Source: an uncultured Clostridia bacterium
GTDB lineage: Bacteria; Bacillota; Clostridia; Christensenellales; UBA3700
DNA length: 64,000 nucleotides
Assembly: GCA_944381275.1 (NCBI GenBank)
Contig: CALWKO010000003.1
Location: forward strand, 1-64,000
Direction of reading: 5' to 3'
The position numbers were made by a program, and so were the translations under genes. Of this stretch, positions 1 through 64,000 are shown piece after piece. How positions within the stretch are numbered: the first letter of the stretch is position 1; each line of letters starts with the position of its first letter. The notes beneath the pieces were generated by a model. It did no database searches, was not told the DNA's origin, and saw only the letters and a list, made by a program, of their open reading frames with translations.

Positions 1-77
1 GCACGAGAAAATAAACACATATCCGCTATAAATAGTTATATACGTAAAATGTGTTCTAACAGGGTTGGGGAAAGGTA
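1..77. mobile_element. Right end of a MITE-like element, cut by the window edge
   Basis: The first ~57 bases match the right part of the element at 8455-8693: both carry the block ATATCCGCTATAAAT followed by AAAATGTGTTCTA. The terminal inverted repeat here (51-77) is degenerate beyond GTGTTCTA. The left part lies outside the window. It encodes nothing. Similarity was judged by eye. Confidence 0.6.
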
Positions 78-192
78 AAAAAGCATTTATTACTTATCCG
101 CGAAAAAGAGTGCAAATTGCGGTAATGTATTGTAAAAAATTATCGAAAGACTTGCGCTTTGCCGCGCGGCTGTAAGGGCGCAGAAAAAAATC

Positions 193-221
193 TTGCCATT
201 ATATATTTAGTATGTTATAAT
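193..221 (+). promoter_or_regulatory. Sigma-A promoter of the CoA-transferase gene
   Basis: TTGCCA (193-198), a 17-bp spacer and a perfect TATAAT (216-221) lie 65 bp upstream of the ATG at 287. Confidence 0.75.
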
Positions 222-286
222 AGTAAACGTGCGATATGCGCCGCGGCGCGCTATGCGTGAAAAGGTTTTTTAAGCAGGGGTAGATT

Positions 287-1591
287 ATGGGAAAGTATGT
301 TACCATAGAACAAGCGCTTGATTTGGTCAAGAGCGGCGATCATATTGTGGTGGCTTTGGGTGCTTCCGAGCCGCTGGAATTTTTATCGAAATTGCATACG
401 ATCGCGGGCAGGGTGAAGAACGTCACCGTAACAAACTGCCTTTCTTTGCGCGAATACGAATATAACACCAATCCCGAATACAAGGAGAGCTTTTTTTGCG
501 AAAGCCTGTTTTACTCCCTGCCCACGCGCCAGGCGCACAGTTTGGGCAGGGCTTCTTTTATTCCCAACCACCTCAGGCTTTCGGGCGTGAACCGCAAGTA
601 TAACCGCAGCGCGGACATCTTTGTGGGCATATGTTCGGAACCGGACAAGCACGGCTTTGTGTCCATCGCGCTCAGCGACGTCTATGAAAGGCGGATGATG
701 GACGACGCGGATATCGTAATTTTGGAGCAAAATCCCAACGTGCCGCGCACATTCGGGGACGTGAACGTGCCCGCTGAGAGCGTGGATTACTTTATAAAAG
801 CGGACTATTCCATGCCGGAGATAAAGGACCCCGTGCTCGGCGAGCGGGACGTGAAGATAGGAAAGCTGATAGCGGACATCGTGAACGACGGGGACTGCAT
901 CCAGCTGGGCATAGGCAGCATTCCCAACGCGGTGGCGGCGGCGCTCACGGACAAGAAGGATTTGGGCGTGCATACGGAGATGTTTACCACCGGCATTATG
1001 AATTTGATGAAGGCGGGCGTGGTCACGGGCAAGTATAAGCAGGTGCACAGGGAAAAGGCGGTGTGCTCGTTTATGATAGGTTCGCGCGAGATGTATGACT
1101 TCGTGGACGACAATCCCGCCGTGCTGGTGCTCGACTGCAACTATGTGAACGCGCCGAGCATAATCGCAAGGAACGACAATCAGGTATCTATAAACACTTC
1201 CCTTGAAGTGGACATAACGGGGCAGTGCTGTTCCGAATCGCTGGGGAGCAAGCAGTTTTCCGGCACGGGCGGGCAGACGGATACCGCCGTGGGCGCGCAG
1301 ATGTCTAAAAACGGCAGATCCATCATCGCCCTGTATTCCACCGCCATGGTCAAGGACCCCGTCACGGGCGAGAGGAAGGAGACGAGCAAGATAGTCACCC
1401 GCTTGAAGGAGGGCGCGGCGGTGTCCCTTTCTAGGAACGACGTGAACTATGTGGTCACCGAATACGGCATGGTGGACTTGAAGGGCGCGAGCATAGCCGA
1501 AAGGGCGAAGAAGCTCATCTCGATAGCGCACCCCGCCTTCCGCGAACAGCTGGAGAGGGAGGCTTACGATTGCGGGATAGTGATAAGGTGA
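287..1591 (+). CDS. Acetyl-CoA hydrolase/transferase family CoA-transferase
   Basis: This cytosolic enzyme moves CoA between an acyl-CoA and a carboxylate; relatives are 4-hydroxybutyrate and butyryl-CoA:acetate CoA-transferases. The 434 residues match the usual family length. Visible motifs are the GIGSIPNAV loop, HTEMF with the likely catalytic glutamate that forms the glutamyl-CoA thioester, and GTGGQTD near residue 330. The exact substrate cannot be decided from sequence; a butyrate/acetate or 4-hydroxybutyrate role would fit a fermenter. It has its own promoter and lies just upstream of the hydrogenase operon, which fits joint use in energy metabolism (inference). The start is supported by AGGGG about ten bases upstream. 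Confidence 0.88.
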   Translation: MGKYVTIEQALDLVKSGDHIVVALGASEPLEFLSKLHTIAGRVKNVTVTNCLSLREYEYNTNPEYKESFFCESLFYSLPTRQAHSLGRASFIPNHLRLSGVNRKYNRSADIFVGICSEPDKHGFVSIALSDVYERRMMDDADIVILEQNPNVPRTFGDVNVPAESVDYFIKADYSMPEIKDPVLGERDVKIGKLIADIVNDGDCIQLGIGSIPNAVAAALTDKKDLGVHTEMFTTGIMNLMKAGVVTGKYKQVHREKAVCSFMIGSREMYDFVDDNPAVLVLDCNYVNAPSIIARNDNQVSINTSLEVDITGQCCSESLGSKQFSGTGGQTDTAVGAQMSKNGRSIIALYSTAMVKDPVTGERKETSKIVTRLKEGAAVSLSRNDVNYVVTEYGMVDLKGASIAERAKKLISIAHPAFREQLEREAYDCGIVIR

Positions 1592-1616
1592 AAACGCTTT
1601 ATTTTTGCAAGCGTTT
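1592..1616 (+). terminator. Short stem-loop between CoA-transferase and hydrogenase operon
   Basis: AAACGCTT (1592-1599) pairs with AAGCGTTT (1609-1616) around a 9-base loop. There is no real T-run, so it could be an operator or a weak terminator. Confidence 0.3.
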
Positions 1617-1629
1617 GTGCTAAAATAGT

Positions 1630-2067
1630 ATGGATAGGCAAGATGTTTTCGACGTCGCGCGCGTTATAACGGAGCTGGCGATGAACGCGGAAAGCGCGGG
1701 TGCAAGGCGGTTTGACCTCACCCTTTCGCAAGGAAAGCTCACGGCAGAAGACGACGGGCGCGGCATGAGCGAAGAACAGTTTTCTCTCGCCAAGCGGGGG
1801 CTTTTCACCACCAAGGGCGAGGGGAGAGGTAAGGGGTTACAACTCATCAGCCGATTTTGCGATCTTAAAATGCAAAGAGAGGGAGAAATAACCCGCATTA
1901 CCTGCACTTTTACCCATCTTGAACTCGGCGACATAGCCGGAGCCGCTGCGCTCGCCGCGGCGGGGGAGATGACGGTGAGGTGCGAAATATTCGGGCGCGT
2001 AACGCTTCTTTGGGCGGCGAGAGGGGACGCGGTTAAAATCCTCGAAAACAAAAAGAGGATACGATAG
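1630..2067 (+). CDS. Small GHKL-type ATPase at the head of the hydrogenase operon
   Basis: A 145-aa protein consisting almost only of a histidine-kinase-like ATP-binding fold. The N-box (ELAMNAESAG), the DDGRGM G1 box and a glycine-rich lid GEGRGKGLQL are present in order. There is no receiver, dimerisation or sensor domain, so it is not a complete sensor kinase; it resembles anti-sigma-type or stand-alone GHKL ATPases. Small proteins like this are known next to NuoE/NuoF-like hydrogenase subunits in clostridia, but their role is unclear. A weak TAAAAT lies directly before the ATG and no clear Shine-Dalgarno is visible, so expression from this start may be weak or leaderless. Regulation or assembly of the hydrogenase is inference from position. 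Confidence 0.75.
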   Translation: MDRQDVFDVARVITELAMNAESAGARRFDLTLSQGKLTAEDDGRGMSEEQFSLAKRGLFTTKGEGRGKGLQLISRFCDLKMQREGEITRITCTFTHLELGDIAGAAALAAAGEMTVRCEIFGRVTLLWAARGDAVKILENKKRIR

Positions 2068-2108
2068 GGTAAAACACATGGCGGCACGGCTGCCATCAGG
2101 AGGAAATT

Positions 2109-2480
2109 ATGAAGACAATAGCCGATATAAGGGCTATCAGGGAGAGCATGCAGCCTGCCATGTTCATCCGTGATAACTCAGACGAGCACCTCGAAACGAG
2201 GATAGTCGTCGGAATGGGCACATGCGGCATTTCCAAAGGTGCCAAATTCGTTTTTGATGCGTTGGTGGAAGATCTTTCCAACCGTCGTTTACCCAAGGTC
2301 AGGGTGTATCGCAGCGATTGCCAGGGGCTGTGCGATTACGAACCCACCGTTGAAGTTTACATTCCCGGAAAACCCAAAGTCGTTTACGGCAAGATGACCC
2401 CCGAAAAAGCGCTTGAAGTCATGGAAAAGCACATCGTGGGCGGTAAACCCGTGGAAAAATATCTCGTCGAGAACATCTAG
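2109..2480 (+). CDS. hydC: Thioredoxin-like [2Fe-2S] ferredoxin, HydC/NuoE-type hydrogenase subunit
   Basis: A 123-aa [2Fe-2S] protein. Cluster cysteines are seen in GTCG and, about 37 residues later, in SDCQGLC, the two-plus-two layout of the NuoE C-terminal thioredoxin-like fold. It is shorter than typical HydC/NuoE (about 160 aa) because the N-terminal helical bundle is largely absent. In trimeric electron-bifurcating hydrogenases this subunit relays electrons next to the flavin subunit. A good AGGAGG stands before the ATG. It is followed 11 bp later by the HydB-like gene, so the two are co-transcribed. The gene symbol is by homology and context. Confidence 0.85.
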   Translation: MKTIADIRAIRESMQPAMFIRDNSDEHLETRIVVGMGTCGISKGAKFVFDALVEDLSNRRLPKVRVYRSDCQGLCDYEPTVEVYIPGKPKVVYGKMTPEKALEVMEKHIVGGKPVEKYLVENI

Positions 2481-2491
2481 GAGGGGGAATT

Positions 2492-4276
2492 ATGTACAAA
2501 AGTCACGTACTTGTATGCGGCGGCACGGGCTGCACTTCCAACGGCAGCGCCAAGATAAGGGAAGAACTCGCCCGCCAGCTTAAAGCCAATCATATGGAAG
2601 ACGACGTGCAGATAGTCGAAACGGGCTGTTTCGGTCTGTGCGCGGTCGGTCCCGTGGTTATCGTGTATCCCGAGGCGGCGTTTTACAGCGGCGTTCACGC
2701 GGACGACGTAACCGACATAGTCAACGAGCACCTCATCAAGGGCAGGCTCGTCACCCGCCTTCTGCACACCGAGCGCGCGGGCGAACCGCCCGTAAAAGCG
2801 CTTACGGATACGGAATTTTACAGGCGCCAAACGCGCGTGGCATTGCGCAACTGCGGCGTTATCAATCCGGAAAATATAGACGAATACATCGCCCGCGACG
2901 GCTACGAAGCGCTCATCAAGTGCCTCACCGAATACGAGCCTCAGCAGATAATCGACATGATCAAGGCTTCCGGCTTGCGCGGCAGGGGCGGCGCCGGCTT
3001 CCCCACGGGCACCAAGTGGCAGTTCGTCAAAAACGCAGTGGGCGACGTCAAGTACGTCTGCTGCAACGCGGACGAGGGCGACCCCGGCGCGTTCATGGAC
3101 AGGTCGGTTTTGGAAGGCGACCCCCACGCGGTCATCGAGGCTATGACCATAGCCGCATACGCCGTGGGCGGTACGCAAGGTTACATATATGTGCGCGCGG
3201 AATACCCCATCGCGGTGGAAAGGTGCCGCATCGCCATCAATCAGGCGCGCGAATACGGCCTGCTGGGCAAGAACATCTTGGGCACGGACTTTTCCTTTGA
3301 TATAGAACTGCGCCTGGGCGCGGGTGCGTTCGTATGCGGCGAGGAAACGGCGCTCATGGTCTCCGTCGAGGGCAACCGCGGCGAGCCTCGTCCCCGTCCT
3401 CCGTTCCCCGCAAACAAGGGTCTTTTCGGCAAGCCCACCCTGTTGAACAACGTGGAAACTTACGCCAACATCACGCAGATCATCCGCAACGGTCCCGATT
3501 GGTTCGCCTCTATGGGTACGGAAAAATCCAAGGGCACCAAGGTGTTCGCGCTGGGCGGTAAGATAGTGAATACGGGTCTGGTGGAAGTGCCCATGGGCAC
3601 CACTTTGAGGGAGATAGTCTACGACATCGGCGGCGGCATCCCCAAGGGCAAGCAATTCAAGGCGGCGCAGACGGGCGGACCTTCCGGCGGCTGCATACCT
3701 CCTCAGCACCTCGACGTGCCCATCGATTACGACAAGCTCATCGAAATAGGCTCCATGATGGGTTCGGGCGGACTTATCGTCATGGACGAGGATACCTGCA
3801 TGGTGGATATCGCCAAGTTCTTCCTGGAATTCACCGTGGACGAATCGTGCGGCAAGTGCACCCCTTGCAGGATAGGCACCAAGCGCCTGCTCGAAATGCT
3901 CACCAAGGTTACGGACGGCACCGCCACCATGGAAGATTTGGACAAGATGGAAGAGCTGTGCTATTACATAAAGGAAAATTCGCTGTGCGGTTTGGGTCAG
4001 ACGGCTCCCAACCCCGTGCTCTCCACTCTGCGCTACTTCCGCGACGAGTACGAAACGCATATCAAGGAAAAGCGCTGCCCCGCCAAGGTGTGCAAAAAGC
4101 TGGTATCCTACCACATCACGGACGCGTGCAAGGGCTGCACGCTGTGTAAGCGCAACTGCCCCGTGGGCGCAATCGAGGGCGAAGTCAGGCAAAAGCACGT
4201 CATCGATCAAAGCAAGTGCATAAAGTGCGGCGCATGTATGGACGGCTGCCGCTTCAAGGCTATCGTAAAGGAGTAA
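2492..4276 (+). CDS. hydB: NADH/FMN-binding hydrogenase subunit, HydB/NuoF-type
   Basis: A 594-aa flavoprotein. Residues 1-110 form a second thioredoxin-like [2Fe-2S] module (GTGCTSNG, TGCFGLC). About 115-530 is the NuoF core, with the glycine-rich RGRGGAGFPTG flavin/NAD loop near 162 and the ESCGKCTPCRIG [4Fe-4S] motif near 451. The last 60 residues are a 2[4Fe-4S] ferredoxin (CKGCTLCKRNC and CIKCGACMDGC). This is the full architecture of HydB from bifurcating [FeFe] hydrogenases, where NADH and reduced ferredoxin are jointly coupled to H2. The ribosome binding site is GGAGGGG, and the HydA gene follows after 7 bp. Whether the enzyme truly bifurcates is inferred from subunit composition. Confidence 0.93.
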   Translation: MYKSHVLVCGGTGCTSNGSAKIREELARQLKANHMEDDVQIVETGCFGLCAVGPVVIVYPEAAFYSGVHADDVTDIVNEHLIKGRLVTRLLHTERAGEPPVKALTDTEFYRRQTRVALRNCGVINPENIDEYIARDGYEALIKCLTEYEPQQIIDMIKASGLRGRGGAGFPTGTKWQFVKNAVGDVKYVCCNADEGDPGAFMDRSVLEGDPHAVIEAMTIAAYAVGGTQGYIYVRAEYPIAVERCRIAINQAREYGLLGKNILGTDFSFDIELRLGAGAFVCGEETALMVSVEGNRGEPRPRPPFPANKGLFGKPTLLNNVETYANITQIIRNGPDWFASMGTEKSKGTKVFALGGKIVNTGLVEVPMGTTLREIVYDIGGGIPKGKQFKAAQTGGPSGGCIPPQHLDVPIDYDKLIEIGSMMGSGGLIVMDEDTCMVDIAKFFLEFTVDESCGKCTPCRIGTKRLLEMLTKVTDGTATMEDLDKMEELCYYIKENSLCGLGQTAPNPVLSTLRYFRDEYETHIKEKRCPAKVCKKLVSYHITDACKGCTLCKRNCPVGAIEGEVRQKHVIDQSKCIKCGACMDGCRFKAIVKE

Positions 4277-4283
4277 GGGGAAA

Positions 4284-6026
4284 ATGGCGAAGATAAACAT
4301 TAAAATAAACGGAAGAGATTACAGCGTGGAAAGCGGCACCACCATTTTGGACGCATGCCGCAGCGTGGGCATAAAGATCCCCACCCTGTGCTATTTGGAA
4401 AAGATAAACTGCATCGGCGCCTGCCGCGTGTGCATGGTCGAGGTGAAGGGCGCAAGGACGCTCGTCGCCGCCTGCACCTATCCCATAGAAAGGGAAGGGA
4501 CTGAGATATTCACCAACACCCCCAAGGTCATTCAAAGCAGAAAGACTACCGTGGAGCTTCTCCTTTCCGACCACGACCAAAAATGCCTCTCCTGCGCGCG
4601 CAACACCAACTGCGAGCTGCAGACGCTGGCATACGAGCTGGGCTGTGACGCAAACAGGTTCCAGGGCGCAAAGAACGTGAGCGAGAAGGACGAATCGTCC
4701 GTGTGCTTCGTGCGCGATAACAACAAGTGCGTGCTCTGCCGCAGGTGCGTCGCCGTGTGTGAAAAGGTGCAATCGGTCAGCGTTATCGGCGCGAACAACC
4801 GCGGCTTCGATACCTCTATCGGCTGCGCGTTTGAAACGGACATAAAAGAGCACACCTGCGTGGGCTGCGGTCAGTGCGTGGTCAACTGCCCCACGGGCGC
4901 GCTCACGGAAAAAGAGGAGATAGATAACGTAATGGTGGCTCTCGCCGATCCCACCAAGCACGTGGTCGTGGGCACCGCGCCCTCCGTGCGCGTGGCGCTG
5001 GGCGAGGAGTTCGGCTACCCCATCGGCACGGATACCGAGGGCAAGATGGTCGCCGCTCTGCGCGCGCTGGGCTTCGACAAGGTGTTCGACGTGGACTTTG
5101 CCGCCGACCTCACCATTATGGAGGAGGGCTTCGAGCTGATAAACAGGCTGAAAAAGGGCGGAGCTCTGCCCATGATGACTTCCTGCTCCCCCGCATGGAT
5201 AAAGTTCTGTGAGTACAACTATCCCGAGCTGCTCCCCAACCTCTCCACGGCAAAATCGCCCCAGCAGATGTTCGGCGCTTCCGTAAAGACGTATTACGCA
5301 AAAAAAGCGGGCATCGACCCCAAGGACATCTATGTGGTGTCCGTCATGCCCTGCATAGCCAAGAAGTTTGAAAAGACCCGCCCCTATCAGGACGCCGCCG
5401 GCGTGCCCGATATCGACGCGGTTCTCACCACCCGCGAGCTTGCGCGCATGATCAAGCGCGGCGGCATCCAATATAACCTTCTCCCGGACGAGCAGTTCGA
5501 CGCGCCCCTGGGCGTATCCTCCGGCGCGGGCGTCATCTTCGGCGCAACGGGCGGCGTTATGGAGGCGGCGTTGAGGACTGTAGCCGACCTCTTGGAAGGC
5601 AAGGAGCTTGAAAAGTTCGAATACACCGCCGTAAGGGGTCAGCAGGGCATTAAATCCGCAACCGTGAACATCGCGGGCACGGAGATCAAGATAGCCGTTG
5701 CAAGCTCCCTCGCCAACGCGCGCGTGCTCATGGAAGAGATCAAGGCGGGCAAGAGCCCTTACCAATTCATCGAGATAATGTCCTGCCCCGGAGGCTGCGT
5801 AAACGGAGGCGGTCAGCCCATTCACGACGCCGCTACCCGCCAGAGGCTGGATATCCCCGGTCTGCGCGCCAAGGCCATCTACGCCAACGACGCGAACTGC
5901 GCTTACCGCAAGAGCTACAAGAACCCCGCGATCATCGCCATCTACGACGAGTATTTGGAAAAGCCGGGCAGCGAGAAGGCTCATCATATACTGCATACGA
6001 AGTATATTGATAGGACAAGGAAGTGA
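4284..6026 (+). CDS. hydA: [FeFe] hydrogenase catalytic subunit
   Basis: A 580-aa cytosolic hydrogenase that makes or consumes H2 at the H-cluster. Domains in order: plant-type [2Fe-2S] at 1-75 (CIGACRVC); the His/Cys-liganded [4Fe-4S] motif HDQKCLSCARNTNC near 98; two [4Fe-4S] clusters (CVLCRRC near 149, CVGCGQC near 192); then the catalytic domain. The three H-cluster signatures are intact: TSCSPAW near 298, MPCIAKKFE near 354 and MSCPGGCVNGGGQP near 498. This M3-type layout next to HydB and HydC subunits is the trimeric NAD- and ferredoxin-dependent class. No HydE, HydF or HydG maturase gene is present in the window, so maturation genes must be elsewhere. Confidence 0.95.
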   Translation: MAKINIKINGRDYSVESGTTILDACRSVGIKIPTLCYLEKINCIGACRVCMVEVKGARTLVAACTYPIEREGTEIFTNTPKVIQSRKTTVELLLSDHDQKCLSCARNTNCELQTLAYELGCDANRFQGAKNVSEKDESSVCFVRDNNKCVLCRRCVAVCEKVQSVSVIGANNRGFDTSIGCAFETDIKEHTCVGCGQCVVNCPTGALTEKEEIDNVMVALADPTKHVVVGTAPSVRVALGEEFGYPIGTDTEGKMVAALRALGFDKVFDVDFAADLTIMEEGFELINRLKKGGALPMMTSCSPAWIKFCEYNYPELLPNLSTAKSPQQMFGASVKTYYAKKAGIDPKDIYVVSVMPCIAKKFEKTRPYQDAAGVPDIDAVLTTRELARMIKRGGIQYNLLPDEQFDAPLGVSSGAGVIFGATGGVMEAALRTVADLLEGKELEKFEYTAVRGQQGIKSATVNIAGTEIKIAVASSLANARVLMEEIKAGKSPYQFIEIMSCPGGCVNGGGQPIHDAATRQRLDIPGLRAKAIYANDANCAYRKSYKNPAIIAIYDEYLEKPGSEKAHHILHTKYIDRTRK

Positions 6027-6080
6027 TTTTTTGAGGGACGCAAATTACTTTTTGCGTAGCGATAGCGTCCCTCAAAAATC
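6025..6080. terminator. Long stem-loop after hydA
   Basis: The arm at 6025-6041 (T-rich, ending TGAGGGACGC) pairs with 6065-6080 (GCGTCCCTCAAAAATC). A second small hairpin sits in the loop. A/T runs on both arms suit bidirectional termination. It begins at the hydA stop codon. One arm sequence recurs at about 62058-62077. Confidence 0.65.
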
Positions 6081-6535
6081 GTGACATTTTTTACCTTCTT
6101 ATGCAAATGGTTAATACGCCGCTTTTATCAGAAGGTAAAAAGTGATATTTTTTGGCAGATATGCTATTATGCCATGAACAACTATTCGTGTGCCAAAAAG
6201 TGAAATGCGCCCTCAAACCGCCAAGGCGACGAGAGGGCGCGTGATATTTTTGGAGATAATGTTTGCCGCAAGCGTCAAACGCTCTCCAAAAGTTGCGGCT
6301 CCGCAAGCGGATTTACACTTTTTTCTTTAATAAATACACTGCTTTATAATGTCCAAAGTGGAAATTTGCCTGTCAAATTTCCACTTTTGGCGTGAGAATA
6401 GCTTCTGCGAAGAAAGAAAGCCTTGCGCTCCCTTACGGTTGCTTCAAGGCTTTATTATTTCGCTAGCCAAAAATATCACTTTTTTTGGGTAGATAATAGC
6501 GCGCTTATACAATATTCTTTATCCCCAAAAAATAG
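6081..6535. repeat. Non-coding region with nested inverted repeats
   Basis: No credible gene is visible. Successive inverted repeats include TTTTTACCTTCT with AGAAGGTAAAAA (about 6088-6142), TTTTTTGGCA with TGCCAAAAA (about 6150-6200), and AAGTGGAAATTTG with CAAATTTCCACTT (about 6356-6386). The last sequence echoes repeat units near 46670 and 46970. It reads as a cluster of intergenic palindromes rather than one RNA gene. Confidence 0.5.
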
Positions 6536-6750
6536 TTGCGCTCCCTGACTTTATCGGGTTTCACTATTTTATATAAGGAAGGCTGATTACTTGGTCGGGT
6601 ATCGATACATATCTCTACGCCGCGCAAAGAAATTTGCTTATCACACTTTGTTTTAATGTCATAGTTGTCAAAAGCAAATTTCCACGATTTTTTCAAGCCG
6701 CTATCGCTCCGCAAACAATTACTTTGCGACTTGAAAAAATCATATTCCTG
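6536..6750. repeat. Copy 1 of a ~210-bp interspersed repeat
   Basis: It matches 47101-47306 in the same orientation, with shared blocks such as GCGCTCCCTGACTTTATCGG, CTCTACGCCGCGCAAAGAAA and TGTCATAGTTGTCAAAAGCA. It ends in a hairpin (6686-6741) whose GATTTTTTCAAG arm pairs with CTTGAAAAAATC; this probably terminates the small gene ending at 6740. Identity looks high by eye but was not computed. Confidence 0.8.
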
Positions 6751-7009
6751 TTTTCCCCCTCCTTATACACGCCAAGCACGCGTCCAGCTTGCGCAATTTT
6801 GCCTGCGCGTTATGCACGTCTTGCAGCAATCTGCGGCGCACGGCGGAGAGCACTTGTTCGGCTTCGTTTTCGCCGGCAAGCAGCACGCGGCATATCTCCT
6901 CGTCCGTCAAGCCCGCTTCGGCAAAGTAGAAGATCTTGCTGCGCGCCTGCTCACAGCCCGCGTCTATGCCCATATCCGCCAGGTATTTCAGCGTTTTTTC
7001 CTTGTCCAT
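6740..7009 (-). CDS. Small protein of unknown function
   Basis: An 89-aa, helix-rich, charged protein with no motif I recognise. TGLTDEE-like segments (AGLTDEEICRVLLAG) resemble short helical regulatory or recombination-associated domains, but nothing more can be claimed. A TATAAT lies only six bases before the ATG, so if it is used the transcript would be leaderless or nearly so; the Shine-Dalgarno is weak. The stop codon falls in the hairpin arm of the interspersed repeat. The gene is likely but not certain to be real. Confidence 0.5.
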   Translation of the reverse strand: MDKEKTLKYLADMGIDAGCEQARSKIFYFAEAGLTDEEICRVLLAGENEAEQVLSAVRRRLLQDVHNAQAKLRKLDACLACIRRGKTGI

Positions 7010-7055
7010 ACCTAAATTATAGACCGCAAGGCGGGCATAGTAAAATACTTAAAAT

Positions 7056-7940
7056 TTATAGAGAGTTATGCATATTGCGTATATGTTCTATAAACGCCGT
7101 AACCGCGCGGCTTTGCGGCTGATATTTCTTCCATACGATATAGGAATTTTGCTTTATTTCCGGCGTGAAGGGCACGAATTTCAAGTGAGCGTTGGCGTAA
7201 TTTTTCACCGCGCCGTCTATGGTGAGCACATACGCTTTGTTTTGCAGGGCGAAGAGGGCGGCGTTGTTTATCAAGTTAAAGGTGGCTATCACGTTGAGTT
7301 CGTCGTACTCCTTGCCCAGAGTGTTGCGGTAGAGCTCGCGCACCTCGCTTCTGCCGCTCGCCAGCACGGGCAGACCCTTTATGTCGGATATGGTTATGCT
7401 CTCCTTGTTCGCAAGAGGCACGGAGGAGTTCATCAGCACGCCGCACCTGTCGAATATGTCCAGCTTGATAAAGTCGTAACGCTCTATATCCCCCGGCTGA
7501 ATGAGCAAGCCCAAATCGAGCAGACCCCTGTCCAGCTTCTCCTTGACGTGCGTGGCGATGTCTGAATACAGCTCAAAGGTCACGGCGGGATATTTCGCCC
7601 TGAACGAGGTGATCGCCTGCGGCAATATCTCTGCGCTGGTAGCCTCCGCCGCACCCACGGAGATAACCCCGGAAAGCTCGCTCGTCTGCCTGCCGAACTC
7701 GTCCAAAAGTTTGTCTTCCAGCGCGATCATCTCCTCCGCGCGCCGCTTGAGCAGCAAGCCTTCTTCCGTGAGCGTTATCTTGCGCTTGCCGCGCTCAAAG
7801 AGTTTTACGCCCAGCTCTTCTTCCAGCTCTATCAATTGCCTGGATAGGGTGGGTTGGGTGATATACAGCGATTGCGCAGCGCGCGAGATGTTCTCCTCGT
7901 CCGCCACAGCCATAAAATACCTAAGTTTTCTCAGTTCCAT
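7056..7940 (-). CDS. LysR-family transcriptional regulator
   Basis: A 294-aa protein with the standard LysR length and order. The N-terminal winged helix (residues 1-62) contains the typical segment ISRAAQSLYITQPTLSRQL, followed by a linker helix and a periplasmic-binding-protein-like effector domain (about 90-294). Such regulators usually act as tetramers, need a small-molecule coinducer, and often control a divergent neighbour. Here the divergent side is filled by two MITE-like elements before the GH16 glucanase, so a target cannot be assigned. The start is supported by AGGGCG six bases upstream and a consensus promoter. Confidence 0.92.
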   Translation of the reverse strand: MELRKLRYFMAVADEENISRAAQSLYITQPTLSRQLIELEEELGVKLFERGKRKITLTEEGLLLKRRAEEMIALEDKLLDEFGRQTSELSGVISVGAAEATSAEILPQAITSFRAKYPAVTFELYSDIATHVKEKLDRGLLDLGLLIQPGDIERYDFIKLDIFDRCGVLMNSSVPLANKESITISDIKGLPVLASGRSEVRELYRNTLGKEYDELNVIATFNLINNAALFALQNKAYVLTIDGAVKNYANAHLKFVPFTPEIKQNSYIVWKKYQPQSRAVTAFIEHIRNMHNSL

Positions 7941-7977
7941 AAACGCCCTGTTGTATGCTCAAAATGTATTATACTTT

Positions 7978-8006
7978 ATTATACCATACTAATACGTATA
8001 TTGCAA
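7978..8006 (-). promoter_or_regulatory. Promoter of the LysR gene
   Basis: Reading the minus strand: TTGCAA (8006-8001), 17-bp spacer, TATAAT (7983-7978). A second TATAAT-like hexamer lies closer to the gene. Confidence 0.7.
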
Positions 8007-8062
8007 CACAAGCGCGATTTAAGGTACCCGCACTGGGCCCCAGTAGAACACTTTAAGCGGGC

Positions 8063-8083
8063 GGCAACGTGACGTTGCATCCC
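8063..8083. repeat. Short palindromic repeat, copy 1
   Basis: GGCAACGTGACGTTGCATCC is an imperfect palindrome of a seven-copy family whose general form is GGnAnCGTGGGACGnTnCA. It is embedded in MITE-like element 1. Confidence 0.65.
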
Positions 8084-8208
8084 TTTTTGCCTTGAAGTGA
8101 TAGTGCGTTAAGTTGAAGCCACTGTCTTCGCAAAAGCTATAATGAAATAACTTGCCTTTGCGAAGAAGCAAAGTATGAAATATTCATATGTTACTTCAAC
8201 GCGCATAA

Positions 8209-8231
8209 GGGGTGGAGCGCCCCGCGCTCCC
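8209..8231. repeat. Short palindromic repeat, copy 2
   Basis: GGTGGAGCG and CGCTCCC arms around a CCCC centre. It is the GGGAGCG...CGCTCC variant of the family, inside MITE-like element 1. Confidence 0.6.
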
Positions 8232-8413
8232 GCGCCATCTCGCACAAAACTGAACGAAATTCACCTCGCTAAAAGCGAGCATTTTGCGGTGGCGTAATAG
8301 CACACATAAATTAACATGTATTCGATTAAATCAATAATATATGCAAAATGTGTTCTACTGAGGTTAGGTGCGGGTACCCGGCATTTTTTACAAGCGCAAT
8401 TTAAGAAATAAGG

Positions 8414-8442
8414 TTGACACGGCATTTTTGTTCGGCTATCAT
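8414..8442 (+). promoter_or_regulatory. Promoter upstream of the GH16 gene
   Basis: TTGACA (8414-8419), 17-bp spacer, TATCAT (8437-8442). Transcription would start near 8449, so MITE-like element 2 (8455-8693) would form nearly all of a ~260-nt leader of the glucanase mRNA. Confidence 0.7.
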
Positions 8443-8454
8443 TGATATGGAAAG

Positions 8455-8693
8455 TACCCGCACTGGGCCCCGGTAGAACACTTTAAGCGGGCGCCTTCCA
8501 CTCATTTTTGCGCGATATGTCGTTTGTTGTAGGAGGGACTACAACTGTGCGCCATCTCGCACAAAACTGAATGAAATTCGCCTCGCTAAAAGCGAGCATT
8601 TTACAAGTGACATTGAGCACAAGGATATAAACTCATATCCGCTATAAATGGTTGCATATGTAAAATGTGTTCTACCGGGGCCCAGTGCGGGTA
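8455..8693. mobile_element. MITE-like element 2 (239 bp)
   Basis: Perfect 27-bp terminal inverted repeats lie at 8455-8481 and 8667-8693 (TACCCGCACTGGGCCC... read inward). It is non-coding. It shares both ends and the internal hairpin CTCGCTAAAAGCGAG with element 1, and its right end with bases 1-57. It lies between the promoter at 8414-8442 and the start codon at 8708. Confidence 0.8.
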
Positions 8694-8707
8694 ACGGGGG
8701 TAAAAAG

Positions 8708-9745
8708 ATGAAAAAGATAACAATTCTGCTTATTGTCACGGTTTTGGCGGTCACGGTAAGCGCGGCGTGCATTTTCGCCGGCTGTTCCGGGGCAAAGGCT
8801 CTGCCCGATGAAGTCACGCTGGACGACGTACTTGAAAAGGGCGGATACGAGCTGGTGTGGGGCGATGAGTTTGAAGGAAACGAGATAGATTACACCAAAT
8901 GGCGTGTGGGCTATCAAGGCGGCGTGCGCAGGGCAGGCTATTATGTGGACACTCCCGATGCCGTGTTCGTCAAGGACGGCGCTCTAACCATACGCACGCA
9001 ATATAAAGAAGACGGCGTTTACGGACCCGGTTGGTACACTTCTTGGGTGGACAGTGCGGTTTCCGATACCGTGGGAAACTCGATCGCGCATAGCGACGAT
9101 TACGTCGGTTTCGCGGGCAAGTACGGCTACTACGAGGTGCGCTGCATCACCCCGCCTACGGTGGGCATATGGTCGGCGTTCTGGATGATGCCGGACGGCA
9201 ATGCGGCGGGCATGTCTTCTGACGATCTGATAGGCACGGGCAGGGACGGTTTGGAAGTGGACGTGATGGAATCGCCCTATATGTACCAAAACGGGTCGTG
9301 GAACGTGCACGTGGTGCACGGCGAGGGCTATTCGAATACCCGCTCCGATCGCTCCGCAACCTACGAAGTGCCCGGTATGTACTCGCAGTACCACACCTAC
9401 GGCGTGCTGTGGACGGAAGATGAGTACGTCTTCTATATCGACGGGCGCGAAACGTGGCGCACTTCCTACTCCCCGGACGGCGAAACGCTGGGCGTATCGC
9501 AGGTGGAAGAATACCTGTTGCTCACAGTGGAAGTGGGCGGCTACCAAGCCGAGGACGGCACCCTCCGCCCCGGCGTAACGCCGGAAAACGGCGAGGAGGT
9601 CCCCTATTGGTGCGGCAACCCCGACGATAACGACAAGACGAAAGCCTATGACTTCATAATAGACTACGTCCGCGTCTACCAAGCAGGGAGCGCGGGGCGG
9701 CAGCGTGACGCTGCACCCTTAACCGCCTTGCAGTGGCGGGGGTAA
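8708..9745 (+). CDS. Secreted lipoprotein glycoside hydrolase family 16 (beta-glucanase/laminarinase-like)
   Basis: A 345-aa extracytoplasmic glucan hydrolase. The lipoprotein signal runs from MKKITILL to the lipobox FAGC (Cys26). The catalytic motif EVDVME gives nucleophile Glu183, Asp185 and acid/base Glu188. The jelly-roll domain runs from GYELVWGDEF to DYVRVYQ near the C-terminus. GH16 enzymes cleave beta-1,3/1,4-glucans such as laminarin or lichenan; the exact substrate is not readable here. The start at 8708 is chosen for the signal peptide and the GGGGG just upstream; an earlier in-frame start would run into the MITE. The final ~18 residues, after the GH16 domain, are encoded by an intergenic palindromic repeat (9699-9718) and look like a read-through extension. 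Confidence 0.9.
   Translation: MKKITILLIVTVLAVTVSAACIFAGCSGAKALPDEVTLDDVLEKGGYELVWGDEFEGNEIDYTKWRVGYQGGVRRAGYYVDTPDAVFVKDGALTIRTQYKEDGVYGPGWYTSWVDSAVSDTVGNSIAHSDDYVGFAGKYGYYEVRCITPPTVGIWSAFWMMPDGNAAGMSSDDLIGTGRDGLEVDVMESPYMYQNGSWNVHVVHGEGYSNTRSDRSATYEVPGMYSQYHTYGVLWTEDEYVFYIDGRETWRTSYSPDGETLGVSQVEEYLLLTVEVGGYQAEDGTLRPGVTPENGEEVPYWCGNPDDNDKTKAYDFIIDYVRVYQAGSAGRQRDAAPLTALQWRG
9699..9718. repeat. Short palindromic repeat, copy 3 (inside a CDS end)
   Basis: GGCAGCGTGACGCTGCACCC lies within the last codons of the GH16 gene and supplies its C-terminal tail. Confidence 0.65.
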
Positions 9746-9942
9746 AGGACAAGCAAGACCTCTCCGCACGGCGTTGGTGAAAATAAAATATAGCGGCTGG
9801 AACTAAACGCAAACAAAGGCTCCTAGCACGGCGTTGGTGGCAATAATAAAATATGGCGGCTGGAACAAAACGCAAACAAAGGCTCCTCGCACGGCGTTGG
9901 CGGTTATAATAAAATATAGCGGCCGAGGAAAGGACAAGCAAA
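9743..9942. repeat. Tandem repeat of ~62-bp units
   Basis: Three head-to-tail units starting near 9759, 9819 and 9881 share GCACGGCGTTGG, AATAAAATAT, GCGGC and GCAAACAAAGGCTCCT. The segment AAAGGACAAGCAA flanks the array (9747 and 9930). It overlaps the stop codon of the GH16 gene. No gene is visible. Confidence 0.75.
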
Positions 9943-10067
9943 TCACTCCTTACGGCAAAGCAAGGAGTAAAAAAGCGGCGCAAACAAAGCGCAAAAACAC
10001 AACATACGGCAAATCTCGCCGAAAGGCGGTTTGTATAAAAAAGACATCCCCCCCCCATACTTACTTC

Positions 10068-10108
10068 AAAAATCGGGTCGCCCTTCTTGTAAGGACGGCT
10101 CGATTTTT
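10068..10108. terminator. Bidirectional terminator-like hairpin
   Basis: AAAAATCG (10068-10075) pairs with CGATTTTT (10101-10108), and further bases pair in the interior. It lies in the non-coding gap between the GH16 gene and the NUDIX gene. Confidence 0.5.
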
Positions 10109-10120
10109 ACGCCGATATAC

Positions 10121-10340
10121 TGCTTTTATGCCATGCAAAGAAGGCAAGTAAATATAATTCCGCGCCGACTAATTTTTACGCACTAAAAGCCATGCGAAGA
10201 CGTCAAGTAAATATAATCTTGCGTTGAATCATTTTTACTTACTAAAACGCCGTGCGAAGACGTCAAGTAAATATAATCCCGTGCCGAATCATTTTTACTT
10301 ACTAAAACGCCGTGCGAAGACGGCAAGCAAAAATACCCCT
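10121..10340. repeat. 60-bp tandem repeat array, left of the helicase locus
   Basis: Four units centred on GCRAAGACGTCAAGTAAAT start near 10135, 10194, 10254 and 10314 (spacing 59-60). Each also has GCCGAATCATTTTTACTTAC. All units carry the same sequence with no unique spacers, so this is not CRISPR. The same family lies at 13808-13966 on the other side of the helicase gene. Confidence 0.8.
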
Positions 10341-10362
10341 CTCCGCCACTTCGAGGAGGATA

Positions 10363-10386
10363 GGGGATGCAACGCCCCGCGTTGCC
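10363..10386. repeat. Short palindromic repeat, copy 4
   Basis: GGGGATGCAACG and CGTTGCC arms around a CCCCG centre, just downstream of the NUDIX gene stop. Confidence 0.6.
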
Positions 10387-10393
10387 AGGGCGG

Positions 10394-10801
10394 TTAAGGG
10401 GTGGAGCGCCCACGCTCCCGTCCCACGCTCCTTATGGTTCGCAAGATCTGCTCATCGGCAGGGCAGAAGGAGAAGTTGGGGATTTCGTCTGCGCGAATCC
10501 ACTTTATATCGTTATGTTCGAGAAGGACAGGGGTGCCCTCTGCAATTTTAGCGTTGAACAAAGTCAAGCGGATATCCACGTCGGGATAGTTATGGACGAC
10601 CTCCGTAAATACGTCCCCCACGGAAATGACTATGCCGAGCTCTTCTTTGCATTCGCGCACTAACGCTTCTTCCTTCGTTTCGCCGCTTTCCACCTTGCCG
10701 CCCACGAATTCCCAAAGCAAAGCGCGCGCTTTATTTGCCGGCCTTTGGCATATCATGAATTTATCCTCGTCCCATATGAGGGCTGCCACTACTTCTACCA
10801 T
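10394..10801 (-). CDS. NUDIX hydrolase, MutT-like (d)NTP pyrophosphohydrolase
   Basis: A 135-aa cytosolic enzyme that hydrolyses nucleoside triphosphates or related pyrophosphates. The Nudix box is intact from Gly34 to Ile57, with the core RECKEELG (residues 49-56) that binds the metal. Family members of this length include 8-oxo-dGTP and CTP pyrophosphatases; the substrate is not decided. It follows the PLD-helicase gene by 25 bp on the same strand, so the two are probably one operon. The last eight residues (RERGRSTP) are encoded by the palindromic repeat at 10398-10419, which replaces whatever 3' end the gene had before. Confidence 0.9.
   Translation of the reverse strand: MVEVVAALIWDEDKFMICQRPANKARALLWEFVGGKVESGETKEEALVRECKEELGIVISVGDVFTEVVHNYPDVDIRLTLFNAKIAEGTPVLLEHNDIKWIRADEIPNFSFCPADEQILRTIRSVGRERGRSTP
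10398..10419. repeat. Short palindromic repeat, copy 5 (inside a CDS end)
   Basis: GGGGTGGAGCG and CGCTCCC arms around a short centre. It encodes the C-terminal residues of the NUDIX protein on the minus strand. Confidence 0.65.
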
Positions 10802-10826
10802 TGTAACCTCCGCATAAATCCCCCTC

Positions 10827-13610
10827 TTATTTCGTCAAACCAAAGTCGTATTGCAGATAATCGGGCAATTCGTTTTCTAACACTATATCGTAAAGGTAGG
10901 TAACGGTTGTGCGCTTCTTTGCAGGATCGTATTTTTCCTGCCTGCGCGGGTTGGTCATCTTGCCCTTGCCCACATAAGTGAAGGGCAGGACTATCCCGTT
11001 TTCTGCAGATACCTTTCTTATAAACAGGTAGGCGCATTCGCTGTTTATCTGCTTTTCAACGTCTTCTTTTGAAACGTCTGCCATGCTCTCCCATTGGAAT
11101 AAGTTGGGCTGTATGAACTTATCCTTGTAATTCAGCCGCTCTTCGACAGAAGCGTCCTTCTTCAATGAAGCGAAGATGATGACCTTATTGTCATAGTAAT
11201 AAGTTCCCACTTGATTGTGCTGGGGATTTTTTAAGAACTTCATCTGCACTTGGTCCATACGATAATTCTGCCACAGCTTGAATCCGACCGTATCGCCGAA
11301 ATCTATAACATAGCGCGTCAATCCGTAAGATATCAGATCTTGCAGATAATCGGCAGATTCTTTGTCGAGAGTGACGTTGAGGAAGATGCGGTCTTTCTTG
11401 AACGAAGCAAAGCCCGATTTTCCTATATAGAGCAGGGCATGATCTATTTCCTCGTCACTGCAATTTTCTATTTCGCTTTTGAGCTGCAATTTGATCGCAG
11501 TCAAGTCGTTTACGCCCTTGATAAGCTGATCAAAAATTATATATTCGTGTTTTCTTACAAGCGGCAGCATTGCCGAGAGATAATTGATTAATTGCAGCTG
11601 ATCTTCTGCAAATATCGGCAAGCCCTCCTCGCCTATACCCCTTAGAAAATTGCAGTAGGACACGGTCTTCTTTCCTGCGATTCTTATGCTCATAAACCTG
11701 AGCAAATCTGGGGCGCAGTCGTTGTTTATATAATCCATGTGTTTGGGCGCAAATTCCGAATTGATATACTTTTTGAAGTTGAAATAGTCCTGCTTCAAGT
11801 AAGTGAGGCTGTTGAAGTTTTCCTTTTCGATATAATCGATAATTTCCTCCTTACTCAAATCGTCGATATGTATTTCAACGCCGTATTCAGTAAGACCCAG
11901 CGCTTCGAAATTGTCCCTTACAAGCGATTGCATCAGCTTCTTTTCTATGACAAAGTTTGGTGCAAGGCTCCCCAGGGCAAAGGCGATCTGTACGCTCCTT
12001 TTATAGCTGTTTCCTATAAAGTCAAGAACGGTTACATACGGCTTGTTTTCATATTTGCGCAGCCCTCTGCCAAGCTGCTGAATGAAGATGGTCGAACTTT
12101 CGGTAGGGCGCAGGAAGAGCACCATGTTCACGCCGGGGATGTCCACGCCCTCATTTAATATGTCTACGGTAAACAAAATTTCCAGGCGAGCTTCATCGCT
12201 CTGCAAGTCGTTATACGCCCGTATTCTTTCGCCGATATCGTTTCTGCCCGTCAAATAAGCGGTATTATAAAAATCCGACATGGCTTCGCACATCATGCGG
12301 GCATGAGTGACGTTGCGGCAAAAAGCCAAGGCTTTGAGCTTCCCCTCTCCGCGGTGCGCTTCCACCTGCTGAACGATAAAGTCAATGTGATCTTCATTAG
12401 CCAGCTGAGCTATCATCCTGCGCTCTTCATTTTTTGCCAAGCCGTAATCCACCAGCTGATCTCGAATCCCGTAATACTTGAAGGGCACGACCAAATCGTT
12501 TATTATAGCGTCGCGCAAACGCAGCTCATACGGCACATTTTTATCAAAAAGTTCAAAGACGTCCTGATTATCCATGCGCTCGGGCGTAGCTGTTAAGCCG
12601 AGTAAGAATTCCGGCTCGAAATAACTTATTATCTTTTTATACGTCTCCGCCGTTGCGTGGTGGCACTCGTCGATAATGATGTAGTCAAATTCGGTTTTAG
12701 AAAATAATTCAAGGGATCTGCACATGGTCAAGTTGGTAGAAAACACAAAGTCCATGTCCATCTCCTTGCTCTTGCCGTCGAATATTCCATAGGTGACGGA
12801 GTTGCCGAAAACATCGGCGAAAGTCTCCATCGACCGCCTTAATATCGAGCCTTCATGCACGACGTAAAGCAGACGTTTGGGGTTAAAATTGAGCGCGTCG
12901 AAGGCCGCCAGATAGGTTTTTCCGCTTCCGGCAGCGGCAACTACAAGCGCCCTGCTTACGCCTATGGCGCGATAGCGATTGAGCTCCTTTAATGCACGCC
13001 TTTGCATAAAGTTGGGCTTGACTTTTGCCGCAGATATGTCGTAATCCATGTCCCAGCGCTCGATTGCAAAATTGAGCTTGTTGGAATACAGTCCGATTAT
13101 ATCGTTGTTTAGCTGGTGCGTTTGCGCCCATTTTTCTTCAAACTCTGCTTCAGCCTGCTTATATACGTCGGGAGTGCGCTCGAAGATGACGACGTCCCAC
13201 TCGATATTTTTAAGAAGGGCATACCTTGTTATATTCGACGACCCCACGATAACTTCATAGCCGTCTTCAAATTCAAATAAATACCCCTTAGAATGATAGC
13301 CCAGCGCGGAATATTGATTATCGTGAAAGCATTCGTAATCTAAGTGACATTGAAAATTAGAATGTTCGCTTTGCAGAGCAAAAAAGCTCTTTAACGACTC
13401 TATATCGGTGAAGTTTTGGTATGTGGAAGTGATTATACGCCCTTGAGCGCCGCGTTCAACCGCCGCCTTTATATCGTTAAAGAGTAAGACCAATCCCGCC
13501 CGTTTAATAAAGCTGACAGAAAAATCAAATGCCTTACATCTTCTCAAATTTTCCTTTATTTTATCAAGAAAACACGTTTTAGTGTAATTGGTCAAAAACT
13601 GATTGGGCAT
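10827..13610 (-). CDS. PLD-nuclease / DEAD-box helicase protein with DUF3427-like C-terminus
   Basis: A 927-aa three-part protein. Residues 1-160 form a phospholipase-D-like nuclease domain with HSK (His106, Lys108) and GSSN (123-126), the single HxK module of PLD nucleases. Residues 200-560 are an SF2 helicase with Walker A AAAGSGKT (Lys231), DECH box (314-317) and QQLGRGLRK motif VI. The rest resembles DUF3427. Proteins of this type occur scattered in bacteria, often near defence genes; a DNA repair or anti-phage role is plausible but not shown. The start is ATG at 13610, because GGGGAGG lies about 10 bases upstream; an in-frame TTG at 13634 precedes that site. The NUDIX gene follows. Confidence 0.88.
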   Translation of the reverse strand: MPNQFLTNYTKTCFLDKIKENLRRCKAFDFSVSFIKRAGLVLLFNDIKAAVERGAQGRIITSTYQNFTDIESLKSFFALQSEHSNFQCHLDYECFHDNQYSALGYHSKGYLFEFEDGYEVIVGSSNITRYALLKNIEWDVVIFERTPDVYKQAEAEFEEKWAQTHQLNNDIIGLYSNKLNFAIERWDMDYDISAAKVKPNFMQRRALKELNRYRAIGVSRALVVAAAGSGKTYLAAFDALNFNPKRLLYVVHEGSILRRSMETFADVFGNSVTYGIFDGKSKEMDMDFVFSTNLTMCRSLELFSKTEFDYIIIDECHHATAETYKKIISYFEPEFLLGLTATPERMDNQDVFELFDKNVPYELRLRDAIINDLVVPFKYYGIRDQLVDYGLAKNEERRMIAQLANEDHIDFIVQQVEAHRGEGKLKALAFCRNVTHARMMCEAMSDFYNTAYLTGRNDIGERIRAYNDLQSDEARLEILFTVDILNEGVDIPGVNMVLFLRPTESSTIFIQQLGRGLRKYENKPYVTVLDFIGNSYKRSVQIAFALGSLAPNFVIEKKLMQSLVRDNFEALGLTEYGVEIHIDDLSKEEIIDYIEKENFNSLTYLKQDYFNFKKYINSEFAPKHMDYINNDCAPDLLRFMSIRIAGKKTVSYCNFLRGIGEEGLPIFAEDQLQLINYLSAMLPLVRKHEYIIFDQLIKGVNDLTAIKLQLKSEIENCSDEEIDHALLYIGKSGFASFKKDRIFLNVTLDKESADYLQDLISYGLTRYVIDFGDTVGFKLWQNYRMDQVQMKFLKNPQHNQVGTYYYDNKVIIFASLKKDASVEERLNYKDKFIQPNLFQWESMADVSKEDVEKQINSECAYLFIRKVSAENGIVLPFTYVGKGKMTNPRRQEKYDPAKKRTTVTYLYDIVLENELPDYLQYDFGLTK

Positions 13611-13651
13611 AACTGCCTGCCTCCCCGGGGACAAAGGATTTAAGTAATTTT

Positions 13652-13680
13652 ATTTTACCACATATTTAAAGCATAAGCAA
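13652..13680 (-). promoter_or_regulatory. Promoter of the helicase-NUDIX operon
   Basis: Minus strand: TTGCTT (13680-13675), 17-bp spacer, TAAAAT (13657-13652). Confidence 0.6.
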
Positions 13681-13711
13681 GCTGCAATTTGCGCTTTTGC
13701 AAACAAAGCAA

Positions 13712-13732
13712 GCGCCGCTGTGATGGCGGCGC
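13712..13732 (-). terminator. GC-rich hairpin upstream of the helicase promoter
   Basis: GCGCCGC (13712-13718) pairs with GCGGCGC (13726-13732) around a 7-base loop. It may stop transcripts arriving from the ACT-domain gene on the minus strand. There is no long T-run. Confidence 0.4.
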
Positions 13733-13807
13733 CTTTGTATTGCCGAAAGTTTTTAATAAAATGCCCGAAATTATGCAGCAACCCTTCGCCTTCGCGGTTG
13801 CTTTATT

Positions 13808-13966
13808 TGCTAAAAATTCGTGCGAAGACGGCAAGTAAATACACCCCGCGCCGAATCATTTTTTCTTACTAAAACGCCGTGCGAAGACGGCAAGCAAAAA
13901 TACCCCTGCTTCAAATCGTTCTTACTTTAAACGCTGTGCGAAGACGTCAAGTAAAAATACCCCTCA
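13808..13966. repeat. 60-bp tandem repeat array, right of the helicase locus
   Basis: Three units of the GCGAAGACGKCAAG family (near 13822, 13881 and 13938; spacing 59 and 57), same orientation as the 10121-10340 array. Together the two arrays bracket the helicase-NUDIX operon. The rest of 13611-14008 holds only the promoter, a hairpin and repeats. Confidence 0.8.
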
Positions 13967-13986
13967 CGCCGCTTCAGGGCGGCTAG

Positions 13987-14009
13987 GGGGTGGAGCGTCC
14001 CACGCTCCC
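13987..14009. repeat. Short palindromic repeat, copy 6
   Basis: GGTGGAGCGTCCCACGCTCC is the fullest GGAGCG-type copy. It ends at the stop codon of the ACT-domain gene. Confidence 0.7.
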
Positions 14010-14398
14010 TAGTTGGTTTGCAGGTAAGTTATTTCGATTTTATAGCCGTTTTCCTGCAGGTTTTTAAGGGCGCGGAGATATCCGTCCGAGCGCAGGAGGA
14101 AGTACATGGTATCGTATGTGCTTACGGGCATAACGCTTACTTCCGCCAAGGCAAAGATTTTTGAAAGGTCGAGGAGAACGCCCATCATATCCCTGTTGAC
14201 GGGGGGAGCTATGCGCACGGCGCGCCATCCGTCGTTGCGGGCGAGAGCGTCTTGCGGCACTTCGTCGCTGGGGCAGATGACGGAGCAGCCCTCGCTCGTG
14301 TGAGCGATGAAGGCTGTGCTGAACTTACTTAAGTCGATGTCGGCATTCTGCCCGAAGGAGCAGATGCTGAATGGTTTTTCTAATGCTTGTATTATCAT
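14009..14398 (-). CDS. ACT-domain protein (CASTOR-like amino-acid-binding fold)
   Basis: A 129-aa protein. The segment from WRAVRIAPPV through DMMGVLLDLSKIFALAEVSVMPVSTYDTMYFLL has the beta-alpha-beta pattern of ACT domains found in stand-alone CASTOR/ZAC-type sensors: an aliphatic strand, a helix, then VSVMPVSTYDT. Such proteins bind amino acids and regulate partners; the ligand is unknown. The start is the ATG at 14398, six bases after AGGGTGA; a longer frame lacks a ribosome binding site. It is a single gene with its own promoter. Confidence 0.75.
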   Translation of the reverse strand: MIIQALEKPFSICSFGQNADIDLSKFSTAFIAHTSEGCSVICPSDEVPQDALARNDGWRAVRIAPPVNRDMMGVLLDLSKIFALAEVSVMPVSTYDTMYFLLRSDGYLRALKNLQENGYKIEITYLQTN

Positions 14399-14420
14399 AT
14401 GTATCACCCTACCAAGGCTA

Positions 14421-14449
14421 ATTATAACACAAGTTTGCATCGTTTACAA
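14421..14449 (-). promoter_or_regulatory. Promoter of the ACT-domain gene
   Basis: Minus strand: TTGTAA (14449-14444), 17-bp spacer, TATAAT (14426-14421). The stretch 14450-14640 between the two divergent promoters is AT-rich and shows no gene. Confidence 0.65.
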
Positions 14450-14649
14450 GGTTTTTTTGGTAAATTGACATAATATTAACAATACAAAACAGGGCGTTTT
14501 ATTCTTTTGAAGGAATGCAAAAAGCATATTTAATGGAGCATATACCGCACCATAATGCATAAAGGCATAAGCGATAATATTAAAATAAGGCGGGTACGCA
14601 ACAGGACCCGCGCTCCAGATCGTGTGCGGCGAACGCCGTAAAAGAGGTA

Positions 14650-14678
14650 TTTACATTTATAAAGAGGTGTGTTATAAT
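14650..14678 (+). promoter_or_regulatory. Promoter of the DUF2804-ppa-comEC unit
   Basis: TTTACA (14650-14655), 17-bp spacer, TATAAT (14673-14678), 48 bp before the start codon at 14726. Confidence 0.75.
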
Positions 14679-14725
14679 TATAAAAAAGGTTGAAGGGCGG
14701 GCGCCCTTTGACTGCGGAGGAAATT

Positions 14726-15757
14726 ATGCAGACATTACTCACGGAAGGCGATCTTCTCGACGAAAACGGCAAACTTATCCAGGCGGGCTATTCCACCTAT
14801 TTGGCAAGAAAATATGACAGGAGCAAGATAAAAGCCTCTAAACTCAGGATAAAGGAGTGGGATTATTACGCCATAACCGACGGGGAAGTCTTTCTCTGCC
14901 TCACCATTGCGGACATAGGCTATATATCCATGGCGAGCGTTTCTCTCGTGGATACGCACGCTAAGGCGTATAAAACGCAATCGGCGATAGGTCTGCTGCC
15001 GCTGGGAAAGACGGGCTTTCCTTCCGCCTATGAGCGAGGGGACGTTTCTTTGCGCGTGATGGGCAAGAAGCTCTCGTTTGTAAACGACGGCATATACCGC
15101 AGGCTTTATTGCGAATATCCCAAATTCCGCGACGGCAAAACGCTGATTGCGGACATAACGCTCTCGCAGCCTCAGCCGGAGAATATGGTCATCGCCACAC
15201 CTTTTAAAGGCAATGACAAGGCATTTTATTATAACGCCAAGCTCAATTGCATGACGGCATCCGGCTATTTCGAGGTGGGCGGAGCGCGCCGCGATTTCGA
15301 CCCGAGCAAATCGCTCGCCGTGCTCGATTGGGGTAGGGGCGTGTGGACGTATGAAAACACCTGGTATTGGAGCAGTCTTTCCGCCTATGTGGACGGGGAG
15401 AAGTTCGGCTTTAATCTGGGCTACGGCTTCGGCGATACGTCCGCGGCTTCGGAAAACATGCTCTTTTACAAGGGCAAGATGCACAAGCTGGGCAGGGTGA
15501 AGTTCGACATTCCCTTCCTCCCCGGCGGAGAGAGCGACTTTGAAGGGGAATGGAAGATGACGGACGACGAAGGCAGGCTGGACCTCACCTTCCGCCCGGA
15601 CGTGGACAGGCGCGACGGCCTAAGTTTGGGCGTGCTGTGCACCCGCCAGCACCAGGTGTTCGGCGGTTTTTACGGCACGGCAAAGCTGGACGACGGCAGT
15701 GAAATAACATTAAACGGACAAAGGGGGTTTGCGGAAAAAGTCTATAATAAATGGTGA
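14726..15757 (+). CDS. DUF2804 family protein
   Basis: A 343-aa protein that matches the DUF2804 pattern: an N-terminal LLDENGKLIQAGYS-like opening, KIKASKLRIKEWDYY, and a centre with LDWGRGVWTYENTWYWSS (about residue 205). Function is unknown; the fold resembles lipocalin-like hydroxyneurosporene synthase/CrtC-type proteins, which is family knowledge and not proof of activity. The start is the ATG at 14726, behind GGAGG; an upstream in-frame start lacks this. It is followed by the pyrophosphatase gene after 14 bp, so the two are co-transcribed. Confidence 0.8.
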   Translation: MQTLLTEGDLLDENGKLIQAGYSTYLARKYDRSKIKASKLRIKEWDYYAITDGEVFLCLTIADIGYISMASVSLVDTHAKAYKTQSAIGLLPLGKTGFPSAYERGDVSLRVMGKKLSFVNDGIYRRLYCEYPKFRDGKTLIADITLSQPQPENMVIATPFKGNDKAFYYNAKLNCMTASGYFEVGGARRDFDPSKSLAVLDWGRGVWTYENTWYWSSLSAYVDGEKFGFNLGYGFGDTSAASENMLFYKGKMHKLGRVKFDIPFLPGGESDFEGEWKMTDDEGRLDLTFRPDVDRRDGLSLGVLCTRQHQVFGGFYGTAKLDDGSEITLNGQRGFAEKVYNKW

Positions 15758-15771
15758 TCCGCTGAAAAATT

Positions 15772-16305
15772 ATGAACATTTGGCACGATTTGGATGAGAG
15801 CAGAGTTGCTCCCGAAGATTTTATTGCATGTATAGAAATTTCCAAGGGAAGTAAGAACAAGTACGAAGTGGACAAGGATACGGGTATGCTCAGGCTCGAC
15901 CGCATACTCTACACTTCCACGCACTATCCGGCGAACTACGGCTTTATTCCCCGTACATATGCCGACGACGGCGATCCGCTCGACGTGCTGGTGCTGTGCA
16001 GTGAACCGCTCGTGTCCCTCTCGCTCGTGCAATGCTACCCGATAGGGCACATCACCATGATAGACGACGGCGCGGAGGACATCAAGGTCATCGCCGTGCC
16101 GTTCAAGGAACCGAATATGAATTGCTATGCGGACATATCTCAGCTTCCGCCGCATATTTTGAGCGAAATCAAGCACTTCTTCGGCGTGTATAAGCAGCTG
16201 GAAGGCAAGGTTATGACCGTGCTGGAAATATACGGAAGGCAGGATACGGACAAGGTTATAGCAAGGGCGATGGCTGAATATAAGGCTCGCTATGTAAAAG
16301 AGTAG
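15772..16305 (+). CDS. ppa: Inorganic pyrophosphatase, type I
   Basis: A 177-aa soluble enzyme that hydrolyses pyrophosphate to phosphate and so pulls biosynthetic reactions forward. The family I signature DDGDPLDVLV (around residue 65) carries the metal-binding aspartates, and NYGFIPRTYA precedes it as expected. Length matches bacterial hexameric enzymes. It sits in a compact unit; its TAG stop is followed directly by the ComEC-like ATG. The Shine-Dalgarno is weak, which suggests translational coupling to the gene before. Confidence 0.93.
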   Translation: MNIWHDLDESRVAPEDFIACIEISKGSKNKYEVDKDTGMLRLDRILYTSTHYPANYGFIPRTYADDGDPLDVLVLCSEPLVSLSLVQCYPIGHITMIDDGAEDIKVIAVPFKEPNMNCYADISQLPPHILSEIKHFFGVYKQLEGKVMTVLEIYGRQDTDKVIARAMAEYKARYVKE

Positions 16306-17829
16306 ATGACGCGTCTTGCCGTCTACCGACCTTCGCTGTGGTTGGCGGCGGGCATTGCCGTGGGTATATCCGCGGCATTTTTCTTGTCTGTATATTTAAC
16401 AGCCGCCCTAACAATGCTATTTTGCCTCGCTGCCGCGATCATGCTGACCTTGAAAAAGGGTAAGAAGGAGCTCGTGCTGTTCGCCGCCGGTATGTTTTTG
16501 GGTGTGATGGCGGCCGCCCTATATACGGTTATTTTTCCTTCCGGCAATTATGCCGGGGAGATAGAGGGCAGGATTACGGACGCTTCTTACAGCAACGGTT
16601 ACGGCGTACTCGCCGTCAAGGAAGGCGTTTATTCCCTTGAATTGGACAGCCTTATTGTCAACGGGGAGGAGCTGAGGGGGAAGGCGAGCCTTACTTTGCC
16701 CTTTTATGTGCGCGGGGACATGAGTATAGGCGACTATATCCGCTTTAACGGCAATTTGCAGGGCGCGCAATTTGACGCCGCGGAGTACGACAGCCTTATG
16801 TCCGCCAAGTACTGCGTATATTACACGGCGCAGGCGGAAAGCGATACGCTCGTGCTCATTTCCGGCGAGCTCACGGTTGCGGAGCAGGTGCGTTTTGCGG
16901 TAAGGAGCGCGCTTTTGGATAATTGCAACACCGTGACGGCGAACTTTTTATACGCCATGATCTTCGGCGACGTCTCCTATCTGGAATATTCCGTGGCGCA
17001 GCCCTTCCGCGATACGGGCACGGCGCACCTGTTTGCCGTTTCCGGTCTGCATGTGGCGCTCTTGTTCTATGCTTGCAGCGCAATTTTGAGTAAGATCCGC
17101 ATGCCGAAAATGCTCTCCTTCGGCATAGATTGCTTTATTTTGATGGGGTACAGCGCGCTGTGCTCCTTTTCGCCGTCTGTGGTGAGGAGCGCGATCATGA
17201 TAATCATAACTATAGTGTGCAAATACTCTTACGAAAAATACGACGCGCTCTCCGCCTGCGGTATCTCGGCGAGTATTCTGCTCTTGTGCGCGCCCTACTT
17301 TTTGCTCGACGCGGGATTTTTGATGAGTTACGGCGCGGTCTTCGGCATCATCGGCACGATGAAGCCGGTGGCGCGTACGCTCCGCAAGGTGATTTGGCGC
17401 CCCATTGCGGACGCAATCTCCGTCACCATATGCTCCAATTTAGGGCTGCTGCCGCTCATGTTCCTCTACTTCGGCACGGTGCCGCTCGCAACCATACCCG
17501 TAAACTTGGTCGTGTGCCCGCTCACTTCGCTCTTTTATCCCTTCCTGCTCGCCGCCACCGTCCTTACCATGATAATACCGCAATTGGGCACCCTCCTCAC
17601 CGCCTTTGCCGTGCCCACCTATTACGCCATCCGCTTTGTGCAGGCGGCGGCGCAAATCCCTTCTGCGTCGATAAACGCAACATTTTCGCCGCTTTTGTGC
17701 GTATTTTACTACCCCTTGCTCGCCTGTGCTTCGGTATTCTCCCTTGCGCCTTCTTTTATCAAAAAGGTATGCGCGCTCTTGTGCCTTGCCATAGTGGTCC
17801 TCGCCTGCTTCGTAACGCTGCCTATATAA
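16306..17829 (+). CDS. ComEC/Rec2-like membrane channel protein lacking the metallo-beta-lactamase domain
   Basis: A 507-aa membrane protein. Short N-terminal membrane segments are followed by an OB-like DUF4131 region (about 75-190), then the ComEC competence core with the signature GTAHLFAVSGLHVALL near residue 240 and about eight further transmembrane segments. In naturally competent bacteria ComEC translocates single-stranded DNA through the membrane. The C-terminal metallo-beta-lactamase domain of full-length ComEC is missing, and the protein ends after the membrane core. Short forms are found in several Firmicutes. Whether it works in DNA uptake here is unknown. Confidence 0.87.
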   Translation: MTRLAVYRPSLWLAAGIAVGISAAFFLSVYLTAALTMLFCLAAAIMLTLKKGKKELVLFAAGMFLGVMAAALYTVIFPSGNYAGEIEGRITDASYSNGYGVLAVKEGVYSLELDSLIVNGEELRGKASLTLPFYVRGDMSIGDYIRFNGNLQGAQFDAAEYDSLMSAKYCVYYTAQAESDTLVLISGELTVAEQVRFAVRSALLDNCNTVTANFLYAMIFGDVSYLEYSVAQPFRDTGTAHLFAVSGLHVALLFYACSAILSKIRMPKMLSFGIDCFILMGYSALCSFSPSVVRSAIMIIITIVCKYSYEKYDALSACGISASILLLCAPYFLLDAGFLMSYGAVFGIIGTMKPVARTLRKVIWRPIADAISVTICSNLGLLPLMFLYFGTVPLATIPVNLVVCPLTSLFYPFLLAATVLTMIIPQLGTLLTAFAVPTYYAIRFVQAAAQIPSASINATFSPLLCVFYYPLLACASVFSLAPSFIKKVCALLCLAIVVLACFVTLPI

Positions 17830-17857
17830 AGAATTTATAAAAATTTGCGCTTTCATA

Positions 17858-17886
17858 TTGACAAAGAAGAATATCGATGTTATAAT
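17858..17886 (+). promoter_or_regulatory. Promoter of the toxin-antitoxin operon
   Basis: TTGACA (17858-17863), 17-bp spacer, TATAAT (17881-17886). Confidence 0.8.
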
Positions 17887-17889
17887 AAA

Positions 17890-17905
17890 TTCGCAAAAAT
17901 GCGAA
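17890..17905. promoter_or_regulatory. Palindromic operator in the toxin-antitoxin promoter
   Basis: TTCGCAAAAATGCGAA is a perfect five-base inverted repeat with a six-base centre, right after the -10 box. It is a likely site for autoregulation by the HTH antitoxin (inference). Confidence 0.6.
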
Positions 17906-17921
17906 CAGACGGCATATAATA

Positions 17922-18248
17922 ATGGAAATAGAATATAAGAATAAGACGGTAAAGAGGATGTGTGAGGACTATTCTTTTGCAAAGAAAGAGTTCGGCGAAA
18001 AAATAGCAAGATCGCTTGCCATGCTGATGGTGGATTTGACGATGTATAGGCACATGTCGAGTTTTTATTCCGAAGCGCGATTGCAAAAGTATCGAATGCA
18101 CGATCTCGTGGGGCAAAAGAAAGGGGTCAAAAGCCTTAGGATTGATTTTGCTTACAGAATGGAATTGGAAGTATTGATAGAAGCTATAAGCGATGACGGG
18201 GAGGACAGAATAAGGATATTGGAGGTGTCGAAGCATTATGGGGACTGA
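17922..18248 (+). CDS. higB: HigB-like toxin of the RelE superfamily
   Basis: A 108-aa protein of the plasmid-maintenance killer type. The HigB/RelE core is seen in KYRMHDLVGQKKGVKSLRID and the following FAYRMELEV, where basic residues on the central strands cut mRNA on the ribosome in studied homologues. It is the first gene of its operon, in the usual HigBA order with toxin first. Its last 11 bases overlap the antitoxin gene. Activity here is inferred from family and context. Confidence 0.85.
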   Translation: MEIEYKNKTVKRMCEDYSFAKKEFGEKIARSLAMLMVDLTMYRHMSSFYSEARLQKYRMHDLVGQKKGVKSLRIDFAYRMELEVLIEAISDDGEDRIRILEVSKHYGD

Positions 18249-18945
18249 ATTTAATTATGCCGTGAGTGTGGGTGCAATGTTGGCGGATGATTTGCGTAAT
18301 ATGCACATCACTCAAACGGAATTGGCAAGCAGAATAGGCGTGTCCAAAAGTGTGATAAGCGAGATAATAAGCGGTAAGCGGAAGATGTCGCAGGCGGTTG
18401 CTTTGGCGCTTGAACCCGTGCTGGGGGTGGACGCGGACTATTGGCTGACTTTGCAGAGCCGCTATGATCTTATGCAAAAAAAGGAAGGAAGTTATCTTAT
18501 AGGCGGCTTTGCGGTGATTAAAACCGCCGAAAACAGCGCCGAGCAGATAGCTTCGTGGTTTATCAACAGGGCGGCAAAGGACGCGGAAGAGGAAAAGGGC
18601 GAATATATGACCAATTTGAAATTGCAAAAAATGCTCTACCTCGCTCAAAAAACTTCCTTGAAGAAGGAATCCAAGGCACTGTTTCCGGAGGAAATACGCC
18701 ATTGGAAATTCGGACCCGTCGTGACGGAAATATACGAAAAATACAAGGGGTGCGGGGCAGATCCTTTAAAGCGGGAAGAAGAGGTAAACTTAGGCGAAGC
18801 GATTGAAAGTTTGCTGGAAAGCGTATATGAAAAATACAACATGTATTCCGCGGCGGGTCTTGTGACTATTACTCATAACGACAGGGCGTGGAAGGAAAGT
18901 GAGGACGCGGAAGTCATCACGCCGGAAAGTATCTTGCGTTCTTAA
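18238..18945 (+). CDS. higA: HigA-type HTH antitoxin fused to a Panacea (DUF4065/SocA-like) domain
   Basis: A 235-aa fusion. Residues 1-80 are an HTH-XRE domain of the HigA kind (TQTELASRIGVSKSVISEII). Residues 100-235 match Panacea/SocA: NLKLQKMLYLAQ, RHWKFGPVVTEIYEKYK and a late LVTITHNDRAW. Panacea domains are known to neutralise many unrelated toxins. HigA normally ends soon after the HTH (about 100 aa), so this antitoxin carries two possible neutralising modules. GGAGG upstream and the 11-base overlap with higB support the start and translational coupling. It probably binds the palindrome at 17890-17905. Confidence 0.85.
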   Translation: MGTEFNYAVSVGAMLADDLRNMHITQTELASRIGVSKSVISEIISGKRKMSQAVALALEPVLGVDADYWLTLQSRYDLMQKKEGSYLIGGFAVIKTAENSAEQIASWFINRAAKDAEEEKGEYMTNLKLQKMLYLAQKTSLKKESKALFPEEIRHWKFGPVVTEIYEKYKGCGADPLKREEEVNLGEAIESLLESVYEKYNMYSAAGLVTITHNDRAWKESEDAEVITPESILRS

Positions 18946-18950
18946 GATGT

Positions 18951-18979
18951 CGGCGCCGTGATTGCGGCGCCGATTTTGG
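18951..18979. terminator. Terminator between the convergent higA and tetR genes
   Basis: CGGCGCCG (18951-18958) pairs with CGGCGCCG (18965-18972) around TGATTG, followed by ATTTTGG. Confidence 0.7.
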
Positions 18980-19609
18980 TTATTTACTCAAAAAGCCGTT
19001 CAGCAGCGCGCTCACCAAAGAGCGGGTTATTTCGCATACGGAGTAGGTTTCGTATTGCACGCCCGCTTTTTGCATGGCGAGCTTTTGTTTTTCCGTGACG
19101 GCGGTGTAGGGGTATACTCCGAACAAAAAGGGGTATACGGCGTATAAAAAGCGGTTTTGCTCGCCTTGCGTAAGGGCGGGGAAGAAGAAGGAGAGGCAGT
19201 CGCGCGTGGCTTGAAGAGCGTCGCCGTAGGCGCGCTTGAAGTTGACCAAATTTTCCTCGCGGCTACCCGCCTCCAGGTCGTAGAGGTTCATTGCCACGAG
19301 TTTGAGCATACGTCCGCGCCGCGAAAGGGCGGAAGCGAACGCTTCGGCAAATTCGTCCACGGTCATCGACGCATTTTCGCAGATGCGCTTTTGATCTTCC
19401 GTCCAGCAACGGTATTCGCGCTCCAGCAGGGCGAGAAAGATCTCCTCCCGAGTGGCAAAATAGTTGTATATTGAAGTGCGCGTGAACGAAGTGCGCGCCC
19501 CTATCTTGCCCAGCGTTATCTCCTTGAAGGGCATGCTGTCGTAAAGCTCGCCGCAAGCGGTGACTATCTCCTCGCGGCGGGCGCGGGTGAGCTCTTCCGA
19601 AACTATCAT
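18980..19609 (-). CDS. TetR-family repressor
   Basis: A 209-aa regulator. The N-terminal HTH is seen in ITLGKIGARTSFTRTSIYNYFATREEIFLALL (about residues 30-60), followed by an all-helical ligand/dimer domain. The start is the ATG at 19609 that overlaps the flavodoxin stop as TAATG, so translation is coupled; an earlier frame lacks a site. It is the last gene of an alcohol dehydrogenase-flavodoxin-tetR run, and two TTGACAnnnTGTCAA palindromes overlap the operon promoter, so autoregulation is likely. The inducer is unknown. Confidence 0.87.
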   Translation of the reverse strand: MIVSEELTRARREEIVTACGELYDSMPFKEITLGKIGARTSFTRTSIYNYFATREEIFLALLEREYRCWTEDQKRICENASMTVDEFAEAFASALSRRGRMLKLVAMNLYDLEAGSREENLVNFKRAYGDALQATRDCLSFFFPALTQGEQNRFLYAVYPFLFGVYPYTAVTEKQKLAMQKAGVQYETYSVCEITRSLVSALLNGFLSK

Positions 19610-20073
19610 TATTCCGCCGCTCCCTTCGCCCAGGCGCCCGCGCCGTGGTTTACGAGCTTTCCTTTCACCCAATCGGCGGAGGGGCAAAGCTTCTTCATTC
19701 TTTTTTCCGCGCCGTCTATGCCCGAACCGCCCGAGGTGGCAAAGGGGATCACCCTCTTGCCGGCAAAGTTTGCGCTTTCCAGGAAGGTGTCGATTATGGC
19801 GGGCTCTTTATACCACCATACGGGGAAGCCGATGAATATCGTATCGTAAGGCTTTATGTCTATGTCCGCGGCTATGGGCGGGCGGCAGGTTTCGTCCTTG
19901 CTCTCTTTGGTGGTGCGGCTGGATTTGTCCATCCAATTCAAGTCCGCGGCGGAGTAGGGCGCTGCGGGCACAATTTCTTGTATGTCCGCGCCCACGCTTG
20001 AAGCTATCTCCTTTGCCGCGCGCGCCGTAACGCCGCTTGCGGAAAAGTATGTGACCAATATTTTGTGTTGCAT
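19609..20073 (-). CDS. Flavodoxin
   Basis: A 154-aa flavodoxin-like electron carrier. The FMN phosphate loop is TYFSASGVTARAA at residues 9-21, and the isoalloxazine-facing segments are GFPVWWYKEPA (about 83-93) and PFATSGGSGID (about 111-121). The W-W-Y form is typical of the clostridial-type flavodoxins found next to NAD(P)H or alcohol dehydrogenases. AAGGAGAG precedes the ATG. The gap to the dehydrogenase gene upstream (20074-20224) is filled with GCAGGGG-type repeats. Partner enzymes are not known; position suggests a redox stress or aldehyde response (inference). Confidence 0.9.
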   Translation of the reverse strand: MQHKILVTYFSASGVTARAAKEIASSVGADIQEIVPAAPYSAADLNWMDKSSRTTKESKDETCRPPIAADIDIKPYDTIFIGFPVWWYKEPAIIDTFLESANFAGKRVIPFATSGGSGIDGAEKRMKKLCPSADWVKGKLVNHGAGAWAKGAAE

Positions 20074-20224
20074 GATATCTCTCCTTTTTTGGAATTTTTC
20101 CGCCCCTGCTCCCGTTTTTCACGCTCGCGGCGCAATCGCCTTTGTGCAAAAAACGCGGGCAGGGGTGAAATTTTCTCCCTCCGCCCGCAAATGCGAAAAA
20201 TGCGGGCAGGGGCGGGATTTTGCC

Positions 20225-21391
20225 TTATAAACTTGCGCGGAAGATGTCCGCTATCTCCTCTTTTGTGAGCTTTTTATAGCCGCCGTCCATGATGAGGGTG
20301 CTGTTTGTGAGCCCTTCTATCATGCTCTCGCTTGCGCCCAGCTCGGTTATATTCATTACAAGTGAAAGCTCCTTCATCCACTTTTCCATCTCTTCAAGGC
20401 CGGCCTTTGCCACTTCTTCGTCGCTCTTGCCCGCGGGATCCACTCCCCACACGTTCACGGCAAAGCGCTTGAACTTTTGCACTCCGTAAGGAAGAATGTG
20501 GCGGTAGTAGGGCAAAGATACTGCCGCCAGGGTCATGCCGTGGGTGGCGTTGGTGTACGCGCCAACCGCCTGACCGAGCATATGCACCATCCAGTCGGTC
20601 GTCTTGCCGCACGCCACCAGCGTGTTCAGCGCCCACGTCGCCGTCCACATGATGTTGCTGCGCGCTTCGTAGTTTTGCATATCCTTGTTTGCTATGCGCG
20701 AAGAATGCAGCAAGGATCGCATGAGCCCTTCTGAGATGTAGTCGGACGTATTGTCGTCCTCGCCCGAAAAATATTGTTCGCATATGTGGTTGAATATGTC
20801 GTATATGCCCGCCACCATCTGATAGTGGGGCAGGGTGAGGGTGAATGTGGGATCGAGCACGGCGAACTTGGGCATGACGGAGTCGTTAAAGACGTGCCCC
20901 ACCTTCATCTTGGTATCCGTATTGGTGATGACGCTGCCTGTGTTCATCTCCGAGCCCGTGCCCACCATGGTGAGCACGCAGCCCACGGGCACTATCTCGC
21001 ACACGGGTTCAAAGAACTTCACGAAATATTTGTCCCAAATATCTCCCTCGCAGTTGACCGATACCGATACCGCCTTGGTGTAATCGCACACGCTGCCGCC
21101 GCCCACCGCCAGCAAAAAGTCCGCCTTGTGGGCGCGCGCTGTCTCCACGCCTTCGAGCAGTTTTTTAAGGGTGGGGTTGGGCATGACTCCCGAAATCTCC
21201 GCCACATTTTTGCCGCTCTCGCGCAAGATTGCAATCACCTTGTCGTATATCCCGTTTTTCTTTATCGAGCCGCCGCCGTAGATGAGCACGACGTTTTTGC
21301 CGTATTTTTTCAGCTCATCTTCCAAATTTTCCAGCGAATCTTTGCCAAAGTAGAGCCTTGTGGGATTGCAATAAGTAAAGTTGCCTAACAT
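20225..21391 (-). CDS. Iron-containing alcohol dehydrogenase, BdhA/YqhD-like
   Basis: A 388-aa NAD(P)H-dependent dehydrogenase, cytosolic, reducing aldehydes to alcohols. Visible are the nucleotide loop YGGGSIKKNG (near 38-47), GGGSVCDYTKA (near 98-108), and metal-ligand segments around DIFNHICEQYF and ATHGMTLAAV, in the order of family III dehydrogenases. The length matches YqhD and butanol dehydrogenases. Substrate is unknown; butanol or broad aldehydes are the usual choices. It heads the operon with flavodoxin and tetR and has a strong promoter framed by two operators. Confidence 0.92.
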   Translation of the reverse strand: MLGNFTYCNPTRLYFGKDSLENLEDELKKYGKNVVLIYGGGSIKKNGIYDKVIAILRESGKNVAEISGVMPNPTLKKLLEGVETARAHKADFLLAVGGGSVCDYTKAVSVSVNCEGDIWDKYFVKFFEPVCEIVPVGCVLTMVGTGSEMNTGSVITNTDTKMKVGHVFNDSVMPKFAVLDPTFTLTLPHYQMVAGIYDIFNHICEQYFSGEDDNTSDYISEGLMRSLLHSSRIANKDMQNYEARSNIMWTATWALNTLVACGKTTDWMVHMLGQAVGAYTNATHGMTLAAVSLPYYRHILPYGVQKFKRFAVNVWGVDPAGKSDEEVAKAGLEEMEKWMKELSLVMNITELGASESMIEGLTNSTLIMDGGYKKLTKEEIADIFRASL

Positions 21392-21431
21392 ATCATCTGC
21401 CTCCGTGTTGTATTTTCTTGCAAAAAGGTCG

Positions 21432-21446
21432 TTGACACTCTGTCAA
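21432..21446. promoter_or_regulatory. TetR-type operator, promoter-proximal downstream site
   Basis: TTGACACTCTGTCAA is a perfect palindrome with a three-base centre, located between the -10 box and the dehydrogenase start codon. Confidence 0.7.
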
Positions 21447-21453
21447 CAAGCAT

Positions 21454-21482
21454 AGTATACCACTTGATTGACACGATGTCAA
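21454..21482 (-). promoter_or_regulatory. Promoter of the dehydrogenase-flavodoxin-tetR operon
   Basis: Minus strand: TTGACA (21482-21477), 17-bp spacer, TATACT (21459-21454). The -35 box is half of the upstream operator, so repressor binding would exclude polymerase. Confidence 0.8.
21468..21482. promoter_or_regulatory. TetR-type operator overlapping the -35 box
   Basis: TTGACACGATGTCAA is a perfect palindrome, 36 bp from the other site, covering the -35 hexamer. Confidence 0.7.
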
Positions 21483-21504
21483 CAGGAAAACGCGGTGAGT
21501 TGCC

Positions 21505-21533
21505 TTGACTTTTAATGCGCGTTGTACTAATAT
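21505..21533 (+). promoter_or_regulatory. Promoter of asnA
   Basis: TTGACT (21505-21510), 17-bp spacer, TAATAT (21528-21533), 30 bp before the start codon. Confidence 0.65.
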
Positions 21534-21562
21534 TATTATGATTATCACGTTTAGGAGGCATT

Positions 21563-22555
21563 ATGCAGGGCAAATACACCGCGCCTATGGATCTCATCAC
21601 AACGCAAAAGGCGATCAAATTCACAAAAGACATGTTCGAGCGCAACTTGGCGCACGCGCTGGAACTCACCCGCGTATCCGCGCCGCTCTTTGTATTGAGG
21701 GACAGCGGATTGAACGACAACCTCAACGGCTACGAACGCGCCGTATCTTTCGACATACTTCAAACGGGCAAAACGGCGGAAGTCGTGCACTCGCTCGCAA
21801 AGTGGAAGAGGTATGCGCTCAGGCAGTACGGCTTCCCCGTGCACAAGGGACTTTACACGGACATGAACGCCATCCGCCGCGACGAGGTGTGCGACGCGCT
21901 GCACTCCATCTACGTGGATCAATGGGATTGGGAGAAGGTGATCACGGCGGAAGACAGGACTATGGATTACCTGCGCGACACGGTCATGCGCATATACGGC
22001 GTCATTCGTGAAACGGCGGCGCAGGTATGCGAAAAATACGACGTCCTTCACAACTTTTTGAGCGAGGAGATAACCTTTGTCACCACGCAGGAGTTGGAGG
22101 ATATGTATCCTTCACTCATCCCGTCCGAGCGTGAAACGGCGTTCGTGCGCGAGCGCGGAGCCGCGTTCGTGTGCGGCATAGGCGCCCCGCTCAAGTCGGG
22201 CAAGCCGCACGACGGCAGGGCTCCCGATTACGACGATTGGGCGCTCAACGGCGACATCGTGCTCTATTATCCCGTGCTCGACAGGGCTTTTGAAGTTTCC
22301 AGCATGGGCATAAGGGTGGACGCCAAGTCGCTCTCTTCCCAGCTCAAAGCCGCGGGAGCGGAGGGCAGAGCAAAACTGCCTTACCACACGGAACTCCTCG
22401 CCGGGCGCCTGCCGCTCACGATAGGCGGCGGCATAGGTCAGTCGCGCCTTTGCATGTATATCCTCAACCGCGCGCACATCGGCGAGGTGCAGGCGAGCAT
22501 CTGGCCGGAATGGGAAAGAAAGAGCTGCCTGGAAAAGGGCATAACGCTATTGTAA
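21563..22555 (+). CDS. asnA: Aspartate-ammonia ligase (asparagine synthetase A)
   Basis: A 330-aa ATP-dependent enzyme that amidates aspartate with ammonia, of the class II aminoacyl-tRNA-synthetase fold. Recognised by LIxTQKAIKFTKDMFERNL at the start, the LNDNLNGYERAVSF segment, SLAKWKRYAL, and the C-terminal GGGIGQSRLCMYILNRAHIGEVQ with the conserved arginine. Length is normal for AsnA. AGGAGG lies before the ATG. The YchF gene follows after 10 bp, so both share the promoter at 21505. AsnA uses free ammonia, which suits an ammonia-rich anaerobic habitat. Confidence 0.96.
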   Translation: MQGKYTAPMDLITTQKAIKFTKDMFERNLAHALELTRVSAPLFVLRDSGLNDNLNGYERAVSFDILQTGKTAEVVHSLAKWKRYALRQYGFPVHKGLYTDMNAIRRDEVCDALHSIYVDQWDWEKVITAEDRTMDYLRDTVMRIYGVIRETAAQVCEKYDVLHNFLSEEITFVTTQELEDMYPSLIPSERETAFVRERGAAFVCGIGAPLKSGKPHDGRAPDYDDWALNGDIVLYYPVLDRAFEVSSMGIRVDAKSLSSQLKAAGAEGRAKLPYHTELLAGRLPLTIGGGIGQSRLCMYILNRAHIGEVQASIWPEWERKSCLEKGITLL

Positions 22556-22565
22556 AGGAGATATT

Positions 22566-23657
22566 ATGAAACTCGGTGTAGTAGGTCTGCCCAACGTGGG
22601 CAAGAGCACGCTTTTCAACGCGATCACTCAGGCGGGCGCGGAATGCGCCAACTATCCGTTCTGCACCATCGAGCCCAACGTGGGCGTGGTGGCTGTGCCG
22701 GACGAGAGACTGGACAAGCTCGCCGCACTCTATAACAGTAAAAAAGTCACCCCCACCGTGCTCGAGTTCGTGGACATCGCAGGGCTCGTCAAGGGCGCTT
22801 CACACGGCGAAGGCCTAGGCAATAAGTTCCTCTCGCACATACGCGAAACGGACGCGATCGTGCATGTGGTGCGCTGTTTCGACGACGAAAACATCACGCA
22901 CGTGGACGGCAGCGTAAATCCGCTCCGGGACATCGAAACGATAGAATACGAGCTCATCTTCGCCGATATGGACACCGTGCAAAAGCGCAGCGCCAAGGCG
23001 CGCACCGCGGCAAAGGGCGGGGATAAAAAGTACGCGTGGGAGGCGGATTTGCTCGATTCCGTCTATGCCAAGCTCGAACAGGGCGTCCCCGCGCGCATGA
23101 TGGACTTCAACGAAGAAGAGCGCGAGGTGGTGGATAACTGCTTCCTGCTCACCGAAAAGCCCGTCATATACGCCGCCAATATCGCGGAGGACGAAATAGG
23201 GCAGCCGGACAACGATTACGTCAAGGCGGTGAAGAAGTACGCCGCTGAGCACCGCTCCGACACCATCGTGCTCTGTGCCAAAATAGAAGAAGACCTAGCC
23301 GGCATGAGCGAAGAGGACAAGGAGATGTTCCGCGAAGAGCTCGGCTTGAAGGAGAGCGGACTCGACGTACTCGTAAAGGCGTGCTATAAACTGCTCGGAC
23401 TCATCAGCTACCTCACCGCGGGCGAAAAAGAAACGCGCGCCTGGACGATAAAGGAGGGCACCAAAGCCCCTCAAGCCGCCGGCAAAATTCACAGCGATTT
23501 CGAAAAAGGCTTTATCCGCGCCGAGGTCGTGGATTGGCGCACCCTGCTCGAATGCGGCTCCTATACCGCCGCCAAGGAAAAGGGCAAAGTGCGCAGCGAA
23601 GGCAAAGACTACGTCGTAAAAGACGGCGATGTCATCCTCTTCCGCTTCAACGTCTGA
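22566..23657 (+). CDS. ychF: YchF-type ribosome-associated ATPase/GTPase
   Basis: A 363-aa Obg-family P-loop NTPase that prefers ATP and binds ribosomes. Walker A is GLPNVGKST at residues 6-14, switch region [22 protein letters not shown] as the G3 motif, and the C-terminal TGS-like domain (about 280-363) with [21 protein letters not shown]. The NKxD motif is altered near NIAED, which is the known feature of this subfamily. AAGGAG stands before the ATG. A palindromic repeat begins six bases after the stop codon. Confidence 0.96.
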
Positions 23658-23662
23658 AGCGC

Positions 23663-23686
23663 GGCAACGTGGGACGTTGCATCCCC
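23663..23686. repeat. Short palindromic repeat, copy 7
   Basis: GGCAACGTGGGACGTTGCAT is the best-preserved copy of the family, just after the ychF stop. A second small hairpin (GGGCGCA with TGCGCCC) follows at 23693-23711. The remaining bases up to 23900 hold no gene. Confidence 0.7.
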
Positions 23687-23900
23687 GATGGCGGGCGCAA
23701 CTACTGCGCCCCGAACAGATATAATGGGAATAGTCGCTTCGCAGATATAAGCGGAATATGATTCTCCGAAGAACCCAAGCAACGCATTTTGCGGAGAGCG
23801 GCAGCGGAATATAAAAACAACAAACAAAAATAAAAATGTAGATTTGAATTTTAATATTATAACTATTAGGAATAAGCCCCGTGCGGGCGAGGAAAGGAAC

Positions 23901-25586
23901 ATGGACTACAAAAAACTTTTGGCGGACACCGTTATAATCGAGGGGGTAGAGAGCGAGGAGATAGCTTCGCAAATAGTCCCTTCAAAGGACAAGGCGCACG
24001 GCGACTATTCGCTGCCTTGCTTCCGTTTGGCAAAGCAAGCGGGCAAGAACCCCGCCGAGCTTGCCAAGGAAGTTGTGAACAGGATAGGGTGCTATAATTT
24101 TCTGGAAAAGGCGGAGGCGGTCGGTCCTTTCGTCAACTTCACCCTCAACAAGCAGGCATACGCCAAAGAGGTGCTGGAAAAGGTGCTCTCCGCCGGCGAA
24201 TTTTACGGAAACAGCGATATCGGCAGCGGCAAGACGGTGTGCATAGACTATTCTTCCGTCAACATCGCCAAGCCCTTCCACATCGGGCACCTGCTCAACA
24301 CGGTGCTGGGCGCGGCGCTCTACCGCCTTCACAAAAAGGTGGGCTACCACACGGTGGGTATCAACCATCTGGGCGATTGGGGTACGCAATTCGGCAAGCT
24401 GATAGTGGCATACAAATTGTGGGGCGACGACAAGGACATAGAAAAGCGCGGAGTGCGCTCGCTCGTGGACATCTATGTAAAATTCCACAAGGAAGCGGAA
24501 AAAGACCCCTCCCTCGACGATCAGGCGCGCGCTTGGTTCAAGAAGATAGAAGACGGCGACGAAGAAGCCCTCTCCATCTTCAACCGCTTTAAAAAATCCA
24601 CGCTGGAAGAAGTGGAGAAGATATATAAGCGCCTCAACGTGACCTTCGATTCGTATGCGGGCGAGAGCTTTTATAACGACAAGATGCAGCCCGTGCTCGA
24701 CCTTCTCACGCAAAAAGGCTTGCTCGTGGACGACAACGGCGCAAAAATAGTGCGTTTGGGCGACGATATGCCCCCCTGCCTATTGGTGCGTTCGGACGGC
24801 GCCACGCTCTACGCCACGCGCGACCTCGCCGCGGCGTTCTACCGTAAAAAGACGTACAACTTCAATAAGTGCCTCTATGTGGTGGCAAGTCAGCAAAATC
24901 TGCATTTCAGGCAGTGGTTCAAGGTGCTCGAACTCGCGGGCGAGGAGTGGTATAAGGACCTCTATCACGTCGCGCACGGCATGGTTTCGCTGGAAGAAGG
25001 CTCCCTCTCCACGCGCAGCGGCAACGTCGTCTACCTCGACGACGTGCTCAACATGGCGGTGAGCAAGAGCAGGGAGATAATCAAGGAAAAATCGGAAGAT
25101 CTCCCCAACCCGGACGAGGTGGCGGAGCAGATAGGCGTGGGCGCGGTCATCTTCGGCGTGCTCTACAACAACCGCATAAAGGACATGACTTTCAGCTACT
25201 CCCGCGCACTCAACTTCGACGGCGAAACGGGCCCCTATGTGCAGTACACCCAAGCGCGCTGCCGCTCGCTCTTGGAAAAGTGCGCCTACCCCGACTGCGA
25301 CCCCGACTACTCCGGCATTGCGGGGGAAGAGGCGGGCGAAGTGCTCAAATTGCTCGATTCCTACCCGGACGTCATCCTCTCGGCGGTGGAAAAGTACGAA
25401 CCTAGCTACCTCTCCCGCTTCCTCGTGGACCTCTCGCAAGCCTTCGGCAAATTCTACCTTGCCTGCAACATCGCCAAAGCGCCCGACGCCGTGCGTAAAG
25501 CCCGCCTCATGCTGGTAAAAGCCGTGCAGGGCGTACTCGTGGACGGGCTCTCCCTCCTGGGCATCAAAGCCCCGGAAAAGATGTAA
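23901..25586 (+). CDS. argS: Arginyl-tRNA synthetase
   Basis: A 561-aa class I synthetase charging tRNA-Arg. The N-terminal Add-1 domain (about 1-100) is followed by the HIGH signature KPFHIGHL (about residue 127) and the catalytic core with WGTQFGKL; the KMSKS position is degenerate (STRSGN) as in many ArgS. The C-terminal DALR anticodon-binding domain has YVQYTQARCRSLL and a terminal LLGIKAPEKM, as usual. The start is the ATG at 23901 with AGGAAAGGAAC before it; a longer frame has no ribosome binding site. I see no T-box leader upstream. Confidence 0.96.
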   Translation: MDYKKLLADTVIIEGVESEEIASQIVPSKDKAHGDYSLPCFRLAKQAGKNPAELAKEVVNRIGCYNFLEKAEAVGPFVNFTLNKQAYAKEVLEKVLSAGEFYGNSDIGSGKTVCIDYSSVNIAKPFHIGHLLNTVLGAALYRLHKKVGYHTVGINHLGDWGTQFGKLIVAYKLWGDDKDIEKRGVRSLVDIYVKFHKEAEKDPSLDDQARAWFKKIEDGDEEALSIFNRFKKSTLEEVEKIYKRLNVTFDSYAGESFYNDKMQPVLDLLTQKGLLVDDNGAKIVRLGDDMPPCLLVRSDGATLYATRDLAAAFYRKKTYNFNKCLYVVASQQNLHFRQWFKVLELAGEEWYKDLYHVAHGMVSLEEGSLSTRSGNVVYLDDVLNMAVSKSREIIKEKSEDLPNPDEVAEQIGVGAVIFGVLYNNRIKDMTFSYSRALNFDGETGPYVQYTQARCRSLLEKCAYPDCDPDYSGIAGEEAGEVLKLLDSYPDVILSAVEKYEPSYLSRFLVDLSQAFGKFYLACNIAKAPDAVRKARLMLVKAVQGVLVDGLSLLGIKAPEKM

Positions 25587-25770
25587 CCGCAAAAAATGCT
25601 ATCTTGCAACTTTGCGTAAGCCTGATTTAGTTAGAAGGCTTTTCCGCGCGAAATGAGGCGAGTTGAAATTTGTGATCGTTATGCGGATATTATCAATTGT
25701 GTAAAGACTGCAGCGAGCACAGAAAGCTAATAATGTACTTAGAAAGTTTTATTGAGGGGAAAGTGTAATT

Positions 25771-27399
25771 ATGCCAAAGAAAGAAGAAAAAACAAAAGAC
25801 ATATCGTTGGAAACAGTGCTTTGGAATTGCCGTGTGGCGCTGAGAAATGTCGGTAGCATGGAAAAAAAGAGGGACGCTGTTATCTCTTTGTGCTTTTTGA
25901 ACTTTGCGAGCATAAAGTTTGAGCGCCGCCGCCAAGAAATCATCGACGAATACGGCGATATTCCCGTGTTTTTAGAAAAAGTATCCTTTTACAATGCGGA
26001 AAACGTCTACTATTTAGATGAGCACTGTCGTTGGAGTTATATCGTTAAAAATGCCGGTGCGGACGACATTGCCGTAAAACTCGACAAGGCATTGGCGGAC
26101 ATCGAGGCAAAGAATCCGCCGCTCAGAGGTGCATTGCCTCAACAACTATTTGTTTCGCTCAATGCCGACAGGGCGGCAATGAAGTCGCTCATCGACGAAG
26201 TCAACAAACTCAACGAACAGAGATTTAAGGAAGAAGACCTCATAGGCAGGGTATATGAATACTTTCTGCAAAATTATGCCGCCTCCGGCACTAAGGAGGA
26301 TGGCGAATTTTACACGCCTGCTTGCGTAGTTGAACTCATCACCGAACTTATAGAGCCGTTCGACGGCACCGTATATGACCCCTGTTGCGGTTCGGGAGGC
26401 ATGTTTGTGCAGAGCATGCGTTTTGTGGATATGCACAAGGGCAATCGCAAAAAGGTTTCCGTCGTCGGTCAAGAATCGAACGCCGATACTTGGCGCCTTG
26501 CAAAGATGAACTTGTCTATCCGCGGTATCTCCTGCGATTTAGGCGAGAAGAATGCCTCTACATTCACAGAAGATTTACATAAGGACAGAAAATTCCGCTA
26601 TATTATGGCAAACCCGCCCTTCAACCTTAAAAACTGGCGCGGAGAAGATGAATTGAAGGACGACCCCCGCTTTAAAGGTTGGGGAGCCATCCCGCCCGCT
26701 TCCAACGCCAACTATGCGTGGATCTTGCATATGCTCTCTAAAATGGACGAGAGCAACGGCATTGCGGGCTTTTTACTTTCAAACAACGCATTTAACTCCG
26801 GCGGCGGTAGCAATGAAAGTTCCGAAAACCCCGAATATATCATACGCAAGCAACTTTTAGAGCGCGACAAGGTAGAAGCTATCATCGTCCTCCCCCGCGA
26901 TATGTTCTATACGACGGATATTTCCGTATCTCTTTGGATTTTGAACAACAACAAAAAGACGCATGAGCTCAACGGCAGGCAGTTGCGCGACAGGACGAAT
27001 GAGGTGCTGTTCGTAGATCTGAGGCGCTGGGATGAGAATTCCGAAGAATACGTCCTCGATAAAAATAAGAAAAAGAAGAAAACCGTCCTTTCCCGTGCGC
27101 AGATCGAAAAAATACGCGACCTCTACTTTGCATGGCAGAGCGTTGATAGAACCGACTATCACGATGTTCCCGAATATTGTAAGGCGGTGAAAATGGATGG
27201 TGAAAACGGCATCCGCGCCAATAATTATGCGCTCACACCCAGTAAATATATCGAGTTTATCGACCACGACCTCGATATCGATTTCCCCAAGGAAATGGCG
27301 CGTATTCAGCGCGAAATGAAGGAAGTCATCGAGCAGGAAAAGCAGTCGCAGCAGCTTTTGATTAAGGCATTTGAAGGTATCGGATATGGCATTGAGTAA
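25771..27399 (+). CDS. hsdM: Type I restriction-modification methyltransferase subunit
   Basis: A 542-aa N6-adenine DNA methyltransferase. An N-terminal HsdM helical domain is followed by the AdoMet site YDPCCGSGGM near residue 200 and catalytic motif IV NPPFNL near 280. With HsdS it protects the host, and with HsdR it restricts foreign DNA. AGGGGAAAG precedes the ATG. Its end overlaps hsdS by 14 bases. No clear promoter is visible in 25587-25770 (TTGAAA/TATTAT there has a 19-bp spacer). From here to about 40,770 the DNA looks more AT-rich than the housekeeping genes, a sign of an acquired island. Confidence 0.95.
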   Translation: MPKKEEKTKDISLETVLWNCRVALRNVGSMEKKRDAVISLCFLNFASIKFERRRQEIIDEYGDIPVFLEKVSFYNAENVYYLDEHCRWSYIVKNAGADDIAVKLDKALADIEAKNPPLRGALPQQLFVSLNADRAAMKSLIDEVNKLNEQRFKEEDLIGRVYEYFLQNYAASGTKEDGEFYTPACVVELITELIEPFDGTVYDPCCGSGGMFVQSMRFVDMHKGNRKKVSVVGQESNADTWRLAKMNLSIRGISCDLGEKNASTFTEDLHKDRKFRYIMANPPFNLKNWRGEDELKDDPRFKGWGAIPPASNANYAWILHMLSKMDESNGIAGFLLSNNAFNSGGGSNESSENPEYIIRKQLLERDKVEAIIVLPRDMFYTTDISVSLWILNNNKKTHELNGRQLRDRTNEVLFVDLRRWDENSEEYVLDKNKKKKKTVLSRAQIEKIRDLYFAWQSVDRTDYHDVPEYCKAVKMDGENGIRANNYALTPSKYIEFIDHDLDIDFPKEMARIQREMKEVIEQEKQSQQLLIKAFEGIGYGIE

Positions 27400-28504
27400 A
27401 TACAAGTTGGGCGATTTGATTGAGCTGGTCGAGGAGCCAAATGCCGACCTGTCATTTGGAGAGCGAGATGTCAGAGGTATGACAATCACAAAGCAGATTA
27501 TTCCCACAAAAGCAGATACTTCCAGAGCTGATTTATCTAAATATTGGGTTGTCCATCCAAATTGCTTTATTTATAACCCTCGGACTCACGGTAAAAAAAT
27601 TGGTCTTGGTTTTAATGATACAGACAGTAGCTTTATTATTAGCTGGAATAATACGGCCTTTAAGATTAAAGATAGTGCAAATTCATTGATTTTACCGCAT
27701 TATTTGTTTTTGCATTTTAATAGAGAAGAATGGGATAGGAATGCTTGCTTTTGTTCGTGGGGCAGTTCTACGGAAGTATTTTCTTGGGATGCATTATGCG
27801 ATATGGAGCTTGAGATTCCGCCGATCGACGTGCAGCAAAAGTATGTGGATATTTATCGCGGCATGGTGAATAACCAAAAGGCATATGAGCGCGGCTTAGA
27901 CGACTTAAAACTCGTCTGTGACGGCTATATCGAAGACCTGCGCCGCAAATTACCTTCCGAACCGATAGGGAAGTATATTAAGCGTTATGATTTAAGAAAT
28001 GGGAAACATGGTACACAAAATGTAATGGGTATTAGTGTGTATAAGGAATTTAGAATACCTACATCAAAAGTCAATGTTGACGAGTTGTCAAATTATAAAG
28101 TTTGCAAACCGAGACAAATTGCTTTTGTTCAAACTACACACAACGAAAAAGTATTCGCATATGCGTTTAATAATACTGATAGAGATATTGTTGTTTCATC
28201 TGTAAATGAAGTTTTTTCTACAGATGAGCGAATGATATTGCCAGAGTATCTTTGTTTGTTTTTTAATAGGAAGGAATTTGATAGGTATGCACGCTTTCAT
28301 TCATGGGGGTCTGCGCGTGAAACATTTACTTGGACGGATTTACAAGAAGTTAAAATCCCCATTCCTTCTATTGAAGTGCAAAAATCGATAGCAAACATAC
28401 TAAAAATTTGCAACACACGCAAGGAAATCAATGAAAGGTTAAAATCGCAGATCAAAGCCATCTGCCCGATTTTAATCAAAGGATCCTTAGATGAAGCAAG
28501 GTAA
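27386..28504 (+). CDS. hsdS: Type I restriction-modification specificity subunit
   Basis: A 372-aa two-domain DNA-recognition subunit. Two target-recognition domains (about 1-150 and 195-340) are separated and closed by conserved helical spacers: ELEIPPIDVQQKYVDIYRGM and EVKIPIPSIEVQKSIANILK. The two halves are related (NREEWDRNACFCSWGS and NRKEFDRYARFHSWGS), so the gene arose by duplication of one half. The recognition sequence cannot be read. The ATG at 27386 lies inside the end of hsdM. The recognition domains are AT-rich, and I see no inverted hsdS copy for phase variation in the window. Confidence 0.92.
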   Translation: MALSKYKLGDLIELVEEPNADLSFGERDVRGMTITKQIIPTKADTSRADLSKYWVVHPNCFIYNPRTHGKKIGLGFNDTDSSFIISWNNTAFKIKDSANSLILPHYLFLHFNREEWDRNACFCSWGSSTEVFSWDALCDMELEIPPIDVQQKYVDIYRGMVNNQKAYERGLDDLKLVCDGYIEDLRRKLPSEPIGKYIKRYDLRNGKHGTQNVMGISVYKEFRIPTSKVNVDELSNYKVCKPRQIAFVQTTHNEKVFAYAFNNTDRDIVVSSVNEVFSTDERMILPEYLCLFFNRKEFDRYARFHSWGSARETFTWTDLQEVKIPIPSIEVQKSIANILKICNTRKEINERLKSQIKAICPILIKGSLDEAR

Positions 28505-28522
28505 TTTATAAAGGGAGAAATG

Positions 28523-30412
28523 ATGAATACAACCGAATTAACAGAGTACATAAAAAATTATCTAGAAAACGACAGAACTCGTAGCGCAATCATGCTTACG
28601 GGTGAATGGGGGTGCGGTAAAAGCTATTATATACAAAATATCTTAACTAACGAACTCAATAAAAATAATCAAGACCTTGCAGTTGTTTCCCTGTATGGGA
28701 TAAAATCAATAGCTGACTTAAATAAAAGCATATATTTAGAACTTCGCGCAAAAAAAGCAATTAAAAAAATATCGAACAAATTTACAAACGGCAATAACAA
28801 TAAGTCAGGTAAGTTCTATAAAATAAAGGCTTGGTTTAAAAAACACGGCAAAGAGGTCGCAAGTGGCACACTTTTAGTTGGTAAAACAATAGTTAAAGGC
28901 GTTGCGGGATTTTTTAATGTGCCTGTGGAGTATTCCGATAAAGATTTAGAAAGATTGTTTGCTTCAATCAATTTGGATAATAAACTAATTGTTTTAGAGG
29001 ATTTGGAGCGATCGGGAATAGATATTATTGAAATAATGGGTTATGTGAATAATCTCGTAGAGCAAGACGGCATAAAAGTTCTTTTAGTCGCGAATGAGGA
29101 TGAAATTATCAAGTATGAAGATAATGAGCAACTAGATAAAGAGAATGAGAAAAAAGCAATAAAAGTTCCCACGAGTAAGTCAAGAGAATATCTTCGTATA
29201 AAAGAAAAAACGGTTAGCGATACGATACCGTTTTATGCAGATTTAAATTCTTCTGTTGAGAATTTAATAAAATTATTTAATAGTAAACTATCGGATGAGG
29301 CTCTTAAAACAAAAACAGCGGATGGTATTCCTCTTATTGTGGAAGAGATTGCCTGTGTTATGTTGGATGTAAAATGCAGTAATTTTAGAGCATTATTATA
29401 TTCATGTCAAAAGACATTAGAGATGTTTTTGAAAGGCGGTAAAGATTATAATATCCAATATTTCATGAATATTTTGTGTTCAAATACGGCATTCGCGCTA
29501 AAATTGAGTCAAAATAGCAATTTGAAGTGGACGGATAATTTAAAATCGCCGACTGAACTTGGCAGTTATAAGTTCCCCTTATACAAGTGCTGTTATGATT
29601 ATATGAAAACGCAGTATTTTGATCGCGAGCAATTTGAAAAGGACGAAGAAGCATTTATTAAACAAAAAGATTTTGACGTAAAGCAAAAAGATCTGCAAGG
29701 CGCATTGGATATATTATATAATTTTTACGAGCTAACGGAAACAGAAACTTCCGATGCTGTGAGAACGATATATGGGTACCTTACAGAAGACGTAAGTTAT
29801 TTTCCGCTAACGCAATATGGCAAATTAGCAAATTATTTGATTGCGGTTCGCCAATGTGTAGATGATGAAAAGATAATTGACGATTGTAAAGAACAAATAC
29901 TCAAGAAAACACGCGGAATAGTGCTCGATAGTGTAGCGATATACGATTTAGCCTATCATAATGGTATAGAATTGTGGACAGCAGAGCAACGCGATGAGTA
30001 CAATAAATTCATGGAAGAATTTTTAGGTGGTATAAAAGCAGATGACATCGATATTTCAGATGATATTTCTTCGCCCCAAGATATTCAAAAACTTGTTAAA
30101 AATATTCGCGCGAATAGTTCAAGATATATAGGACGGCAAAACTTTGCACAGCAACTTGATATCGATGGATTATTAAAGACATTGCCGAAATGCAACGCAA
30201 AAATCATCCGTGAATTACGCGGCACCATTTTGGGTGTTTATAGTTCTATTAACATAAAAGAGTTTTTAAGCGGGGATAAATTGTCACTAGTTAAACTTAA
30301 AGAAGGAATAGGAAAATTGCTTGCCGAAAATAAAATTGACGATAAAGTTAAAAAACTACAGCTTGAATGGTTTGTTAGCAATTTAAGCGATATTATTCAA
30401 AGACTGGAATAG
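28523..30412 (+). CDS. KAP-type P-loop NTPase embedded in the restriction operon
   Basis: A 629-aa protein. Walker A GEWGCGKS is at residues 27-34 and Walker B LIVLEDLER near 155-163, the LDxR-type ending seen in KAP NTPases. A basic segment and a hydrophobic stretch (GTLLVGKTIVKGVAGFF, about 115-131) between the two boxes may insert in or touch a membrane, a known KAP feature. The C-terminal ~350 residues match nothing I know. KAP proteins occur in several defence settings. Start at 28523 is preferred to the ATG at 28520, as it gives AGGGAG a five-base spacing. It is 18 bp after hsdS and 10 bp before hsdR, so it is co-transcribed with them. Very AT-rich. Confidence 0.8.
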   Translation: MNTTELTEYIKNYLENDRTRSAIMLTGEWGCGKSYYIQNILTNELNKNNQDLAVVSLYGIKSIADLNKSIYLELRAKKAIKKISNKFTNGNNNKSGKFYKIKAWFKKHGKEVASGTLLVGKTIVKGVAGFFNVPVEYSDKDLERLFASINLDNKLIVLEDLERSGIDIIEIMGYVNNLVEQDGIKVLLVANEDEIIKYEDNEQLDKENEKKAIKVPTSKSREYLRIKEKTVSDTIPFYADLNSSVENLIKLFNSKLSDEALKTKTADGIPLIVEEIACVMLDVKCSNFRALLYSCQKTLEMFLKGGKDYNIQYFMNILCSNTAFALKLSQNSNLKWTDNLKSPTELGSYKFPLYKCCYDYMKTQYFDREQFEKDEEAFIKQKDFDVKQKDLQGALDILYNFYELTETETSDAVRTIYGYLTEDVSYFPLTQYGKLANYLIAVRQCVDDEKIIDDCKEQILKKTRGIVLDSVAIYDLAYHNGIELWTAEQRDEYNKFMEEFLGGIKADDIDISDDISSPQDIQKLVKNIRANSSRYIGRQNFAQQLDIDGLLKTLPKCNAKIIRELRGTILGVYSSINIKEFLSGDKLSLVKLKEGIGKLLAENKIDDKVKKLQLEWFVSNLSDIIQRLE

Positions 30413-30422
30413 AGGAACGATT

Positions 30423-33400
30423 ATGGACTATCATTTTGTAAGAGGGAACTTTACGGAAGCGGAGCTTGAAAAGGCAATTATTGAACTTTTCAAACAGCAG
30501 GGATATACCTATCTGCACGGCGATGAAATTCATCGGCGGTTTGATAATGTACTTTTATATGATGACCTAAACGCTTTTTTGTTAAAAGAGTATCCCGATT
30601 TAACGCCGTCAGAGCTTCAAAAAATTGTCAGCAGAATTGACAATCTCCCTTCTATTCCGCTGTACGAGGGCAACCGCGATACATACCGCATTATCTCCGA
30701 AGGGTTCGACTTTATGAGGGAAGACTCTTCAAAAATCGGCATCCATATCAACTTTATCGATTTTGAACATATCGAAAATAACTGCTTTAAAGTCGTCAAT
30801 CAATTTGTTGTGGATGACGGGCATACGCGAATCCCCGATATGCTCATCTTTATCAACGGGATACCCGTGGCGATTTTTGAATTCAAAACCGCCATCGAAG
30901 AGGGTAAAACGGTGCATGACGCATGGGAGCAAATTACCATTCGTTATGCGCGCGATATTCCTGCGCTACTTAAATATACGGCTCTTTCCGTCATATGCGA
31001 TGGTGCAAATACCCGCCTCGGCACGATTTTCACGCCGTATGAATTTTACTATTCTTGGAACAAGGCAAACGAACAAGACACTGTTTCCAACGGTATTAGT
31101 TCGCTGTTCACCATGGTCGAGGGCGTCTTTGCAAAAGACAGAGTACTGAGTATTCTGCGCGATTTTATATTCTATCCGGACGATAGTAAAAAGCAGCAGG
31201 CAATCATCTGCCGCTATCCGCAGTTTTTTGCCGCCAATAAGATGCTTGCCAACATCGAGCGGCATAAAAAACCGCAGGGCGACGGCAAAGGCGGCATTTA
31301 TTTCGGCGCGACCGGGTGCGGAAAAACTTATACAATGCTCTTTTTGGCGCGCCTTCTCATGCTGCGGAAGAGCGATGTATTTCATAATCCGACGATAGTG
31401 CTCATAACTGACAGGGAGGATCTCGATACGCAGGCATCCAAATTGTTTGTTACGGCTAAAAAATATTTGCACGACGAGAACGTGCGCAGCATTGAATCGC
31501 GAGAGGACTTGCGGGAAACGCTGCATAATCGTGAAAGCGGCGGCGTATATATCACCACTATACAAAAGTTCTGTGAGGGGATTGGGAAATTATCTGAAAG
31601 GAGTAATATCATCTGTATTTCAGATGAAGCGCACAGAACGCAAACGGGCATTGGGGCCAAGCTCAAAAAGACGGATAAGGGTGTCTTTACCTCCTACGGA
31701 TTCGCCGAATATTTACACAGGAGCATCCCCAATGCCACATATTGCGGCTTTACGGGAACGCCCATCGATGAGGCAATCGCCGTTTTCGGGGATATCGTTG
31801 ATTCCTATACTATGAAGGAGGCGAGCGATGACGGCATTACCGTGCGCATCGCCTATGAGCCGCGCCTTGTCAGGGTGATTTTGTCCGACAAGGACGCAAA
31901 AGAAATTCAACAATATTATAATCGCTGTGCCGAACAGGGCGCGAACGAAGAGCAAATCGAAGAAAGTAAGCGCGCGATGAGTCGAATGACTGCTATTTTA
32001 GGACACCCCGAACGCTTGAAAAGACTTGCCGCAGATATTGTTTCGCACTATGAAACGCTGTGTGCGGAAAAGCCGGAGATCGTGCAGAAAGCTATGATAG
32101 TATGTGCCGACAGAAAACTGGCTTTTCGCGTCTATCAGGAAATTGCGCAGCTTCGCCCCGAATGGACTGTTCCTAAAAAATGCGAAGATGAAAGTAGATT
32201 CGCGGCTGAGGAACTGGAACAACTGCCGGAAGTTGCAAAAATCAATCTTGTTGCAACTCGCGGTGCAGACGATGAGAAGGAGCTGTTTGAATTGTGCGGA
32301 AGCAAAGAGCATCGACAAAAGCTGGACGAGCAGTTCAAGGACAACAATTCAAACTTCAAAATCGCAATCGTTGTTGATATGTGGATTACAGGTTTCGATG
32401 TTCCCTCTCTCGCGGTCATGTATATAGATAAGCCGTTGCAAAAGCATACTTTGATCCAGACGATTTCCCGTGTAAACAGAGTATTTGAGGGCAAAGATAA
32501 GGGGTTAATCGTCGATTATATCGGCATCAAAGCCGAAATGATGGAAGCGATCAAAATTTATGGCGGTCCGCAGGAAAGCCCCGTAGATGAATTGGAAATA
32601 TCCCTGGGAATATTCCGCAATCATCTCAAATTGATCGATGATTTGCTGTGCAATTTCAAAGCCGCAAAGTTTTTTGAAGGGGAGCCTTTGGAACGGCTCA
32701 TGTGCCTCAATTTGGCGGCAGAATATGTGCAGGCGTCCAAGGAGATGGAAACACGGTTCATGACGCTTTCGCGCAAGCTGAAGGCGGCATACAATATCGT
32801 ATTCCCTTCAGGGGAACTTACCGAAGCGGAAATTGCAAAGGCACAATTTTATCTGGCGATACGTTCCATAATCTACAAGCAAACGAATGGTGACGCTCCC
32901 GATGCCGAAATTATGAACAAGGTGGTAGAAGGCATGGTGCAAAAAGCAATATCATGCACCGGTGTGGAGAATATAGTCGATGCAAACAAATCAATCGATT
33001 TATTCAGCGAGGACTTTGAAAAGCAGCTCGGCGCCATTAAGTTGCCCATCACTAAATTCAATGCTCTCATTAAATTGTTGCGTAAAGCGATCATCAGTTA
33101 CGGGCGTGTGAATAAGGTCAAGTCCATTGAGTTCGACGAAAGGTTACGCAAAGTGGTGGAAATTTACAATACCCGTGATAAATTGGTGTTTACAAGTGAG
33201 GTCGTTTCAGATTTTATCAACGACCTTTCCGATGAGTTGCTGCGCATTTTTCATGACTTGGAAAAGGATAAGACTTCGTTTGAGGCGATGGGAATATCCT
33301 ACGAAGAAAAAGCGTTCTATGATATTTTGGTAAAAGTACGCGATGAACACGGGTTTGTGTTTGACGATAAAAAGTGTATTTCTTTGGCAAAGGAAATAAA

Positions 33401-33578
33401 AAAGCTGGTAGACGATAAAGTGCAATATGCCGACTTTTTTAATCGCGACGACATCAAAAATCAACTTAATATGGACTTGACGGTATTACTCTATAAAAAC
33501 GGCTATCCCCCCGAATGGGATGAGGAAGTTTTTGATAAGGTAATGGAGCAGGCGGAAAATTTCAAAAAGTACAATTAA
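30423..33578 (+). CDS. hsdR: Type I restriction endonuclease subunit
   Basis: A 1051-aa ATP-dependent translocase and nuclease. The PD-(D/E)xK nuclease site is IPDMLIFINGIPVAIFEFK (Asp near 138, Glu-x-Lys near 153). The SF2 motor has Walker A GATGCGKT near 295, DEAH near 401, and SRVNRVFEGK as motif VI. The C-terminal region carries the helical DUF3387-like part that binds the methylase complex. It completes an hsdM-hsdS-KAP-hsdR operon with short gaps. All catalytic residues look intact, so the system is likely functional. Confidence 0.95.
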   Translation: MDYHFVRGNFTEAELEKAIIELFKQQGYTYLHGDEIHRRFDNVLLYDDLNAFLLKEYPDLTPSELQKIVSRIDNLPSIPLYEGNRDTYRIISEGFDFMREDSSKIGIHINFIDFEHIENNCFKVVNQFVVDDGHTRIPDMLIFINGIPVAIFEFKTAIEEGKTVHDAWEQITIRYARDIPALLKYTALSVICDGANTRLGTIFTPYEFYYSWNKANEQDTVSNGISSLFTMVEGVFAKDRVLSILRDFIFYPDDSKKQQAIICRYPQFFAANKMLANIERHKKPQGDGKGGIYFGATGCGKTYTMLFLARLLMLRKSDVFHNPTIVLITDREDLDTQASKLFVTAKKYLHDENVRSIESREDLRETLHNRESGGVYITTIQKFCEGIGKLSERSNIICISDEAHRTQTGIGAKLKKTDKGVFTSYGFAEYLHRSIPNATYCGFTGTPIDEAIAVFGDIVDSYTMKEASDDGITVRIAYEPRLVRVILSDKDAKEIQQYYNRCAEQGANEEQIEESKRAMSRMTAILGHPERLKRLAADIVSHYETLCAEKPEIVQKAMIVCADRKLAFRVYQEIAQLRPEWTVPKKCEDESRFAAEELEQLPEVAKINLVATRGADDEKELFELCGSKEHRQKLDEQFKDNNSNFKIAIVVDMWITGFDVPSLAVMYIDKPLQKHTLIQTISRVNRVFEGKDKGLIVDYIGIKAEMMEAIKIYGGPQESPVDELEISLGIFRNHLKLIDDLLCNFKAAKFFEGEPLERLMCLNLAAEYVQASKEMETRFMTLSRKLKAAYNIVFPSGELTEAEIAKAQFYLAIRSIIYKQTNGDAPDAEIMNKVVEGMVQKAISCTGVENIVDANKSIDLFSEDFEKQLGAIKLPITKFNALIKLLRKAIISYGRVNKVKSIEFDERLRKVVEIYNTRDKLVFTSEVVSDFINDLSDELLRIFHDLEKDKTSFEAMGISYEEKAFYDILVKVRDEHGFVFDDKKCISLAKEIKKLVDDKVQYADFFNRDDIKNQLNMDLTVLLYKNGYPPEWDEEVFDKVMEQAENFKKYN

Positions 33579-33837
33579 ATAAGAGGTGGTGTCTATAAAA
33601 ACGAGTGACAGTAGTTTCAAGCGGCACTTAAACGTACCCGACATAAAAAATAAGTAGACTTTCGTGAGCAACTTGTCAACGCAAGCGCCGCCGAGGGAGA
33701 TCTACTTGAATATAGAATAGCAGACGGCAAGTGCTTTGTCAAGGGAATGCAAGCAGCAGGAGTATTGTGGTGATAAAAAGTCAATAACGGCAGAACCGTT
33801 TATTGCATTATGGTATTCAGCCCGCTCGAAAATCCGC

Positions 33838-33868
33838 AAAAAAGCGCCCCGAAAAGGGCGCGTTTTTT
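33838..33868. terminator. Bidirectional terminator between convergent hsdR and the TIR cassette
   Basis: AAAAAAGCGCCC pairs with GGGCGCGTTTTTT around CGAAAA, an intact intrinsic terminator on both strands. Confidence 0.85.
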
Positions 33869-33884
33869 ATAGGTTGTAAAAGGG
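33857..33884. repeat. Border direct repeat, left copy
   Basis: A 28-base segment beginning GGCGCGTTTTTTATAGG and ending AAAAGGG. It matches 40931-40958 with two mismatches, same orientation. The two copies lie just outside the four-gene TIR cassette. Confidence 0.7.
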
Positions 33885-33928
33885 CGGTTTGCCCTAAAAA
33901 AAGCGGTTATATTTTCGTCGAGCGAAGC

Positions 33929-36805
33929 TCAAAGATATTTAATCATTTTGTAGTAGCGTGAAGAATAATAGTTATCTCCGCGCGCGTCATGCCCTGTAAC
34001 AAAACGAATAAATTCCATTCTATTGTAAAGATTTAGAGCTATTTTGTTTTCGCAATACACCGAGAGCACGAGATTTTTGTCGTTCCGATCTCTTCCCGCC
34101 TCGCGGAAGAGGTTATTCAGCAACAATTTAGAAAACCCTTTTCTTCTATACTCTTTATCCACGCACACATCATTGACATAAAAGTTATTTCCTATTGAGT
34201 CGTTGAAAGTGTCCGCTACGCTTTCTATGGCAGAGGCGTAAGAGGACGGACGTTTTTCTTGAGGGAAGCAGGATTCAAGTGCAGCCCTGGCTTTTTCCCA
34301 ATTAGGAAGGGAATCGTATAAAGTTGCTACGGCAATAATTGTTCCGCGGCCGTTTTTATCGTCCGCAAGCCGTAAAAATCTGACATATTTTTTTGCGTAT
34401 ACCGAATAGCTTTTGTCAAACAGCTGCTTTATAACTTCAACGGCGGTATCTTTATCTCCGTAAAGTTTTTTGTTCAAACGCTCATCCGCATAATAGATCA
34501 AGGTGGCGGTCTTGTCGTAATCAGCCTTGTCCTTAAGCGTTTCGTAGGTGTATTTATTATTGGAATTATATGCCGAGTAGGGAACGATAAAGGGGTTCAG
34601 CCAAATGCTGCGCTTGCCTTCTTCCGCATCCGGAACGTGCAAGCAGCGTTTGATATTGGGTACGCAATAGTATAATTCGCCCACATTCAAAGATTCGTTG
34701 GAAATTATCTTTATCTGCACAGCCTTACCGTCTTTGCCGAAGTTGACGGAAAGGTAGTAATATTTAAAGCCGTCTTGAGAAAGCACCGCCTGTGAGCAGG
34801 TCCCCAATATGGGGGCTATGGCGTCTTCTATGACATAACGAGAGGCAATCGAGCCGTCTTTCAAATAGGAAAGATAATTTATAATGGCGCCGTACAAATC
34901 GTCGGCAGTGCCGCCGTTTGCTTCTTGCAATGAGGACAAGCAGGATACCACGGCGTTTTTCAAAGAGGAAAAACTCTCCTTATCAAAGAGTTCGCGCCTG
35001 CCCGTCAAATCGTAAAATTGCTCGTTGGAAACGGTGTTGCGCCTGCAAATCCTGTCGTTTAAAGCGTCAAGCATATTAAACGAAGCGTTAACTTGATTGC
35101 ACAGCTTGTCAAAGTCGTTTTTACCGCGGATCGAAGTGATGTCGCACAATGCAGTATAATCGAAATAATCCGGGTATTTAATGGACTTAGTCTTTTCGTA
35201 GAATTCCGTAAATAACGGATTTTTGCCGTCGTATACCGATGGTTCCGAGCCTTTGCCCAGGGTGCGTTCTTTAAAGCTCTTATAGCAAGAGAGGGCGCTT
35301 TCTTTAAAGTTATATATAAACGCGTTGGTATTTATTAGTTTGTTTGCGGCGTAAAGAACCTTTTGATCTCGGTCGATCTTTCTTGCAAGCGTTGCCTGTA
35401 AGTCGGCGATAACTTCAGGTATGGAATCCAGCGATTGAGGAAAAGAGAAGCTCACCTTATTTGTTGACAGCAAGCTTGAAGCCAGCAAGATCAATGCCCG
35501 CACTTTGCAATGAGTTATATTGTTGCGGTTGCGCATAAGCAGACCGTGAGAGGGGTCTGCTATCAAATCGTAATCTTGAGATAAAGTCTTGGCGCGTTCG
35601 CCGAAACGTTTGGAAAAAGCGTTTTTCACCGTTTCGTAATCCAACGAATTGTCGTTGAAAAGGAAGGTGAGCAGCTCATAAACGCCCACTTCTATCAACA
35701 AGAAGATGATAATTTCATCCCACCTGGTTATGTAAGAGCCGCAAAATTGATTGAACAGCTCGCTGTACTTGGCGCTATAAGCCCACAGGATCTTGTTTTT
35801 GCATTCTATGGTAAGGGAATCGGAAATGACGAGAGCCAAGTTTTTAATATATTTGTTGTTTATGAAAAAAAAGTTTCCGAAAAAGCTCTTATCTTCCAAT
35901 CCCGCTATGTCGAAAGCGCGAAGCTGCAACAGCAAGTCTTCCACCGCAGAGCCGCCGGAAATATACAATATTCCTTCATGCCTGTCTGCTATGGGAGTAT
36001 TGGAAAAAATCGCGCTGAAGTCCGCCGAATAATGCAAATGCACATATTTTGCGGTGATGAATTGCGTTTTCGTCTTGTCTTTTTCCAAAAGTTTGGGGTC
36101 GGTAAGATCTATGCCGTAAAGATAGTAAGGATCGCCGTTTATGAACAGCATCAAATCTTTTAAATCGATTTCTTCGCCTAAGTAGGTCAATTTTGCGCAT
36201 TGCAAGCCGCACTTGTTTGCGGGGATGCCCGTTTCGCCGTCCGGCGAGCGATCGTAAAAGGACACCTTGGCTTGATTTAAAAAGGGGAAGGCGGCAAAAA
36301 ACGAACACATATTGTCAAACTCGTATTTAGGGTCGAAACGCGAAGAGAGTATCGATTGCTTCAATAAAAAGATAGTCTTGCTCAAGTCGTTTTCCAAGGC
36401 GTTGAGGTTGAAAAATTTATTTAAGCCCAAGCGAGACAAAAAGCCGTTGCTGTCATCCACCTGCATGTTTAAAAGAGCGTTTTCCACCAGATCGAAGTCC
36501 ATTTTCTCGGAAGAATAACAGCTGTCGAACATGCTGTAAAGGCGCACCATCACAGCGGAAAATCCGCTTATTTCCCTGCGGCGATCGTCCGAAGAAAGAC
36601 TTTCCAGATTTTTCTTGAAATGCGCAAATTTTACATACGCAAGAAAAATACTTAAATAAAGGGTATTTTTCACATATAAAAGATATTGCGTCTTATCGGA
36701 AAAGTCGGGGTCGGCGCCGAAAATAATATTGCGCAAGTTTTCATCGCCGATGAGCAAGCGTATGGTATCTCGGCGGGAACTAAAAGGTTTTTCGGCGGCG
36801 GTCAT
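33929..36805 (-). CDS. 958-aa protein with C-terminal GNAT acetyltransferase domain (TIR cassette)
   Basis: A large cytosolic-looking protein. About 790 N-terminal residues are alpha-rich with no motif I recognise, and no clear membrane segment. Residues about 790-958 form a GNAT fold: NDVCVDKEYRRKGFSKLLLNNLF contains the acetyl-CoA pyrophosphate loop (RRKGFS), and ENKIALNLYNRMEF closes the domain. The acetylated target is unknown; a toxin-like role on tRNA or protein is possible but only a guess. Its start overlaps the ParA-like gene by four bases (ATGA), so it is the last gene of the cassette and translationally coupled. A terminator shared with hsdR follows. Confidence 0.75.
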   Translation of the reverse strand: MTAAEKPFSSRRDTIRLLIGDENLRNIIFGADPDFSDKTQYLLYVKNTLYLSIFLAYVKFAHFKKNLESLSSDDRRREISGFSAVMVRLYSMFDSCYSSEKMDFDLVENALLNMQVDDSNGFLSRLGLNKFFNLNALENDLSKTIFLLKQSILSSRFDPKYEFDNMCSFFAAFPFLNQAKVSFYDRSPDGETGIPANKCGLQCAKLTYLGEEIDLKDLMLFINGDPYYLYGIDLTDPKLLEKDKTKTQFITAKYVHLHYSADFSAIFSNTPIADRHEGILYISGGSAVEDLLLQLRAFDIAGLEDKSFFGNFFFINNKYIKNLALVISDSLTIECKNKILWAYSAKYSELFNQFCGSYITRWDEIIIFLLIEVGVYELLTFLFNDNSLDYETVKNAFSKRFGERAKTLSQDYDLIADPSHGLLMRNRNNITHCKVRALILLASSLLSTNKVSFSFPQSLDSIPEVIADLQATLARKIDRDQKVLYAANKLINTNAFIYNFKESALSCYKSFKERTLGKGSEPSVYDGKNPLFTEFYEKTKSIKYPDYFDYTALCDITSIRGKNDFDKLCNQVNASFNMLDALNDRICRRNTVSNEQFYDLTGRRELFDKESFSSLKNAVVSCLSSLQEANGGTADDLYGAIINYLSYLKDGSIASRYVIEDAIAPILGTCSQAVLSQDGFKYYYLSVNFGKDGKAVQIKIISNESLNVGELYYCVPNIKRCLHVPDAEEGKRSIWLNPFIVPYSAYNSNNKYTYETLKDKADYDKTATLIYYADERLNKKLYGDKDTAVEVIKQLFDKSYSVYAKKYVRFLRLADDKNGRGTIIAVATLYDSLPNWEKARAALESCFPQEKRPSSYASAIESVADTFNDSIGNNFYVNDVCVDKEYRRKGFSKLLLNNLFREAGRDRNDKNLVLSVYCENKIALNLYNRMEFIRFVTGHDARGDNYYSSRYYKMIKYL

Positions 36806-37671
36806 TCTTTTACAAGCTCCTTGGCAAGCAGTTCATATTTTTTCATGGCTTCTTCTTCGTCCTGTTCGATTTTCCTATTCAATTTTTGTTTGAGTACTAA
36901 ATTCGCCTCTTCGAACTTGAACATTCGAACTTCGCCTATTCCGCCTTGATCGAGCAGGGCGGTGTTTATGGTGTCGTTATTTTTTTGCGCGGCAAAGGTA
37001 AAGCGCTTTTTTATAAGCGACAGGATGTCGGTGATGTTGTAATCCGTTCCCTCAGCCGAAGGAACCGCATTGGGGACTACTATGTACTCCTTATTATCAA
37101 AACACTTTTTCTTTGCCAAAAATTCTTCCGTGCCAAAGCGGAACTGGCCGGTAATTCGCAGTGCGAGCACTATCTTATGAGATATCCTCAAAGCCACGTC
37201 AGAAGAGAGCTGCCCGCCTGCGGGGTTATCCATCACAAGAGCGGAGCAGCCTGCAGCTTTCAGCGCGGAAACAAAGGGATTTAACGAAATGTTTTCTCCG
37301 TCATAGTTGCTCCCTTGTCCCAAGGTTTCGTTTGAATGGGCGGAAACGAACAATACGGAATCTATCTTATCCAGCCCGAACTTGTCGCCCACGGCGTACA
37401 TCTTGCTATACAGCGTCTTGGGCGAATCGAGGGGGTTGAGATATGCAGAGGGGTTTTTTAATATCTTTATCGCGTCAAGTTTGGACGGATTATAGGATTC
37501 GTCGGAAAGGAGCAGGTAGGACAAGCCCTTGCTGTCTATGTCTAAATCCATTACCACGATCGGATGTTCGCTTGTAGCATTTAGCTCCTTGGCAAGAAAG
37601 GAGATAGTGTTATAAAGGATAGAAGAGCGCCCTGCGCCGCCTTTATAAGAAAAGAAAGATATCGTTTTCAT
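36802..37671 (-). CDS. ParA/MinD-like ATPase with Arg in the P-loop (TIR cassette)
   Basis: A 289-aa SIMIBI-class P-loop protein. The deviant Walker A is SYKGGAGRSS (residues 8-17): the signature lysine (Lys10) is kept, but the phosphate-binding lysine is Arg15. Walker B-like VVMDLDIDSKG is near residue 39, and VMDNPAGGQL in the middle is the switch II region. ParA proteins dimerise on ATP and position cargo on DNA or membranes. No ParB or centromere-like repeats are near, so plasmid partition is unlikely. KGGxGRS variants are known in some conflict-type operons. The gene is 23 bp after the 683-aa gene and overlaps the next gene by four bases. Confidence 0.8.
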   Translation of the reverse strand: MKTISFFSYKGGAGRSSILYNTISFLAKELNATSEHPIVVMDLDIDSKGLSYLLLSDESYNPSKLDAIKILKNPSAYLNPLDSPKTLYSKMYAVGDKFGLDKIDSVLFVSAHSNETLGQGSNYDGENISLNPFVSALKAAGCSALVMDNPAGGQLSSDVALRISHKIVLALRITGQFRFGTEEFLAKKKCFDNKEYIVVPNAVPSAEGTDYNITDILSLIKKRFTFAAQKNNDTINTALLDQGGIGEVRMFKFEEANLVLKQKLNRKIEQDEEEAMKKYELLAKELVKE

Positions 37672-37694
37672 TTTTTCCTCCGTATTTTATATAT

Positions 37695-39746
37695 CTATCT
37701 GCTTGCGATGGTTTCTATCAAAGCGGTTTTAAACGCTTCCGAAAGGATGGTTTTCCCCGTTTCATCATTGCTTGTGAGTTTTCCGTCTCCGTACAACCTT
37801 TTTGCCACGGGCCCCAAGGAGTCCATCTTGGAAAGGTTGAACAGCAGATGGAGCAAGGGGTCGTCGTTTATTGCGTCCTTTACCGATTGCAAATATTCCG
37901 CTCCGCCTACTGCCGCTTTGAGCGCCAAATCTAATCCCTTGTCGAAATATTTATCCAAAGTGCTCTTTAAAAGAGCTTCGAATTTGTCTTGCAGGATGGC
38001 GTCCACAAAGTCAAGCAACTCTTTATCCAAAGGAGAGCGGCTGTTTTCCGCCTCTTTCACTTTGGCTTCCCACTCTTCATCTTTTTTCTTCAGCGCTTGT
38101 TCTGTTTCGTCTTTAAGTTTTTTGATCTCCCTGTTTTTCTTGTTCAGCTGAGCTTTTTTGTTGTCCGCGTCCAAAAAGCCCTGCTCGTATTGTGAATAGT
38201 ATGCGTAGAAGGAGTCGAGAGCGTATATATAGTAGAGGTTGTTGTTTACGCTGAAGCTCTCTTTAGTCCAAAACCATTCGCCGTCCGCCTTGTTTTCCAG
38301 GATCCACACCAAATTTTCACGCATTTCTTTTTGCGGATACTTGATAATGTAGTTGGAAATCAAGTTGTAGGTGTTGCAGTAGAGGGGCACCAGATCGTAA
38401 GTGGAGATACTGCCTGCTTTACGCCAGGCTTGCATTATTACGCTTTCTTCAACGGGGCACTTGTCTTCGCCCAAAGAAAAAGAGTCTATCAAGTCTTCCT
38501 GCCTGCGGTCGCGATAGGATATATATATCTTTTTGATATTGGTAAGAGCAAACTGTATTGATTGATAGATACTCGACTTGCCCACGCTTGAATAATCGTC
38601 GTCAATGCCGGCGTTTATCAGAATTGCAAAGGTGAACAGGGAATTCATGATGTAGTTGTTTTTGCCTTTCCCTATGGTGTCTATCGAAATGCGATGCAGT
38701 TCTTTATCCACATAGTCAAAGGCGATATCCACGCCGTTTTCTTTAAGCTTTGTGTCTATGTATCTGCCGGAAGAAGCGGTGTATTCACGCAGCGTATTCA
38801 GCGCCGCCGCATTCTTTTCAAAAAATTCGTTATTGGCATTGAACTTGTATTTGCGCAGCTTATCGGCGTCGCTTATCTCGCTCAGCAAATCGGCAGAGAT
38901 AAACGAGGGTTGCTCTCCCGTATCTTTGTAATCGTATAGGTCTTCTAAAGAGTTGTATATCGAAATGAAGGCGTTGGTGCCGTAATATGTGTAATACAGC
39001 GAAGTTTCATATTCGTTTGCGTCGTTTTCTTTAGGCTTTTGAAACGCCCAGCCTCTGCACACCACGTCCGTGCTTACGCCTTTGCGAGCGGAGGGCTTGC
39101 CGTCTATCAAGAATGTATAGGGATGGTCTAAGGGGAGGGCGGCGCCGTTGAGCATATTTACTGCGTCTATGATAAACGCTTCCGTGAGCTCTCTCAACTC
39201 TCGGAAAGAAGTCACCTTCCTTCCGCGTATCGAAAGCGCTTTCATGTCGGGCTGCTTACCTGTGTTTTTCCTGAATAATTCGCTCTCCAAAAGGTCGTCG
39301 CGCAAGTCTACCAACGTGGATACCAATTTCGAAGCGGTTTCTACCGATGTCGTTATCTTGTAACTGTCGTCCTGCCAATAGGGTTTTGCGTCGCAAACGA
39401 AACCTTCATCGGTGTAAGCGTTTGCAAAAACTTTTTCTATCGTTCCGTAATATACGTCGAGATAGTCGGCAAGATCCACGCCCAAAGATTTTATTTCCAG
39501 CATTGTTGACAGCGACATGATATCGCATATCGTGCCGAATTTATCCTTGCCGCCCTTGTCGCCGAGAGGGAAAGAGGCGTGACTTTCATCGTAAAAAGCC
39601 ATAAAGGAGTTCAAAATTTTCCCGCCTATTTCGCTTGCGGATTTATATTTATAGATGATGCGTTCTTCCTCTGTTTGTGAAGCGTTCGCGGAAACGTTTT
39701 CGTCGAGCACCAAGGAAAGAGGGTTGTTTTTATTGATCAAGTCCAT
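37695..39746 (-). CDS. 683-aa protein of unknown function (TIR cassette)
   Basis: I do not recognise this protein. Residues 1-540 are mostly alpha-helical with many aromatic residues (for example ETSLYYTYYGTNAFISIYNS and WFWTKESFSVNNNLYYIYAL), which recalls helical toroid or repeat folds, but this is only an impression. Residues about 555-600 are a charged coiled coil (KKNREIKKLKDETEQALKKK). The C-terminal 80 residues are helical. There is no signal peptide or clear membrane helix. It follows the TIR gene by 15 bp and precedes the ParA-like gene, so it is a core part of the operon, perhaps the sensor or scaffold (inference). Confidence 0.65.
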   Translation of the reverse strand: MDLINKNNPLSLVLDENVSANASQTEEERIIYKYKSASEIGGKILNSFMAFYDESHASFPLGDKGGKDKFGTICDIMSLSTMLEIKSLGVDLADYLDVYYGTIEKVFANAYTDEGFVCDAKPYWQDDSYKITTSVETASKLVSTLVDLRDDLLESELFRKNTGKQPDMKALSIRGRKVTSFRELRELTEAFIIDAVNMLNGAALPLDHPYTFLIDGKPSARKGVSTDVVCRGWAFQKPKENDANEYETSLYYTYYGTNAFISIYNSLEDLYDYKDTGEQPSFISADLLSEISDADKLRKYKFNANNEFFEKNAAALNTLREYTASSGRYIDTKLKENGVDIAFDYVDKELHRISIDTIGKGKNNYIMNSLFTFAILINAGIDDDYSSVGKSSIYQSIQFALTNIKKIYISYRDRRQEDLIDSFSLGEDKCPVEESVIMQAWRKAGSISTYDLVPLYCNTYNLISNYIIKYPQKEMRENLVWILENKADGEWFWTKESFSVNNNLYYIYALDSFYAYYSQYEQGFLDADNKKAQLNKKNREIKKLKDETEQALKKKDEEWEAKVKEAENSRSPLDKELLDFVDAILQDKFEALLKSTLDKYFDKGLDLALKAAVGGAEYLQSVKDAINDDPLLHLLFNLSKMDSLGPVAKRLYGDGKLTSNDETGKTILSEAFKTALIETIASR

Positions 39747-39761
39747 AGCAGTTCTCCTTTA

Positions 39762-40769
39762 TTACATAGATTTATCTATCAGCAGATCGTCGTTGACGAT
39801 CAAAAGCAGCCGGATTCCCGCGGTAAAAGCGGAGTTATCTTCGGCGGGGGTTTCGTCAATTCGCTCGTTTTCGGCATTATAGAGCACAAGATCGCCCTTA
39901 TCATCCCTTACCCAAAAAGTGCGAAAACTTTGGGTGCGGTGCAAATCCGCATAATCGCAGGGGATGGCGCGCCCGATGATGTCGCGGTGTTCTTTAATGG
40001 TTTTTTCGTCGATTAGCCCCGCGAATATCACGGCGTCGTCATTCAAATTAAACGTTTCTTTCGTAATATTCAGCGCTTCTTCGTGGTTTACAAAATCAAG
40101 GCAATATTTTGAAACATAGTAAAACAACGAATTTTCACGGTTAAAAAGCAAAAATTCTATAGGTTCGTGCATTCCTGATTTTCCGAAGGGATAAGAGCCG
40201 AATTTCTCGGCGGAAGCCAGGTGTGAATCCCTTGTTTCCACATAATTTTCCTCACTTGCGCCGTTCTTTTTGCAAAACTTTGCAATATCTTCGGCAAGGT
40301 CGAAGCTTTCGGCAGACAGGAAAAGCCTTTTACCGTTATCAAATAATTTTTGAATATCGGCTACCAGGTCGTAATCACACAAGCTGATTGCGGCGTTCAG
40401 TATTTCTCCGTACGGTTTATCGGAATGGTCGAAACCGAGTAAAACGGGTAAAATACGGAAGTTTTCGTTTTTCTCCAGGAGTTCTTGTCCCAAGATTATC
40501 TCTTGATGTACCGCGTTGCTGGCTATGGAGTTTTTGCTCATAAAAAATATAATGCCCACGCAGTCCTTGTTTGTTACGATATTCGCAACTTTTTTATTCC
40601 ACACATCGCCTTCGGAAAGTTCTGTGTCATACCAAAAATTGACGTTTTTATTATACAGTACGTCGAGTAAAGGGAAAACAACGTCGCAGTCGCGATGGGA
40701 ATAAGAGATAAATATATACTTATCGTGCTTTCTGTTTACCCTATCGTATATCGTCTTTGGCTTATCCAA
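39762..40769 (-). CDS. TIR-domain protein with DUF6273-like C-terminus (TIR cassette)
   Basis: A 335-aa protein. Residues 17-140 are a TIR domain: KYIFISYSHRD opening, WYDTELSEGDVW in the middle, and SNAVHQEI, where Glu90 aligns with the catalytic glutamate of NAD-cleaving TIRs. Residues about 195-330 resemble DUF6273: EPIEFLLFNRENSLFYYVSKY, FWVRDDKGD and AGIRLLLIVN near the end correspond to the family's 'EW', 'WLRS' and 'GVRPA' positions. NADase activity is inferred from the family. I chose TTG at 40769 as start because GGGGGG lies eight bases upstream (40778-40783) and no ATG precedes the TIR domain in frame. It is the first gene of the cassette. Confidence 0.82.
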   Translation of the reverse strand: MDKPKTIYDRVNRKHDKYIFISYSHRDCDVVFPLLDVLYNKNVNFWYDTELSEGDVWNKKVANIVTNKDCVGIIFFMSKNSIASNAVHQEIILGQELLEKNENFRILPVLLGFDHSDKPYGEILNAAISLCDYDLVADIQKLFDNGKRLFLSAESFDLAEDIAKFCKKNGASEENYVETRDSHLASAEKFGSYPFGKSGMHEPIEFLLFNRENSLFYYVSKYCLDFVNHEEALNITKETFNLNDDAVIFAGLIDEKTIKEHRDIIGRAIPCDYADLHRTQSFRTFWVRDDKGDLVLYNAENERIDETPAEDNSAFTAGIRLLLIVNDDLLIDKSM

Positions 40770-40800
40770 AAATAATACCCCCCTTAATGACTCTAAAGCA

Positions 40801-40829
40801 ATTATATCATTAAATAATATAAAAATCAA
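40801..40829 (-). promoter_or_regulatory. Promoter of the TIR cassette
   Basis: Minus strand: TTGATT (40829-40824), 17-bp spacer, TATAAT (40806-40801), 31 bp before the TTG start. No other promoter is evident within the tightly packed four genes. Confidence 0.75.
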
Positions 40830-40880
40830 TAAAAGAATGGAAATTATGGAAATATTACCTCTTAAAAAAGCGCTCCTTTA

Positions 40881-40919
40881 ATATGCACCCCAAAAGCGGG
40901 ACACTTTTGGGGTGCATAT
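40881..40919. terminator. Perfect 16-bp stem-loop upstream of the TIR promoter
   Basis: ATATGCACCCCAAAAG (40881-40896) pairs perfectly with CTTTTGGGGTGCATAT (40904-40919) around CGGGACA. It sits between a left arm AAAAAAGCGC (about 40865) and a right arm GGGGCGCGTTTTTT (40929), as if inserted into a terminator like the one at 33838-33868. It may insulate the cassette from the phosphatase operon. Confidence 0.6.
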
Positions 40920-40930
40920 CATTTCGACGG

Positions 40931-40958
40931 GGCGCGTTTTTTATAGGCTGCAAAAGGG
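40931..40958. repeat. Border direct repeat, right copy
   Basis: Partner of 33857-33884 with two mismatches. It lies directly after the stop of the phosphatase gene on the minus strand, so this copy probably belongs to the native 3' flank of that operon. Confidence 0.7.
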
Positions 40959-40963
40959 GCGGG

Positions 40964-41446
40964 TTAGGGTTTAAGCGGCACGCCGCCTTTGATTTTTTCC
41001 GCTATCATGGCGAGGTATTTGTCCAGCACGCGCATGACTTCGTTGTATTTTTCCTGCGTTTTGGCAAGGAAAGGGTCGGGGACGGGGGTGTAGGTGCCGG
41101 TGGCGGCTTCCGCCAGGTCGATATACTTGCTCCGCCATTTTTTGGGGATGAAGTATTTGTGCCAGCGGGTCATGCCGATGATTATGTCCGCTTCTTCAAA
41201 GCGTTCGGGGAATTTGCGCCAAAAGGCGGGGGAGTGCTTGTCCAGCTCATCTTCGGCAAAGCCTTCCGCCAAAAGCGCGGCTTTGGCTTTGGGGTGCAGC
41301 TTCTTGCATTGGTGGAAAACCGCACCGCTCTTTATCCATGTTATGTGATTTGCAAGAGCGGGGTCGCTGTCGCACATTCGCTTGAACACGAATTCGCAAT
41401 AAGGGCTGCGGCAGATATTGGAAGAACACACAAATAAAATCTTCAT
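40964..41446 (-). CDS. Low-molecular-weight protein tyrosine phosphatase family protein
   Basis: A 160-aa enzyme. The phosphate loop CSSNICRS (Cys7 to Arg13, CX5R) begins the protein and the general acid lies in PVPDPF (Asp124), the exact layout of LMW-PTPs. These dephosphorylate tyrosine (or arginine) on proteins; arsenate reductases share the fold but have extra cysteines not seen here. It overlaps the LOG-like gene by four bases, so both come from one mRNA with the cyclophilin gene. Confidence 0.9.
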   Translation of the reverse strand: MKILFVCSSNICRSPYCEFVFKRMCDSDPALANHITWIKSGAVFHQCKKLHPKAKAALLAEGFAEDELDKHSPAFWRKFPERFEEADIIIGMTRWHKYFIPKKWRSKYIDLAEAATGTYTPVPDPFLAKTQEKYNEVMRVLDKYLAMIAEKIKGGVPLKP

Positions 41447-42003
41447 TCGCCCATCCTTATCCCCTTATACTCGGCGGTATAGAGGGGGAGTTTTTCCAAA
41501 AGTATTTTTATGGCTTCCTCGGGTGCGGAAGCGGGGAAGATCATGTCTTCAAAGGAGTAGCGGAACTTGCCGTCCAGCTTGGTGCCTGCCACCTTGGCGG
41601 ACCATCCCTCCACGCCCGTGTATGCTATGACAAGGCGGCGGAAAGTCCAGGCGAAGGATATTTCCGAAAGCGTTCCCGCGCCTCCGCCCACGGCTATCAC
41701 CGCGCTTGCGCCCGCCACGATGGCGTTGCGATAGACGTCCAAGCCCGTGGGCACGCAGATGTCCGCATAGCTGTTGCCCGTGGACGCGGTAAAGCCGGGG
41801 AGAATTGCGATGGTGTCCCCCTCGCGGTAGTTTTTTGAAGAGTGCGCCCCCTCAAAAGCCGCCGCCATCACGCCCGCGTGCCCGCCCGACTGCACGCGAA
41901 AACCGTTGTCTACCAGCAGTTTTCCCGTTTCAAAGGCTATATCGAATTTGTGTGAAGGGCGCTCTATTTTGGCGTCTCCTATCACCGCTACAATTTTTCT
42001 CAT
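41443..42003 (-). CDS. LOG/SLOG-family Rossmann protein (TIGR00725-like)
   Basis: A 186-aa protein with a lone SLOG-type Rossmann domain. The conserved GGGAGTLSE (residues 106-114) is the PGGxGTxxE-like nucleotide site, with Arg92 of VYRNAIV before it. Relatives include LOG cytokinin phosphoribohydrolases and DprA-type proteins, but this subgroup has no established reaction. It lies between cyclophilin and phosphatase genes and overlaps the latter by four bases. SLOG domains also occur in defence systems such as Thoeris, but here it belongs to the phosphatase operon. Confidence 0.8.
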   Translation of the reverse strand: MRKIVAVIGDAKIERPSHKFDIAFETGKLLVDNGFRVQSGGHAGVMAAAFEGAHSSKNYREGDTIAILPGFTASTGNSYADICVPTGLDVYRNAIVAGASAVIAVGGGAGTLSEISFAWTFRRLVIAYTGVEGWSAKVAGTKLDGKFRYSFEDMIFPASAPEEAIKILLEKLPLYTAEYKGIRMGE

Positions 42004-42043
42004 AATCTCCTATATCCCCAGTTTTTCTTTATTGTATGAAAGT

Positions 42044-42526
42044 TTATTTCACAACGTGCATATCCGTGATGACCACTTTTTGCAGCGGCCTATCCGAAAA
42101 ATCCGTGCGCACGCAAGCTATTTTATCCACCACGTCCATGCCCTTGGTCACCTTGCCGAAAGCCGCATATTGCCCGTCCAGGTGAGGGGAGGTTTCGTGC
42201 ATGATGAAAAATTGACTGCCCGCGCTGTTCGGATCCATCGCCCTCGCCATAGAGAGTACTCCGCGCTCGTGCTTCAAATCGTTCTTCACGCCGTTTGCCT
42301 TAAATTCACCCTTTATGCAATAGCCCGGTCCGCCCGTGCCGTTACCCTTGGGGCAGCCGCCCTGGATCATAAAGCCCTCTATCACGCGGTGAAAGGTGAG
42401 CCCGTTATAAAAGCCCTTGTCGATGAGGTCCACAAAGTTCTTCACCGTAACGGGAGCTATGTCCGGGTAAAGCTCGGCGTCTATCTCGCCCATGTTCGTG
42501 TTTATGACTATGTCTACCTTATTCAT
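42044..42526 (-). CDS. Cyclophilin-type peptidyl-prolyl cis-trans isomerase
   Basis: A 160-aa cytosolic isomerase. The catalytic FHRVIEGFMIQGG (around residue 48) and the GSQFFI segment with conserved Phe are both present, as is the binding-pocket FGKVTKGMDVV. There is no signal peptide with the start at 42526, which is chosen for AAAGAGGT upstream; a longer frame adds 20 hydrophobic-basic residues without a ribosome site. It is the first gene of a three-gene minus-strand operon. Confidence 0.93.
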   Translation of the reverse strand: MNKVDIVINTNMGEIDAELYPDIAPVTVKNFVDLIDKGFYNGLTFHRVIEGFMIQGGCPKGNGTGGPGYCIKGEFKANGVKNDLKHERGVLSMARAMDPNSAGSQFFIMHETSPHLDGQYAAFGKVTKGMDVVDKIACVRTDFSDRPLQKVVITDMHVVK

Positions 42527-42557
42527 AAATACCTCTTTATAATAATATGGTAGTTTT

Positions 42558-42586
42558 ATTATACACGTTATCGGGGGAAAGAGCAA
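42558..42586 (-). promoter_or_regulatory. Promoter of the cyclophilin-LOG-phosphatase operon
   Basis: Minus strand: TTGCTC (42586-42581), 17-bp spacer, TATAAT (42563-42558). Confidence 0.65.
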
Positions 42587-42679
42587 GGGGGAGAAATAAG
42601 ATTTTTATGGGGCGCAAACGCTGCGCAAACAATTACTTTGTGCCTTGAAAAAATCACAATAAAAATTATTTTTCCGTTT

Positions 42680-42697
42680 TTGTTATTTTTTTAACAA
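42680..42697. promoter_or_regulatory. Rex-type operator upstream of the adhE promoter
   Basis: TTGTTATTTTTTTAACAA matches the clostridial Rex pattern TTGTTAAnnnnTTAACAA except one base. It ends six bases before the -35 box. Confidence 0.7.
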
Positions 42698-42703
42698 ATT
42701 CGC

Positions 42704-42732
42704 TTGACATACCTTTTTCTATATCATATAAT
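42704..42732 (+). promoter_or_regulatory. adhE promoter
   Basis: Perfect consensus: TTGACA (42704-42709), 17-bp spacer, TATAAT (42727-42732). Confidence 0.88.
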
Positions 42733-42746
42733 GGTACTGCAAACGA

Positions 42747-42764
42747 TTGTTAGAAATTTAACAA
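42747..42764. promoter_or_regulatory. Rex-type operator downstream of the adhE -10 box
   Basis: TTGTTAGAAATTTAACAA matches the Rex pattern with one changed base. Lying over the start of transcription, it should block polymerase when NADH/NAD+ is low. Confidence 0.75.
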
Positions 42765-42830
42765 TCCCCGCGCCGAAGGGCAGACGGCAGCACAAAAGAG
42801 CAAATAAATTTTATATATAAAGGAGTCATT

Positions 42831-45431
42831 ATGGCAACAGTACAGGTAGTAAACGACGAACAGAGCTTGAACGCCCGCCTTGCGGAAGTCAGGGCAGCGC
42901 AGGCAAAGTACGCAACTTACACGCAAGAACAAGTTGACAAAATCTTCTTTGCCGCAGCTATGGCTGCCAACAAGATGAGAATCCCGCTCGCTAAAATGGC
43001 GGTTGAAGAGACCGGCATGGGCGTGGTGGAAGACAAGGTTATCAAGAACCACTATGCTTCCGAGTACATCTACAACGCTTATAAGGATACCAAGACTTGC
43101 GGCGTTATCGAACGCGACGAAAGTTTCGGCATTACCAAGATAGCCGAGCCCGTGGGCGTGCTGGCGGCGATAGTGCCTACCACCAATCCTACCTCTACGG
43201 CTATATTCAAGTCCCTGCTGGCGCTCAAAACCCGTAACGGACTTATATTCTCGCCCCATCCCCGCGCCAAGAAGAGCACGATAGCGGCGGCGAAAGTGGT
43301 GCTTGACGCAGCGGTTGCCGCGGGCGCACCCGAAAACATCATCGGCTGGATAGACGAACCCAGCGTTCCGCTTTCCGGACTTATCATGAAGGAAGCCGAC
43401 CTTATCCTGGCAACGGGCGGTCCCGGCATGGTCAGGGCGGCTTACAGCTCCGGCAAGCCCGCCGTGGGCGTGGGCGCAGGCAACACCCCCGCAATCGTTG
43501 ACGACCTTGCGGACATCAAGACTGCGGCTGCTTCCATCGTTCACTCCAAGAGCTTCGACAACGGCATGATATGCGCTTCCGAACAGTCGGTAGTGGTGCT
43601 CAAAGGCGTTTACAACGAATTCAAGAAGGAAATGCAGGCGCGCGGCGCTTACTTCCTCAACGCGGAAGAAACGGACAAAGTGCGTTCGATAATCCTTATC
43701 AACGGCGCGCTCAACGCGAAGATAGTCGGCCAGCCCGCGGTTAAAATTGCGGAAATGGCGGGCGTAACCGCTCCTGCTTGGGCAAAAGTCCTGGTAGGCG
43801 AAGTGGAAAGCGTGGAGCTGGAAGAGCCGTTCGCCCACGAAAAACTTTCTCCCGTACTTGCAATGTACAAGGCGAAGGACTTCGACGACGCCGTTGCCAA
43901 GGCATACAAGCTTATAGATGACGGCGGTCTGGGCCACACTTCCGTAATCTACACCAACCCCGAAACGGGCAGGGAAAAGATTGACAAGTTTGCCGCGACC
44001 ATGCACACCTGCCGTATTCTCGTGAACACGCCTTCCTCCCAGGGCGGTATAGGCGACCTTTACAACTTCAAGCTTGCTCCTTCCCTCACTCTGGGCTGCG
44101 GCAGCTGGGGCGGTAACAGCGTAAGCGAAAACGTAGGCGTAAAGCATTTGATAAACATCAAGACCGTTGCTGAAAGGAGAGAGAATATGTTGTGGTTCAG
44201 AGCACCCGAAAAGGTATATTTCAAGAAGGGCTGCCTCGGCGTGGCGCTGAAGGAGCTTAAATACGTTATGAACAAGAAGAGGGCGTTCGTGGTAACCGAC
44301 AGCTTCCTCTTCAAGAGCGGCTTTACCAAGCTCATCACCGACAGGCTGGACGAAATGGGCATCGCCCACACCACCTTCTTCGAAGTTGCTCCCGATCCCA
44401 CCCTGGCTTGCGCCAAGGAAGGCGCCAAGGCTATGGCTGCATTCCAGCCCGACGTCATCTTGGCAATCGGCGGCGGCTCGGCTATGGACGCCGGCAAGAT
44501 CATGTGGGTGCTCTATGAACATCCCGAAGTAGATTTCCAGGATCTGGCAATGAGGTTTATGGATATCCGCAAGAGGGTATACACCTTCCCTCATATGGGC
44601 GACAAGGCTTACTTCATCGCCATCCCCACCACCGCAGGTACCGGTTCCGAAGTTACGCCTTTCGCCGTCATCACCGACGAAAAGACGGGCACCAAGTACC
44701 CCCTGGCGGACTATGAACTGCTCCCCGATATGGCTATTATCGACGCAGACCTCATGATGTCCATACCTAAGGGCCTCACCGCCGCTTCCGGTATCGACGC
44801 GCTCACCCATGCGCTCGAAGCTACCGCTTCCATGATGGCTACCGACTTCACCAACGGCATCGCCGCCGAAGCCATCAAATTGATATTCGAATATCTCCCC
44901 CGCGCTTACAAGCTGGGCGCTCACGACGCCGAGGCCAGGGAGAAGATGGCGAACGCTTCCTGCATGGCAGGTATGGCATTTGCTAACGCCTTCTTGGGTG
45001 TGTGCCACTCCATGGCGCACAAGCTGGGCAGCTATCATCACCTGCCTCACGGCATTGCAAACGCGCTCATGATAGACGAAGTCATCCGCTTCAACTCCGC
45101 GGAAAATCCCGTTAAGATGGGTACCTTCCCTCAGTACAAGTATCCCGAGTGCATGAAGAGGTACGCAAACGTCGCCGATATGCTCAAGCTGGGCGGCAAG
45201 ACGGACGCCGAGAAGGTGGAAAACCTCATCAAAGCCATCGATAACCTCAAGGCGGAAGTGGAGATCAAGCCCACCATCAAGGCTTACGGCGTAGACGAAA
45301 AAGACTTCCTCGACAGGCTCGACCAAATGAGCGAGGACGCCTTCGACGACCAGTGCACGGGCGCAAATCCTCGTTATCCCCTCATCAGCGAGATCAAGCA
45401 GATGTATCTTAATGCTTATTACGGGAAGTAA
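42831..45431 (+). CDS. adhE: Bifunctional aldehyde-alcohol dehydrogenase
   Basis: An 866-aa spirosome-forming enzyme that reduces acetyl-CoA to ethanol through acetaldehyde and regenerates NAD+. The N-terminal ALDH half (1-440) has the catalytic cysteine in FDNGMICASEQS (near 248). A linker near 445 leads to the iron-dependent ADH half with GGGSAMDAGKIMW (near 545), TAGTGSEVTPFAVI, and metal-binding GVCHSMAHKLG and LPHGIANALM. All expected parts are present. AAAGGAG lies before the ATG. Two Rex-type operators frame a perfect promoter, so control by the NADH/NAD+ ratio is very likely. Confidence 0.97.
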   Translation: MATVQVVNDEQSLNARLAEVRAAQAKYATYTQEQVDKIFFAAAMAANKMRIPLAKMAVEETGMGVVEDKVIKNHYASEYIYNAYKDTKTCGVIERDESFGITKIAEPVGVLAAIVPTTNPTSTAIFKSLLALKTRNGLIFSPHPRAKKSTIAAAKVVLDAAVAAGAPENIIGWIDEPSVPLSGLIMKEADLILATGGPGMVRAAYSSGKPAVGVGAGNTPAIVDDLADIKTAAASIVHSKSFDNGMICASEQSVVVLKGVYNEFKKEMQARGAYFLNAEETDKVRSIILINGALNAKIVGQPAVKIAEMAGVTAPAWAKVLVGEVESVELEEPFAHEKLSPVLAMYKAKDFDDAVAKAYKLIDDGGLGHTSVIYTNPETGREKIDKFAATMHTCRILVNTPSSQGGIGDLYNFKLAPSLTLGCGSWGGNSVSENVGVKHLINIKTVAERRENMLWFRAPEKVYFKKGCLGVALKELKYVMNKKRAFVVTDSFLFKSGFTKLITDRLDEMGIAHTTFFEVAPDPTLACAKEGAKAMAAFQPDVILAIGGGSAMDAGKIMWVLYEHPEVDFQDLAMRFMDIRKRVYTFPHMGDKAYFIAIPTTAGTGSEVTPFAVITDEKTGTKYPLADYELLPDMAIIDADLMMSIPKGLTAASGIDALTHALEATASMMATDFTNGIAAEAIKLIFEYLPRAYKLGAHDAEAREKMANASCMAGMAFANAFLGVCHSMAHKLGSYHHLPHGIANALMIDEVIRFNSAENPVKMGTFPQYKYPECMKRYANVADMLKLGGKTDAEKVENLIKAIDNLKAEVEIKPTIKAYGVDEKDFLDRLDQMSEDAFDDQCTGANPRYPLISEIKQMYLNAYYGK

Positions 45432-45455
45432 TTAAACGAAAAACAAAAAGGATAG

Positions 45456-45492
45456 GGCGGGTACCGTTTTCAACGGTATCTGCCTTTTTTTC
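45456..45492 (+). terminator. adhE terminator
   Basis: GGCGGGTACCGTT pairs with AACGGTATCTGCC around TTC, followed by eight T. Confidence 0.9.
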
Positions 45493-45785
45493 GCTTTGGC
45501 CGTATCAACGCGAAAGGCAAACGACTGATAGCGGCACAGGGTATTACCTTCACCGCCCCGTCCGAAATAGAACGAAAATCTACCACTCTCAGCCGCTTGC
45601 CTTACACCTTGCTCCGGCAGGGAAACCCTTCCATTAAAAACAATATTACTCTACGAAAAGCGTAATCTATACCGCGGGTATGGCTAATTGTTTTCTGCTC
45701 CGCCCCGTCGTTCCGCTCGGGCGCGGCGCAGTCGCGCCGCTCAAGGTAACGCCCCACAAAAGTGCGATTTTGCCGCGCTTTATTG

Positions 45786-45980
45786 CATTAAGCGAAAAAG
45801 AAAAAAGATAGAGTTTTTTCGTTTACTTCGTAAGTTGCTTTTTCCTTTTCCGCTTGTCTGAGGGGACACCCCGCCATTCGCAAGCAACACTACTCGATGA
45901 AGTAGCTTAATCACGTTGCTGAGCCACTCCGTTGCTCCGCAAGATTGCTTGCTTGAGCCGCGGTTTCCCCTCTTTTTGCG
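45786..45980. repeat. Stem-loop repeat shared with 61938-62060
   Basis: Begins AAGCGAAAAAGAAAAAAG, continues TTTCGTTTACTTCGTAAGTTGC, then GAGGGGACACCCCGC. The same order occurs after the EcfA gene at 61938. In this copy roughly 80 extra bases separate the GGGG...CCCC stem halves, so it is probably an interrupted terminator. Confidence 0.65.
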
Positions 45981-46497
45981 GCACACTTAATCTCGTAGCG
46001 CACTTGGCGTTAGCCGCAAAAATTCACCCTTTCCGTGCTCCGCAGGGCTCCGCGAGAGGCAGTCGCCTCTCTCAAGGTTACGCTTGCCAAAAGCGCGGTT
46101 TTGGCGCGCTCTATTACACCACCTTATTTCTTCGCAAGGGCTTTTAATATTAAAGTGTAACCTAGCTTCTCCGCCATTGCGCAAGCTCCGCCTTGCTCAC
46201 GCACGGCTCCGCGAGAGGGCAAGCCTCTCTAATGGTAACGCTTGGCATTTGCCGCGCTTTATCTATACTTCTTTATATCTTCGCAAGGGCTTTAATCACA
46301 AAAGCGCAAGATGTTTATTCGCAATCTTATGGGGTAGAGTGATTACTTTCGCAATAAGACCAAGCAAGTGTAGACCCGCTTGCGGCACCTTCGCCCTTGC
46401 GCGGCGTTGCTCGCAACTGTACGCGCATGGATTTCGCCTTTTACCCTCAAGAATGTGAAGATAATTTGTAACACTTTAAGAGGGTAAAAGATTTCGC

Positions 46498-46553
46498 GAT
46501 TTTTTCAAGTCGCTAACGCTTCGCAAACAAATACTTTGCGACTTGAAAAAATC
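46498..46553. repeat. Stand-alone copy of the GATTTTTTCAAG hairpin
   Basis: GATTTTTTCAAGTCGC and GCGACTTGAAAAAATC arms; the same hairpin ends both long repeats (6686-6741 and 47252-47305). A shortened version lies near 42618-42657. Confidence 0.7.
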
Positions 46554-47100
46554 ATATTTCAATGCGCCTGCGGCACCTTTTGTGCTGCGTAGTGTTTCGG
46601 GTATCGATAGTTTTCTATGCGGATATTGGGTAGGTTGCGGGTATTGCTGCTTGGCTCAGTGCCGCACAAAGAAATTTGACGGGCAAATTTCCGCCCTTAT
46701 CTCTTCGTCCAACTAATAGTTTATTTTGTGGTAGAGCGATGACCTTCGCTATAAGAAAAAGTAGTTGTAAACCCGCTTGCGGAGCCTTCGCCCTCGAACA
46801 GCGCCGCTCGCGGCTGTATGTTCGAGGATTTCGCCCGCCCTCTCGTCGCTCTGCGGTTTGAGGGGAGCTTTTTGTGCTACCTGTTTTTTGTTATCGCTAG
46901 TTTTTTTATGCGGATATTAGATAGGTTGCGGGTATCGCTGCTTGGCTCGGTGCCGCACAAAGAAATTTGACAGGCAAATTTCCGCCTTGCGGCGAACGGC
47001 AAGAATTTCATCGAAGTAAAGCATATCCGCCGCAAGATTTCGCCTTTTACCTTCCTATAAAAGAGGCATATTAGAGTATTGTATATGAAGGAAAAAGATT

Positions 47101-47306
47101 TTTGCGCTCCCTGACTTTATCGGGTATCGCTATTTTTTATAAGGAAAACTGATTGCTTGGTCGAGTATCGTTGCACATCTCTACGCCGCGCAAAGAAATT
47201 TGCTTACCGCACTTTACTTTAATGTCATAGTTGTCAAAAGCAAATTTCCGCGATTTTTTCAAGTCGCTAACGCTCGCAATAATTCTATTGCGACTTGAAA
47301 AAATCA
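47101..47306. repeat. Copy 2 of the ~210-bp interspersed repeat
   Basis: Partner of 6536-6750, same orientation, ending in the hairpin 47252-47305. It lies just upstream of the promoter of the giant repeat gene and may stop transcripts entering from the left. Confidence 0.8.
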
Positions 47307-47328
47307 TTATTTAAGCAAATTAAAAGGA

Positions 47329-47357
47329 TTGACTAAACACTTCAAGAGTAGTATACT
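47329..47357 (+). promoter_or_regulatory. Promoter of the giant leucine-rich-repeat gene
   Basis: TTGACT (47329-47334), 17-bp spacer, TATACT (47352-47357), about 70 bp before the ATG. Confidence 0.7.
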
Positions 47358-47429
47358 TAATATATGGTTAATATATAATTATGTGTATGTGCGCTTCGGC
47401 GGCGTGCGTACAATGGTGGAGGGGATTAT

Positions 47430-50400
47430 ATGATTTGTCCTAATTGTCAAGGAGAATTCGAAGGTAAGTTTTGTCCTTATTGCGGCCATGCGGCGGCAGA
47501 GAGCGGGGCTGCGCAAACCGCGCCCGCGGAGGCGGATCAACCCGCGGAAGAAGTTACGGCGCAGGTTGCGGAAGAACAGCCTGCGGAAGAAGCTCCCATG
47601 CAGGTTGCGGAAGACCAGCCTGCAGAAGAAGCTCCCATGCAGGTTGCGGAAGACCAGCCCGCAGAAGAAGCTCCCATGCAGGTTGCGGAAGAACAGCCCG
47701 CGGAAGAAGTGACGGCGCAGGTTGCGGAAGATCAGCCCGCGGAAGAAGCGACCGCGCAGGTTGCGGAAGACCGGCCCGCGGAAGAAGCTCCCGTGCAAGC
47801 GGCGGTTGGAGCGCAGGGAGAGAATAAAACATGCTCCAAGTGCGGCAAAACGTTCAGCGGAAAGTTTTGTCCTTATTGCGGAGCGAAAGCCGAGGACGCG
47901 GAAATTTGCCCCATATGCGGCGCTCCTCGTGAAAACGGCATGAAATTCTGCGTTAAGTGCGGCCATGCCTATGGCAGTGCGGCGGCTCCCGCAGCGGCAG
48001 AAATATGCCCCGTATGCGGCGCTCCCCGTGAAAACGGAATGAAATTCTGCGTTAAGTGCGGATATTCTTACACGGGCGCGCAATCGCGTGTTCCCTATGC
48101 CGCAGGCGGCTATGCCGGCGCGCAATCGGGCATGGCGGCGCCTTATGGCGGCAGTTCCGGCGGAGCGCAAACGGCAGGGGAGACTACCTTCGCCGATTCG
48201 GCAAAGTCCTTTATGCGCCGCAATGGCAAAAAAGTGATAGCCACGGCCGTTCTCGTGGCGATCTTGGTTGCGATAATCGTCCCCGTAGCGGTCATATTTA
48301 CCAGTCCTACGGCGGCTGTCAACGTGGATAGAATCAATATCGGGGACAGCAAGGAGAGGGTGCTGGACATTTTGGGCGAGCCTTATGATTACGATCCGAG
48401 TGACACGGTATTTACCTATTACAGCAGCAGTTACGAAAAGATATTAAAAAAGCTCGACTCCGGCTCGGATTTTGACGACTTCGAGGATTTTGAAGATCTC
48501 GGCAACGCCTGGGAAGAAGAGATGGAGCTGGAACAAAAACTCGAAGAAATGGATTACAAGGAGACCAAGGTCTATTTTGACGAGCATGGCAAAGTGACTT
48601 CCTTACGCTTTGACGCCAATGCGCAGGATGAGGAAGACAACACCAAACGGCTTAAATCTTCCCAAGTTACCGTGGATGAGATTGTCGGGTACGAAATGGT
48701 TGAAGTGCCTTACACCCTTAAATACACGGACGGCAGTATATATAAAGGCACGCAAAGCGTAATGGCGGAAATGATGAGCGGATATGCGGACTTAAAAGCG
48801 TATAATCCGTTCGGTGAAAGTGTGAATTTATCCGTATCCGTTGCGCCCAACAGCAATGTGGAAACGGGCAGTAGCGGCGGCGTGGAGTATATCGTCTATC
48901 CGAACGGCGAAGCCGCCATCAGCGGTACGGGTATTATCACCGAGGAGTTGGTCGACCGCATTGACACGAGTATCGTTACTCTCACAATAGAAGAAGGGAT
49001 TACCGGCATAGAAGCAGAGGCTTTTGCAGATTGCGGCAGCATTACCGAGGTATCTATCCCCTCCACAATAACGAGCGTGGGGAAAAACGCCTTTGGCAGC
49101 AGCGTAAGCTATAACGTAAGATACGGCGTGAAATATTTGGGAAATGAGGATAATCCCTACCATGCGGCGATGGGACCTTCTAATACTTCCTACCAAATCA
49201 ATATAAACAGCAATACCAAGGTTATCGCCGATTACGCCTTCTATCAAAGTAATCTCACCTCTATAACCATGCCCGCCGGCAGCGTGGAATATATAGGAGC
49301 TTATGCCTTTGCCGAGAGCTCTAATTTGCGCCGCGTCGATATGGAAAACGACGTAAAGTCGTTGGGGGATTACGCCTTCTATAAATGCTCTTCCTTGCAA
49401 TCGGTGAGCATGCAGGGGGGTGCTACAAGCATAGGGGAGTACGCGTTCTATAATTGCACCTCGCTTACAAGTATAAGTATACCTTATGGTGTAACAAGCA
49501 TAGGGCAATATGCATTCTATAATTGCGAATCGCTTGCGAGTATATCCATTCCCGATAGCGTAACAAGCATAGGACAGTATGCATTCAATAATTGCTCCTC
49601 GCTTACAAGCGTAACAATAGGGGATAGCGTAACAAGTATAGGAGAGAAAGCATTCTATAATTGCACCTCGCTGACCGCAGTGCATATATCGGATATTGCG
49701 GCATGGTGCGCAATAGAGTTTAGTAATGAATATGCAAACCCTCTTTATTATGCGGGAAATCTTTACTCAAACGGCAATCTAATAACCAGACTTAATATAC
49801 CGAATAGCGTAACAAGCATAGGGGAGTATGCTTTCTATGGCTGCACCTCGCTTACAAGCATAAGCATACCGAATAGTGTAACAAGCATAGGAAGTTATGC
49901 GTTCTATAATTGCATTGCGCGAACCGGAGTTTATATATCGGATATTGCGGCATGGTGCGCAATAGACTTCAGTAATGCATCTGCAAATCCTCTTGCTAAT
50001 GCGGGAAATCTTTACTTAAACGGCAATCTTGTAACCGAGCTTGTAATACCTAATGGCGGAACAAGCATAGGAGAGTATACATTCTATGGCTGCACCTCGC
50101 TTACAAGCATAACCATACCTAATAGCGTAACGAGCATAGGAAACTATGCATTCTATAATTGTGGCTCGCTTACGAGTATATCCATCCCCGACAGCGTAAC
50201 AAGCATAGGACAGTATGCATTCTATAAGTGCACCTCACTGACAAGTGTAACAATCCCGGATAGCGTAACAAGCATCGGGGAGGACGCATTCTCCGGTTGC
50301 ACCTCGCTTGAAAGCATAACCATCCCGGATAGCGTTACGAGCATAGGGGAGGATGCATTCTATAATTGCACCTCGCTGACCGAAGTGCATATATCGGATA

Positions 50401-53400
50401 TTGCGGCATGGTGCGCAATAGAGTTTGGCGATGTATATGCAAACCCTCTTTATTATGCGGAAAATCTTTACTTAAACGGCAATCTTGTGACCGAGCTTGT
50501 AATACCTAACGGCGTAACAAACATAGGAGGTTATGCATTCTATAATTGCGCCTCGCTTACAAGCATAACCATAGGGGATAGCGTAACAAGCATAGGAGGT
50601 TATGCATTCTATAATTGCGCCTCGCTTACGAGTATAACCATAGGGGGTAGCGTAACAAGCGTAGGGGAGGATGCATTCTATGATTGTACATCGCTAACCG
50701 AAGTACATATATCGGATATTGAGGCATGGTGTGCAATAGAGTTTAGTAATGAATATGCAAACCCTCTTTATTATGCGGAAAATCTTTACTTAAACGGCAA
50801 TCTTGTCACCGAGCTTGTAATACCTAACGGCGTAACAAGCATAGGAGATTATGCATTCCGCAATTGCACCTCGTTGACAAGCATAAGCATACCGAATAGC
50901 GTAACAAGCATAGGAAGTTATGCATTCTCTTCTTGCGACTCGCTGACCGAAGTGCATATATCGGATATTGAGGCATGGTGCGCAGTAGAGTTTGGAAATG
51001 TTTCTGCAAACCCTCTTTATTATGCGGAAAATCTTTACTTAAACGACAATCTTGTCACCGAGCTTGAAATACCTGCGGGGATAACGGAAATTAAGGCTTA
51101 TAGTTTTGCGGGCTTTGGCGGTACAAGCGTAACCATGGGGGATAGCGTAACAAGTATAGGAAGTTCGGCATTCTATAATGGCACCTCGCTGACAAGCATT
51201 ACCATACCGGATAGCGTAACAAGCATAGGAGAGGATGCATTTTATAATTGCTCCTTGCTTGTCATATATTGCGAAGCAACAAGTATGCCGAGCGGTTGGA
51301 ATAGCAATTGGAATTCCGCCGATCGTCCCGTGGTGTGGGATTGCAATAATACGGACGTGGCAGATGACGGAAACATCTACTATATCGCCGAAAACGGGGT
51401 CCGTTATGCAATAAATGGCGGAGCAGTTAGTGTTGCAAGACAATCGCAAGGTTTAAGCGGAGCGATAGAGATACCCGCAAGCATTACATATAAAGATGTA
51501 GTATATAGCGTAACAAGCATAGAAAGATCTGCATTCTCCGGTTGCAGCTTGCTAACAAGCGTAACCATACCCGAAAGCGTAACAAGCATAGGAGATTATG
51601 CATTCGCTTATTGCGACTTGCTGACAAGCATTACCATCCCCGAAAGCGTAACAAGCATAGGAGATTATGCATTCCGTAATTGCACCTCGCTTACAAGCAT
51701 AACCATTTCCGAGAGCGTAACAAGCATAGGAGAGTATGCATTCTATAATTGCACCTCGCTTACAAGCGTAACCATCCCCGATAGCGTAACAAGCATAGGA
51801 CAGTATGCATTCCGAAACTGCACCGCGCTAACCATATATTGCGAAGCGGCAAGTAAGCCTAGCGGTTGGAACAGTACTTGGAATTACAGCGACTGCCCCG
51901 TGGTGTGGGATTGCAATAATACAGACGTGGCAGATGACGGAAATATCTATTATGTCGCCGAAAACGGCTTCCGTTATGCATTAAATGGCGAAGCAGTTAG
52001 TGTTGCAAGACAATCGCAAGGTTTAAGCGGAGCGATAGAGATACCCGCAAGCATTACATATAATGATGTAGTATATAGCGTAACAAGTATAAAAAGTTCT
52101 GCATTCTCCGGTTGCACCTCGCTTACAAGTGTAACCATCCCCGATAGTGTAACAAGCATAGGCAGTAGAATATTTGCCGGTTGCGATTCGCTTGAAAGCA
52201 TAACTGTGGAGGAAGGGAATAGTACATACCATAGCGCAGGCAATTGCATTATAGAAACGGCAAGCAAAACATTGATAGCCGGTTGCAAAAACAGCGTTAT
52301 ACCTACTGATGGCAGCGTAACAAGCATAGGAGATAGGGCATTCTATAATTGTACCTCGCTTACAAGCATAACCATCCCGGATAGCGTAACCAGCATAGGG
52401 CGGTATGCATTCTATGGTTGTACCTCGCTTGAAAGCATGACGATACCTTTTGTAGGAGCTACGCTTAACGGAACTAGCAATACTCACTTTGGCTACATAT
52501 TCGGGGCGTCTTCCTATTCAGATAATGACGATTATGTTCCTTCAAGATTGAAGAGCGTAACCATAACGGGAGGAAGTAGCATAAGGTTTGATGCATTCTA
52601 TTATTGCGACTCGCTGACAAGCGTAACTATCCCGGATAGCGTAACAAGCATAGGAAGTTCGGCATTCTTTGGTTGCTCCTCACTAACCGAAGTACATATA
52701 TCGGATATTGCTGCATGGTGCGCAATAGAGTTTAGTAATGAATATGCAAACCCTCTTTATTATGCGAACAATCTTTACTTAAACGGCAATCTTGTAACCG
52801 AGCTAGAAATACCGTATGGCGTGACAAGCATAGGAGCTTATGCATTCTATAATTGCGACTCGCTTACAAGCATAACCATCCCGGATAGCGTAACAAGCAT
52901 AAGGTGGTATGCATTCTATAATTGCGACTCGCTTGAAAGCATAACCATCCCCGAAAGCGTAACAAGCATAGGAGAGTATGCATTCTATAATTGCACCTCT
53001 CTGACAAGTGTAACAATACCGGATAGCGTAACAAGCATAAGTTGGTATGCATTCTATAATTGCACCTCGCTTGAAAGCATAACCATCCCGGATAGCGTAA
53101 CAAGCATAGGTAGTTTTGCATTCTATAATTGCGACTCGCTGACAAGCGTAACTATCCCGGATAGCGTTACGAGCATAAGGGGGGATGCATTCTCTTCTTG
53201 CGACTCGCTAACCGAAGTACATATATCGGATATTGAGGCATGGTGTGCAATAGAGTTTAGTAATGAATATGCAAACCCTCTTTATTATGCGGGGAATCTC
53301 TACTTAAACGGCAATCTTGTAGCCGAGCTTGAAATACCGTATGGCATGACAAGCATAGGAGATTATGCATTCTATAATTGTACCTCGCTTACAAGCGTAA

Positions 53401-54335
53401 CCATACCCGCTAGCGTAACTAGTATAGGAATAAGAGTGTTTGCCGGTTGTGGTTCGCTTGAGAACATAACTGTGGAGGAAGGGAATAGTACATACCATAG
53501 CGCAGGCAATTGCATTATAGAAACGGCAAGCAAAACATTGATAGCCGGCTGCAAAAACAGCGTTATACCTATGGATGGCAGCGTAACTAGCATAGGGGAG
53601 TATGCATTCTCCGGTTGCACCTCGCTTACAAGCATAACCATCCCGGATAGCGTAACAAGCATAGGGCGGTATGCATTCTATGGTTGCACCTCGCTTGAAA
53701 GCATGACGATACCTTTTGTAGGAGCTGAGCTTAACGGAACTAGCAATACTCACTTCGGCTATATATTCGGGGCGTCATCCTACTCATCTAATGGCAGCTA
53801 TGTTCCTTCAAGTTTGAAGAGCGTAACCATAACGGGAGGAAGTAGCATAGGACAGTATGCATTCCGCGGCTGCACCGCACTTACAAGCGTAACCATCCCG
53901 GATAGCGTAACAAGCATAGGACAGTATGCATTTGGTGGGTGCACCTCACTTGAAAGCATAACCATCCCGGATAGCGTAACAAGCATAGGGCAGTTTGCTT
54001 TTGCGTCATCAGGTATCACCGAATTGGTAATTCCAGATAGCGTTACTTCTATAGGGAACAACGCTTTTGCCGCGACCGATTTGGTTACCGTGACATTATC
54101 GGCGAATCTTACCTCTATAAGTGATGAACTGTTCTATAATTGCGGCTCGCTGACAAGCATAACCATCCCTGATAGTGTAACAAGCATAGGAAGTTATGCA
54201 TTTGGTAGTTGCAACTCACTTGAAAGCATAACCTTTCAAGGAACCAAAGCGCAATGGAAGGCCATTAACAAGTACGCCGACTGGAACACCAACACCGGCA
54301 ACTACACCATACATTGCACGGACGGGGACATATAG
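47430..54335 (+). CDS. Giant membrane-anchored BspA-type (LRR_5) repeat protein with cytoplasmic zinc ribbons
   Basis: A 2301-aa protein. Order: zinc ribbon (CPNC/CPYC, 3-18); seven 13-residue QPAEE repeats (37-127); three further zinc ribbons (about 135-205); a transmembrane segment (VIATAVLVAILVAIIVPVAV, about 269-291); a BamE/SmpA-like piece (INIGDSKERVLDILGEP, near 303); then from about 500 to 2275 several dozen 23-residue LRR_5 repeats of the form SLTSITIPDSVTSIGxYAF. Longer modules recur: seven copies of HISDIAAWCAIEF...NLYLNGNLVTEL, and two each of three other blocks. With no signal peptide, the zinc ribbons should be inside and the LRR outside. BspA-type LRRs bind host or bacterial surfaces in studied cases. 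GGAGGGG precedes the ATG. Confidence 0.9.
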   Translation: MICPNCQGEFEGKFCPYCGHAAAESGAAQTAPAEADQPAEEVTAQVAEEQPAEEAPMQVAEDQPAEEAPMQVAEDQPAEEAPMQVAEEQPAEEVTAQVAEDQPAEEATAQVAEDRPAEEAPVQAAVGAQGENKTCSKCGKTFSGKFCPYCGAKAEDAEICPICGAPRENGMKFCVKCGHAYGSAAAPAAAEICPVCGAPRENGMKFCVKCGYSYTGAQSRVPYAAGGYAGAQSGMAAPYGGSSGGAQTAGETTFADSAKSFMRRNGKKVIATAVLVAILVAIIVPVAVIFTSPTAAVNVDRINIGDSKERVLDILGEPYDYDPSDTVFTYYSSSYEKILKKLDSGSDFDDFEDFEDLGNAWEEEMELEQKLEEMDYKETKVYFDEHGKVTSLRFDANAQDEEDNTKRLKSSQVTVDEIVGYEMVEVPYTLKYTDGSIYKGTQSVMAEMMSGYADLKAYNPFGESVNLSVSVAPNSNVETGSSGGVEYIVYPNGEAAISGTGIITEELVDRIDTSIVTLTIEEGITGIEAEAFADCGSITEVSIPSTITSVGKNAFGSSVSYNVRYGVKYLGNEDNPYHAAMGPSNTSYQININSNTKVIADYAFYQSNLTSITMPAGSVEYIGAYAFAESSNLRRVDMENDVKSLGDYAFYKCSSLQSVSMQGGATSIGEYAFYNCTSLTSISIPYGVTSIGQYAFYNCESLASISIPDSVTSIGQYAFNNCSSLTSVTIGDSVTSIGEKAFYNCTSLTAVHISDIAAWCAIEFSNEYANPLYYAGNLYSNGNLITRLNIPNSVTSIGEYAFYGCTSLTSISIPNSVTSIGSYAFYNCIARTGVYISDIAAWCAIDFSNASANPLANAGNLYLNGNLVTELVIPNGGTSIGEYTFYGCTSLTSITIPNSVTSIGNYAFYNCGSLTSISIPDSVTSIGQYAFYKCTSLTSVTIPDSVTSIGEDAFSGCTSLESITIPDSVTSIGEDAFYNCTSLTEVHISDIAAWCAIEFGDVYANPLYYAENLYLNGNLVTELVIPNGVTNIGGYAFYNCASLTSITIGDSVTSIGGYAFYNCASLTSITIGGSVTSVGEDAFYDCTSLTEVHISDIEAWCAIEFSNEYANPLYYAENLYLNGNLVTELVIPNGVTSIGDYAFRNCTSLTSISIPNSVTSIGSYAFSSCDSLTEVHISDIEAWCAVEFGNVSANPLYYAENLYLNDNLVTELEIPAGITEIKAYSFAGFGGTSVTMGDSVTSIGSSAFYNGTSLTSITIPDSVTSIGEDAFYNCSLLVIYCEATSMPSGWNSNWNSADRPVVWDCNNTDVADDGNIYYIAENGVRYAINGGAVSVARQSQGLSGAIEIPASITYKDVVYSVTSIERSAFSGCSLLTSVTIPESVTSIGDYAFAYCDLLTSITIPESVTSIGDYAFRNCTSLTSITISESVTSIGEYAFYNCTSLTSVTIPDSVTSIGQYAFRNCTALTIYCEAASKPSGWNSTWNYSDCPVVWDCNNTDVADDGNIYYVAENGFRYALNGEAVSVARQSQGLSGAIEIPASITYNDVVYSVTSIKSSAFSGCTSLTSVTIPDSVTSIGSRIFAGCDSLESITVEEGNSTYHSAGNCIIETASKTLIAGCKNSVIPTDGSVTSIGDRAFYNCTSLTSITIPDSVTSIGRYAFYGCTSLESMTIPFVGATLNGTSNTHFGYIFGASSYSDNDDYVPSRLKSVTITGGSSIRFDAFYYCDSLTSVTIPDSVTSIGSSAFFGCSSLTEVHISDIAAWCAIEFSNEYANPLYYANNLYLNGNLVTELEIPYGVTSIGAYAFYNCDSLTSITIPDSVTSIRWYAFYNCDSLESITIPESVTSIGEYAFYNCTSLTSVTIPDSVTSISWYAFYNCTSLESITIPDSVTSIGSFAFYNCDSLTSVTIPDSVTSIRGDAFSSCDSLTEVHISDIEAWCAIEFSNEYANPLYYAGNLYLNGNLVAELEIPYGMTSIGDYAFYNCTSLTSVTIPASVTSIGIRVFAGCGSLENITVEEGNSTYHSAGNCIIETASKTLIAGCKNSVIPMDGSVTSIGEYAFSGCTSLTSITIPDSVTSIGRYAFYGCTSLESMTIPFVGAELNGTSNTHFGYIFGASSYSSNGSYVPSSLKSVTITGGSSIGQYAFRGCTALTSVTIPDSVTSIGQYAFGGCTSLESITIPDSVTSIGQFAFASSGITELVIPDSVTSIGNNAFAATDLVTVTLSANLTSISDELFYNCGSLTSITIPDSVTSIGSYAFGSCNSLESITFQGTKAQWKAINKYADWNTNTGNYTIHCTDGDI
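47538..47810 (+). repeat. 39-bp tandem repeat in the giant gene
   Basis: Seven in-frame copies encode QPAEEAPMQVAED and variants, an acidic proline/alanine linker between zinc ribbons. Near-identical copies suggest length changes by slippage or recombination. Confidence 0.9.
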
Positions 54336-54379
54336 CAAAGTAATAACCTTTCGGCAATTTTGCCGAAACACCCTATTGG

Positions 54380-54410
54380 GGCGCGGCTTCGGCCGCGCCT
54401 TATTAAATTT
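54380..54410 (+). terminator. Terminator of the giant gene
   Basis: GGCGCGGC-TTCG-GCCGCGCC (54380-54399), a perfect tetraloop hairpin, then TTATTAAATTTT. A smaller hairpin (TTCGGCA/TGCCGAA, 54350-54367) precedes it. Confidence 0.75.
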
Positions 54411-54442
54411 TGCCTAATGGGGGAGAAAAATGTTAATTATGC

Positions 54443-54471
54443 TTGACATTTATTTGCTTTGCTCGTATTAT
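54443..54471 (+). promoter_or_regulatory. Promoter of the ygbA-ABC-ECF operon
   Basis: TTGACA (54443-54448), 17-bp spacer, TATTAT (54466-54471). Confidence 0.8.
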
Positions 54472-54477
54472 TTATAT

Positions 54478-54495
54478 GGTTAACAAAGACTAACC
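54478..54495. promoter_or_regulatory. DtxR-like operator 1
   Basis: GGTTAACAAAGACTAACC, an imperfect palindrome over the expected transcription start. DtxR/IdeR sites share GGTTAG/CTAACC halves, but with a different spacing. Confidence 0.55.
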
Positions 54496-54513
54496 GATTA
54501 TTTTTTGAGGTGC

Positions 54514-54531
54514 GGTTAGCTAGGGCTAATC
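54514..54531. promoter_or_regulatory. DtxR-like operator 2
   Basis: GGTTAGCTAGGGCTAATC, same 18-base form, 36 bases after site 1. Confidence 0.55.
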
Positions 54532-54577
54532 GTTATGCGGGGTAAAAAAGGGAAAATCCCGCATATGTGTGCAAAGC

Positions 54578-54595
54578 GGTTAGTTAAAGCTAATT
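54578..54595. promoter_or_regulatory. DtxR-like operator 3
   Basis: GGTTAGTTAAAGCTAATT, same form, nine bases before the ATG at 54605, where a bound repressor could also hinder translation start or elongation of the transcript. Confidence 0.5.
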
Positions 54596-54604
54596 GCAGG
54601 GGTA

Positions 54605-55111
54605 ATGAATATGGACGGCGAAAAGGAAAGGCAAGAAGGGGCGGCGCCGCAAGGGCAAGCCGCGGAAAGCAGCTCGCAGGGCGCCGAGCAGGCGGGAAGC
54701 GGGCAGAAAGCGGAAAAAGGGGCGCCCAAGTACAAGGGGCGGCCGCTCACCGAACAGGCGGAGCGGGAGATGAAGACGCTTGAATTTATGATAGGCATAT
54801 ATTGCCGCAAAAAGCACAAGCACAAGGACGGGCTGTGCGCGGAATGCCAAGATCTTTTGGACTACGCCCGCTTCCGCAGGAGCCTGTGCCCGTTCGGGGA
54901 TAAAAAGACATTTTGTTCCAACTGCAAAATACATTGTTACAAGCCGGAAATGCACGAAAAGATGCGCAATGTTATGAAGTTCGCGGGACCCAGGATGATG
55001 TTCTACGACCCTAAGCAGGCGTTCGGGCATGTGGCGGAGACCATTCGCGTGAAGAGGCAGCGCAGGAAGGAGGAAAAGGAAAAGCGCAAGAAGCAAAAAC
55101 AAGGTAAATAA
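54605..55111 (+). CDS. YgbA-like 'nitrous oxide-stimulated promoter' family protein
   Basis: A 168-aa protein. The first ~45 residues are low-complexity (Gln, Ala, Glu). The rest matches the YgbA_NO family: YCRKKHKHKDGLCAECQDLL, CPFGDKKTFCSNCKIHCYKP and MRNVMKFAGPRMMFYDP, with five to six conserved cysteines that probably bind a metal. In enterobacteria ygbA is switched on by nitric oxide; its biochemistry is not settled. Start could also be 54611, which spaces the AGGGG better. It heads an operon with transporters, behind three palindromes. Confidence 0.85.
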   Translation: MNMDGEKERQEGAAPQGQAAESSSQGAEQAGSGQKAEKGAPKYKGRPLTEQAEREMKTLEFMIGIYCRKKHKHKDGLCAECQDLLDYARFRRSLCPFGDKKTFCSNCKIHCYKPEMHEKMRNVMKFAGPRMMFYDPKQAFGHVAETIRVKRQRRKEEKEKRKKQKQGK

Positions 55112-55130
55112 ATCATCTTCGGAGGTCCAT

Positions 55131-55664
55131 ATGAAGAAGAAACTTATAGCAATTTTCGCTCTCCTCGCCCTTATCGGCGTCGTGTTCGCGTTTGCCGCAT
55201 GCAAGGACGGGGAAGAAGAAACTTTCGAGGGCGGCGACGAAGCGGGCAGGACTTACGGGCAGACGTACACGCTCGACCAAACTGCGGCGGACGGCTGGTT
55301 CAGGGTTCCCGCGGAATCGTTTTCCGAAAGCACAATGGGTAAAATGATGGTAGATAACACCCGCAAGGATTATGTGACGATAATCAAGAGCGGCGACGTT
55401 TACTCGCTCATCTACCACGCCAAGTCAGACTCGATGAACAACGCGCGCCTGGTGTATGACGGGGAAGAGATGAGTGCGGAAACCAGCCAAACGGGTGAGG
55501 TTTACAATTATCGGTTTAACAATTTAACATGGGAGGATATAAGCGGCGAAATACCCGTAAGAGTATATGTAGCCACTATGATGAAGCGCGATACCAACTT
55601 CACCATCGCCCTTGACTTTACGCAAGCGGTGCTGGTGCCGGAAGGCAGCTTCGCAGAAAATTAG
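55131..55664 (+). CDS. Lipoprotein of unknown function
   Basis: A 177-aa exported lipoprotein: basic MKKK start, hydrophobic core, lipobox FAAC with Cys24, then an acidic spacer (DGEEETFEGGDE). The mature part is probably beta-rich (YVTIIKSGDVYSLIYHAKSD). No family recognised. It is 19 bp after the YgbA-like gene with GGAGG before the ATG, and its stop lies 1 bp before the first ABC transporter gene, so it may be the substrate-binding lipoprotein of that transporter (inference). Confidence 0.75.
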   Translation: MKKKLIAIFALLALIGVVFAFAACKDGEEETFEGGDEAGRTYGQTYTLDQTAADGWFRVPAESFSESTMGKMMVDNTRKDYVTIIKSGDVYSLIYHAKSDSMNNARLVYDGEEMSAETSQTGEVYNYRFNNLTWEDISGEIPVRVYVATMMKRDTNFTIALDFTQAVLVPEGSFAEN

Positions 55665-55665
55665 T

Positions 55666-57390
55666 ATGATAGACAAACAACTAATCGGGCTTATCGGTAA
55701 GGATAAGCGATATGTGATCTATACCGTGCTGCTCAACGTGTTTTCCATGCTGGTGAACACGCTGATCACGGCGAGTATATGTTACATCGTCTACTTGATC
55801 TACAGCGGGGTAAGGGATATAACATATCTCTATCCCGCCCTTATCATAGTTTTGGGCGCGGGGGTGCGCTATCTTTTAATGCGCCTTTCGGGCGAGTGCA
55901 CGTCGAGATTGGGCGGCAGTGTAAAGCGCAATTTGCGCGACAAAACTTACGATAAGATAATGCGCTTGGGCGTTCGCTCTTCGGGTGATATGTCTGTGGC
56001 GGGCCTCACACAGGTTTCGCTCGAAGGTGTGGAACAGCTCGATACTTATTATTCGCAATATCTGCCGCAGTTCTTCTATTCGATGATCGCGCCCATACTT
56101 CTTTTTATTATATGCGCGCCCATAGAATGGAAAACCGCGCTCGTACTGCTCGCGTGCGTGCCGCTCATCCCCCTCTCCATCGTGGCGGTGAGCAAGTACG
56201 CAAAGAAGATATTCGCCAAATATTGGGGCAGATACACCTCGATGGGCGACAGCTTTTTAGACAGCGTGCAGGGGCTTAAAGAGCTGAAGATATTCGGCGC
56301 CGACGAAGCCAGGCACAAGAAGATGAACGAGAGCAGTGAAGAATTCCGCAAGATAACCATGAAGGTGCTCGTCATGCAGCTCATGTCCACCACCATTATG
56401 GACTTGGTGGCGTACGGCGGCGCGGGCGCCGGCATTGCGCTCGCCATTTGGGCGGGCGTGGACGGCGGTTTAGAGCCCGCCAAGGTGCTCTTTTTGGTGC
56501 TCGTGGCGGTGGAGTTCTTCCTGCCGCTGCGCGCGCTCGGCTCCGCCTTCCACGTGGCGATGAACGGCGCTTCCGCAGGGCGCAAGATACTCTCCCTGCT
56601 CGCCTTGCCCGAACCCGAGTGGGGGGACAAGAAGGTGACGTCCTCCGATCTGCAAATAAAGGACGTGACCTTTGCCTATGAGGGCGGCAAGGACGTGCTC
56701 AAGGGCGTGAACCTCTCCTTCCCCGAGCGCAGCCTCACCGCTATCGTGGGCGAAAGCGGCAGCGGCAAGTCCACTTGCGTATCCCTGCTGATGGGCGCGA
56801 TCAGGGCAAACAAGGGTGAAGTCACCGTAGGCGGAACGCCGATAGGTGAGCTGGACAGGGCGGACTACTATTCCCACCTGGGCATAGTGTCCTACAACAC
56901 CTACATCTTCAACGACAGCGTGCGCAACAACTTCCTCATGTATACCCCCGGCGCCACCGACGAGCAGATGTACGCCGCGCTCAAAGAGGTGAACTTAGAC
57001 GCATTTATCCGCGAAGAGGGCGGCTTAGACAAGGTGATAAGCGAAGACGGCGTGAATATCTCCGGCGGTCAGCGCCAGCGCCTTGCCCTTGCGGTGAATT
57101 TGCTTGCAAACAAATCCATCTACATATTCGACGAAGCCACTTCAAATATCGACGGCGAAAGCGAAAGGGTGATAATGGACGGCGTAAAAAAGCTCTCCCG
57201 CCGCGCGGCTGTGGTGCTCATCTCCCACCGCATGGCAAACGTCACCTGCGCAGACAATATCTATGTGCTGGACGGCGGAATGGTGGCGGAGAGCGGCACG
57301 CACGAGCAGCTCATGCAAAAAGGCGGCGTGTATGCCGGGCTTTACAAAACTCAAAAGGCGCTGGAAGAAGGCGGGGAGGAAGCATTATGA
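55666..57390 (+). CDS. ABC transporter, exporter-type fold, permease-ATPase fusion 1
   Basis: A 574-aa half-transporter: six transmembrane helices (1-310) followed by a nucleotide-binding domain with Walker A GESGSGKST (near 365), signature ISGGQRQRLAL and Walker B IYIFDEATS. The membrane part resembles CydD and the YbtP/IrtA-type importers. It overlaps the second half by four bases, so they form a heterodimer. The start at 55666 directly follows the lipoprotein stop; a longer frame would overlap that gene. Next to an ECF module, a siderophore- or haem-like substrate is plausible (inference). Confidence 0.88.
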   Translation: MIDKQLIGLIGKDKRYVIYTVLLNVFSMLVNTLITASICYIVYLIYSGVRDITYLYPALIIVLGAGVRYLLMRLSGECTSRLGGSVKRNLRDKTYDKIMRLGVRSSGDMSVAGLTQVSLEGVEQLDTYYSQYLPQFFYSMIAPILLFIICAPIEWKTALVLLACVPLIPLSIVAVSKYAKKIFAKYWGRYTSMGDSFLDSVQGLKELKIFGADEARHKKMNESSEEFRKITMKVLVMQLMSTTIMDLVAYGGAGAGIALAIWAGVDGGLEPAKVLFLVLVAVEFFLPLRALGSAFHVAMNGASAGRKILSLLALPEPEWGDKKVTSSDLQIKDVTFAYEGGKDVLKGVNLSFPERSLTAIVGESGSGKSTCVSLLMGAIRANKGEVTVGGTPIGELDRADYYSHLGIVSYNTYIFNDSVRNNFLMYTPGATDEQMYAALKEVNLDAFIREEGGLDKVISEDGVNISGGQRQRLALAVNLLANKSIYIFDEATSNIDGESERVIMDGVKKLSRRAAVVLISHRMANVTCADNIYVLDGGMVAESGTHEQLMQKGGVYAGLYKTQKALEEGGEEAL

Positions 57391-59078
57391 AAGAGAAAAA
57401 ACTCCGCCGCAGCGGCGGCAAGATAATGGCGGGACTCATCGTCATGCTGGGCAGCTTGTCCTATGTGATGGTGTTTGCCGTGATAAACGGATTTTTGGGC
57501 TACGTATGCGCCATGGGCGTGACCGTGTCCGGCGCGGCGGCGGTGGCGAAGCTGCTTGGCGAAAGCGTTGCCATCTCCTACTACGCGCTCATCGGCATAG
57601 CCGTGGGGTGCGGCGTGGCACGAGGATTGCTGCGCTATGCCGAGCAATATTGCAACCACTTCATCGCATTCAAAATTTTGGCTACGCTCAGGGATAAGAT
57701 CTTCGGCGCGCTGCGCAGGCTGTGTCCCGCCAAGCTGGAGAGCAAGAAGAAGGGCAGCATAATAGCCATGATAACCGCGGATATAGAAACGCTGGAAGTT
57801 TTCTATGCCCACACCATCTCCCCCATATGCATAGCGGTGACGGTATCGCTCGCGGTGTTCTTGTTTGCGGGCTTTGTGTCCTCGTGGTACATCGCCTTGA
57901 CCGCGCTTGCAGGGTATTTGGTGATAGCGCTCCTTCTGCCCGCCCTCTCGTCTAAAAAGCTCAATCGCCCGGGCGTGGAGTACAGGCGGGAATTCTCCTC
58001 CTTCAACGCCTTTTATATGGACAGCATCAAGGGCGTGCGCGACGTGCTCTTGAGTGGAAGCGAGGGCGAGCGCAGGGAGGAGACGGACAGGCGCACGGAC
58101 GTGCTTTTGCAAAAGACGTACACAATAAAGCGGCTTTCTTCCCGCGCCGGCGCGCGCACTTCCCTCGTCATCTCCTTCTTCATCGCGGCGAGCCTTGCCG
58201 TGGCGGCGGCGCTCGTGCTCACGGATAACCTCAGCGTGGGCAAGGCGGTCGTCGGCGTGGTGGCGGTGTTCGGCTCCTTCGGACCGGTCACGGCGATAGC
58301 CGCGCTCCCCGGCAACCTCAATCAGACGTTCGCCAGCGGGGACAGGGTGCTCGACCTGCTCGCGGAACAGCCCGCGGTGGAGCCGGTGGAGCAGGGCAAG
58401 GACATCGACTTTGCAAGGCTGGACGTAAAGGATCTCACCTTCTCCTACGGCGGAGAAGAGGTGTTGAAGGGTGTGAATGTGAATATCAAAAAGGGTGAAA
58501 CGGTGGGCATTGTGGGCGCTTCCGGCTGCGGAAAGTCTACGCTGCTCAAGCTGCTTCTCCGCTTTTGGAACAGGGGCGGCGGCGAGATAAATTACAACGG
58601 TATATCCATCGACGAGGTGAACACTTCCTCCTTGATAAAGGAGGTCACCATGGTCAGCCAAAGCACTTATCTTTTCAACGAAACGGTGCTCGACAACCTG
58701 CTCATCGCCAAACCGGACGCCACGCGCGAAGAGGTGGAAAACGCTTGCCGCATGGCGGGCATACACGACTTCATCCTCACCCTTCCTCAGGGGTACGACA
58801 CAATGGTGGCGGCGCTTGCGGATAACCTCTCTGCGGGCGAACAGCAGAGGATAGGGCTTGCGCGCGCCTTCCTGCGCGGCAGCGGTCTGCTCCTTTTGGA
58901 CGAGCCCACCAGCAATGTGGACAGCATAAACGAGGGCATAATTCTGCGCGCGCTCAAGAACAATTGCAAGGACAAGGCGGTGATACTCGTATCTCACCGC
59001 GAATCCACCACGGCGGCGGCAGACAGAGTATATCAAATAGAAAAAGGAGTTGCACATGAACGAAAAGGACGAGCTTGA
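57387..59078 (+). CDS. ABC transporter, exporter-type fold, permease-ATPase fusion 2
   Basis: A 563-aa half-transporter, partner of the previous gene, CydC/YbtQ-like. Transmembrane part 15-320, Walker A GASGCGKST (near 376), Walker B LLLLDEPTS. The signature motif is LSAGEQQR, with Ala in place of the first Gly, a common mark of an asymmetric heterodimer where one ATP site is weaker. Start overlaps the first half by four bases (ATGA); its end overlaps the ECF S gene by 23 bases. Confidence 0.88.
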   Translation: MKEKKLRRSGGKIMAGLIVMLGSLSYVMVFAVINGFLGYVCAMGVTVSGAAAVAKLLGESVAISYYALIGIAVGCGVARGLLRYAEQYCNHFIAFKILATLRDKIFGALRRLCPAKLESKKKGSIIAMITADIETLEVFYAHTISPICIAVTVSLAVFLFAGFVSSWYIALTALAGYLVIALLLPALSSKKLNRPGVEYRREFSSFNAFYMDSIKGVRDVLLSGSEGERREETDRRTDVLLQKTYTIKRLSSRAGARTSLVISFFIAASLAVAAALVLTDNLSVGKAVVGVVAVFGSFGPVTAIAALPGNLNQTFASGDRVLDLLAEQPAVEPVEQGKDIDFARLDVKDLTFSYGGEEVLKGVNVNIKKGETVGIVGASGCGKSTLLKLLLRFWNRGGGEINYNGISIDEVNTSSLIKEVTMVSQSTYLFNETVLDNLLIAKPDATREEVENACRMAGIHDFILTLPQGYDTMVAALADNLSAGEQQRIGLARAFLRGSGLLLLDEPTSNVDSINEGIILRALKNNCKDKAVILVSHRESTTAAADRVYQIEKGVAHERKGRA

Positions 59079-59850
59079 AAAGGGCGTTGATCCCGAGGAG
59101 ATAAAGGAGGGAAAAACGCAGGCAGGGGCGGAAAAATCCGACCTCGAATGGCTGGACGAAGATATCCCCGTTCAGGAGGAAAACTCCGGGCAGGGGCAGG
59201 AAAACGAGCAAAAAGAAGAGGCAGGGGCGAAAAAACGCAAAAAGCGCCAAAACCCCAACATCCGCGACGGGGTGAGGTATAACAAAAAGGGCGAAGTAGC
59301 CATATTCCAGCCCTTCACCGTCAAAGATATCGTCTTCCTCGCCATAATCGGCGCGGCGGCGCTCATAACTTCCGCCGTCATGCCCTTGGTGGCGCAGGTG
59401 CCCATCTTCGGCTTGCCCCAGCTCGTCACCGGATTGCAGATGTCCATCTTCCCCACGATAGGGCTCATGAAGGTGCGCAAGGCGGGCAGCGTGTTCATCG
59501 TGGCGGTGCTGGTGAGCGTGCTGGAGCTCTTCATGGCTCCCGCAATGGGCGTGACCTCGCTCATCTCCGCAATAATCATCGAGCTATTGAATATCGCCAT
59601 ATTCAAAGGCTATCGCAAGGATATAGCTTGTTTTGTGTCCGGCATGCTCATCAATCCAATGACGCTGCCCTTCTACTACCTGTATTGCCTTGCGTTCGAC
59701 ACCAACTCCATATTCTTTAAGGCCGCCGGCGACAGCCCTTGGATGGCGGTGGGCATCTCCGCCGCGGTGGTGGCGGTATGCGCGCTCGGCGCGGGGCTGG
59801 GCATTCTCATCTCCCGTGAAATAAGAAAGGCGGGGTTGATGAAGAAATGA
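59056..59850 (+). CDS. ECF transporter S component (MptD/Trep_Strep-like)
   Basis: A 264-aa membrane protein. About 75 N-terminal charged residues rich in Glu, Lys and Gln precede five to six transmembrane helices from FTVKDIVFLAIIGAAALI onward. The membrane region resembles the MptD/TIGR02185 group of substrate-capture subunits, found with dedicated EcfT and EcfA genes. The substrate is unknown. The start is ATG 59056, six bases after AAGGAG; a TTG at 59050 is too close. Part of the charged tail is coded by GCAGGGG-type sequence also seen in intergenic DNA near 20150. Confidence 0.8.
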   Translation: MNEKDELEKGVDPEEIKEGKTQAGAEKSDLEWLDEDIPVQEENSGQGQENEQKEEAGAKKRKKRQNPNIRDGVRYNKKGEVAIFQPFTVKDIVFLAIIGAAALITSAVMPLVAQVPIFGLPQLVTGLQMSIFPTIGLMKVRKAGSVFIVAVLVSVLELFMAPAMGVTSLISAIIIELLNIAIFKGYRKDIACFVSGMLINPMTLPFYYLYCLAFDTNSIFFKAAGDSPWMAVGISAAVVAVCALGAGLGILISREIRKAGLMKK

Positions 59851-60533
59851 TAGATACCTTCCACGCCAAACGCCCCGTTTATCCGCTCTTCGGATTTTTT
59901 GCGGCATTGCTCATATTTGCCGCGGGGCTTGCCACAGCCAAACATGTTGAGGGGATGTGGTATCTCCTCGCCGTTTGGGTGTGGTTTTTGCTGTTCGGAT
60001 ATTGGCGCAGCTGCCTTATCATCATCCCCTGCGCCGCCGTGGTAGCGGGCATTTTCGCGGGCATTACATATCTTTCTTCCCGCGAACTCGGCGCCACGCT
60101 TGCGGCGGTGTCGCGCTCGGCGGCGGTGTGCCTTGCGGTGCTTCCGGGGCTTTCCCTGCCCGCGGTAAAGCTCACGCGCAACCTTTCGCAGATACATGTG
60201 CCGCGCTCGGTCACGCTGGGCATGATGATAGTGCTCTCCTTCGCGCCCCTCTTGGGCAAGGAGATAAAGCGCATCCGTGAGGCGATGCGCACGCGCGGCG
60301 CGGGCAGTTTGCTCAATCCCAAGGTGCTTTACCGCGCCTTGCTCGTCCCCTTTGCGGCGCGCCTTGTGAACATCTCCGATACACTTTCCCTCTCCGTGGA
60401 AACGCGCGGGTTTCGCACGGGCAAAGTGCCGTACACTATATATCACCCCGTAAAGCTCACGATGCGCGATGTGATTTTCCTGCTCGGTTTGGTCGCGGGC
60501 AGCGCGGCGATAATCGTCCTTTGCTTTATATGA
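59847..60533 (+). CDS. ecfT: ECF transporter T component
   Basis: A 228-aa membrane protein: five transmembrane helices and the long cytoplasmic coupling helices with SVETRGFRTG (near residue 188), the Ala/Glu-Arg-Gly motif that docks on the ATPases. It overlaps the S gene by four bases and the fused ATPase gene by four. Size is slightly small for EcfT but complete. Confidence 0.88.
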   Translation: MIDTFHAKRPVYPLFGFFAALLIFAAGLATAKHVEGMWYLLAVWVWFLLFGYWRSCLIIIPCAAVVAGIFAGITYLSSRELGATLAAVSRSAAVCLAVLPGLSLPAVKLTRNLSQIHVPRSVTLGMMIVLSFAPLLGKEIKRIREAMRTRGAGSLLNPKVLYRALLVPFAARLVNISDTLSLSVETRGFRTGKVPYTIYHPVKLTMRDVIFLLGLVAGSAAIIVLCFI

Positions 60534-61939
60534 ACGCGGTAGAAATGAAAAACGTGCGCTTTGCGTACGTCAAAGATACTTGGGTGCTGCGCGGCGTGAA
60601 CTTTACCGCCGAATACGGCAAGATAACGCTGCTCTCCGGCATGTCCGGGGACGGCAAATCCACGCTGCTTTCGATCATTTGCGGCATCATCCCCAATATG
60701 ACCCCCGGCACGCTGGAGGGGGAGACGGTCGTCGCGGGCAATGACGTGCGCGGCATGAAGGCGAGCGAGATCTCCCGCACCGTGGGCTGCGTGCTGCAAA
60801 ACGCGGAATTGCAAATTGTGCAAAACATAGTGGAGGACGAGGTGGCTTTCGGCTGCGAAAACCTCGCCATGCCGCAGGAGATGATAGAAAAGCGCGTAAA
60901 GGCGGCTTGCGCCATGATGGAGATAGACCCTTCGCTCAAAACGCGCACCCTCTCCGGCGGGCAAAAACAGCGCCTCATCACCGCCGCCACCCTAGCCATG
61001 GGGCAGAAGATAATCATCCTCGACGAACCCCTCGCCAATTTGGACAAGGAGGGCACTCACACACTCATGACGGCTCTGCGCAGGCTCACCGCGCGCGGGT
61101 ATTGCGTGATAGTTTCCGAACACAGGCTGGATATGGTCCTGCCCTTTGTGGACGACGTTTGGAACATCAGCGAGGGCGTGGTGCGCAAGGTGGAGGACAA
61201 ACAGGCGTACTTGCGCTCCCAAGCGGAGATAATCCGCGACATCTGCTCGCCTCCGCAGGAAAAAATACCCCTCCTCACCCTTACCGGCATAACCAAATCT
61301 TTCGGCAAGCGCGAGATTTTGAGGGGAGTGGATCTCACCGTTTACAAGGGCGAGCGCCTGCTCATCCTCGGTCAAAACGGCTGCGGAAAGACCACTTTAA
61401 TGCGCATAATCGCCCGTCTTGAAAGGCAGGACGGCGGCAAAATCGAGCAGTTCATCGATAAAAAGCCGGGCTCCCGCCGCGCGAGCAGACGCTGGTTCAG
61501 GGAGGTGGGCGTGGTGTACCAAAACCCCAACTATCAGCTCTTTATGCCCACCGTCCGCAAGGAGATAGAATTCGGCGCGGAGAGCAAGGAATACGCCGAC
61601 GAGATAATCGATATGTTCGATCTCCACTCGCTGGAAACGCGCCATCCCCAATCGCTCTCCGAAGGGCAAAAACGCCGCGTATCCATCGCCGCCGTGGTTG
61701 CCTCTCGCCCCAAAATTCTCCTCTTGGACGAGCCCACCGTGGGTCAGGACTACGCCGGCTTGCAGCGCCTTGTGGACGTGCTCGGCAAGATCCATATGCG
61801 CGATAACAACACCATGATCACCGTCACCCACGACCTTCGCCCCGCCCAGGCGCTCTGCGACCGCGCCGTGCTCATCGAGGGCGGCAAGGCGGCGAAAGAA
61901 GGGGATAAAAACCTGGTGCAAACTTATTTTACGAAATAA
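60530..61939 (+). CDS. ecfA: ECF transporter ATPase, two nucleotide-binding domains fused
   Basis: A 469-aa cytosolic protein with two complete ABC domains. Domain 1: Walker A GMSGDGKST (Asp in place of the usual Cys/Ala), signature LSGGQKQRL, Walker B IIILDEPLA. Domain 2 from about 240: Walker A GQNGCGKTT, signature LSEGQKRRV, Walker B ILLLDEPTV. EcfA1 and EcfA2 are separate proteins in many bacteria; fusion is common in dedicated ECF systems. ATG at 60530 overlaps the EcfT stop as ATGA. Last gene of the operon, followed by a terminator. Confidence 0.93.
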   Translation: MNAVEMKNVRFAYVKDTWVLRGVNFTAEYGKITLLSGMSGDGKSTLLSIICGIIPNMTPGTLEGETVVAGNDVRGMKASEISRTVGCVLQNAELQIVQNIVEDEVAFGCENLAMPQEMIEKRVKAACAMMEIDPSLKTRTLSGGQKQRLITAATLAMGQKIIILDEPLANLDKEGTHTLMTALRRLTARGYCVIVSEHRLDMVLPFVDDVWNISEGVVRKVEDKQAYLRSQAEIIRDICSPPQEKIPLLTLTGITKSFGKREILRGVDLTVYKGERLLILGQNGCGKTTLMRIIARLERQDGGKIEQFIDKKPGSRRASRRWFREVGVVYQNPNYQLFMPTVRKEIEFGAESKEYADEIIDMFDLHSLETRHPQSLSEGQKRRVSIAAVVASRPKILLLDEPTVGQDYAGLQRLVDVLGKIHMRDNNTMITVTHDLRPAQALCDRAVLIEGGKAAKEGDKNLVQTYFTK

Positions 61940-62060
61940 GCGAAAAAGAAAAAAAGATATAGTACTTTCGTTTACTTCGTAAGTTGCTTTTTCCTTTTTC
62001 GCTTGCTGAGGGGAAACCCCGCCATTCGCTCAGCTTGAGCCGCGGGTTCCCCTTTTTTTG
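61938..62060. terminator. Double stem-loop terminator between convergent ecfA and helicase genes
   Basis: First stem: AAGCGAAAAAGAAAAA with TTTTTCCTTTTTCGCTT. Second: GGGGAAACCCCGC (62010-62022) with GCGGGTTCCCC, then seven T (62053-62059). The whole unit is a copy of the repeat at 45786-45980. Confidence 0.8.
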
Positions 62061-62076
62061 CGTCCCTCAAAAATCA

Positions 62077-64000
62077 TTACACAAGCGCCACCTTATCCGA
62101 AATGCTTCTTACAAAGATGCCCTTGCTTGCGCCGTAGTCCACGCAGGAGTTGATAAAGGCGGCGAATTTATCGGAGAGGCGGGGCACTTTGAACTCGCGC
62201 TGGACGGCGACTGCCAGCTCGTCGGCGTACATGCTCACCTTGCTCAAAAGCACGCTCTTGATTGCGGAGATGACGTCGTAGGCGGAATAGTCCGCGTCGG
62301 AAGTGCGCAGCTGGGTGCCGTCTTCCACGCGGTAGCGGTCGAATGCGCCGAACTTATCCGAGCGGAAGTAATAGGTCGTGCCCAAGATCTCCTCGTGCTT
62401 AAAGGCGCATTTTTCTATTAGTGAAGAGAGCTTTCCTTCCAGCTTTACGCCGAATTTGAATATTCCTAGGGTGGCTAACGTGCGCTTGATGAGGAAGCGG
62501 GCGGAGATGGGTTCTTCCGCCGCGACTATGGCGCGGATTATCTTCATGATGTCCGCGTCGTGCTCGCCGGAGAGGACGTATTGCGTATCCACGGTGGTTT
62601 CTTCCGCCTTGGCGGCGCGGTATGCGCGCTTAAAGCCGGGAGCCGCCGTCTTGCCGCCCGAGCAGATCTTATCCAGCAGCTCCTTGATGCGCTTTATCTC
62701 GCGCTTGGGGTTGTTGAAGAAGTTGATGGCGTAAAGGCGGGTGACGTTCCAATTGCTGCGCTTTAACGTCTGCACTTGCATAACGGTGCGGTCCTTTACG
62801 GAAAAATCGCTCTTGCCGTCGCACAAGACGGCGAGTATGAAGTTGTGCTTGTTCTTGGGGTCGGCTACGGCGACGTCTATTTTGAAGTCGGAAACGCCCA
62901 CGTCGCAGCGGCAGTCATAGCCGTAGGAAGCCAGCTCCTCCGCCACGTATTTGCCTATGCCCGATTTATTCAAGATCATCTCGTCGCTCTTCACGGCTAT
63001 GCCGGTGCGTCCCTTCTCGGCAAATTCGAGGAAGGCTTTAAGCCCCGCCACGCCGCGCGAGTTGGTGCGGGAGAGGTCTATCATGGAATAGCGCATGGAA
63101 GAGTATATCAGCATATCCGTGCGCGCACGCGAAACCGCCACGTTCAGCCTGCGCCAGCCGCCGTATTGGTTGAGGGGCCCGAAGTTGAGCGAGATCCTGC
63201 CCAGCCTGTCAGGACCGTAACATACGGAAAAGATTATCACGTCGCGTTCGTCGCCCTGTACGTTCTCCAAATTCTTAACAAAGAGCGGTTCTTCCCGCTC
63301 GTAGGCGGCTTCTTCCAGCCCCTTTTGGGCGAGAGCTTTGGAAAGCAGGCGCTCTATGTAATTTTGCTGAGGGGTGGAGAAGGTGACTATGCCTATCGAT
63401 TTGCGGCGCAGTTTTTCGTCCTTCAAGCGGCGGATGACTTCCGCGACCACCGCCTCCGCCTCCTGCCTGTTGCACTTGGTAAAGCCCCTGTCGTATACGC
63501 CGTTTTCCACGTATTTCAGCTTTACGCGGCTGTCGGGCGCGTCGGGAGAGGGGAAGGTGCACAGCCTGCCCGAGTAGTACATGATATTGGAAAAAGCTAT
63601 CAAACTTTCGTGATTGCTGCGGTAGTGCCAGCGCAGATGGCGCTGGGGGATGCCCAGGGCGAGGCAGTCGTCCAGAACGCTGTCTAAATCCTCCGCTTCC
63701 GTTTCCTCTTCATCCTGCCCCAGCGCCATGAAGAAGGTGGTGGGCGGGAGCTGATTGGGGTCGCCCACGATGACCGCGCTCTTGGCGCGCGCCAGGGCGG
63801 GGACCGCCTCGCAGGTGGGGATCTGGGAAGCCTCGTCGAAGATGAGCAGATCGAAGAGGTCGGGCTGAGCCGCCAGATATTGCGAAACGGCGGAAGGGCT
63901 CATCATCATGCAGGGCGCCGCCACGCGCAAAAGCCCCGGGATTTCCGCGAACAGCTCGCGCATGTTTATCCGCTTGACGTTGCCGGAAGTGCGCCGCTTG
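62077..64000 (-). CDS. Large SF1 helicase-nuclease (DUF4011/DUF3320 type), C-terminal part
   Basis: Partial: the frame stays open through the right window edge, so the Met at 63963 is internal and the N-terminus is missing. The visible 640 residues hold the SF1 motor (DEASQIPT Walker B, GDPNQLPPTTF motif III, and SRARTDMLIYSSM late motifs), then a Vsr/MTES-like nuclease domain (VSDFKIDVAVADPKNKHNFILAVLCDG), then a C-terminal DUF3320 winged-helix region (IVAAEEPISARFLIKRTLATLG). Full-length members are about 1500-2000 aa and often lie in defence or repair neighbourhoods. Function here is not proven. Convergent with ecfA. Confidence 0.87.
   Translation of the reverse strand, partial: KRRTSGNVKRINMRELFAEIPGLLRVAAPCMMMSPSAVSQYLAAQPDLFDLLIFDEASQIPTCEAVPALARAKSAVIVGDPNQLPPTTFFMALGQDEEETEAEDLDSVLDDCLALGIPQRHLRWHYRSNHESLIAFSNIMYYSGRLCTFPSPDAPDSRVKLKYVENGVYDRGFTKCNRQEAEAVVAEVIRRLKDEKLRRKSIGIVTFSTPQQNYIERLLSKALAQKGLEEAAYEREEPLFVKNLENVQGDERDVIIFSVCYGPDRLGRISLNFGPLNQYGGWRRLNVAVSRARTDMLIYSSMRYSMIDLSRTNSRGVAGLKAFLEFAEKGRTGIAVKSDEMILNKSGIGKYVAEELASYGYDCRCDVGVSDFKIDVAVADPKNKHNFILAVLCDGKSDFSVKDRTVMQVQTLKRSNWNVTRLYAINFFNNPKREIKRIKELLDKICSGGKTAAPGFKRAYRAAKAEETTVDTQYVLSGEHDADIMKIIRAIVAAEEPISARFLIKRTLATLGIFKFGVKLEGKLSSLIEKCAFKHEEILGTTYYFRSDKFGAFDRYRVEDGTQLRTSDADYSAYDVISAIKSVLLSKVSMYADELAVAVQREFKVPRLSDKFAAFINSCVDYGASKGIFVRSISDKVALV

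Follow-up and report, generated by a model that had tools for sequence, protein, structure and literature searches.

The gap between hsdS and hsdR is an exchangeable cargo slot in the type I restriction family described here. In our window (the whole stretch of 64,000 nucleotides from an uncultured Clostridia bacterium), this slot holds a gene for a soluble KAP-type NTPase that has an AAA+-like core and a helical C-terminus. We consider an independent second defence layer the most likely role of this cargo and, going by sequence and gene context, would give that role about an even chance. The operon, hsdM-hsdS-KAP-hsdR, is intact at 25,771–33,578 with all genes on the forward strand, as judged from the open reading frame list and Pfam:

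25,771–27,399, forward strand: hsdM, DNA methyltransferase subunit of 542 aa (Pfam N6_Mtase 2.8e-86, HsdM_N 4e-12)
27,386–28,504, forward strand: hsdS, specificity subunit, from an ATG, with an alternative TTG start at 27,371 (Pfam Methylase_S, two stretches)
28,505–28,519, forward strand: hsdS-KAP junction, the purine-rich, ribosome-binding-site-like AAAGGGAG
28,520–30,412, forward strand: KAP-type NTPase cargo gene, 630 aa (Pfam KAP_NTPase 1.1e-12)
30,423–33,578, forward strand: hsdR, endonuclease/translocase subunit of 1051 aa (Pfam T1RH-like_C, SWI2_SNF2, HSDR_N)
33,844–33,861, no strand assigned: terminator-like hairpin after hsdR with T runs on both strands (pattern scan)

The hsdM, hsdS and hsdR products match MTase_I (2.1e-114), Specificity_I (4.2e-129) and REase_I (1016 bits) of PADLOC. 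The KAP gene lies on the same strand between core hsd genes, 15 bp after hsdS and 10 bp before hsdR, which is how embedded (restriction-linked) genes sit in type I loci. The open reading frames and Pfam confirm the sequence-only reading that a KAP-type NTPase sits between hsdS and hsdR, and its figures of 629 aa and gaps of 18 and 10 bp hold if the gene starts at the second ATG. A purine-rich, ribosome-binding-site-like stretch is also found 5' of hsdR. The pattern scan gave 15 terminator-like sites where 8.6 were expected from shuffles, and promoter-like sites were not above the shuffled expectation. We infer that the KAP gene would be co-expressed with the restriction genes as one operon.

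Related operons, found through their HsdR, show what the slot can hold. Across 19 of these operons there is a KAP gene in 4, other genes are present in 10 and the slot is empty in 5. This census takes in 14 of 15 genomes at HsdR identities of at least about 45% and 5 genomes from another HsdR search; G355 was left out because it has no visible junction, and 13 further genomes at 33–36% HsdR identity were not counted. When we read 12 of those 13, along with a second HsdR locus of G325, there were slot genes in some and none in others, and the window's type of KAP was absent from all of these regions. At L145, slot cargo is present in a reading frame that overlaps hsdS. Among the plasmids with this HsdR family we examined 6 of 11 records: two lack a gap, the slot holds four genes in one and a single gene in two more, and in the last it spans about 500 bp without a recognised gene. 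The non-KAP cargo comes from AbiJ-type, TIR, kinase, membrane, RelA/SpoT and RloC-type families, and abortive-infection-type families dominate the cargo that could be identified.

Closely related operons can differ in their cargo. L078 and L079 have HsdRs that are 99% identical and DNA that is 96.1% identical over 3330 bp from hsdR onward, yet their cargo is unrelated. The likeness of L015 and L074 (HsdR 89%) ends 25/10 bp short of the hsdS stop and resumes 11–12 bp ahead of the hsdR start; between these breakpoints L015 has TIR and KAP genes and L074 has AbiJ_NTD4. The KAP of L082 is 57% identical to the KAPs of L025 and L110, whose HsdRs are only 39–45% identical to that of L082. The tight spacing within one predicted operon would also suit an accessory factor of the restriction enzyme (for assembly, modification balance or restriction alleviation) that is not an independent defence. 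We find this quite improbable, because the slot is empty or otherwise filled in 15 of the 19 related operons, so the hsd enzyme family manages without KAP, and because KAP homologues exist away from hsd genes.

The KAP gene itself is a mobile cargo that favours hsd operons. Searching genome contigs with the single KAP protein returned no relative, and an alignment query returned 23 loci. We counted 25 close homologues, excluding the fragment L031. Nine are in the hsd slot (one of them beside hsdR remnants), 5 are near other R-M genes, and 11 have no R-M gene in the flanks viewed, which reached up to about 10 kb and less at contig ends; a distant R-M system could act in trans. If each gene had a generous 1 in 1000 chance of such a place, the 8 of 25 in the slot plus the one next to hsdR remnants would arise with a binomial probability of at most about 1e-18. 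The hsd-slot label requires at least 5 changes on a tree built from 24 close homologues (all but L018, whose gene is split in two frames and falls below the 600-bit limit) together with 4 of the 18 sister-clade rows. Linkage of the homologues to hsd operons is thus strong but not exclusive, and the outcome that would speak against the sequence-only reading, homologues scattered at random and without ties to defence, has partly come true. On this census we rejected an obligate hsd partner. Slot exchange together with these mixed contexts is why we call the gene mobile and not obligate.

The GC content of the KAP gene is 0.333, compared with 0.468 for hsdM, 0.377 for hsdS and 0.446 for hsdR, so it is more AT-rich than hsdM, as had been claimed. 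In each of the 9 loci compared, the KAP gene exceeds hsdR in AT content. We therefore take AT-richness as a trait of the KAP gene family and rejected it as a sign of a recent foreign insertion. We looked for an empty site in five same-genus genomes; four of them hold argS, and the long similarity to these four ends at or before the argS stop. We can claim no clean empty site, because in G005 and G130 the window's right-hand genes sit on the opposite side of argS. In phage and plasmid records the matches were partial at most: the best took in 55% of the query, with less than 33% identity.

The protein has the following parts:

28,607–28,624, forward strand: Walker A, WGCGKS, residues 30–35, with W, G, G, K and S shared by all 20 aligned homologues
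28,790–28,933, forward strand: insert that separates Walker A from Walker B, residues 91–138, pLDDT below 50
28,985–29,011, forward strand: Walker B, LIVLEDLER, residues 156–164, with D161, E163 and R164 likewise shared by all 20
29,531–30,409, forward strand: C-terminal all-helical region, residues 338–630 (AlphaFold2 of the region alone, pLDDT 85.1, pTM 0.53)

With Walker A and Walker B intact and a Pfam KAP_NTPase (PF07693) match of 48.3 bits against a cut-off of 20 over residues 11–199, the protein belongs to the KAP P-loop NTPases. Structure comparison of the model matches the N-terminal fold to TnsC/MuB/ORC-type AAA+ proteins with Z 13–14, and a PDB sequence search gave no match up to E 1. 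The C-terminal region alone matches helical-repeat proteins only weakly and unspecifically (best VIA Z 8.2, rmsd 3.5, 114 residues), so we neither claim nor exclude a fold for it. Its positions kept in at least 18 of 20 homologues include no R, E or H, a nuclease signature is absent, and the window protein has no recognisable catalytic effector. A slot that takes many unrelated genes may simply tolerate insertions, which would make KAP a passive passenger with no defence role, and some KAP homologues do lack an evident defence context. The intact reading frame, the Walker residues conserved throughout the homologues and the mostly abortive-infection-type nature of the identified cargo make this very improbable.

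The sequence-only reading had taken a hydrophobic insert as a membrane link, and this part has to be given up. The stretch at about residues 112–136 has a Kyte-Doolittle 19-residue peak of 1.35, below the usual transmembrane level of about 1.6, and it is a low-confidence part of the model. No 19-residue window of the protein exceeds 1.6, hence the hydropathy scan gives no membrane segment, and we rejected a membrane-linked NTPase for this protein. The same scan found no membrane segment in 22 of 23 other close homologues, the exception being L109 with a single borderline N-terminal window. Where membrane domains occur in KAP relatives, they are only neighbour genes or one apparent fusion (L032, L021). 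Tmn, an antiphage KAP-family NTPase, is described with two transmembrane domains (PMC11846954), and by that description it is set apart from the window protein, which has none of the inserted transmembrane segments of Tmn-type proteins. What stands of the proposed membrane-linked second layer is a defence-associated gene in a recognised kind of insertion site.

The best PADLOC match of the window KAP is PDC-S49 (130 bits, 2.4e-38, residues 5–267, profile 7–225 of 624), which leaves the C-terminal half of the protein unmatched. PDC-S49 is also the best match of L015, L017, L021 and L082, and the L021 relative matches one PADLOC profile nearly end to end. By sequence, then, the window KAP is a divergent relative of a catalogued candidate, for which our literature search found no published experimental test. 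The PDCs, PADLOC's phage-defence candidates, are described as deriving from guilt-by-embedding (PMC12988326).

Some KAP genes have companion genes on their 5' side, directly upstream at L014, L015, L016, L018, L022, L026, L082 and L110 and further off at L027 and L032. These are TIR, AbiJ_NTD4, AbiJ_NTD3-kinase and membrane protein genes. At L021 KAP is apparently fused to a membrane domain with about 5 segments, which is homologous (E 3e-62) to the stand-alone slot cargo of L081. Such companions suggest an NTPase sensor ring that activates interchangeable effectors encoded directly upstream. RdrA of RADAR, described as an AAA+ ring that docks its effector through an inserted crown (PMC9994260), is a structural neighbour that shares the AAA+ core and a C-terminal lobe made up largely of helices (VIA Z 12.0, rmsd 8.0, 270 aligned), but at 10% identity and with ORC and TnsC proteins scoring as high. 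We are doubtful of this role: the window, L017 and L025 lack a companion gene, and the fusion is a single metagenome-assembled case. In addition, like companions occupy KAP-free slots (L072, L074, L079, L081), so the pairing is not obligatory. No RdrB-type partner or deaminase gene was recognised beside the window KAP. Only tentatively would we extend the idea to the whole family as an AAA+ sensor hub that moves between restriction operons, is armed by interchangeable 5' effectors and so ties a plug-in module for abortive infection to type I restriction.

A guard is also possible, in which HsdMSR silences the NTPase and phage restriction inhibitors release it, leading to cell arrest. According to published descriptions, PrrC is encoded within a type I operon, and the restriction enzyme holds it until inhibition sets it free (PMC3874165, PMC2610378). 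The window KAP shares with PrrC/EcoprrI and RloC that an NTPase is encoded inside a type I operon. An RloC-type protein with an R-x3-E...H pattern and CxxC fills the same slot in L143, and all 5 members of the smallest KAP clade around the window (window, L014, L015, L016, L017) are R-M-linked. PrrC and RloC have an AAA_13-type ATPase and an Arg-Glu-His site, whereas a search up to E 1 gave no AAA_13 match for the window protein and the KAP-family C-terminal region has no conserved R, E or H for an Arg-x3-Glu...His site; we rejected an anticodon nuclease on these grounds. PrrC orthologues are described as invariably linked and RloC as linked in 8 of 72 (PMC3874165/PMC2610378), so KAP, which is partly unlinked, resembles RloC more. 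The guard is weakened by the 11 of 25 close homologues with no R-M gene in view and by a KAP clade that crosses divergent hsd operons, and we rate it as unlikely.

The KAP protein is probably a second, separate layer against viruses, as its sequence and setting suggest. TgvAB, which is type I-embedded, is described as acting without HsdR activity (PMC11411939), and DarTG2 as sitting exactly between hsdS and hsdR (PMC12255303). Both are, like KAP, defence genes within a type I cluster, but TgvAB is a GmrSD-like pair, DarTG2 is a toxin-antitoxin pair and neither has a KAP NTPase. We counted the TgvAB precedent and the KAP genes without nearby R-M for independence. Against it we counted the R-M linkage of the whole window clade, which a guard or another R-M-dependent role predicts equally, and the poor fit of stopping growth alone with a protein that lacks both a catalytic effector and an adjoining companion gene. 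As we infer it, the C-terminal region would sense an infection cue, ATP binding would lead to oligomerisation, and the assembly would stop phage or host growth, possibly via a partner effector.

Unrelated cargo next to nearly identical hsdR genes, with similarity breaking off near the gene ends, makes a clean natural experiment, which bears on how second-layer defences get plugged into restriction operons. Whether such cargo acts as a guard or as an independent layer is now directly testable across many cargo types within one hsd family, and the window provides a tractable member of a defined, membrane-free KAP family for study.

The type I operon of the window carries a P-loop gene of the KAP type between hsdS and hsdR, and Pfam and PADLOC agree on all four genes:

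25771-27399, plus strand, hsdM
27386-28504 (or from a TTG at 27371), plus strand, hsdS
28520-30412, plus strand, P-loop gene (KAP), 630 aa
30423-33578, plus strand, hsdR

The sequence-only reading gave KAP 629 aa and an 18-bp upstream gap. Two ATG codons stand side by side there, and a start at the second one yields these values; its 10-bp gap to hsdR is exact. KAP is also, as that reading had it, more AT-rich than hsdM (GC 0.333 versus 0.468), but this is no sign of recent arrival because hsdS is likewise low (0.377) and KAP is AT-richer than hsdR in 9 of 9 loci compared. The genome assembly (1.8 Mb, 76% complete) has one copy of the gene.

We took a census of the hsdS-hsdR gap, or slot, starting from HsdR so that operons were not picked by their KAP. 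We kept operons with HsdR identity of about 44% or more and a visible hsdS-hsdR junction, which gave 19 (14 from 396 genomes of the order and 5 from 398 of the phylum). KAP occupies four slots: the window and loci L015, where it is joined by a CAP12-type TIR gene, L017, and L082, where it is joined by AbiJ_NTD4. Five slots are empty (L073, L075, L077, L144, L146) and ten hold other cargo:

L072 and L074, AbiJ_NTD4
L079, CAP12-type TIR and AbiJ_NTD3-kinase
L078 and L080, related proteins of 466-476 aa with no family assigned
L076 and L081, proteins with membrane-like segments
L171, DUF4062
L145, RelA/SpoT
L143, AAA_13

Several of the cargoes matched the PADLOC candidates PDC-S35 (TIR), PDC-S32 (AbiJ_NTD4), PDC-S33 (RelA/SpoT) and PDC-S06 (L143). 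The L143 protein (6661-8874, 737 aa) is of the RloC type, with the R-x3-E...H pattern and central CxxC described for RloC. A Chryseobacterium plasmid (L139, 1543-6998) has an operon of the same HsdR family, with DUF4062/STAND, a SMODS nucleotidyltransferase, an S_4TM effector and one more gene in its slot.

Sequence comparison of slot loci indicates that cargo is swapped near the ends of genes and passes from one hsd subfamily to another. L078 and L079 have HsdR proteins with 99% identity, and from the hsdR start their DNA matches for 3330 bp at 96.1%, while the slots hold unrelated genes. L015 and L074 are similar until 25 and 10 bp short of the hsdS stop, and again from 11-12 bp ahead of the hsdR start; what lies between is TIR and KAP in L015 and AbiJ_NTD4 in L074. 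The L082 KAP is 57% identical to those of L025 and L110, with HsdR proteins that are only 39-45% identical.

When we searched from KAP itself, 6 of 396 genomes of the order had any match and only three, the window included, had a full-length relative. All three of these lie in an hsd operon, one on a contig that ends inside hsdS. An alignment-based search of genome contigs found 23 loci, the phylum-wide alignment search found relatives in 5 of 398 genomes, and the class-wide search found them in 23 of 391, mostly from a more distant sister clade. Two viral contigs also had relatives.

We defined the close clade as 25 distinct loci above 560 bits on one common profile, entering once the two that both search routes reached. 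Eight have KAP in the slot of this hsd family (window, L015, L016, L017, L021, L025, L082, L110); L016 is cut upstream and was called because its first bases match the window's hsdS at the 3' end, and in L017 and L025 hsdS or hsdR runs off the contig. In L022 only hsdR fragments follow KAP. Five more have other R-M genes nearby: L024, directly after an hsdR; L026, with a putative methylase-like gene assigned by reading its translation; L027; L028; and, more loosely, L014, with methylase and specificity genes, of which the specificity gene ends about 3.9 kb upstream of KAP. In eleven (L018, L019, L020, L023, L029, L030, L032, L083, L109, L111, L112) the stretch seen has no R-M gene, so the question raised earlier, whether homologues always lie in hsd operons, is answered by a link that is frequent and not general. 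The listed neighbours of 18 sister-clade loci (L113-L130) include no hsd genes; many of these loci share a small upstream gene of about 203-233 aa and a downstream gene of about 180-190 aa. Some more distant KAP genes are hsd-linked (L034 after hsdM-hsdS, L085 before hsdM), and in L034, a Fibrobacter assembly, two are in tandem immediately behind hsdM-hsdS (10001-13956). One homologue is broken by a frame change (L018, 9998-11802) and another is cut off beside transposase-like frames (L031, 147-674).

When the hsd-slot label is mapped onto a tree built from 24 close homologues and 4 sister rows, five changes are required, and well-supported branches force every one of them. With shuffled labels the mean is 7.5, and 21 of 500 shuffles get by with as few; gains cannot be distinguished from losses. 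All four of the window's nearest relatives (L014-L017) have an R-M link, L014 a loose one. The R-M link of the window's clade and the presence of an RloC-type gene in this slot would fit a PrrC-like guard of the restriction enzyme, for which there is precedent (PMC2610378, PMC3874165, PMC12707154), yet we think this rather unlikely. We judge an independent second defence layer most likely, with about an even chance of being right, because KAP persists without R-M genes in view, because the enzyme family does without KAP in 15 of 19 operons, and because embedded genes described in the literature work on their own (TgvAB; PMC11411939) or are defence modules at the same position (DarTG2; PMC12255303). 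For such a layer, sensing, oligomerisation and outcome are all things we infer.

KAP is immediately preceded by another gene, no more than 50 bp away or overlapping it, in L014, L015, L016, L018, L022, L026, L082 and L110, while in L027 and L032 the upstream gene is farther off (297 and 204 bp). These companions include TIR, AbiJ_NTD4, AbiJ_NTD3-kinase, leucine-rich-repeat and membrane-segment proteins, plus some without a family. In L021 (9086-11854) one frame, overlapping hsdS by 4 bp, joins KAP to a 305-residue domain with about five membrane segments that is homologous to the stand-alone L081 cargo (3e-62); the frame may be a genuine fusion or may reflect the loss of a stop codon. The companions and this single fusion, with RADAR as an analogy (PMC9994260), suggest that KAP might work with companion effectors as a hub, which we consider improbable. 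The pairing is optional, since companions of these kinds are also present where KAP is absent, and the window's KAP has none.

Both Walker motifs, A (WGCGKS) and B (LIVLEDLER), are intact, and their key residues do not vary among the 20 homologues aligned. The same is true of an Asn that follows the sensor-1 strand and of an NLR-type Arg; residues of this kind go by the names sensor 1 and sensor 2. The idea of a membrane link through the hydrophobic insert did not hold up: the insert peaks at 1.35, and no 19-residue Kyte-Doolittle window of the protein exceeds 1.6. AlphaFold2 gave the whole protein a mean pLDDT of 82.9 and pTM of 0.63, with residues 91-138 below 50. The N-terminal part aligns with the AAA+ proteins TnsC, MuB and ORC/Cdc6 (best rows Z of about 13-14, rmsd 4-5.5, 217-245 residues). 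It also aligns with RADAR's RdrA (Z 12.0, rmsd 8.0, 270 residues); rows within 1 in Z count as tied. Modelled on their own, the last 293 residues come out all-helical (pLDDT 85.1, pTM 0.53) and gave solely unspecific matches to helical-repeat proteins. No R, E or H is among the C-terminal positions conserved in 18 or more of the 20 sequences, so the alignment gives no sign of a nuclease site there.

Adjoining hsdR and convergent with it is a four-gene cluster that looks like a separate conflict system (33929-40829, minus strand):

minus strand, TIR_2 protein, 355 aa
minus strand, coiled-coil-like protein, 683 aa
minus strand, KGGAGR-type ParA-like ATPase, 289 aa, with weak matches to PDC-M28B and NF047398 (the latter below cut-off)
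minus strand, 958-aa protein with a C-terminal GNAT

Around 25586, long similarity to same-genus genomes breaks off at or before the argS stop. In two compared genomes (G005, G130), the putative LOG-like and adhE-like genes found downstream here (41443-45431) flank argS on its opposite side, so either the region has been rearranged or the order of the contig is atypical. A 2301-aa protein (47430-54335) has N-terminal zinc-ribbon-like motifs and leucine-rich-type repeats, which we take to resemble BspA-type repeats.

The window protein is, judging by similarity, a divergent relative of PDC-S49, of which we found no mention in the literature searched. Guilt-by-embedding candidates reportedly go back to an original preprint by Payne and colleagues. 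Such defence candidates are already catalogued (PMC12988326), and rlo is a long-standing name for genes between hsdR and hsdS in Campylobacter (PMC5183652). The main interest lies in the evidence for slot exchange and in a membrane-free KAP family.
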